Shown here in pieces: positions 1 to 39,643 of a stretch of DNA of 39,643 nucleotides. The notes beneath the pieces were generated by a model. The model searched no databases and was not told the DNA's origin. It saw only the letters and a program-made list of their open reading frames with translations. Source of the DNA: Saccoglossus kowalevskii (Eukaryota > Hemichordata > Enteropneusta > Harrimaniidae); NCBI RefSeq assembly GCF_000003605.2, contig NW_003106600.1, forward strand, positions 287,884-327,526. Direction: 5' to 3'. The position numbers and the translations under genes are program-made. Within the stretch, counting starts at the first letter, position 1. Every line of letters begins with the position of its first letter.

Positions 1-384
1 CTCTCTCAGATTTGTTTATTTTGTGATGATATCTTCAATTCTCTAATTTTGGTGAATATTTTTGTAATTTTTGGTAAAAAGTGATATTTTCGACTTCTTG
101 TTAAAAACCAATAGGTTAATTGCTTTGATATTACATATATAGATACTACATGTAGACCTTTCTCAGATTTGTTCATTTTGTGATGATATCTTCAGTTCTC
201 TAATTTTGGTGAATATTTTTGTCATTTTTGGTAGAAAGTGATATTTTCGACTTCTTGTTAAAAACTGTAAGTCCGATTGCTTTGATACTATTCATATTGT
301 TCATTTTCTAATCATGTCTTCAGTTCTTTAATTGAAATGTGCATTGCTAACAGCGGAGCTATCTCAGCCGATAGGCTGCTTGTT
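1..384 (+). mobile_element. Right part of a 157-bp-core repeat element (pearl/HINE-like), cut by window start
   Basis: The motif TCTCAGATTTGTT recurs exactly 157 bp apart (positions 4 and 161), followed by the same TTGGTGAATATTTTTGT and GTGATATTTTCGACTTCTTG blocks. The right end (AGCGGAGCT at 352-360, then a CAGCC-GATA-GGCTG hairpin and CTTGTT) matches the right end of the element at 7364-8194 almost base for base. No coding capacity is visible. Confidence 0.8.
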
Positions 385-3300
385 AATACTGCTTAAATTA
401 TTATGTTTATGCAGTCAGGAATATATTAAAAGGAAAAATTAATAATTCATCCCTACATATTGTTGGGCTTTTCCGGACAGTAAAATGTTATTTCTGAATG
501 TGAAACTTCCTGTTTAATCTGTAAATTCCACCTCATGTAAAATTGTAATCATGAACTTTTTTATTTGAAATACTTTTCTTAAAATAAAACCTAAGTAAGT
601 TGATATATATTTAAATGTCAAATATGAAATTAGTGTGACTTTCCGGCCCGCAACATGACATTTATATTATATTATATTGTGTTATGATTTATTCTTTTGA
701 GATGAGGGCTACTAATGCTTTCTTTATGATGCAAATAGAAATGTCAAAAACACTCTGATCAATCATTCTTAGGATATTTTCTTATTATAAAAAGAAAAAT
801 TGCTTTTATTTGATCAACATTCATTTAAAATGAAAAGGACATCCATGTTATTTTTTGCGGTTTCCAAAAATAACAAAGAGCAGAAGGCATTTTCAAAGTA
901 ATATTACTGTTTTGAAATGGCGCATTGTGGGATACAATGATGTGTGTACTTATTATAGTTCTCTAAATTCAAAGTATCATCCATTCAAATAAACTTGCTC
1001 TAGCTGCTCCCTGGGGTCTTCATCTTGGGATGAATTAGACATTATTTCTTTTACAAAAAATGAAATATTAAATAAATCAATATTGTTGCAAAAGGACAAA
1101 AACATTTTTACTGTTTCGATTATAAATAGAAAGCTAGAACCTAAAGTAAATAAATAGATGTCCATACCTTGTATTAGATGTACTTTGTGCCCCTCTTAAA
1201 ATATCAAAAACGAAAACAAAAGTATAGTGATATAGGAGCAAGGTACAAAGTCAATTTATTGATGTCACGAAAATATTGTATCAATGGCTACTTAATTCGC
1301 TATACATATGTCAGATTGTTGACTGTTCTTTTTTTGTAACCTAGTTTTTATAAATCACCAAAGTTTGACATCAGTTTGACTGATTTGTGACTTGTAAAAT
1401 ACATTGTGAATGTTATACTAAAATAATTGTGTTTACATTTCATTATAGAATAACTGACATTGTTGCTGTTTCATTATTCATCAAAATGTCTATACACATA
1501 AATCTTTTGTGAGCTGACAGGCTTCTCTCTGGGAAAAAAAAATTCCGGCCAATACATTATTCCTTCAAAACATATCAATTGCTAGATGGATTGAAAATGC
1601 TAAAACGGTTATAACAATATTTTTCGAAGCGAAACTATTTTACAATTGATTTACTGGTTTAAAAATGTTCTTATATTTCTGCTGTATGTTATTCCTGTAT
1701 TGATTGGTGTACTGGCTTCTCATCATCTTCATTTACATACCGGCTACGGGTACTTCTAATAAATCTATCCATATATTATAAAACCCATTTAAGCTTGACA
1801 AATCTCTTATCTCACAATTTATAACTTTTCATCACTTTTTATTTGCACTAAAGTAATCCTTTAAACAATTTAATATTTCTCTTTTTTTTTTGGTAAAAAT
1901 TTCAGAGACTCCTACAAGGATGTAATTTTTTATAAAAATGTTTATTGATCTTTTGAACACACAAGGCAACTTGTGTCCCATTTCACAAAATAAAATTATT
2001 TAACGAAGATAAAGATATCACATAAAAATACCTGAAACTGCGCAAAATATTGCACCTAAATTTGGCGGGAAAATTATGACGTTTAACAACTTGAACAAGT
2101 GTATAATTTGTTTTCTTGTACTTAAGAAATGTAGCAATTTTGCACAGCTGTTAATCTTAGTGATAAAATAGATATGTAATTAATCAATTCAACATGAGAA
2201 GCCAGCTTTATTTTTTATAAATCCAAGACAAATCAATTCCAGTTGAGGGAGTTTTCTTCTTCTAATTCAACAGTTTTAATGACTTAAAACAAATAAACAA
2301 GCTATTTGATATTCAGATTGCTGTGTTTCACTTGAGATTTTTGTTTATTTTTTTGGGAATCAGTTTGGATGATATTTCTGCTCCTTTTTGGTAGGCAAGC
2401 TTTTTCCCCCAAGTTTGTTTAAGTTATAACAAGCGAAAATCCAAACGATATGTCACTTTCCTTATCCATCTGTACCAGGTTGAATTAAAAAAAAAAAATC
2501 AGTTACCCATAGATATGGTTTATGGTTAGTTTATGAATATTTAAAAAAAATGTGCGACCAATCACAGCAACTGTGATTTATGTGGTACTGATGAGACTTG
2601 TGAATTTCAGATACCCCCCCCCCCCTCTCACCCGCTTTATGGCAACACTGCAACTGTTTTGGGAACAGTCGTAATATTCAATTCATCTCAAATCCATTAA
2701 CACTTAAAGGATAAATTGACTACCTGAATTATCATTGGACTGCAAATTTTACTCTAATTTTAATAATTGGCACTCACAGTGGAGACCTATCTGATACTCA
2801 AATAGAAATCAATGACAGCGTCTATTGATTTATTCTCCTTTCCGTCTGAGGCACATATAATACACATGTAGACAGGAGCCATACAATCCTGGAATATACT
2901 GGAAAGTTCTGGAATTTTATTTTATTCTCACTCTATAAACCTTTTATAGCCAACATTAGAATATCGTCACATGCTATTACTTTAAAACTAAACTTGGATT
3001 TGGTGAACAAACATATGTTATTTTGATTACATTCCATCTGCAATTACTTTGTTAGATCTAAGAGAATTTAATTTTACTGTCTGGCAATGCTTAAAACTAT
3101 AGTTGCACTTCCATTCATTATTCATTCATTATTGCTACTGACCTGGGTGGCCCTAATGTGATGTTCAGCTTGTTAAGATCCCCCAACCCATTAATAATAA
3201 ACACTGCAAGAGGAAGGAAGCAAAATGTGAGTGTTTCCATATTTTGTGTCTAGTTCTTAATAAATTTATAGTGTTGTCCTCAGACTTAATGATGAAACAC

Positions 3301-4949
3301 TGCATTCCATTCAAATTTTTCCACTTCAAAGAGCACGTTTTGCTTTCTTTCAAAGTTTTATACAGTAATTCTGTCCATCCATTTCGCTGTCGAAGGGCCC
3401 TTAACTTTTGATTTGTGAAGCCCTTAACTTACTCTAAACTGTAAAATTTGTTGTTAATTGATAATTTAATGTTTATTATTACAAAAAAATTGTCTGTGAC
3501 TTTGTGAAATTAGTTTCTAAAACTTCAGCTCCTATATTATGCTAGATAAGTGACCTCAATTATGATAAGTATTCGTCTGTCAAAGATCCAGAATTGTATT
3601 TAAATAATTTTATTATATAATACGTGCAATATGGGGCTTCTAGTATGGCCAGTGTTTTATTACAAGTATGTACTTTTACGATGTACAATTGTCATTGGGT
3701 TAAGTGGTTCCAATTGTGACAGTGCATATGAATGAGTTCTAACTACCGGGGTAATATCAGTCTAGTTCCTGTATGATTCTGTCAGATCTTTTCGTAGCCC
3801 ATTATTGGCTGTCTGTTGGTGTACAGTGACAAACATATTAAAGATGCATGTTATGTCCTCTGGCATGATTTCCCATTTTCCCTTTTACAAAGTCGTGCAA
3901 ATGCATTTTATCTCTGTTTAACTTTACATTTGAAGTGCAGTTTAGTGGAAATTCTACCGCTTCGTGTGTGAATGTAAAATTTAATGATTATAGCTTAAGG
4001 GATAAAAGTGGTTTATTGTTACTTTGCTCTGTAAACAAATAAGAATCAGACATGGAAAAATGTATCTGTTTTGCTTTTTTTGGGAGGGGGGGGGGTCTAA
4101 TTTAATTATTAAACTTAAACAGAATTAAAATTGAAAGTTTTCGTTCAGTTTGATTCAAAATATGTCTAAAAATCCTAATTCAAATGCGAATAGATTTTGA
4201 TTTTAATAGTTGAATCGTTACCATTTCAGTGTGTGATGGTATTTGGTTGACATTTTGGTGGTTCACCAGTAATGAGACTGAAATATGGAATAAATTATGA
4301 AAAATTCTCATTTTCTCCGCCCAAGTCATCACGCATGTGAACCATGAATAATTGGTGGAATAAGTACAATTTTTCATTTAGTTTACAAGAATAGTGAATC
4401 ACCATGGTTACGAATGAACTCGTATTCATAAATGCTAATCTAAATGGATTTTCCTACAGCTGCTATCTGCTATATATGGAGGGTATTGATTAATATGTTT
4501 TGATCTTTTGTATGATTTGTGTAGAATGGATACTAATTTCAACTCAATACTTTTATATCAAAGCTGAAATAAAGACGCAAGCTCTGAGCAAATTAGCTTA
4601 TGATCTCTTAATTCTCCTTATAAAAATTACATCTAGTTCTGCTGTTTCTGAGAAAAATAGAATGTCATCTCATCAGTAATCCAGTAATGTGTGTGTGTGT
4701 GTGTTTTTAAAGGTGGGGGGGGGGGTCTTAACTTGTAGATTTTTACCATGGCTAGTTTCCACATCTACATTCTTTTAAGCCTCAGAATTTCACCTTCCTC
4801 TAAACCAAACTCGCATTATTTTTTTCACATATTTTTATCAAGACCTGTAGGTAAATAGAAATTATAACTAACAAATATATTATACAAAAACTTTGCACTA
4901 TTCCTTCACAGTAGTATTTATTATTATTTTATATTTGCAACCAAGGCAA
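385..4949. other. Non-coding sequence with no gene found
   Basis: AT-rich sequence with homopolymer runs (poly-C near 2615, poly-G near 4085 and 4715) and a short GT microsatellite at about 4689-4704. I looked for ankyrin repeats 1-2 or an alternative first exon and found none. It is probably an intron or upstream sequence of the ankyrin gene. Open frames here are short and unlike any protein I know. Confidence 0.6.
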
Positions 4950-5090
4950 TTACATCGCCTCTATTACAACCATGTTTCGCCATTCTTGTCGGCCTGCAGC
5001 AAGGGAGCAGATGTTACCAGTAACTCCAGCTGACTTCGCATCCCTCTCAACTGCCTCCTTCCATCTTGTTGGGTGCCTTCCTCTCTTCCA
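4950..5090 (-). pseudogene. C-terminal remnant of a non-LTR retrotransposon reverse-transcriptase ORF
   Basis: Read on the minus strand, this segment gives an open frame containing TRWKEAVERDAKSAG, then AAGRQEWRNMVV, ending at a stop at 4950-4952. The RWK...ERD...AG...R..WR pattern is typical of the extreme C-terminus of non-LTR retrotransposon ORF2 proteins. Only about 45 codons remain, which fits a 5'-truncated insertion. The GGGTGCCTTCCTCTCT motif recurs slightly altered near 5119, so a second scrap may adjoin it. The family is not resolvable by eye. Confidence 0.75.
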
Positions 5091-7363
5091 CCGGCAGTAG
5101 TACAGCAATATATTGTTGGGTGCCTTTCTCTCTAAAAGCTAGCTTGTTTTCAGTGTTGCCATGCAACATAAATGTTAATTTAAACTTAGGGACAAACTTA
5201 TTTACGGTTTATTTCTAAAATCCATAAATTACACTTCTTTTTGACTTTTCGGTATACTATGCCCCGTTTTCAAATTTATCAAATATTTCCCAGGGAGACT
5301 TTTTCCTCACTACATTATTAATTGCCTCATATAACAGCCCAAAAGGTCATAGGTCAAATCAATCAATCTTCAAGACTGTTATTTTCATCATTAAAAGTTG
5401 TAACTAAAAATTATCTTCTAATTTAATATGCCAAATTTATTGAACAAAAAAATGGCCAATAATGTTCCTAAATGTGTCTGCAGATCATTTGAAACACTGT
5501 CTTGATGTAGTCTCTCTGTTGCCGAGTGAACTCAACAACAAACCACAAAACGGTGTCCCCTGGTAACAGAGGTCATGACCCAGTTACCACATAAATGTGT
5601 TCTGGAAACTGTGTGGATAAATAAATAATGCCTGTCAATTTGTAGAATTTGTTTCACAGAGGAAGTTTTTGCTCGGTCTTTCAGATTTGTGATATTAAAT
5701 TTTTTTTTATTATTCTTGTTTTCAAAGGGAAGGTGAAGTCCATGATTTTAACACTTGAATATTTCAGAGATTTTATTTTTGGTTCAGTATCATTGTCTCC
5801 TTATGATGACTTTAGGGCAATTTAATTTAATAAATAATGGGCATTATACTACAACTTTTGTTGAATTCAAGTTTTAAGATATTGTTGATTTATTTAAAGA
5901 AAGCTTTGTAACTTAGGTGGTCATTAGCTGCTGGGATTAGAATTCAGTAGTGAGGTTGCCAAAATATTTTCAATAGCGGTAATTGGCCAAATTATTTTGA
6001 AAGGAAGTGAAAGAAAAATTACAGGGTATGATTTAAATATAATGACTTAGGTTTGCCTTTCCCACTGAGAGTATATTTGGTACTAAATGGTTTTGACAAT
6101 TAGAACAACAATTCAACAGTATTATTAAACAACAGTCATTTGGTTTTCTGGTTGTTCCAGCTGAGAAAGTAGTGGGAATGTAGTTCAGAAATGGACAGCA
6201 ATTTGCAGGGTGGAGAAACTCTTGATTCCATGATATGTGTGAAGCGATGGGGATATTATATTACATGGTAGATAGTGACACTGATAATTGTCTGTTATAA
6301 ATACGGGAAATTATTTGATTATTCAAAATGGCAGAATATTTATGTAAATAATTATTGACCTACATGTATGTGATAATTCAAAATGGAGGATTTGGCCAAA
6401 CTTTACACCCACTATTCTACGCCAACCTCAAGATGGTAGTGACAAGAAGCGTATTTTTGTCTTGAAACAAAGTATTTGACGTCTATTATCTATAAACGCT
6501 ATCATATGAATTACATTGAGAAACCAATTTTGCTTTCTTTGATTAATAGGCTCTACCGCTATAGGCGATACATTGTAAAGTAAAATTGACCAATCATGTG
6601 TATTTTAACTAAATTCTCTCTTCTTTTATTCACGGTTCACAGACATCAACACAAAATCAGTAATCCATGTCCTGAATTGGCTTTTTGTGTGTGTACACAC
6701 GTATGAATTTGTGAATTCCATAAACCTTTGTATGGCGTGGGGGTTATTTTTTGAAATGTGCTTGTTGCAAACGCTAAAAAATGATTAATCAATAAAAGCA
6801 TTACTATAAGCTAAGACAACTTTCTGTTCTTATTCTGGTCCTCTTCTTGTGTTGAATCATGCATGTGATTACAGTTGATTGGCCAGTGTTACAATGTGAG
6901 CCAGTAATGAATGATTTCAATTCAAATTTTGCTTTTTTGCCAGATTTAATCCTCATAGTAACAACAAATAACAGTGGTGTTTGCTTTAATTTGACATGTC
7001 CAGTGTTAGAATTCTACAGCATGCATTTCTTGCTTATGACTGTTAGTCGTTCATTGTTAATTTTGTTAAATATTATTGCACGTAATCCCAAACACCTTAT
7101 TGTTACCTGTAGCCCTGTCAATCCTTTCAATTTTCATAGTCAAAATCATAGGATTGTTATATCTGTCCTTGGTACTATCATTGTTGTCGTCTGTTACATA
7201 AACGTTTTTCTTTTTCTTGTGGTTACAGTTTTTATCCAACTTTGCTCAAACTTGAATGTTACATGTATGTTATACAGTTTGGGCTTATGGCCAATTGAAC
7301 TTTTTCGTCTGTTATATGTTTATTTTCCAAGATATTTTTTTCTTTCTAATAGTTACGATATTT
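5091..7363. other. Non-coding sequence, no gene supported
   Basis: AT-rich sequence. A 183-codon open frame at 6859-7410 is T-rich and hydrophobic by composition, ends inside the repeat element that starts near 7364, and has no recognisable domain, so I do not call it a gene. A direct repeat of AGGTCA with one base between sits at 5344-5356. Confidence 0.6.
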
Positions 7364-8194
7364 TTAGCTCCGCTGTCGACTTTGTCGAGCGGAGCTCATC
7401 ATATGAGTGAGTGTCCGTTGATGTCAGTCGTCCATCGTCGTCCGTGTCAATGTTTTACTTTTTCGACTTCTTCTTGAAAACTACAAGCCTGAATGCTTTG
7501 ATACTTGGTGTAGACCTCTCTTAGATTTGTTCATTTTGTAATGATATCTTTAATTCTCTAATTTTGGTGAATATTTTTGTCATTTTTGGTAAAAAGTGAT
7601 ATTTTCAACTTCTTGTTAAAAACCGCAAGTCCAATTGCTTTGATATTATATACATAGGTACTACAAGTGGATCTCTCTTAGATTTGTTCATTTCATGATG
7701 ATATCTTCAATTCTCTAATTTTGGTGAATATTTTTGTCATTTTTGATAAAAAGTGATATTTTCAACTTCTTGTTGAAAACCGCAAGTCCAATTGATTTGA
7801 TATTACATACATAGGTACTACATATGGACCTCTCTCAGATTTGTTCATTTTGTAATGATATCTTCAATTTTGGTAAATATTTTTGTCATTTTTGGTAAAA
7901 AGTGATATTTTCGACTTCTTGTTAAAAACCGCAAGTCTGATTGCTGTTATATTACATAAATAGGTATTACATGTGGACCTTGTTAATTTCGTGGTGATAT
8001 CTTCAATTAGTTAATTTTAATGATTATTTTTGTCATTTTTGGTGAAAAGTGATATTTTTGAATTCTTGTTGAAAACAGCAAGGTCCGTTGCTTTGATACT
8101 ATACATATTGTTCATTTTCTAATGATATCTTCAGTTCTTTAATTGAAATGTGCATTGCTAACAGCGGAGCTATCTCAGCCGATAGGCTGCTTGT
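7364..8194 (+). mobile_element. Pearl/HINE-like non-autonomous element with 157-bp tandem core
   Basis: The left end has a hairpin: AGCTCCGCT (7366-7374) pairs with AGCGGAGCT (7388-7396), with an inner CGAC/GTCG stem. The core repeats a unit anchored on AGATTTGTTCATTT at 157-bp spacing (about 7521, 7678, 7835), followed by two shorter, worn units near 7980 and 8109. The right end repeats AGCGGAGCT (8163-8171), an inverted copy of the left-end motif, then a CAGCC/GGCTG hairpin (8176-8189) and CTTGTT. This build matches Helentron-associated elements, including bivalve pearl elements; that assignment is inference. The element ends only 41 bp before the splice acceptor of exon 1. Confidence 0.7.
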
Positions 8195-8235
8195 TGTTTT
8201 GTGTAATAACATATGTATTTATTTTTGATTTCCAG

Positions 8236-8334
8236 AAGGGAAACACAGCACTCCATATTGCATCTTTGGCAGGACAGAAAGACATTGTAAAAGTACTAGT
8301 AGAACATGAAGCTAATGTTAACGTACAATCACAG
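8236..8334 (+). CDS. ANK: Ankyrin exon 1 of window: ankyrin repeat 3
   Basis: A 99-bp phase-0 exon between TTTCCAG and GTAAGA. It encodes one 33-residue repeat starting [16 protein letters not shown] and ending NVNVQSQ, which corresponds to repeat 3 of canonical 24-repeat ankyrins. Repeats 1 and 2 are therefore upstream of the window or unrecognised in the first 8 kb. A pearl-like element abuts its acceptor region. Confidence 0.95.
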
Positions 8335-11300
8335 GTAAGAATACTGTACAGCCTCTTGTCTTTTGCTGTTTTGTGTGGATGAAAATGAATTTACGAACAG
8401 AGTGCTGAACTGAGCATTTTTGGTATGTTACACAGAAGTGTTTACATTTGTTATTTGAATATTTGGTTACAGTCTATTTCAAGATGGTCTCCTTGTTGAG
8501 CACATTGCTTTAGGGAGATTCCTAAAACATGTTTACAACCTGCCCATTCCTTTTAAACAGTCATTACTTCTCCTGTGAATGGAGGTGATAAACAGCAACA
8601 TATTTACAGTTAATAAGCAAACAGAATTTATTCTAAGGGATAAACAAAGATTTGTTTGCGTCTATTTTTTTTATTATTCTGGAAAAAATTTTTGTTGAGA
8701 AAAATATTCTCACACAAATCTCAAACAAGTCAATTATTACAGTACCATAGTAAAAGCAGATAATTATATTTAAAACATAAATAACTCCATGCCTGTTGTC
8801 ACTCACAGTTGTCAAATTTGAAGCTATTTATAGCCCTAAATAGACTTGATTTCTTTGCAGTGTGTTGAACCAACCAGTGCCCATAGAGTGATCAACAACA
8901 TAAACTTTGTCTCCAAACTCACTATATAATTCATTTATTCAGTCTGTCTTTCATATCTCGTCTACTTATTAATCAGTGAAATAGTGTTTTAGAAAATCAC
9001 TATAATTCAATTCTGCATAATACAGTAGGCTCATTTGTACTCATCCACTTTGGTACGAGTTTAATATCCTGTTTGAAAATTGGTTTCATGTCAGGGGGCT
9101 CCACACCTCAACCTAGTTTAGTTGATTGTGTTCTTAGTTTCTACAGTGTATCTTACCTTGATTATCTGGTTTATATGTTCTGGACTAGATTTGAACAATA
9201 TGAATAACGCCTACCCGGTATTTGGATTAGGATCAGGTCATTTTGGAGCACTGGACCAATGCTGAACCAGTGCTGGGCTCGTACTGGACCAATGCTGAAC
9301 CAGTGCTGGGCTAGTACTGGACCAATGCTGAACCAGTGCTGGGCTAGTACTGGACCAATGCTGAACCAGTGCTGGGCTAGTGCTGGCCTAGTACTGGACC
9401 AATGCTGGGCTAGTGCTGGACCAGTACTGAACCAATCCTGGACCAATCCTGGACCAATGCTGAACCAGTGCTGGGCTAGTGCTGGGCTAGTGCTGGGCTA
9501 GTGCTGGGCTAGTGCTGGGCTAGTGCTGGGCTAGTGCGGGCCCAGTGCGGGCCCAGTGCTGGCCCAGTGCTGGCCCAGTGCTGGCCCAGTGCTGGCCCAG
9601 TGCTGGACTAGTGCGGGCCCAGTGCGGGGCCAATGCTGGCCCAGTGCGGGGCCAATGTGGGGACAATATTGGACATTGTCGGAAACTATTATGGACCATT
9701 ACTAAAAAATATGGCTGATCTCTATTTTAGATCAGTAACTTTGACTACAGCCATACTTAAACCTGTCAAAAACTATTGTGAACCATTTCTGCAATATTAT
9801 ATTGAATTTCCATTCCCGAGTAATAGCTAGGACAAAAAATTTACCAGGGTCAAAACAACTGAACCAATACTAGACACTGGAGTACAACTGTTAGGGCATG
9901 TACAGTTTAGTTATTTGCTGGGTTTTATTCTCACTTATTTTGCTGAAAACTAATGTGCTAAATTAAAGTCTAGTGATGAGAAAGAATTAACAACAGAATA
10001 TATTATTTCCTTCACAAATTTAAAATCTAGTACATATCCATGCAACATCAAATTAAATCCAGTGATGCCATAGTTGACTCCTACCGTATTTGCTTTATTA
10101 GTAGTGCATACACTTTAAGATGCTCTTGTAATAGAGTAAATATGGTATACAAAAAACAATCAACAAAAATTGAAACTGCCGTAAGTGGCGTTCATGTTAC
10201 TGGCACATGCGGAGAGTTGGGACTGAATTGGCATGTTCCGTAACAAGTACGTGAGCAGTCGTCACATGCCGAAAAAAACTTGATCTCTGCAAACATGAAG
10301 TATTAAAATTGTTGGCTTGTGCCGAGATCCTGTAATATAAACGTTGCTGTAAAGAACTGTTTATTGGTGATCTCTAGAAGTATGGAACAACCACCACCCC
10401 CTCCCTCTGGCACATAAGATCAACAGTACCACACATTGTAACCTGGCAACCTGAGTAACGGAAACTGTCTACTATTACCACATGTCAATAGTGATAACAG
10501 AAATATACTTCTTATCTGTAGAAAACATGTATATTTATTTGTGTATCCCTGTCTGCAGTTATATAACTTTAGTCAAAGAGTAATTTTATATGATGAAATC
10601 CTTCAGCTCACTGGTAGTAGTCTTTGAGATAATAAACAAATCTTGTTTTTAAATTAACCACTGTAATAGTTTTAGTGTTTGTTATCAGAAAACTTTACAG
10701 GAAATGGGTTTGTTTTACTAATGTGCTCAGCTAGCTGCATGACTGGAGATACTTTGAGAGGAATGAAATTCAGAGCTAAATGATGTAAATAAATGATGTT
10801 GCTCTTGAATACAGTTGTTTTGCATAACTTGACTATGCAAAAAAAACATCAGTCCCTAAAATTCCAGTTTATTCTGTAATTGATATTTTTTTCTTGACCG
10901 CGAAGTTGTACAGGGCAGTATGAGAAAAAACAGATTAATTTGACTGGAATTTAGTTTCACATTAATTTCTATTATTGATGAAAATTCTTTTTTTTTTTCT
11001 TTTCAGACTGGTTTTACACCACTCTACATGGCAGCACAAGAAAACCATGAATCCGTGGTTCGATTTTTGCTAGTGAATGGAGCAAATCAAAGCCTTGCCA
11101 CCGAGGTGAGATTATACTTTGGGATACTTTGCTTCGCACTGACATCCTCTCACTTGAGTATATTTGTCTAGATTTTAAACAAATTTTAACTCCTGTGTAA
11201 CTGTCAAATTGAACATTTTTCGATTCCATAATTTTCTATGCCAAAATCCTTTGCAATAATTTGGACATTTTTATGTTTTCTATAATTTTTTATGTATTTT

Positions 11301-14300
11301 CGAATTGTTTGGACATAAATTCCCCATTGGCTATAGGTCTTGGCATATTTTGTGATTTTGTACTTCAAAGAGTTAACAAACCAATACGAAAAACAGCTGA
11401 TGATTTTGTAAATTGTGTTAGCTTTTGGAAAGTGTTGAGACTTAAGAAAGGGAATATGTAGATTTCACAGTGTACAAAAGAATATACAATGGTGTTCAGC
11501 CTAGTATTGAAAATTTAACTATATGCTTCATTACAAACCACATTTATTTATGCACTGTATTCCCTTTTCTGTCCCTCTTGCTTAAAAAAACATTGGTAGA
11601 ACTTTGATAAAATATAAAATGATTAGCAGCTCAAAGGTCAAGGGTCAAATTACTAATAATTCCTGTTGGGACCATAACATGACTGATGTTTCCAAGCTGT
11701 TAGATATCTTGAACTTTGATCTTAAATGTCAAACAAAATTAGAAAAGTGTCCTATTTTTAAACAAAGTTGTGGTTTTGTAACATTTGTAACTTCTTATCC
11801 CACAAGATTTTGTGATTAAATTGAGGAAAATTATAACCTTTTAAGGAGGTCAGAGAAGTTGTGTAATAATAACGTAAGTTGTCAGAGGGACACCAACACC
11901 ACCTCCCGCCCCAACCCCCACATAAGAGATTTGTAGTTCTTGAACATTTTGGCAGTAATCTTCCTGTTTACAACTGACCTATAATTGTATCCATACACCA
12001 TGTTCCTTATTAAATAAAATAGTCTAAGCTGTAAGCATTATTTGTAGGATTTTAAAATGTTATTTATTTTTTATTTACTAGGATGGGTTTACTCCATTGG
12101 CGGTTGCTTTGCAACAAGGACACGACAAAGTGGTGGCACTATTATTAGAAAACGACCGTGCCGGCAAAGTAAGACTTCCGGCTTTGCACATAGCGGCAAG
12201 AAAAGATGACACTAAGGCGGCTGCCTTATTACTTCAAAATGACCACAATCCTGATGTCACTTCTAAGGTAAACACATTTTCAGAAAGTTATCATTTCTCA
12301 TCCTTCCTTCCAGTGTGGCCCATATTCATACGCACTAAAACCCTTCCTTTCCCACACATTCTATTCCCATTGATGAAAGATGGCATGGTGTACATGTATG
12401 AGACAATCTAAAGACATCTTTCATTTCATCCATTAGAATATTACTACTAAGTTCTTGTATCTAAGTTACTTTTGTGAAATGTACTCCGTACTCTTAAAAC
12501 TAGTCCACACTTTTAGGAACCATATTGGGGGGAATGTATTGACACCAATTCCGTGATTGTGAACTTCCACCATATTTTCCTGTCCTACTGCTAGGATCAT
12601 TATGCCTTAGTACTCAATACCAACATATTATTGTTTTCAGAGTGGCTTCACACCATTGCATATTGCAGCACACTATGGACATACCAATGTAGCTACGCTG
12701 CTATTACAAAGAGGAGCTGCTGTTGATTTTTCAGCTCGGGTAAGGTTTTTTTTTCTATTGGAAAGTAATATTAGCACATCAATAAGCAGATTATTTGTTT
12801 CATATTGAGCAAATTATTAAAAATCATTCAGAGATTGTTATGTAGTCAATGATTGCAAATCATTTCCTGATATGTTCTTTGCTTTTTGCCCCAGATAATG
12901 ATTTCAGATCATTTTAAGATGATTGGATCTCGGCTTAATTGAATAATGATACACAATGATTTCAATTTTCTCCTTAGAATGGAATTACCCCATTGCACGT
13001 TTCTTGTAAGTGGGGTCGTGTCAATATGGTAACATTATTACTGGATAGAGGAGCCAAAATCGACAGCAGAACAAGGGTAAGCCTTCATTCTTTATTTCGA
13101 GTTGATTTGAATTAATTCTAATTAATATGATCAGTATTAGGAAACCTTTACAGAGAACAAGATGCCACAAATGAGACAATTTTAATTGCCCCTTTCACAT
13201 TTGAGAAACTTATTAGGATGCCGCTATCTCCATTGTACAGCTTGCCATACTTTCCTTCTGATTTCAGCTTTATAATTTTTAATTTAGAAACTTTATTTTG
13301 TGTGTTAAAGCTTGAGAAAAAAGTTTAAACATTTTTATTGAGTAGTTTAAGCATGCTTTTCATTTGATTTTTACCTTAATTGCTGCTTTTATATTAAATT
13401 TGTTTTTTTTGTTTACCTGTTTAGTTTCCTGTCTATTTGCCTATTATTGCCTGCAAATTTATTTTCTCCTGTCATCCAAATTTTAAAAACCATGGCAGTT
13501 TTTATGGTGATATATATATATATTTTTGTATTGCTTCCTAAGTGATTTCTTATGCTCTGCAGCCTATTCTCCCTATTTCTTCTGTGGAATCATCTAACCA
13601 TTCAAAGAAATAGTTGGAATGTCCCATTGTGCAAGGGGATATAGGGTGAATAGGTTAATATTGCATGTGCTACCATTTTACATACTCTAACATGCATTTC
13701 TACACATTTCCCATAGAATCCATTGGAACTGGTGACAAAAGTGAGTTTTGTTGAGTTACTGAGCCTCTTTAATACGTGACTGGGTGCTCAAAATCAGCAT
13801 TTCACTCCTCTTCATCTACTGTATACTGCCCTCACTGGCAATGCTTGCACATTTGTCGGCCATGATGGATTTGACTACTTGCATATTAAAAAAAATATTA
13901 ACCTGTATTAGGAACTGATTTTGAATTTTGTGGGGAATAGAACTTCAGTAAATGCTAGTCTACTAATCCACCATGGCTTGTATGAATGCGATTCTCCATG
14001 ATTTTATCATGGAAGTGACAACAGAAATCTTGGAAGTTATAGAATGTAGCTACCTTGAAATCAGCAAAGGTGTGAGATATATTTAATCATGACAAGAATG
14101 GGAACTTAGATTATACACCATGCTGATTATTTTTGGAATTTTTCACCAAGTTAGGTGGTAATGCTCACTTGCATGAGGTATACATGAATCCTATTTGTTG
14201 ATATTGGAGAGAAGTGAAATATGAGTACCTAGGTGTATGTAAAATGAACCCTTACTTCGCTTAATGTCTACATTTCCCTATACATCACTAACTTATTTTG

Positions 14301-17300
14301 TTTTGGACTAAATTTAAATGAGTTTGCTGGAAGGAGCAGATAATTTGACTCGTTTATATTTCATTATCATTTGTTGTTGCCAGCTGTGAGATCTTTTACT
14401 CACTCATTCTTGCTCAGTTTTTTTTCGGCATTTTTGGCACATTAATAAAATGGAAAATATAAGTAGGAAATCCTAGATATCCAATTTTGACCCCTATTTT
14501 TTTAAAATATTTTTTATGAGAATGAAGTGTAAATTGTTGAGCTTAGTAAGGGATGTCCAAGTAGGATTGCATCAAAACTACTTCACTAACATATTTTACT
14601 CAAAAAATATGTTGTAGTGAATTAATAATAAATTGATGTCATTCTTATTTATTTATTTTGATCTTTTTTTTCTTGCTTATAACAAATCTTTACCAACAAA
14701 TATTTGGTGGGGAAACGTTATGTGAAGCGAGCTGAAGATCGTAGCTTCATTATTAATATATTCTGTTTTGTGTTGTGTTGTTATTTGTAAGTTGTAATTT
14801 TATGTCTGTGAAAAAAGTCAGTTCTGTCAAAATAACTTATTTGTTGTATAAGGCAATTTTTTGGGTATTTTCTGATTTCAAACTATTTTGGGTTTTTGGT
14901 GTCTAGATTTCTTGTCTCGCTTAATAACATAATACATTTTGCTCTATGTACAAAATTAAATACAACAACTTTTTTCATCAACTTTAAATTATAGAAAAAA
15001 GTGTTTCAAAGTAGTATTCTACATGTATCAGAATTGATGCACTCTTTCTCTTTCCATGGAAATAATTTTCTGACTGCTGCATGCTTCTATCATTGCATAG
15101 ACTCACAGTACCATAGTTTCACACATATTAGAAAAATAAATTCTAATGTGGTTGCCTAGAGACCATCTGATGTGTTTGCTTAGAGACCATCATGAATTTC
15201 AGAACGATGTCAATGCTTGTTTTTCTTTTTTTTACTGAAAAAGTATCTGCTCTCTGCTCCTTGCAAAATACGTATTAACATTTAGTCCTCAAAACCACTA
15301 GAAAAATGGGTAAAACAATTTACTATGCTCACTAATGTAGATGTAGTTGTAACATTTCCCACACAAATTGCTATACTTTTATTTTGGATGTTGTTTCTGA
15401 AAGTTTTAATTGGAACACAAAGCTACTGAAATCTGGAATTTCTGTCTGAAAAGAAAGAAAAAATTTTGTTGGAAATGTTGAGGTTCTTTGTTTTTAGGTG
15501 GTGGTGGGTATTTTTGGCTGATTTCAATGAAAATTAATTTTGTGTTTGAACTTTACCAACAGGATGGACTGACACCTCTTCACTGCGCTGCAAGGAGTGG
15601 TCATGACCAGTGTGTTGATTTGCTACTGGAGAGAGGAGCACCTATTTTGGCCAAAACTAAGAATGGTCTTGCACCTTTACACATGGCAGCACAAGGAGAC
15701 CATGTAGATAGTGCACGTTTATTACTCTATCACAAAGCACCTGTTGATGATGTCACCGTGGTAAGTTCTAAAAAATGTGCTGATGCATTGTTAAGATTTT
15801 CCCATTGAATTTATTAAAATTTCCATGATGTAGTTGAACTTTGTTTTCACTTTCATCAAAGCCGGTGATTGCATGTTGAGTCCCTGGGGTTTTTCTATGA
15901 GCGCCACTAAGCGCCACTAAGTGGGGGAGATAAGATGTGGAGTTTTTGATAATTATAAGTTAAAATGGAGCTTCCTATGCCTTCCTTGGGGCCAAAATTA
16001 CTATCAGACAGGTCACAGTTGAAGACTGTTCCCACATCAGAATTTAATGGTTGCCAGAGGATCTGCTCCCCAGGGTAAGGGGGCGCATGGCCATTGCATG
16101 AGTCCTGTGCCCTCGTACCCTTGTTAAAAAAAGTCCTATTTTGTGGATTATGTTCATTAACTTGTCAATTCATTTGACGTGCAATTGGACGATATTGAGA
16201 TTTATCAAGTTAGCCACAGTTTGTATCATTTCTATATTTTCTTGCAGGATTACCTGACTTCATTGCATGTAGCTGCTCACTGTGGTCATCATAAAGTAGC
16301 TAAATTGCTGTTGGATCGTAAGGCTAACCCTGATTCCCGTGCTCTCAATGGTTTCACCCCACTTCATGTTGCCTGCAAAAAGAATCGCATCAAAGTCATA
16401 GAACTATTATTAAAGTATGGTGCATCAATCCACACTGTTACCGAGGTAAGTAATCATAAATACTTTATTTAAGTTGGAATTAATTTTTGCTGAAAAGACA
16501 TTTTGACTGTTTTGTATGAAATTTATTTTCACTAATTTTTGACAATTGAATGTAAAATGTAGGAAAAACAGTATGCACATGTATTTGCTGGATTTTATTT
16601 TCACTGAATCATTCCTTCAGCGAAAATAGCAAAAATGAATCCAAGTGAAAATAAAGTATTTTACAGTAGCCATTATCCTTGAATTGATGGTATGATTACA
16701 ACCCCTACAATGTCAGTTTTGTACTGACTTGAAATCAATTACTGATAAATCAAATTTCCATTTCATTTTATCGCATTGTTCTTTTTATAGTCTGGTTTAA
16801 CACCATTACACGTAGCTGCATTTATGGGTCATGTACAGATTGTATTATTGCTGTTACAACATGGAGCATCACCTGACACAGCTAATGTGGTAAGTTGTAT
16901 AATTCACTACTCTCTCCCAGTCTTAAACCACTACCTTCTAGTTCACTCTTTTAGTCTTTTTTGCTATTTTATCTGGCCAGATGACTACCTCTTCCGCCAT
17001 ACAGAGCCCGACCCCCACCCACCACTGTCATCTATTTCCCCTGTACACTGCATTTTTTCTAACCAACTGCCTATAGTCCACGCCACACCATGTTTATTCT
17101 GTCTTGTGTTTCCCTATTGTCTTTCTACGTACTATCCATGGTGTGGAGAGTTCGCTCCGCTCCGGTCTGTCCGTTCCGGTCTGTCCGCTCCGGTCTGTCC
17201 GCTCCGGTCTGTCCGCTCCGGTCTGTCCGCTCCGGTCTGTCCGCTCCGGTCTGTCCGCTCCGGTCTGTCCGCTCCGGTCAGTCCACTCCGGTCAGTCCAC

Positions 17301-20300
17301 TCCGGTCAGTCCACTCCGGTCAGTCCACTCCGGTCAGTCCACTCCGGTCAGTCCACTCCGGTCAGTCCACTCCGGTCAGTCCGTTCTGGTCAATCCGTTC
17401 TGGTCAAGAGTGAAGAATGGAATGTTAATTTATTTTTTGTTGGAGCTTACCTCTAATTTTGTTTTTACAGCGTGGTGAAACAGCCTTACATCTTGCCGCA
17501 AGAGCCAATCAAATTGATATCATTCGTATCTTATTACGCAATGGTGCCCAGGTAGATGCAAGAGCACGCGAGAACCAGACTCCACTGCATATTGCTTCCC
17601 GTCTGGGTAACGTGGAAATTGTCTTATTACTGTTGCAACACGGCGCATCACCTGATGCACAAACAAAGGATATGTACACAGCCCTGCATATTGCGGCCAA
17701 AGAAGGACAAGAAGATGTAGCATCTGTCCTACTAGAACACGGTGCATCGCTATCCACAACTACCAAGGTGAGTTAGAATATCTGTGCATTCATGATTATC
17801 AAATAAAGCCCTGATTTTATTGGTTATTTTGTATTTTTGAATACTGCAGCAAAATTACTTTTCTAGTATAGTAAGTAAATACGTATTGGTATATGACATG
17901 TGTACAAATAGCTGTGAAATTAATTTAGGTTCCAGATGCTGTTTATATTTGCATATCATAAACATCGCTACATTTTACTCTTTGGTACCATAAATGTCAT
18001 CATGAAGCAATTATCAGAAATTTTTTTTTTTTTTCACGAATAACAGAAGGGGTTCACTCCTCTGCATGTGGCGGCGAAGTATGGAAGTCTAGAAGTCGCA
18101 GCTTTGCTCCTCAAGAAAGTTTGCCTCTCCTGATGCAGCTGGAAGGGTATGTTACTGTGATACTTGGCGCGAATTCAAATGTTGGAAAAAAAGGCAAATT
18201 ATTAAAATTTTTAGGTCCGTTGTCATCATAAGATTTCTCACTTCAATGATATTTACATCTTGACTTTTACAGAATGGTTTGACACCATTGCACGTTGCTG
18301 CCCATTATGACAATGTCAATGTTGCTATGCTGTTATTAAAACAAGGTGCTTCACCACACGCTGCAGCCAAGGTAATTTGTTATCTAGATCTTTTTTCTTC
18401 CTCCGACAACCAGAGTGAAAACCAATGCACGGCATAATATTTATTTACCAAAAAGGACTGCAAAAAGTTTGTCATGTTTGGCCTCTATTTCATCAGAACA
18501 GCCATAATGACATTATTCACATGATAGGTTTAATTTTACCAACTGTTTTCAACTTTTATTTTACTCTCAGAATGGATTTACTCCACTACACATCGCTGCC
18601 AAGAAGAACCAGATGGAGATTGCCACCACATTACTGGAATTTGGAGCCGAAGCAAATGCAACGACTAAACATGGAATTAGTCCAGTCCACTTAGCGGCCC
18701 AGGAAGGACACACAGACATGCTAACATTGTTACTGGCCCGTGGTGCTAAGCCAGACATTCCTGCTAAGGTAAATTGTCACTGCTTTTAGCATCCAGTCAA
18801 TTGTTTTCAACAATTTTTATCAAAAAGATTCGGAGATAAAAATTATGGCGTTCAGTGAGTTAAGCTTTTAATAATACCGTAATAGGTTTTTCATTTTTGT
18901 GAAGTTATTATAGGACACACATCCTGGTACTTTGCCTGACCCCTAAAGGTCACTCATCCTGGTACTTTGCCTGACCCCTAAAGGTCACTCATCCTGGTAC
19001 TTTGCATGACCCCTAAGGTTACTCTCTGGTTCTTTAATGGGGGGGGGCATATATTTACTATCAGAATTTCTTAATTATTTAACAATTTATCATATCCAAA
19101 CTTTTGAGAATTAATGTTGAAAGATACTACCCCCAGAATTACCAGGATGCCTGACTGTTAGGGGTCACCATGGGTTATGTGAACCAAATTTTCTGCAAAT
19201 GTATCCGTGCATTGGAAAATGTTTTCTTATTTCATCAGATATTTTCATATAGTTAATGCTTTCTCCTGAAATTCACAGAATGGTTTAACTCCATTGCATC
19301 TTGCGGCTCAAGAAGATAGAGTTAACTGTGCAGCCATATTGTTGAAAACGATGCTGTCATCGATGCACAGACTAAAGCTGGATATACTCCTTTACATGTT
19401 GCTTGTCACTATGGCAACATTAAGGTGGCAACCTATTTATTGCAGCAAGAAGCAAAGGTTAATGAAAAGACTAAGGTGAGAAAAAATAATACCAATCCAA
19501 AGTTCAATTTTCTCTTGTTTGTCAGAATATTTATTTCAAGAGTTGCAATGTGTTTATAGTTGATCAATAAAGCTGTATTTTGGATAGGCTCATTTAGGTC
19601 ATTTTCCTTTGTGCATTTATCACTTGTCTTTGACACTTGTCTTATAATGTTTCAAAACAAGTTTTTAAAAATAAAAATTAAATTTGTATATTAATGTTAT
19701 TGTTTCGTAGGCTGGCCTGACTCCACTCCATCAAGCTGCCCAGCAAGGTCATGTTGCCCTGATTAATCTGTTACTACAGTACGGTGCTGACCCCAATGAA
19801 GTCGCCAATAACGGATACACAGCATTGGCCATGGCTAAGCGTCTTGGCTACATCTCTGTTGTAAATACTCTGATAACCGTGACAACAGTTACTACGGTAA
19901 CTACACAGGTAAGTCTATGTCTGGAATTTTTCTACACCAGAAAATGGAATTATCGCAAGAATTACCGCAAATGCATACCAGTCAATCAATCAATCCCCAT
20001 ACTGCCTTCCAGCATACTTTGTGATATTTTCATAGTATTCATAAAACTAAGATGTACAATTTAATACACATTTATTAGATAACTTATGTTAAATCTTGTT
20101 CATGGTAGTGGTGATATGGTGGTGAGCAGATCACAAATTCCCACTCTATACAATGGAATGAATTCATCTCATTGCTTTGTATTCTTATCTTTGTACAGAC
20201 TGATAAAGAAGAAAAACTCAAAGTCTTGGTTCCAGAAACCATGCAAGAAACATTCATATCAGACTCTGAAGATGAAGGTAAGTGTAGTAGAGTTGGATTT

Positions 20301-23300
20301 TTGGGAATATTTGTGTTTTTAAAAATGTTAGAAAAGGTAAAGACCCGAATTAACCACAAAGTATAGGGAATATTTAGTATTAATGGAGTTAGCTTGTAGC
20401 ATGCCATTGCAGCACATAGACTCTACTCTAATCTTATCAAATCTACTGCTTGTTATGTGTTCTTCACTTTGCCTGCCCTATTGTTTACGTTCGTACCATG
20501 TGCTTGATTGGTTGCAGCATTCTGCACAATTACAATTCATACTTTTTCTTTTCTAATGTGTATTTTTCAATAATTAATTTATTCCAGCACGTACATTTTG
20601 ATAATTTTATTAAATGTTTTGTTCAGTTGATCAGAGTAACTCTGGCTTATTTGGTGCTGTTTAAATCTAGTTTAACAAACGTACACAATTATGAGTACTT
20701 AATTTCACTGACCTTTAATTTCACCATTTGGTGTTTATAGTCTATTTTACTGGGTTCATAAACAGTTTCTATTGTTATTTTACATAGTTATGTGATTTTT
20801 ATTTAGTGGATTTAACAGCAAAATTATAACCCAGTGAAAAATAGATTTATGGTATCCTCAAATTCTCGCTGTACAGTGGCCATCATGTGCTACTCGTACA
20901 TCAAATACTGTATTATTACTACATCTTCTTTGAGCTTTCTTTTCCTGATGTATGTTTCGAAAGTTTGTTTCAGTTTTGGTCACATCAGTCTTCAATAAGC
21001 CAGTGTCACTTTTTATTAACATTCACTTATTTTAACTATGTGGTTAATGTTTGTAATATTGCTTTCTTGTTAATGCTTGCTGTATGTCCTGCACTGTATG
21101 TTGTCTTGTACATAGGTATGGATTCCATTATTTACCTTCCACAGTCACCTCTGTGGCTTCCTTCATATGCTGGACTTGATAAAACCTATAATAATACCAC
21201 CATGAACACATTTACGTTTCGTAAGTCTGTGTCATTTTAAAGCTGTCGCTACAGCTGTTGTGTTTTGTAGATGGTTTCATCACTTGAACGTCATCATTAT
21301 TTTGTTAATGTATAATGTTTGCAAATTTTCCATTTTGTTTGCAGTATGTTATTTTACTCTCTTTACTAGGGAGTCTAGTAATTTGGATTCCCTAGATAAC
21401 TAGAAGTTTTCTGTTAAAACTGTTACAACACTCAATAAATATTGCTGGCTAAATGCAAATGTAAAATTTTCACCAGTGATAAAATCTTGCAATTATTGAG
21501 ACGAATGTTAAGTTATATACCACCAATTCATAATAATCATTTGAACAATAAATTCAACTTTTGTCACTTTTAACAAAATAAAAAATGCATATTTCTTCTA
21601 ATTGTTTCCGAAACTGTTAATCACTTACTGATAATCCAGAATTTGAAATGAAATTATAAAAAATAAGTATGAGCAAAATGACATTTGATAGGTTAACAGA
21701 ATGTTCAGTGGCTTTGGTTGATTTATGCTGTTAACTGCTAATGGATTGGAAAGAGTTCTTTCAGGCCCCCTCACCCCTAACCTGAACCCTAACACTTCAG
21801 CCCCCTCAATGTAATTCAATATGCCCCTCCAAATGATTAAGTGACCTAAAGAGGGGTATATATAATTGAAACAGAGGAGGGGTACTTGAGGGTTAGGATT
21901 TGATTTACAGGTGAGCGGAGCCCTAAGGAACTCTTACGTCATAGGGATACTGCACTAGCTTTACTAATAGGTGGCTTAAGGTAACAGCAGCTAAGCCAAT
22001 GAAATGCAATGCTCATGTAGTATTCACTCCATGTGGCAAATATTTAGAAGTACTAACCCAACATGATGCTATTTTATTAAATGGATTCGCCCCTGGTGCA
22101 ATACTAATGAGTCTACATTAAGTACAATGTGTGGTTTTCTGAACATGAAAGACTCAGTCATGCATTGCCTTTTCCATCTAAACCCAGTGGTAGTAGCCTC
22201 AGTGTCTTAAAATTACATTCCCACTTTGCAAATTTACATCACTCTCACAAGCTAAAAATATCAAATAATATATTGTTGGAAGTTATCCTGCTCTCACTTT
22301 CCACACATTTCATTTGGAAGGTACTGGAGGTTCTTATCCTGTTGACTGTCTCCAAGGACAAACAAAGCCTTCTAACTTGGTGTTTATTTTTACAAATCTA
22401 CTTCAATTTAGAAGACCAATTTTTTCATTACTGATTCATTATCCCAACATTTGATTATATATTGGTCAAAGGAGGGTATTTTACAAATTTGCAAATAGTG
22501 AATGCAACTTTAATACGGTAATCCCTCATCTGCACAGAATAATCCTTCAGGGGCATATTGAAAGATGAAAATCATGTTGTAAATTTTTAGGTGAAGATAC
22601 TATGACTGGTGACATGCCTACCTTAACAGTGGACGAAATGAAAAACATGGCTGATGACTCCATGCCTGTTTTACAGTCAATGACCATAGAGGAAGTATGG
22701 ATGAAAAGTGATCAGGTAAAACTTCTCAAAAAGATTCTTGAATATTTGATAGTGTATGATGTCATTTCTTTTTTACTGGTTGAGATTTATGTGACATACA
22801 GAAGACATGAAAGCAAACATTCATTCACAGGAACAACAATTTGATTATGTAGATGTTTGTTGCCTAGAAGATAGCAAACCCCCCAAAAAAGTTATTTTAT
22901 TTATGGAGATCTACTGATGAAAACAAGAGTTATGTGTGAACACCTTCTGTTCACACACAGGATAGATTTTCTATTAAAATGTATGTATTTTAGGAAAGGT
23001 GTCTTCTTGGGACTATCAAGATAGTAAAGGACAGAAACAAAATCAAGTTTCACATTCTGACACAGCATTCTGCCATCAGACTGGTTAATACTGCTTCTAT
23101 GCTACAAATCTTAACATATTTGTTTTCATTTTCAGAGTCGTCTTACCAACTATGCTTACCCACCGTATGCAGGAGGTGAATCACCAAGTTCTTCAGCAAG
23201 AGGTTCCATGCCAGGTTATTACAGATCTGCTGCATACACCTCGTACTCCTCCAAGACTGGAAGTGTAGAACCAGAAGTTTTGAAAGCTGATAGGGCTGTG

Positions 23301-26300
23301 CAGCAGTCGGCTGCACCTGGCATGGCTGAGACTGATATGGTAACAAAGACGACTGAAGTTACCATCATAACGACCTGGAGGACCGTCATCCGTAATAAAG
23401 ATGGTGAAATAATGAGGAAACCTGATGGGAATGTCGCACATGTTGGTGATCCGTTCCAGGATGAAGATGGGAAAGAAGTTGCCGGTAAGGTGTATGGACC
23501 AGATGGTAAACCAATGGAATACACCATATATCTGCAAATGATTAAAGTTCATCGCATTATGATCCGAGATAATGATGGCCATCCAAAGAAGACTCCAGAT
23601 GGGCGACCGATGTATGCTGGTGATCCAGTTGTTGATGAAGAAGGACGTGTAATTGAAGGGATGGTTTATGGTCTTGAAGGCGAGTCTGTCACATATGAAG
23701 ATTACTTATCCACAGCTGCTGAAACTAGGGAACCAGTACTTGGAGATGATGGTGAGGAATTGAAAACCGCTGATGGTCGTCCAATTCGACCTGGAGATCC
23801 AGTTATTGATGAGGACGGTAAAGTGGTCAAGGATTTGGTCTATGGTCTGGATGGCAAACCAGTACAGTACACTATGTTTTATACAACAGTCATCGTCACA
23901 CGTCAGATCATAAGAGGTCCTGATGGTCTGCCAATGTATACAGCCGATGGAAGACCGATTGTTGCTGGTGATCCGGTTGTTGACGAAGATGGTGTGGTAC
24001 GACAAGATATGGTCTATAACTTAGAAGGTAAACCTGTACCTGTATACGAATACTATATAACTACAATTACAAGGTCGGTAATCAAAGGTCCCGATGGAGA
24101 ACCACTGAAAACCGCTGATGGTCGTAACGTACATCCAGGTGATCCTGTCGTTGATGAAGACGGCAAGCTGGTGAAAGGTATGGTGTACAATCGTGACGGC
24201 AAACCAGTCAAATATACTGAATACTTTATTACTATTACTGTTACAAGAAAAATAATTCTCGGACCCGATGGTAAGCCGCTGAAAACCGCAGACGGAAGAC
24301 CAATGTATCCTGGTGATCCAGTTGTTGAAAAAGATGGTACTGTTGTACAAGGAATGGTGTATGGGGAGGACGGAAAGCCACTTCCTTATGAAGAGTTCTA
24401 CTCCACTAATGCCAATGCAATATTAAGAACCCCTGTGATTGGCCAAGACGGGGAGCCAATGATCACTAAAGATGGTAGAGTTATGTACGCTGGTGATCCA
24501 GTCGTGGATGATAACGGTAAAGTTTTGCATGGACTTGTGTATGGCTATGACGGTAGACCAGTTCCTTATAGCGAGTTCTACACGCACTCTACTCGAACTA
24601 CAACAACTACAACGACTACCACAAGTACAGTAACAAGAGTATCCGTGAAAGATAAAGACGGTTATCCGATGAAAACTCCAAAAGGTCAATTTATTTATGC
24701 CGGTGACCCCTACATGGATGAAGATGGGACTTATATTCCTGGGATGGTCTACGGCCACTACGGCCAACCGGTGACGTACAGCACCTTTTACTCTGAAACC
24801 ACAACCACCAAAATCTCTGTCGAACCTGTAATCGGGCCCGATGGAAAACCAATGAGACGACCTGATGGTAAAATCATCTATGTCGGTGATGCTGTTGTTA
24901 ATGAAAAGGGTCAGGTAATACCAGGAATGATTTACGGACCAGACGGTAAACCAGTTCCGTTTGTACAAGATAATGTTGCACCCATATCCATTCCAGTACA
25001 TGCTGGGTAAGTTGATATTGCATCGTTGTTATTTTTATTTTCAAAACGTGTAAATTGTATACAAGTGTGATGACGATGATTATACAACAACACCTTAGAA
25101 ATAAATGAGCATCAAAATCTCATTGAGAGCAAGTGAAAGAGCCATCAATGTAACCATTGTATTTGACCAGTAGAGCGTGTATCGTCTTGGATGAATGATG
25201 TTTAATTTGCCTGAAATAAAAAATTCACTTATGTAAATGAGAGGCATGTCTATTATCAAACTGTCATATTATAGTGTACAACAAATTACAACGTAGTTTA
25301 TTAGAGATATGATTCTCATGACGTAAATATGGCGTATTATAAATATGACATACTTTGTTTATTTGGTGAGACCAGTTTATAACATAACCGAAGATTTTCA
25401 TGAACACAAAAAACATACAAAATAGTCATTTTTATTGCAATATAGCGATTAATTATTAAAATATTACTTATGTTGGCCATAAAAAAAATGTCTAATTTAC
25501 CTAGTTAAGTGCATTGGCTACTTGTAGAGGTATATACCTTGCGAATCTAGTAAAACGTAACAAAGTAATTGTATGTATTTTCGTACGGATTTTCACTATT
25601 TATCTTGAAATTAAGAACAAATAAAATATTGTACTTGAATAATTCTCACTGTGATTTTTTTCCCTCGACAGATTCCTTATCAGTTTTATGGTAGATGCTC
25701 GTGGTGGAGCCATGCGTGGTTGCCGTCTTCCTGGGCTTCGTATTATCGTTCCACCAGGGAAGGCGACCGGGCCAACTCGCATCACCTGCCGCATGATAAA
25801 GAGAATGAAACTAGTTAACCCACCCCCATTGATGGAAGGTGAAGCCCTCGCCAGTCGTGTACTGGAAGTTGGACCTTCTGGTGCTCAATTCCTCGGGTAA
25901 GTTGAACAGGGGTTCGTCTGTTATAACATTGTTAGAAAAAAATATATATAACCCATTCCCTGATTGGCTAATAAGAGTAATGATATCTGTAATCCATATG
26001 TGTGGCAATCTGAAATTGATGAATTGATCTGCCAATTGGAAACACTGTTACTGAAATTGATGAATTCATCTGCCATTTGGAAACACTGTTACATTCTTTC
26101 TACCAAGATGTTGTACATTATTGTCCTGTTGTATGTGGTAAGTGTTAGAGCATAGAAAGCTGTGTTGTGGATCTTCCTTGGTTTTTTGTTACCTTTGATG
26201 TCTACTAGGTGGAAGTCTGTGAAGAGACAGCATGTTGTGTTTCGTATCCATGCATGTTGTAATGGGATCATTGATTGTCTTTCTCTATTAACATAACAAT

Positions 26301-29300
26301 GTTCATTTCAAAATATATCCATTTTTCGGTTTCATTAATTCTTTTCTGCAATAAATTTCCTTACAATGTTTCCAAATTCCTTCATTATAAATTACTGTCC
26401 ATTCTTCCACTGTGGTTCTGTGATCCCCACAAAGTAATTGTTTTCTGTAGTGTTTACTTTTACCTATCCCTTTCGTTAGTCCTTGTGTGGTTCTATTACC
26501 CCTATAAATAAATAAATCATCTGATGCTCTATGGCCTTATCATTGGTATGAAGTAAAAGATTTGCCAGTACTTTCACAAAATGAATTACCATGACCACTA
26601 CACTGAACCTATCATACTACTGTTCTCCACGCTCAGGTTTTGTCACTTCCACTATTTAATGACTACCGGTATGTTCCTGGTATTGTGGTCCTGTCACCCC
26701 ATACAAAATGAATGAATCTGTCTCCCTCATTGGTGTTGTCACCCCACTGTCCCATATACTGTGGTGCTGTCGTCCCACTGATTCTTTGTTTTATTACCCC
26801 CACAGTTTAATGAATAAGTCCCTGATAATGTGGTCTTGTCTCTTTCTTATAAAATGAATGAATCTGTCACCCCACTGTACTTCACACTGAGGTGCTGTCA
26901 CCCCCTCCTCCACAAGTCAATGATTCTGTTCTCTACATTGGCGATGTCTTCCCACTCCTTCACACTGAGGTGCTGTCACCCCCTCCCCCACAAGTCAATA
27001 ATTCTGTCTCCTACATTGGTGATGTCTTCCCACTCCTTCACACTGAGGTACTGTCCCCCCCCCCACACACACACACAAGTCAATAAGTCTGCCCTCTATA
27101 CTGGTGATGTCTTCACACAGGTGCTGTCACAATTTAATGATATTGATATTGTTTTTTTCACTTCCCTATACCCAATGAATGAATCTGATGTCACCCCCAC
27201 AATTTAATCCTGTACTGGTAGTTTTTGTTATCCCACACAAAAGTAATAAATCTGTTTCCTACTCTGTGGTGCTTGTTGATTCTTGATTTTTNNNNNNNNN
27301 NNNNNNNNNNNNNNNNNNNNNNNNNNNNNNNNNNNNNNNNNCACCCCCACAATTTAATCCTGTACTGGTAGTTTTTGTTATCCCACACAAAAGTAATAAA
27401 TCTGTTTCCTACTCTGTGGTGCTTGTTGAATTCTTGAATTTTTCGCCATTGCTGTCTCCAGTGATTCGTTTTATTTGCAGTCTTTGTTACCATGGCTATT
27501 ATTGTGAGCCACATCATTATTAACCATCTAACTATAACTATCCTTTATCAACAATGAATGCTCTTTAAATCATGGTAACCATGGTAATGATATACTATCT
27601 TTCTGAATGTATGTACCAGATTAAATTTAACTTTTTGAGTTGCCTGTGATAAATGAATGCATCGTCTTGTTTCATCTCTTGTTTCTCTTTAACATTTACA
27701 ATTAATTCATCCTTCATCCTGTCTATCAATCCGCGAACTTGACTGCCAATAGGGGTTTAGGCAACAAAGTCTACTACCACCCTCCCCTCAATGAGGGGGA
27801 GGCACTTGTGAGCCGTATTGTTGAACTCGGCCCAGCACAAGAAAAATTCTTGGGGTATGTAGTGTCAACAATTCGTATCTACAGTTGTTACATTTACCAC
27901 TTTGATAGTGCTTTTTTCCTCCTTACCTTCTTAAAGTAGTGTTTTAACTCTCCTGCACGTTTGGGTAGTCCTGTCATGTGGTGTGTACGCAATTGTTGTT
28001 GATTTTCAGTTCATTATTCGAGACAGTGTTTATGATGTTTATTAAATCGTTACAGTCGTTGTGCCACTCTGTGTTTGATACAAGTCACATGCAGTGTATA
28101 CACAATGCATGGAACATGTATTGATTGTTCATTTAAAATAAAACGCATATTGCACCTCGACTGAAGTGACGTTGACTTTCAATGTTATGTGTTGCATGTC
28201 ATGCATGTTTATAGTTGTTTTGCTTCAACGCTTTCACCCCTATCTGTGAATGGTTTGACCTATATTATTACTGGCCCATTCCAGTGGCAGTTGTGAAACT
28301 GTTGGTTTTGTATTTCATTTTGTGATTTTTAAAATACCTTAAGTTTTTATGTTTATTTTTTTGTATGGGTGAATTTAAACATTGTATAAAATTTGGAGGT
28401 TAGCATCATTGGTTTATTCTAGTTTTAAAAATTGGTTTATTCTAGTTTTATGTCTGAACATAGTTTTATTCTAGTTTAAATGAAAATTGATTTATGTACA
28501 TGTTCCAGTCAGTGTATAATAAACATCTCAGCTGTGCATGTTTTGACCCCTCCACTTGTCAACATTGACCTTTGACCTCAATTTTCATCCCCGTTAACCC
28601 TCTACCTCAAATTTCATCTCTGTTCACCTTTGACCTCAAATTTCATCTCCGTTCACCTTTGACCTCAAATTTCATCTGTTCACCTTTGACCTCAAATTTC
28701 ATCTCCGTTCACCCTTGACTACAACCTTCATCAACATTCCTAAGTAGTCATTCAGGTATCTTTATTATATCAATATTTGAATAAAAAAACAGAAATTATT
28801 ATAAATTCTGGCAGGGAAATAAAAAGATTTGAAAAATTTAGTTATTTTCATCTCCAAATATCTGGCCAGACAGGTTTGATAAATAAAATTGATAAATCAG
28901 AAATTACAGAAATTTATTAAAACACAAATCCCACATTGGTGTGTGTTCTTCCAACTTAGCACTTCTAAAAATGCCTTTGTTTACTAAATAAATTATGGTT
29001 CTGTTTGATATTTATGTTTTTTATCATAAAAAATTCCAGTTTTTATAACTATTTTTATTTATTTTTTTAAATTCTATACGCTTTCAGTCCTGTGATTATC
29101 GAGATACCACATTTTGGTTCGCTGCGTGAAAAAGAGAGAGAAATTGTTGTATTACGTAGTGACAACGGCGAATCATGGAAAGAACACACATTGGAATCTT
29201 CAGATGAGTTAGTACATGAAACGCTTAATGGTACACTTGACGGAGAAGGTAAGCGCTTTGAATGCTTGAGGAAGCTTTCAACGTTAAAGAGAGCTTTCCA

Positions 29301-32300
29301 TGCTTGAGGGAGCTTTCCATGCTTGAGGGAGCTTTCCATGCTTGAGAGAGCTTTCAACGCTAGAAGGAACTTTCCACACTAGAGACTTGTTTAAGACCAT
29401 CTTGTGTAATCTCGATAGAACATCAAATCTCAAACCATTCATTTTTGTTAATTATCAATTGCATTGTTTTCGTTTATATATTGTAAGAGACAAATATGTC
29501 CATGCAAAACTATTTTCTATTTCCACTGGAATTTTAACTAAAATATTCCTTGATTTTTAAAAAATTATTGCTGTCATGTTTCAGATCTGTCACTAATTTT
29601 CCAGACGACTGAGTTAAACATTCTGTTGCCATAATGCTAGTTATTTCTGTGCAAAACATTAACAACGTCTGTATTTTGAACTCTTAGTCTCTCATCATGC
29701 CATGAGCAAGAATGATTACAGTAGTCCTTCTCTGAACATGCTATGTTTTCTTGCAGTGTCTTATATGACCATATTCATTAAACCAATATTGCCTTTCCAG
29801 ATTTGGCATATATATATAATTTAATCATTGCCTAGTCTATAGTCCAGCAATTGTAATCACATTTTTATTGATTTCCAGAAATTGAATCATTGGAAGATTT
29901 AGTTGAAAAACGAATTTGTAGAATAGTTACCCGAGATTTCCCACAATACTTTGCTATTATCTCACGAGTACGTCAAGAAACGAATACAATTGGACCATCA
30001 GGGGGAATGTTAAGTTCAACAGTTGTTCCACAAGTACAAGCAGTGTTCCCTGAAGGTACTCTAACTAAGAAAATCAAAGTTGGTCTCCAGGTAAGTAAAT
30101 CACATGTTACATACTAGCCAGTCACATGGTACACACTAGCCAGTCACATGGTACAAACTAGCCAGTCACATGGTACAAACTAACCAGTCACATGGTGCAC
30201 ACTAGTCAGTCACATGGTGCACACTAGTCAGTCACATGGTACATACTAGCCAGTCACATGGTACACACTAGCCAGTCACATGGTACAAACTAGCCAGTCA
30301 CATGGTACAAACTAGCCAGTCACATGGTACACACTAGCCAGTCACATGGTACATACTAGCCAGTCACATGGTACATACTAGCCAGTCACATGGTACATAC
30401 TAGCCAGTCACATGGTACACACTAGCCAGTCACATGGTACACACTAGCCAGTCACAGGGTACACACTAGCCAGTCACAGGGTACACACTAGCCAGTCACA
30501 GGGTACACACTAGCCAGTCACAGGGTACACACTAGCCAGTCACAGGGTACACACTAGCCAGTCACAGGGTACACACTGGCCAGTCACAGGGTACACACTG
30601 GCCAGTCACAGGGTACACACTGGCCAGTCACAGGGTACACACTGGCCAGTCACATGGTGCACACTGGCCAGTCACATGGTGCACACTGGCCAGTCACATG
30701 GTGCACACTGGCCAGTCACATGGTGCACACTGGCCAGTCACATGGTGCACACTGGCCAGTCACATGGTGCACACTGGCCAGTCACATGAGAGATGTGAGC
30801 ACGATGCATAACTTCTAATGGTGTCTTCAATATTCTCATTTATAGGCCCAACCAATTCCAGTAGACATCATCAAGAAAGTCCTTGGTAACCGTGTAATGG
30901 TGAGTCCCATAGTGACAATAGAACCCAGGAGAAGGAAATTCCATAAAGCTATTACAGTAACAATTCCTGTTCCATCAGCAACGACGCAAGGTGTTATGAA
31001 TGGTTATGGTGGTGATACGCCAACTCTTAGACTTTTGTGCAGTATTACAGGTGAGCAATTAAAATATGAATATTATCCAATTTGATGCAATTCATTTGTT
31101 TCATTAATGTAGCTGAAATGTGCCAGTTTTTCGCAATGTCATGTTCAATGTCATTCCATTTAATATATACAACTCAACGATTAATTGTTGCATGGCAACT
31201 GTGATGCATAATCTAATACAGACAGTGGTGGTCATATTGATTTGTACACTATCCTAAAATTACCACGAGTAGCATGAGTAAATATGTTTCAATGTATTTT
31301 TTATTAGGTGGCACTCAACCCGCACAATGGGAAGACATTACTGGCACAACACCTCTTACTTTTGTCAATGAGTGTGTGTCATTTACCACCACAGTATCTG
31401 CAAGGTATGTATTGTATCAAACTTTATACCGCATTAACTTTATCAGATGCACTTGAATATTAAAACTGTTAATGACCTCACCTGAGGGCATTATAAACAA
31501 TTATTGCCCATCAAGTGACTGTTATTGACCTGAAGCTGAAGGCCAAGGAAAATAATAGTAATTCTTGGTATCAACACAATCCAAGGATAAGAACAGTAAG
31601 TATTAAAGATAACTGCCAGAACCCAAATGATGTTAGATGAAAATTACACATCGAAAAATGTTGTTCACCTTTTTATCGTCAACAACCTGTGTCATAGCAA
31701 AACGGAGAATTAAGACTGTGGCAAGAATTGTGCAAGGAGATGTAAAAATTAATAGTGAACATGATTGTGATCATGTGTTCACTTTTGACAAATAACACTG
31801 ACATTGTAATATTAAATAGCATAGTTGTCACATTAAAATCATTCAAATTCATCTAAAGATGCTGAACATCCGTGGCAATGGGTGATGTCCCGTACACTGT
31901 GCGAGTGCTGCAAAAATCTAATGATTTGATTTTGAATTAGGTTTTTATAGCGTAATGTCAAAATTCTGATTTTTGAGTGGGGTATAATATTGTGTTAAAT
32001 TATCTTTACTTTAGCACATTATTATTATCTCCTAAAATACTTTCGCATTTGTCAAATCCCATGTGACGTTTTTGACGTCACACCGATGCTATGACGCTTG
32101 TTTGTCCTGTTTTTTTTACATTTGATTTCACATCAATTGCAGGATCTCGTAGTACAAGCAAAATGGTTTCTTGTTGGACTTGGTGAAATAAATCTTTCTG
32201 TAGAATCATGCTATGTCATTGGAGTATGAAAATATGTAGTGGCAAATATTTGTGCTACATTTTTGGTGGAAAATAATTTACCTGAAAATTATAAAGGCAC

Positions 32301-33445
32301 ACACTTACGGATATTCATAGATTATTACATAAAAGTATTTGAATATGAAAAAAAAAGGAAATCATAAAATTTATGATTCAGACTTAATGATAAACGTATT
32401 CTACTCAAAGAGGGCGCTATATATTATATGGTCTTTCTCACAAATGCATGTAATACTTTACGATAGTTTTATAACTTAGTTTCTTGTAATTCTGCTTCAG
32501 GTTTTGGCTCATGGATTGTCGAGAGATAAATCAAGCCAGTAACTTTGCTAGAGAGCTATATCATGAAGTGACAGCGGTGCCGTTCATGGCAAAATTTGTC
32601 GTGTTCGGAAAGACACATGACCCGATTGAAGCCCGAATTCGAGTGTTCTGTATGACTGATGATAAGATGGATAAAACATTAGAAAGTCAAGAACATTTCA
32701 CTGAAATAGCTCGTAGTAGGGATGTGGAGGTAAGACTTTTAATTTCTGTACGTTCGTTTTAACAAGATTCATTCTTCCTAAAATGACATTGCCGATTATT
32801 CCTTTCAAAGTTTTGTCTGAAATGGGGACTTGAATGTTGGTGTGTGCGTGTACGCCCGTTCAATGTCATTTCTCAGAATGCCTAGATCAACTTAAAGTCA
32901 CGTCATGATGATAGTTTAGTTTATTTTATTTTATTTATGATAGTTTATTGAAACTTTTCATCAATCATTCAATCAAACTTTTGACGTATTGACATCTCTT
33001 ATGGTGGGTTAAATAATTTTTATCTCTAACTAGAATTTTTTTCGCTTGGCTCATTTTGTTATTTCTTTGAATATTTTTTTAAAATTTGCCATTCTTTAGA
33101 AGCCTTCAGTGTAATTAATTTATCATTATTAATTCATGTACATATATACATTTGAGGACACTGTTTTCACCTATGCTTTCCTATACCCTCAAGGTTTTAG
33201 ATGGCCGACCACAATACCTAGAACTTGCTGGTAATTTAGTGCCAGTACAAAAATCTGGAGAACAGCTTCATCTCAATTTCCACGCCTTCCATGAAAACCG
33301 CCTGCCATTCTTCACCCGTGTGCGCGACCAGGGACAGGAGCCTTGTGGTAGACTATCGTTTATGCGGGAGCCAAAAGTTGGCCGTGGATTACCTCCGCAG
33401 AAAGCCATCTGCAATTTGAATATAACTATTCCTGAGTATGTTAAG
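8236..33445 (+). CDS. ANK: Ankyrin, multi-exon, both ends beyond the window (overview)
   Basis: This is an adaptor that links integral membrane proteins (ankyrin repeats) to the spectrin cytoskeleton (ZU5-ZU5-UPA) on the inner face of the plasma membrane. Twenty-four exons join in phase to give about 1,874 codons. In order they encode 22 ankyrin repeats matching canonical repeats 3 to 24, a linker with SDSEDEG and DTMTGD motifs, a nine-fold DG-rich repeat array, ZU5-N with the DARGG spectrin-binding motif, ZU5-C, and UPA. The repeat sequences ([37 protein letters not shown]) are nearly those of vertebrate ankyrins. Introns in the repeat region fall at repeat boundaries in phase 0, as in vertebrate genes. 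The start codon, repeats 1-2, death domain and promoter are not in the window. Two exons carry single-base frame errors. Identity as ankyrin is certain. Orthology to one vertebrate paralogue is not expected, because ANK1/2/3 arose within vertebrates. Confidence 0.97.
8335..11006 (+). other. Intron holding an 11-bp minisatellite
   Basis: A 2.7-kb intron. Apart from the minisatellite at 9248-9678 I see no exon, and its open frames are minisatellite or random. Confidence 0.8.
9248..9678. repeat. 11-bp minisatellite with 33-bp higher-order unit
   Basis: The basic 11-bp unit is TGCTGGGCTAG. The left part alternates three variants (TACTGGACCAA, TGCTGAACCAG, TGCTGGGCTAG) as a 33-bp higher-order unit. 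Around 9470-9535 the array becomes pure TGCTGGGCTAG, then shifts to GGGCCCAGTGC-like units. There are roughly 39 units. Because 33 is divisible by three, both strands stay open for about 80-90 codons of repetitive peptide. I take these frames to be fortuitous. Confidence 0.9.
11007..11105 (+). CDS. ANK: Ankyrin exon 2: ankyrin repeat 4
   Basis: A 99-bp phase-0 exon after a long T-rich tract ending TTTTCAG, with donor GTGAGA. It encodes [18 protein letters not shown] and ends NQSLATE, closely matching repeat 4 of animal ankyrins. Confidence 0.95.
11106..12081 (+). other. Intron, no feature beyond a nuclear-receptor-like DR1 motif
   Basis: AGGTCA-A-GGGTCA occurs at 11635-11647, a direct repeat with one-base spacing of the kind RXR-type receptors bind. 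A 13-bp match by chance is possible. No exon seen. Confidence 0.5.
12082..12267 (+). CDS. ANK: Ankyrin exon 3: ankyrin repeats 5 and 6
   Basis: A 186-bp phase-0 exon (acceptor TTTACTAG, donor GTAAAC). It encodes [18 protein letters not shown], then the short junction [20 protein letters not shown] and [11 protein letters not shown]. The 29-residue repeat 5 followed by [16 protein letters not shown] is diagnostic of this ankyrin family. Confidence 0.96.
12641..12739 (+). CDS. ANK: Ankyrin exon 4: ankyrin repeat 7
   Basis: A 99-bp phase-0 exon. The acceptor TTGTTTTCAG precedes [18 protein letters not shown]; it ends AAVDFSAR before GTAAGG. The vertebrate ANK2 insert just before this repeat is not seen here. 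Confidence 0.95.
12978..13076 (+). CDS. ANK: Ankyrin exon 5: ankyrin repeat 8
   Basis: A 99-bp phase-0 exon from [18 protein letters not shown] to AKIDSRTR, with acceptor TCTCCTTAG and donor GTAAGC. It is followed by a 2.5-kb intron that contains a candidate microexon at 13717. Confidence 0.95.
13077..15562 (+). other. Intron between repeats 8 and 9
   Basis: AT-rich intron of 2,486 bp. The only coding-like feature is the 24-bp candidate microexon at 13717-13740. A short (TA)n run lies near 13510. Confidence 0.7.
13717..13740 (+). CDS. Candidate phase-0 microexon inside the ankyrin-repeat region
   Basis: A 24-bp segment between a good pyrimidine-rich acceptor (CATTTCCCATAG) and a strong donor (GTGAGT). 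It encodes NPLELVTK. Inserted between exons 5 and 6 it keeps the frame and would add eight residues at the junction of repeats 8 and 9 ([17 protein letters not shown]). The splice sites and frame are visible; use of the exon is inference. Confidence 0.45.
15563..15760 (+). CDS. ANK: Ankyrin exon 6: ankyrin repeats 9 and 10
   Basis: A 198-bp phase-0 exon encoding [18 protein letters not shown], then [18 protein letters not shown] and ending KAPVDDVTV before GTAAGT. Both repeats match the family closely. Confidence 0.96.
15761..16247 (+). other. Intron, nothing found
   Basis: A 487-bp intron with a GCGCCACTAA dimer near 15900. No exon or element recognised. Confidence 0.7.
16248..16445 (+). 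CDS. ANK: Ankyrin exon 7: ankyrin repeats 11 and 12
   Basis: A 198-bp phase-0 exon from [18 protein letters not shown] through [18 protein letters not shown] to ASIHTVTE, with acceptor TTTCTTGCAG and donor GTAAGT. Confidence 0.96.
16446..16790 (+). other. Intron, nothing found
   Basis: A 345-bp AT-rich intron with no visible element. Confidence 0.7.
16791..16889 (+). CDS. ANK: Ankyrin exon 8: ankyrin repeat 13
   Basis: A 99-bp phase-0 exon: [18 protein letters not shown] ... ASPDTANV, then GTAAGT. The reading frame stays open through most of the next intron, to a stop at about 17454-17456. Confidence 0.95.
17154..17406. repeat. 14-bp intronic minisatellite in two homogenised blocks
   Basis: About 18 units of 14 bp. 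The left block (to about 17270) is GCTCCGGTCTGTCC; the right block (to about 17385) is ACTCCGGTCAGTCC, with worn end units (TTCTGGTCAGTCCG). The unit has no stop in any plus-strand frame, so it reads as a 14-residue periodic peptide in all three. It lies in the 581-bp intron between exons 8 and 9. Confidence 0.9.
17471..17767 (+). CDS. ANK: Ankyrin exon 9: ankyrin repeats 14 to 16
   Basis: A 297-bp phase-0 exon (acceptor GTTTTTACAG, donor GTGAGT) with three full repeats: [36 protein letters not shown] and [18 protein letters not shown], ending SLSTTTK. Two minus-strand open frames over the same bases are shadows. Confidence 0.96.
18047..18146 (+). CDS. ANK: Ankyrin exon 10: ankyrin repeat 17, with a +1 frameshift
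   Basis: The exon starts in phase 0 (acceptor AATAACAG) and encodes [18 protein letters not shown] and ALLLKK. It is 100 bp, not 99. In the incoming frame a TGA follows at 18131-18133. Dropping one A of the AAA at 18116-18118 restores the typical repeat end (FASPDAAGR) up to the donor GTATGT. The flanking exons are intact and the extra base lies in an A-run, so a sequencing or assembly error is likelier than gene decay. Confidence 0.9.
18273..18371 (+). CDS. ANK: Ankyrin exon 11: ankyrin repeat 18
   Basis: A 99-bp phase-0 exon: [18 protein letters not shown] ... ASPHAAAK, with donor GTAATT. It is normal despite lying between two frame-damaged exons. Confidence 0.95.
18571..18768 (+). CDS. 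ANK: Ankyrin exon 12: ankyrin repeats 19 and 20
   Basis: A 198-bp phase-0 exon from [18 protein letters not shown] through [18 protein letters not shown] to AKPDIPAK, with acceptor TTTTACTCTCAG and donor GTAAAT. Confidence 0.96.
18769..19278 (+). other. Intron with a 35-bp tandem triplication
   Basis: A 510-bp intron. It contains the three-copy repeat at 18916-19020 and a G-run near 19039. No exon seen. Confidence 0.75.
18916..19020. repeat. 35-bp tandem repeat, three copies
   Basis: Copies begin at 18916, 18951 and 18986, each with CATCCTGGTACTTTGC and ending TGACCCCTAAAGGT. The third copy has small changes. Near-identity suggests recent expansion. Confidence 0.9.
19279..19475 (+). CDS. 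ANK: Ankyrin exon 13: ankyrin repeats 21 and 22, with a -1 frameshift
   Basis: The exon starts [18 protein letters not shown] in phase 0 (acceptor ATTCACAG) but is 197 bp, one short of 198. Up to AILLK the frame is right. After the AAAA at 19345-19348 the family sequence continues in the next frame ([20 protein letters not shown] ... VNEKTK) to the donor GTGAGA. One missing A in this run explains it. As in exon 10 the lesion lies in an A-run and everything else is conserved. Confidence 0.9.
19711..19908 (+). CDS. ANK: Ankyrin exon 14: ankyrin repeats 23 and 24 and start of linker
   Basis: A 198-bp phase-0 exon: [18 protein letters not shown], then [18 protein letters not shown], the signature of the last ankyrin repeat, then the Thr/Val-rich [11 protein letters not shown] tail before GTAAGT. 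The repeat solenoid ends here. Confidence 0.96.
20199..20277 (+). CDS. ANK: Ankyrin exon 15: conserved acidic linker
   Basis: A 79-bp exon, phase 0 in and phase 1 out. It encodes [19 protein letters not shown] and SDSEDE, the counterpart of the vertebrate VPETM...SDEEG linker that follows the last repeat. Acceptor TTTGTACAG, donor GTAAGT. Confidence 0.93.
20278..22590 (+). other. Intron with a candidate cassette exon
   Basis: A 2.3-kb intron in the variable linker region. The best coding-like segment is 21116-21220, listed separately. A run near 22140-22200 reads like protein but lacks good splice sites. Otherwise AT-rich with no element recognised. Confidence 0.7.
21116..21220 (+). CDS. Candidate 105-bp cassette exon in the ankyrin linker
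   Basis: This 105-bp segment lies between GTACATAG and a strong donor (GTAAGT). It opens in phase 1 and closes in phase 1, so exon 15 - this - exon 16 stays in frame (35 codons added; the junction codon of exon 16 becomes Arg). The peptide includes [19 protein letters not shown] and ends NTFTF. Vertebrate ankyrin linkers are also alternatively spliced here. I do not recognise the peptide itself. Confidence 0.5.
22591..22715 (+). CDS. ANK: Ankyrin exon 16: linker with DTMTGD motif
   Basis: A 125-bp exon, phase 1 in and phase 0 out, read with the last base of exon 15 as [17 protein letters not shown] ... [15 protein letters not shown] is conserved in vertebrate ANK2/ANK3 at this place. Acceptor AATTTTTAG, donor GTAAAA. 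Confidence 0.9.
22716..23135 (+). other. Intron, nothing found
   Basis: A 420-bp intron with no visible repeat or exon. The acceptor tract TTTGTTTTCATTTTCAG is strong. Confidence 0.7.
23136..25006 (+). CDS. ANK: Ankyrin exon 17: large exon encoding nine 58-residue DG-rich repeats
   Basis: A 1,871-bp exon, phase 0 in and phase 2 out (donor GTAAGT), by far the largest in the window. It opens [15 protein letters not shown] and a Ser/Tyr-rich stretch, then carries nine copies of a module of about 58 residues, then [10 protein letters not shown], which joins FLISF of ZU5 as vertebrate PIHSG joins FLVSF. A typical copy has [14 protein letters not shown], then [12 protein letters not shown] and GMVYGxDGKPVPY. 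GDP recurs at spacings of 58, 58, 58, 57, 58, 60, 70 and 61 residues. Nine threonines in a row (24597-24623) lie between copies 7 and 8. I know of no such array in vertebrate, nematode or insect ankyrins. Its function is unknown. The frame is fully open and the copies differ in DNA, so it is under protein-level constraint. Confidence 0.93.
23382..24962 (+). repeat. Protein-coding tandem array, nine modules of ~174 bp
   Basis: Module cores (GDP, or GDA in the ninth) lie at residues 80, 138, 196, 254, 311, 369, 429, 499 and 560 counted from the ATG at 23208. Each module has up to four DG-centred turns. Copies 3 to 6 are the most alike; the first and last are the most diverged. Synonymous differences are common, so the array is old and kept by selection rather than a fresh minisatellite. 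Confidence 0.92.
25007..25671 (+). other. Intron, nothing found
   Basis: A 665-bp AT-rich intron between the DG-repeat exon and the ZU5 exon. No element recognised. Confidence 0.75.
25672..25896 (+). CDS. ANK: Ankyrin exon 18: start of ZU5-N with spectrin-binding DAR motif
   Basis: A 225-bp exon, phase 2 in and out (acceptor CCTCGACAG, donor GTAAGT). It encodes [18 protein letters not shown], then [20 protein letters not shown], and [20 protein letters not shown]. The Asp-Ala-Arg at 25694-25702 matches the DAR triplet known to be needed for spectrin binding in vertebrate ankyrins. The last 30 codons have a diverged duplicate at 27753-27854. Confidence 0.96.
26400..27291. repeat. Degenerate tandem array, ~78-bp unit, running into the gap
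   Basis: Clear copies start with CACTGAGGTGCTGTCACCCC near 26886, 26964 and 27042, and contain ACAAGTCAAT and TGATGTCTTCCCACTCC. Older copies upstream keep only cores such as GTGGTNCTGTCACCCC and AATGAATCTGTC. The array continues past the gap. Some copies contain a C-run plus (CA)n near 27054-27075. Confidence 0.75.
27292..27341. other. Assembly gap (50 N) with duplicated flanks
   Basis: The ~100 bases before the gap (27192-27291) reappear right after it (27342-27441), with only A-run differences (TTGATTCTTGATTTTT against TTGAATTCTTGAATTTTT). This is what two overlapping contig ends placed side by side look like. The 50 Ns are therefore likely a placeholder, and one flank is probably redundant. 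Confidence 0.9.
27753..27854 (+). CDS. Diverged duplicate of the ZU5 exon tail (alternative exon candidate)
   Basis: The segment encodes [20 protein letters not shown] and [11 protein letters not shown], aligned over 30 codons with the end of exon 18 (17 identical). With acceptor GCCAATAG it opens in phase 2. The donor GTATGT closes in phase 2 at exactly the point where exon 18 ends. It is 102 bp, so it could be included after exon 18, or replace it, without breaking frame. The first half of ZU5-N (DARGG) has no duplicate. There is no stop and the changes are protein-like, so it is probably functional. Upstream use of another acceptor is possible. Confidence 0.65.
27855..29087 (+). other. Intron with a 29-bp minisatellite
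   Basis: A 1.2-kb AT-rich intron. Only the minisatellite at 28571-28733 stands out. Confidence 0.75.
28571..28733. repeat. ~29-bp minisatellite carrying DR1-type nuclear receptor half-sites
   Basis: Five to six copies of a unit with TTTGACCTCAAATTTCATC followed by CCGTTCACC. On the minus strand the copy junctions read AGGTCA-A-AGGTGA, and the first one (28565-28577) is a perfect AGGTCA-A-AGGTCA. The repeat is certain; a regulatory role is speculation. Confidence 0.85.
29088..29248 (+). CDS. ANK: Ankyrin exon 19: ZU5-N, central part
   Basis: A 161-bp exon, phase 2 in and phase 1 out. It encodes [18 protein letters not shown], then [17 protein letters not shown] and [10 protein letters not shown](I/V)VEIPHF and VLRSENG are family signatures. 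Acceptor GCTTTCAG, donor GTAAGC; the donor lies directly at the edge of a 21-bp minisatellite. Confidence 0.95.
29250..29385. repeat. 21-bp minisatellite adjoining the exon 19 donor
   Basis: About six units built on GAGCTTTCCATGCTTGAGG, three of them nearly identical at 29298-29350 and the outer ones diverged. It begins within a few bases of the splice donor. Confidence 0.85.
29386..29878 (+). other. Intron remainder, nothing found
   Basis: AT-rich intron sequence with no exon or element recognised. Confidence 0.75.
29879..30090 (+). CDS. ANK: Ankyrin exon 20: ZU5-N, end
   Basis: A 212-bp exon, phase 1 in and phase 0 out. It reads [52 protein letters not shown] and [16 protein letters not shown]. 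It matches the vertebrate segment from SLEELEKKR to KLALQ. Confidence 0.96.
30101..30788. repeat. 22-bp minisatellite, ~31 copies in three variant blocks
   Basis: The unit is CACATGGTACACACTAGCC followed by AGT. It runs 16 units with TGGTACA variants (30101-30452), exactly nine units with CACAGGGTACACACT (30453-30650, switching from CTAGCC to CTGGCC part-way), then about six units with TGGTGCACACTGGCC. It starts only 10 bp after the exon 20 donor and ends 57 bp before the exon 21 acceptor, filling most of the intron. Confidence 0.95.
30846..31050 (+). CDS. ANK: Ankyrin exon 21: ZU5-C, first part
   Basis: A 205-bp exon, phase 0 in and phase 1 out. It encodes [19 protein letters not shown], then [17 protein letters not shown] and [20 protein letters not shown] is a hallmark of the second ankyrin ZU5. 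Acceptor ATTTATAG, donor GTGAGC. Confidence 0.96.
31308..31404 (+). CDS. ANK: Ankyrin exon 22: ZU5-C, end
   Basis: A 97-bp exon, phase 1 in and phase 2 out. It encodes [17 protein letters not shown], then [12 protein letters not shown] and the first two bases of Arg, matching vertebrate [15 protein letters not shown]. Acceptor TTTTTTATTAG, donor GTATGT. Confidence 0.96.
31405..32500 (+). other. Intron, nothing found
   Basis: A 1.1-kb intron with no repeat or exon recognised. Confidence 0.75.
32501..32729 (+). CDS. ANK: Ankyrin exon 23: UPA domain, first part
   Basis: A 229-bp exon, phase 2 in and phase 0 out. It reads [39 protein letters not shown] and [14 protein letters not shown] ... [15 protein letters not shown](V/M)DKTLE is diagnostic of ankyrin UPA. 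Acceptor TTCTGCTTCAG, donor GTAAGA. Confidence 0.96.
32730..33193 (+). other. Intron, nothing found
   Basis: A 464-bp AT-rich intron. No element recognised. Confidence 0.75.
33194..33445 (+). CDS. ANK: Ankyrin exon 24: UPA domain, end
   Basis: A 252-bp phase-0 exon (acceptor CCTCAAG, donor GTAAGG). It reads [51 protein letters not shown] and ends [12 protein letters not shown], the equivalent of vertebrate CNLNITLPIYTK. This is the last exon I can assign by homology; the death domain is not in the window. Confidence 0.96.
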
Positions 33446-34429
33446 GTAAGGTAAACCATTTGTCACTACTGACTTTTCTTCCAGTGCGAGTTAATTAATT
33501 ATTTGTGTATTTTTAAAGGTGTACGTCTCATGAATGTTTGTTACTGACTTTCAGATGAAGCTTCAGGTTCCTTTATGCATAGTTTCGTTACATGGCATTT
33601 CAAAGATGACATTTTGTGGATGAATATCATGTTTCTTATCATAGATGTGCTTCACTTTGCATTTTATGTGATGTTTGTTGTCTTGTTTACAATGTCCCTG
33701 CATTTTGAAACAATTGTATTAATAGTGTTGTTTTTTTTAGTTCAGCAATAGAAGCTTATTTGTTTTAATTGCTTGAAGGACTCCAATGTATCTTGTGAAG
33801 AAATTTATGAATATTCTGTGACCCTTTAATTCAGTTTCTCTATATACAACTTATCTGTCCAATCTGACTCTTGCTTCTTAAGCTATGCTACGCACAGCGG
33901 CCAAGCCAGCACGGTGATGAGCCAAGCACGGCGGCCAAGCCAGCACGGTGATGAGCCAAGCACAACTATTGAAACTTGACGATACAATGGAATCAAGCCT
34001 TGTTTGCATTTAAGTTCATTTCTTAATTATGAGGCACAACAACAAAAAGTTTGTGTTTCTGGTGTTCTTGTGATTGCAACAATCAAATGTGATCAAAACA
34101 ATCAAAAAAAAAAAATTTGTATTGTAATTCAAATAGAATTACAACAGCTGTATTTTTATTTCGATTACACCAACGCAAATTGGTACAATTACCAGCATAA
34201 AAAAATATACATTCACCAAAAAAACCCACCAGAAACATTTTTTTGTTGCTGAGTCTTTGTGTTTTTGATTTTCTGCACCTTAGACTTCTTGCTTTGCTTT
34301 TCTTTTCTTTTTAAACTGCTGGGCTCTCGTTGCTTCCTTGCATTTTGAATGTAGTATTACTGTGTGGTAGGCAGGCCTAACAGTGAAACTGACTTCTCTC
34401 TTCTCACCACTTATCAATTCATGGAAAAG
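33446..34429 (+). other. Intron with a 34-bp tandem duplication
   Basis: Two copies of a GC-rich unit containing CGGCCAAGCCAGCACGGTGA lie at about 33895-33962. Otherwise AT-rich sequence with no exon seen. Confidence 0.7.
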
Positions 34430-34468
34430 GTCAAAAAAGAAGATGACACAACAAGTAGTGAGGATGAG
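34430..34468 (+). CDS. Candidate acidic microexon after UPA
   Basis: A 39-bp phase-0 segment reading VKKEDDTTSSEDE, after a pyrimidine-rich tract and CATGGAAAAG, with donor GTAAAT. It resembles the acidic stretch that follows UPA in vertebrate ANK2/ANK3 (KESESDQEQEEE-like), which supports it. The acceptor context is mediocre. Confidence 0.55.
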
Positions 34469-36028
34469 GTAAATTAAAGCTTTGATCTAGTGCCTTATCC
34501 AATAATGATGTCACTTCCTGTTTATTCAGGTGCATTGTGGGATTTGATGGTGAATTTCCATCATTCATTTAGATTGAATTTTTTAAAAAATTCGTTTGAG
34601 TTTTCAAATCTGAATTTTTTTATCCAAGGATATTTTTCAAAAAATGCACCTTGAATCGACACACACTGCATCATGTATTACTGGGCTAGTTGCGACAAAG
34701 AAATCAATGCCTTATATATGCTATATACTTCACTATTAAATCTTGCATGCATGCATGTAGACGATTACTGATTAATCTATATTCAGTTATTGATTTTATT
34801 TTGAAATTGAATTTATTATCCTTACTTAAGAACGAAAAGACCATAAATAAACTCAATTTAATGTTGGCAACTCTATTGTAGAAGTTTTTGTCTGACAGAC
34901 ATATTTAAATGTTTGACACTTTTCCTGTCAGGTTTGACCTCACTAAAATTTCTAAGCATTTTTGTCATTTTCTGATATTACTTTGATTTCTATGTTAATT
35001 TGGATCAATCAGACAAAACTTGAGATTGTTTGTTTCCATGGAAAATTGTTATACTTAACATGACTTTGAAAATTGGTCTTGCCTGAAATTCTGTACTACA
35101 TAAGGTGTTGGTTACTTTGATAGATTATGCACTACTAAAAGTAACAATATGAATAAATTTGTGTTTGTTTCATAGTTTTCTCTAATATTGATATGTACAT
35201 CGGGTTATGGGTCATTTTTAACAAAAAACATTGTTGTCAAGCTTAAAATAATATACATTATAATTATGCAAATTAATGGTACGTACCAAAAATTCAAAGT
35301 GCATGTGCATTTAAATGAATACTATTTTGTGAACAATCAAAACAATGTTTTTACAATGACTAGACCAGTACGTATACTTATGGAGAAAATGTTTAAAATA
35401 CATATGAATATTGTCGCTTTAGAATTCAGCACTTTTTTTCTGTGCATTATAATGTTACTGTTAAAAATTTATGCTAGTAAACTACGCAAACAATAGCAAT
35501 ATATCTGATATGCACCTGGGCATTATGTTATGTATGTACCTAGGCATTATTAGCTTATACACAAATATTAATCACATGCACACAGTAGTATATTGTAATT
35601 GGCAGTTAGTGTGTTTTGATCATGTATAATGGACTGAGCATGTTATATACTGCCCGTAGTAGTAGTAGCAGCAGCAGCGTTGATTTCATCCAGCTTTGGC
35701 TCTGCTCACTGAATGCGTTCAATCCAACCGCATGCAATCAACATATCCTTCCTTACAGTATTCTGCTCTTGATCATGCTTTCCTATCCCGTCCTGTCATT
35801 TCCTATGTGTGCTGTGATAGGTTGTGATTGTTGTCATGGTTACATGGAGGTTGTTGTCCTCGGTTAACAGTGCTTAGTGTTCCTCATCATAGTAATCCAA
35901 AATAATAAACATCATTTCCATGCTGCCTCCCAATTCTCGTCAGGCGGCTGAATATATATGTTTGTTTTGTTTGTGAATGGATGTCTGATATGCAAATTTT
36001 ATTTCTTTGTCTGCGATTGCTTCTATAG

Positions 36029-36049
36029 GAGACTATGGAAAAGGGAGAG
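36029..36049 (+). CDS. Weak candidate microexon
   Basis: A 21-bp phase-0 segment reading ETMEKGE between TTGCTTCTATAG and GTAGGG. The donor is weak. It is listed because size, phase and acidic content fit the neighbouring candidates. Confidence 0.25.
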
Positions 36050-37248
36050 GTAGGGGTTGAGTTTGTTGTCAAGGGACTTTTGTATTTTTGCGTGGGCTGT
36101 CTGAATTTTGTGGTTATTTCAGACCCTCCCTTGGCCATTTGTTGATGTACTTGTTTTCACCCTCCTCAGTTGCATTCTAGTGTGTATGTGTATTGTCGCT
36201 TCTTGTATTTGCTGCTGTCACCTCCATATGCAATGTTCAGACAGTCCACTCTCATGTTAGCTAGTTTCAAAATCTTGCTCAAGAAGTTGCTCGATTTATT
36301 CATAATTGCATTGTTTCTGAATATTAATAAATCATTCATTGCAACAATGTTTACAAAATTAATGATAGTTTCATAAAAGTTTCTCAAGATTTATCAAACA
36401 GTTAGGGGAGCTTTTTCAAATATGCTAGTTATACAGGTGTATCATTTTCATATTTATACCTCTTTATTAATAGTGTGTTAAATAATTACTTATCTGACCT
36501 TCTCTGAAACTAGTAGTACTATGTCTGTTTTAAGTAAATGTTTGAGTGTCTTACTAACATTGTAGTTGCATGGTAGATATTTTTGAAATGGACATATTAT
36601 AAATTTGTGTCTCCCCCCTATACTAAAATAGAAAATCAACTGTATCCATGTTTGTGTTGGTTACGAATGATGTCATATTGCAGTATTTTCTTAATCACTG
36701 ATATCAGACAGATACAAATAAATGGCGAGTCATAAAGTCACATGATATGACATGTAGAATTTTGCGTCTTTGAAAAGATTTGTTATGTGATCTTTATTTT
36801 CAATTCTATAGTGACTGTATTTGCTTTATTGAAGTGCATTTAAAAAGCACACATAAAAAAAAATACAATTATTGTATGCTCAATCACTAAAATTTGACTT
36901 ATTTTTGACCATCATAGACGTACCTCAGTGTGTTTTTACCAAATAAAGCATATACGGTATATTACATATAACAGTAAATTGATGTATTCGTAACAAACTC
37001 TTCTCTACAAGTTTATGATGTAGTCTTAACCTCCTTATATATATATAAAGTACAAGTAACCCTTTCAGTGCTGAAGACTTTTCTATAATATTTAAAAATC
37101 AAATTTCATAATTTCTTTACTTATTTATTTTCTAATTTTGAATCATATTGATGAAACTAGCCTGTCTCTATCAGCCATGATTCAAATGTCTGCACAATCT
37201 TGGTTTATATAATCATGCCATAATATTATTTATGGAATTTGATCAACT

Positions 37249-37338
37249 GCAGCCATGACAACGGCAGCCATGACAACGGCAGCCATGACAATGGCAGCCA
37301 TGACAACGGCAGCCATGACAATGGCAGCCATGACAACA
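37249..37338. repeat. 15-bp tandem repeat, six copies
   Basis: Units of GCAGCCATGACAACG with C/T variants at the fourteenth base. There is no supporting splice site, so I treat it as intronic. Confidence 0.9.
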
Positions 37339-37466
37339 GTGGTGAAAGGGTTACTCTAGCTGTTAATTGGTATTAACAAATGTGTCATAAAATATCTTGG
37401 AATTATTTACTAACTATAACTATGACTAACCTACTTATTCTTTGTAACTTTTCCCATTATTCATAG

Positions 37467-37484
37467 CGGGAAATTTTTGAACAG
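37467..37484 (+). CDS. Candidate microexon
   Basis: An 18-bp phase-0 segment reading REIFEQ between a good acceptor (TTCCCATTATTCATAG) and the donor GTACTT. Very short; splice-site quality and phase are the only evidence. Confidence 0.35.
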
Positions 37485-37687
37485 GTACTTATTCGTGTGC
37501 ACATATTCACCCCCCCCCCCACCCGAGTATAATCCCATCCTGCTGTAATTACCAAAAATTGTATCTCAAACCTTAAATCTTCCCGTCTGAAATCATATTA
37601 AAATGTGTATATTTATTGATTTAATTCGTCTGTATCGATATAATTGAGTTCAGATATTTGTCTTTATTCATTTTCCATGTAACTCAG

Positions 37688-37711
37688 GAAACCAGAAAAC
37701 CTTTAACGCCG
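37688..37711 (+). CDS. Candidate microexon
   Basis: A 24-bp phase-0 segment reading ETRKPLTP between a pyrimidine-rich acceptor (ATGTAACTCAG) and the donor GTATGA. No homologue recognised. Confidence 0.45.
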
Positions 37712-38813
37712 GTATGAACTAGTCTTTTACCCACTCCCAGTAAAATTCATTGAATGAAAATTGCAGTTTATTTTTCAAGCATGTATGTAGCAAAATTATT
37801 TTGGTTTTAGTCAGTGGAACAAACTCAAATTCAAGATAAATTATTTGCAATTGCTCGTCTATAGTTGTAGCGACTGATTGTTCCTCATTGCTACTAATAT
37901 TATACATTTGATGCCTCACTATAGATTACTGTAGAACCATTTATTTTCACTATTTTGATAATTTGAGTATATTCACTGAGTTTTGAATTCATAAATTTGC
38001 CAAAGAAACAATGCATTATATTATTTTACCTGTTGACATGCTTTTAATTTAGCGTATTTTACTAATTTTTAACAAAATAAAACCCAGTGAATAATTAATG
38101 TATTAGCAGTATTGTAGAAACTAACTTGTTTTGTCTTGTAATGTTCTGTGCATGTTTGTTTGTTGCATTCTGTTTATTGTCTCCAGTAATGTCACAGTTT
38201 ATGCAATGCAGAACCTGTCCAGTAATGAAGTTGTATTTATTCTCATCTACTGTATATTCTACTTTACCACAACTTTTCAAATTCGGTTGTTAAAATATTT
38301 ATAGTTAAATTCACTTCTTTGGAATGGTGATTAACTTTTTAAAAAAAACCCATTGAATCACTGTGATATTACTGACGACCACGGTTTCTGCGTAGAATCT
38401 AGAAGAACACGTGCTGCATGCAGGTTTGGAATTTATCATTTTTTTTCTTGTATTTATATGAATTTCAGGCAAGATGGTTGGGTTGTTGCGGCAGACAAAA
38501 TAATAAATTCACGTCTGCCATGGTATTATGATTTATCTTATCTCCAAGATTCCAATATTTATATTAAATTTTATTCAAGTGAAAATATTCATTCTATTCT
38601 GGTTACTTGAAATTATCACAAATTAGTTGATTTGTTATGACTTTAAGTCATAAAAGGAAGCTTGTGCTATTTTGGACAATTTTGTTTCAATAATATGTAG
38701 TGAATTGAGTGTTTTACAGTACAAACATCTTGCCTGAGCTCTACCACATGAAAACTTCACTTCCAAATGTCAAAAACTCTGTTTTTTGTTTGCCTGTCAA
38801 TTGGACCTTGTAG

Positions 38814-38861
38814 TCTGAAATGTACATTCTTACTCCTGTTGAGGAGGACTTTAATCTTGAG
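38814..38861 (+). CDS. Candidate microexon, 16 codons
   Basis: A 48-bp phase-0 segment reading SEMYILTPVEEDFNLE between GGACCTTGTAG and the strong donor GTAAGT. Its acidic, protein-like content and consensus donor make it one of the better candidates here. Confidence 0.55.
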
Positions 38862-39398
38862 GTAAGTTGTCAAACAGTCTAAAGAACTTTCATTTTCAGC
38901 TAAAATTAGGAGATCATTGAATTGTAATATGATTGGTTGATTTTATTGTCATGTGATCAGCTAAATTGCAATTCTGATTGGATAGTTTTTCAACTTATTG
39001 ACCAATCAGCAATCTTCTTTGTATTTCAAAGGAGGAAGCTATCTGGTTTGAGGTTTGTTGCACAGAATGTCTTTTATTCTTTTTTCACTTTAAGAATAAA
39101 TTTGCATGTTTTTCTTTTTGCCGAAAATGAAAAGTGAATTTGCCAGCATGTACAAGAAAAAGAAAAACGTCTGTTTGGTTTTCAATATTACCCCTAGTGT
39201 GAAATTTTGTCATTAAGAATTATGATTTATTGGCAATTGTATATGTGCTTCATTACCACTTGTTTTAACAATTGTTTTAGCCAATCACATTTCTGGAGAA
39301 ATGCATTTTACTCCTAAGATCATTGATATGCATGGCTGAAATGAAAGTTTTTTGGTTGAACTTAACCACATCTTGTCTCTTTTTACCTGCAACAACAG

Positions 39399-39425
39399 AA
39401 GGAATTTGAAAAATTTGCTGACGAG
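39399..39425 (+). CDS. Candidate microexon near window end
   Basis: A 27-bp phase-0 segment reading KEFEKFADE. The acceptor follows a T-rich tract (TCTTTTTACCTGCAACAACAG) and the donor is GTGAGA. Highly charged like its neighbours. Confidence 0.5.
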
Positions 39426-39643
39426 GTGAGAATCGGGCCCATATTTCAGTGACACGTTTTTTGTGCTCTTATTTTGATTTTTACAAGTGTGAGGTTTTGT
39501 TCACAATTGTTTGTGCTCCCCTTCACCACAGTACCGTTAAAGTTCCAATACAAGTTACTATTTTGTTCATGAGAGTAGATTATGCAAAGTCAAAGGACAG
39601 CTATCAGCTTAACTAATGTCAAAAGACAGTCATTAGCTTAACT

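What the first reader, a model, noticed from the sequence alone, without database searches (positions are those of the whole stretch)
23136..25006. Nine-fold DG-rich repeat domain spliced into the ankyrin linker
Exon 17 places nine ~58-residue modules (GPDGKP...TADGRP...[12 protein letters not shown]...GMVYGxDGKPVPY) between the ankyrin repeats and ZU5. Vertebrate, fly and worm ankyrins, as I know them, have only a short linker there. The frame is open throughout, GDP spacing is regular, and copies differ in DNA while keeping residues. The regular DG turns suggest a beta-rich repeat rod that spaces the membrane-binding and spectrin-binding halves. The DxDG loops also raise the possibility of calcium binding. 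Both roles are speculation.
Basis: partly seen in the sequence, partly recalled or inferred. Interest (0 to 1): 0.88.

Follow-up and report, generated by a model that had tools for sequence, protein, structure and literature searches.

The report
Expanded repeat array in ankyrin linker
In this animal's ankyrin gene, the stretch joining the membrane-binding and skeleton-binding halves has grown to nine copies of a small, probably folded module; one other sequence, apparently the same exon from another ankyrin gene, carries a single copy, so the linker seems to change its length by adding modules.

Summary
Window 23136-25006 (+) is one open exon (623 codons) of an animal ankyrin gene, between the ANK-repeat exons and the first ZU5 exon. 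It holds nine ~58-residue modules, 36-61% identical in protein; synonymous sites are saturated or nearly so, so the copies are old and were kept as protein. No Pfam model reached its cut-off and NCBIfam listed none.

The exon is not an added cassette. It starts in phase 0 and ends in phase 2, so skipping it breaks the ZU5 frame. Its last residues ([13 protein letters not shown]) align to the end of the AnkB/AnkG linker. A 136-aa protein from a 1.6-kb public contig (P0009) looks like the same exon with ONE module. So a module already in the linker was probably multiplied to nine here.

AlphaFold2 gives a moderately confident all-beta module (pLDDT 86, pTM 0.60) with turns at the DG sites; three modules repeat the pattern without a confident arrangement (pTM 0.38). 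Best explanation: a folded beta spacer chain between the two halves of ankyrin; the spacer role is inferred. Calcium binding is poorly supported. Position and composition differ from the known giant-ankyrin exons.

The parts
8236..19908 (+). 14 ANK-repeat exons of the same gene (first at 8236-8334, last at 19711-19908)
   Evidence: Spliced product aligns to human Ankyrin-1 residues 77-848, domain score 1003 bits. Two of the exons (18047-18146 and 19279-19475) change frame inside.
20199..20277 (+). Linker exon 1 ([27 protein letters not shown]), out-phase 1
   Evidence: Aligns to the AnkB linker start [23 protein letters not shown], E 0.017 in a 142-residue query; splice sites
22591..22715 (+). 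Linker exon 2 ([41 protein letters not shown]), out-phase 0
23136..25006 (+). Last linker exon, 1871 nt, phase 0 in and phase 2 out, holding the nine modules
23136..23360 (+). N-terminal 75 residues of the exon, by eye rich in Ser, Ala, Tyr and Gly
   Evidence: Weakly similar to the N-terminal part of P0009 (18 of 2000 shuffles reach the local score, 13 of 2000 the global score)
23361..23534 (+). Module 1
23535..23708 (+). Module 2
23709..23882 (+). Module 3
23883..24056 (+). Module 4
24057..24227 (+). Module 5
24228..24401 (+). Module 6 (the one predicted alone by AlphaFold2)
24402..24581 (+). Module 7
24582..24791 (+). Module 8, begins with a Thr-rich spacer (about 12 extra residues)
24792..24974 (+). 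Module 9, groups with the single module of P0009 (support 0.77)
24969..25006 (+). Conserved linker end [12 protein letters not shown](G)
   Evidence: Aligns to DNVALSSSPIHSG of Ankyrin-2 and DNVNLVSSPVHSG of Ankyrin-3 in 6m3q and 6m3p
25672..25896 (+). First ZU5 exon, phase 2 in
   Evidence: Pfam ZU5 E 1.4e-18, 67.4 bits against cut-off 21
27753..27854 (+). Second ZU5 exon (34 residues)
   Evidence: Placed by splice sites, phase and a resemblance to vertebrate ankyrins that I recall; not covered by the best-scoring alignments
29088..33445 (+). Remaining ZU5-ZU5-UPA exons found in the window
   Evidence: Query 1519-1906 aligns to Ankyrin-2 and Ankyrin-3 structures, E 2.8e-219 to 8.2e-207

Best explanation
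This is the last linker exon of an animal ankyrin, in which a small module lying just before the conserved DNV...P.H.G|ZU5 junction was multiplied to nine copies. Each module is most likely a small beta meander in which the four DG sites are hairpin turns. The nine units, joined by short threonine-rich strands of variable length, would form a folded, extended chain. It lies after the ANK repeats and the conserved start of the linker and before ZU5, so it would work as a spacer that increases the reach between the membrane-binding and spectrin-binding halves. Shown: position, frame, obligatory splicing phase, copy number, constraint, homology of the exon end, a likely one-module relative. Predicted by program only: the beta fold. 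Inferred: the chain's extended shape and its spacer role.
For: Gene context and phases; exon end homologous to the vertebrate linker end; ANK1 has 44 residues between the two aligned blocks where the window has 620. P0009: profile E 4.1e-5 in a database of 5.8 billion, 48.8 bits for one module against at most 19.2 bits for the other nine proteins retrieved and at most 8.0 in 500 shuffles; M9 plus tail against P0009 from residue 61, global score 105, 0 of 2000 shuffles reach it. Constraint: dS saturated in 19 of 36 pairs and 1.1-3.5 in 17, with dN 0.32-0.83; D14, four turn glycines, G29-D30 and Y45 identical in 9 of 9. AlphaFold2 single module pLDDT 85.9, pTM 0.60, 55 of 58 residues at 70 or more, all beta; the same strand pattern recurs in three tandem modules. 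Under a simple pattern none of 17 internal donor-like sites is in phase 2 and neither of 2 acceptor-like sites in phase 0.
Against: The three-module model is only pLDDT 71.4, pTM 0.38, with weak junctions (below 50 at residues 58-64 and 114-122), so no rigid rod is predicted. The fold comparisons gave no support (see Tried and rejected). The alignments used for prediction came from copies within the same protein (9 and 3 rows). No transcript seen. No functional data on length. P0009 has no name, and its contig was not available to me; it was picked out with the same modules it is scored against, its module lacks the first DG turn, its N-terminal similarity is weak, and its short tail after the module is not significant alone (440 of 2000 shuffles).
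Confidence: 0.55

Rival explanations
1. The array is a multivalent docking platform: repeated modules present repeated binding sites for a partner (cytoskeletal or signalling), and length is secondary.
For: Besides the turn glycines, G29-D30 and Y45 are kept in 9 of 9 copies and V44 in 8 of 9, perhaps more than a mere spacer needs.
Against: No partner known; the conserved residues are largely turn glycines and beta-strand positions, which folding alone may explain.
Confidence: 0.2
2. The array is a regulatory linker: it folds back on the ANK groove, as autoinhibitory segments of the AnkB linker do, with many copies giving graded inhibition.
For: The vertebrate AnkB linker inhibits membrane binding (PMC3663501 and PMC5779224, passages); a similar linker start is present here.
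Against: The known AnkB inhibitory segments of the linker are disordered and lie in its N-terminal part (828-852 and 865-896 of 828-965), upstream of where this array sits; the modules are predicted folded.
Confidence: 0.12
3. Calcium-binding repeat (DxDG loops).
For: DEDG at turn 3 in 5 of 9 modules; array net charge -23.
Against: 0 hits for an EF-hand-type loop pattern; acidic positions vary (EKDG, DDNG, NEKG, DEEG) while glycines do not; xDG is explained by hairpin turns.
Confidence: 0.05
4. Artefact or unused exon: assembly error, pseudogene, or an exon rarely spliced in.
For: Two ANK exons of the same gene change frame internally; no transcript available.
Against: 623 codons open, constraint on protein, good splice sites, frame to ZU5 needs this exon; a similar exon elsewhere (P0009).
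Confidence: 0.04

Closest known systems
Canonical ankyrin linker (AnkB and AnkG)
   Same: Position between ANK repeats and ZU5; same end DNV...P[IV]H[SA]G; similar start with VPETM and DTMTGD
   Different: About 130 unstructured residues (PMC5779224 passage) against roughly 690 in my model, 538 of them modules
P0009, unnamed 136-aa protein (ncbi, ena; 1566-nt contig)
   Same: N-terminal Gly/Ser/Tyr-rich part, one module, DNV...P..AG end
   Different: One module instead of nine, first DG turn missing; source organism unknown
Giant-ankyrin long exons (Drosophila Ank2 L/XL, AnkG, C. elegans unc-44)
   Same: Ankyrin exon with, in some species, repeat arrays; the Drosophila XL array has been postulated to be a molecular spacer (PMC5135030, section 8 and part 1 of 2 of section 9 read)
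   Different: [quoted passage not shown] here between ANK and ZU5, 1.87 kb, array 7.8% Ser+Glu
GPDGKP-repeat proteins (filamin-repeat protein P0003, P0002, P0007, P0010, P0011)
   Same: Short DG-turn units
   Different: No GD...G...[VI]Y module by pattern, best single-module score 19.2 bits or less; probably convergent

Membership tests
Canonical ankyrin (ANK-ZU5-ZU5-UPA-DD) | ANK-repeat solenoid of the ankyrin type | tested here: met
   Aligned to Ankyrin-1 residues 77-848, 1003 bits; the first repeats were not found in the window
Canonical ankyrin (ANK-ZU5-ZU5-UPA-DD) | ZU5 domain after the linker | tested here: met
   Pfam ZU5 1.4e-18
Canonical ankyrin (ANK-ZU5-ZU5-UPA-DD) | ZU5-ZU5-UPA supramodule | tested here: met
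   Query 1519-1906 aligned to Ankyrin-2 and Ankyrin-3 spectrin-binding domain structures, E 8.2e-207 or lower
Canonical ankyrin (ANK-ZU5-ZU5-UPA-DD) | Death domain | tested here: inconclusive
   A crude residue pattern found none in 33447-39643; no profile search was made of that stretch and the gene may run off the window
Giant-ankyrin long exon | Position next to the death domain | tested here: not met
   Exon lies between ANK repeats and ZU5; definition from PMC5135030
Giant-ankyrin long exon | Ser+Glu near 25% and six residues (S, E, T, D, K, P) above 55% | tested here: not met
   Array: S+E 7.8%, the six 42.4%
EF-hand calcium-binding loop | Dx[DNS]x[DNS]Gx[hydrophobic]xxx[acidic] loop | tested here: not met
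   0 pattern hits; no EF-hand among the 6 Pfam rows at E up to 10
Any Pfam-A family | Score above the curated cut-off | tested here: not met
   Whole exon: best 22.9 bits against cut-off 33.6; nine modules alone: best E 0.033
Beta-hairpin solenoids (choline-binding/CROP type, Rhs/YD) | Fold similarity | tested here: inconclusive
   Such chains head the Foldseek list for the three-module model, but at E 0.08 and above with probability 0.06 or less

The most novel reading that the evidence does not exclude
An undescribed folded beta module, ancestral in the ankyrin linker of some animals and lost or absent in vertebrates, acts as a countable spacer: lineages set the distance between the membrane-binding and spectrin-binding halves of ankyrin by changing the number of modules (one in P0009, nine here).
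Probability: 0.35. Interest if true: 0.75.

Novelty: new variant of a known kind. Interest (0 to 1): 0.58.

Why it matters
Ankyrin couples membrane proteins to the spectrin skeleton. The length variation described by PMC5135030 lies next to the death domain, in sequence biased towards a few residues. A folded, copy-number-variable array between the two functional halves would set their distance directly and would separate the ANK groove from its spectrin anchor. It gives a natural test of whether the linker works by length or by autoinhibition, and the module appears to be an unnamed domain.

Tried and rejected
Pfam, NCBIfam and PHROGs on the exon, Pfam on each of the nine modules and PDB by sequence and profile: no credible family. 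Two Pfam rows (E 8.8e-5 and 2.1e-4, both below Pfam's cut-off) and two PHROG rows (E 5.6e-4 and 5.8e-4) had no stretch passing on its own; I treat them as composition matches. The PDB profile's best row was E 0.002 (ribosomal protein S3, a 22-residue match scored twice), then EZH2 at 0.016; I treat both as chance.

Protein database: full-length frame with the exon as region (5 proteins) and exon residues 85-623 (2 proteins) gave only generic DG-repeat proteins. About 8,000 candidates sharing most words were scored each time (7988, 7998, 7994), so common GPDGKP proteins may crowd out true relatives. The three-module profile (3 proteins) gave P0009 plus two generic ones. P0009 itself has no Pfam family above cut-off.

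First alignment A1 was out of register because the rows overlapped; not used. Viral-contig scans gave no confirmed relative; genome contigs with A3 none, with P0009 one locus L001, whose matched stretch on translation has a stop and no module: chance.

Papers: seven searches showed no title or abstract on a repeat module in the ANK-ZU5 linker. Lists were capped (20 of 42, 15 of 241, 10 of 25), held none, and the library lacks most subscription papers. Giant-exon origin rejected by position and composition. Organism not determined.
Full report
Gene. The window carries an animal ankyrin gene on the + strand. My in-window model has 14 ANK-repeat exons from 8236 to 19908, two small linker exons (20199-20277 and 22591-22715), the exon in question (23136-25006), and the ZU5-ZU5-UPA exons from 25672 to 33445. 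The spliced product aligns to human Ankyrin-1 from residue 77 with a domain score of 1003 bits, and its C-terminal part (query 1519-1906) to solved Ankyrin-2 and Ankyrin-3 spectrin-binding domains; the exon after the array is Pfam ZU5, E 1.4e-18. The small exon 27753-27854 is placed by phase and by recalled resemblance only. The first ANK repeats and any death domain were not found; only crude patterns were tried. The organism is unknown to me.

Observation. The exon is open for 623 codons. It contains nine modules with spacings 58, 58, 58, 57, 58, 60, 70 and 61 residues. A profile of the nine finds nine domains in this ORF and none in the other ORFs among 1,327 searched. At DNA level the array is too diverged to be listed by Tandem Repeats Finder; a simple direct-repeat search sees 8 copies of a 30-nt core, the other seven at 63-77% identity to the reference copy. 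Over all 36 pairs, protein identity is 36-61%, dN 0.32-0.83, and dS is not estimable in 19 pairs and 1.1-3.5 in 17. The copies are therefore old and constrained as protein. Since they are paralogous copies and dS is saturated, a dN/dS value is not quoted.

Module anatomy. D14, four turn glycines (module positions 15, 23, 37, 49), G29-D30 and Y45 are identical in 9 of 9 modules; the residue before the turn glycine is Asp in 9, 8, 6 and 6 of 9. AlphaFold2 on one module with the nine copies as alignment gives pLDDT 85.9 and pTM 0.60, all beta, with strands flanking the DG sites. Three tandem modules give the same pattern three times, but pLDDT 71.4 and pTM 0.38 with weak junctions: units are predicted, their mutual arrangement is not. 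The top Foldseek rows for three modules are hairpin-stack proteins, at E 0.08 and above and probability 0.06 or less, which I take only as a hint of the general type; the other fold results stand under Tried and rejected.

Not a cassette. The exon begins in phase 0 and ends in phase 2 (1871 nt), and the ZU5 exon is read in phase 2. Joining 22715 directly to 25672 reads the ZU5 exon in a frame with a stop (first frame). Under a simple pattern, none of 17 internal donor-like sites is in phase 2 and neither of 2 acceptor-like sites is in phase 0. So the exon is probably obligatory. Its last residues, [13 protein letters not shown], align to DNVALSSSPIHSG (Ankyrin-2, 6m3q) and DNVNLVSSPVHSG (Ankyrin-3, 6m3p) directly before ZU5, and the upstream linker exons match the AnkB linker start (E 0.017 on a 142-residue query, with matching residues VPETM and DTMTGD). 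The exon is thus most likely the ankyrin linker's own last exon. In ANK1, 44 residues separate the two aligned blocks, against 620 in the window.

A relative with one module. The three-module profile found P0009 (136 aa, one sequence on a 1566-nt contig, E 4.1e-5). It reads: a Gly/Ser/Tyr-rich part, then [37 protein letters not shown], then NLDNVPLTSQIPIFAG, where the predicted protein ends. One module scores 48.8 bits against the nine-module profile; the nine other proteins retrieved (P0002-P0008, P0010, P0011) reach at most 19.2 bits and 500 shuffles at most 8.0. Module 9 plus the exon end against its C-terminal part scores 105, with 0 of 2000 shuffles reaching it; the N-terminal parts are weakly similar (18 of 2000 shuffles reach the local and 13 of 2000 the global score), and the short tail after the module on its own is not significant (440 of 2000). 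In a small tree it groups with module 9, support 0.77. Its end, at the place where our exon ends in GG|GTAAGT, would fit an exon read into an intron, but I could not see the contig. My reading: the same linker exon, from another ankyrin gene, with one module. It lacks the first DG turn.

What is known. Jegla et al. 2016 (PMC5135030; section 8 and part 1 of 2 of section 9 read; [quoted passage not shown] The present array differs in position, length and composition. He et al. 2013 (PMC3663501, passages) and the eLife 2017 paper PMC5779224 (passages) report that the AnkB linker inhibits the ANK domain through disordered segments; the linker is given as about 130 residues. No title or abstract shown by seven searches (lists capped) describes a module array there; the library lacks most subscription papers, and annotated animal proteomes were not available.

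Mechanism. I favour a folded spacer chain that lengthens the reach between the two halves (0.55 for the whole statement; the anatomical part, an expanded ancestral linker module, I hold at about 0.8). Rivals are multivalent partner binding (0.2), autoinhibitory docking (0.12), calcium binding (0.05) and artefact (0.04). The calcium idea is weak: 0 EF-hand-type loops, and the DxDG motif at turn 3 is kept in 5 of 9 modules while glycines are kept in 9 of 9.

Limits. No transcript, no organism, one possible relative without a name, and structure predicted from shallow alignments of paralogous copies. Two ANK exons change frame internally (18047-18146 and 19279-19475); sequence error is the likely cause, but a damaged gene copy cannot be excluded from the window alone.

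Noticed in passing
window 18047-18146 and 19279-19475: Two ANK-repeat exons each change reading frame once inside; the other exons of my model are open, so sequence error is likely but not shown.
   Followed up: partly
window 9251-9654, 17156-17406, 30100-30788: Long minisatellites, in introns by my model, with units of 11/33, 14 and 22 nt; the 22-nt array has 31 copies at 97% matches.
   Followed up: no
window 7516-8107: 157-nt unit repeated 3.9 times (83% matches) just before the first ANK exon found.
   Followed up: no
P0003 (protein database, 241-kb contig): Protein with six filamin-repeat stretches by Pfam and a long GPDGKPL repeat stretch: another cytoskeletal-type protein with DG-turn repeats, probably convergent.
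   Followed up: partly
P0002 (protein database, 9.2-kb contig): 1328-aa protein without a Pfam family above cut-off, with GPDGKP repeats in a Ser-rich context; origin unclear.
   Followed up: no
window about 27290-27343: A run of N (50 in the window), an assembly gap in an intron of my model.
   Followed up: no
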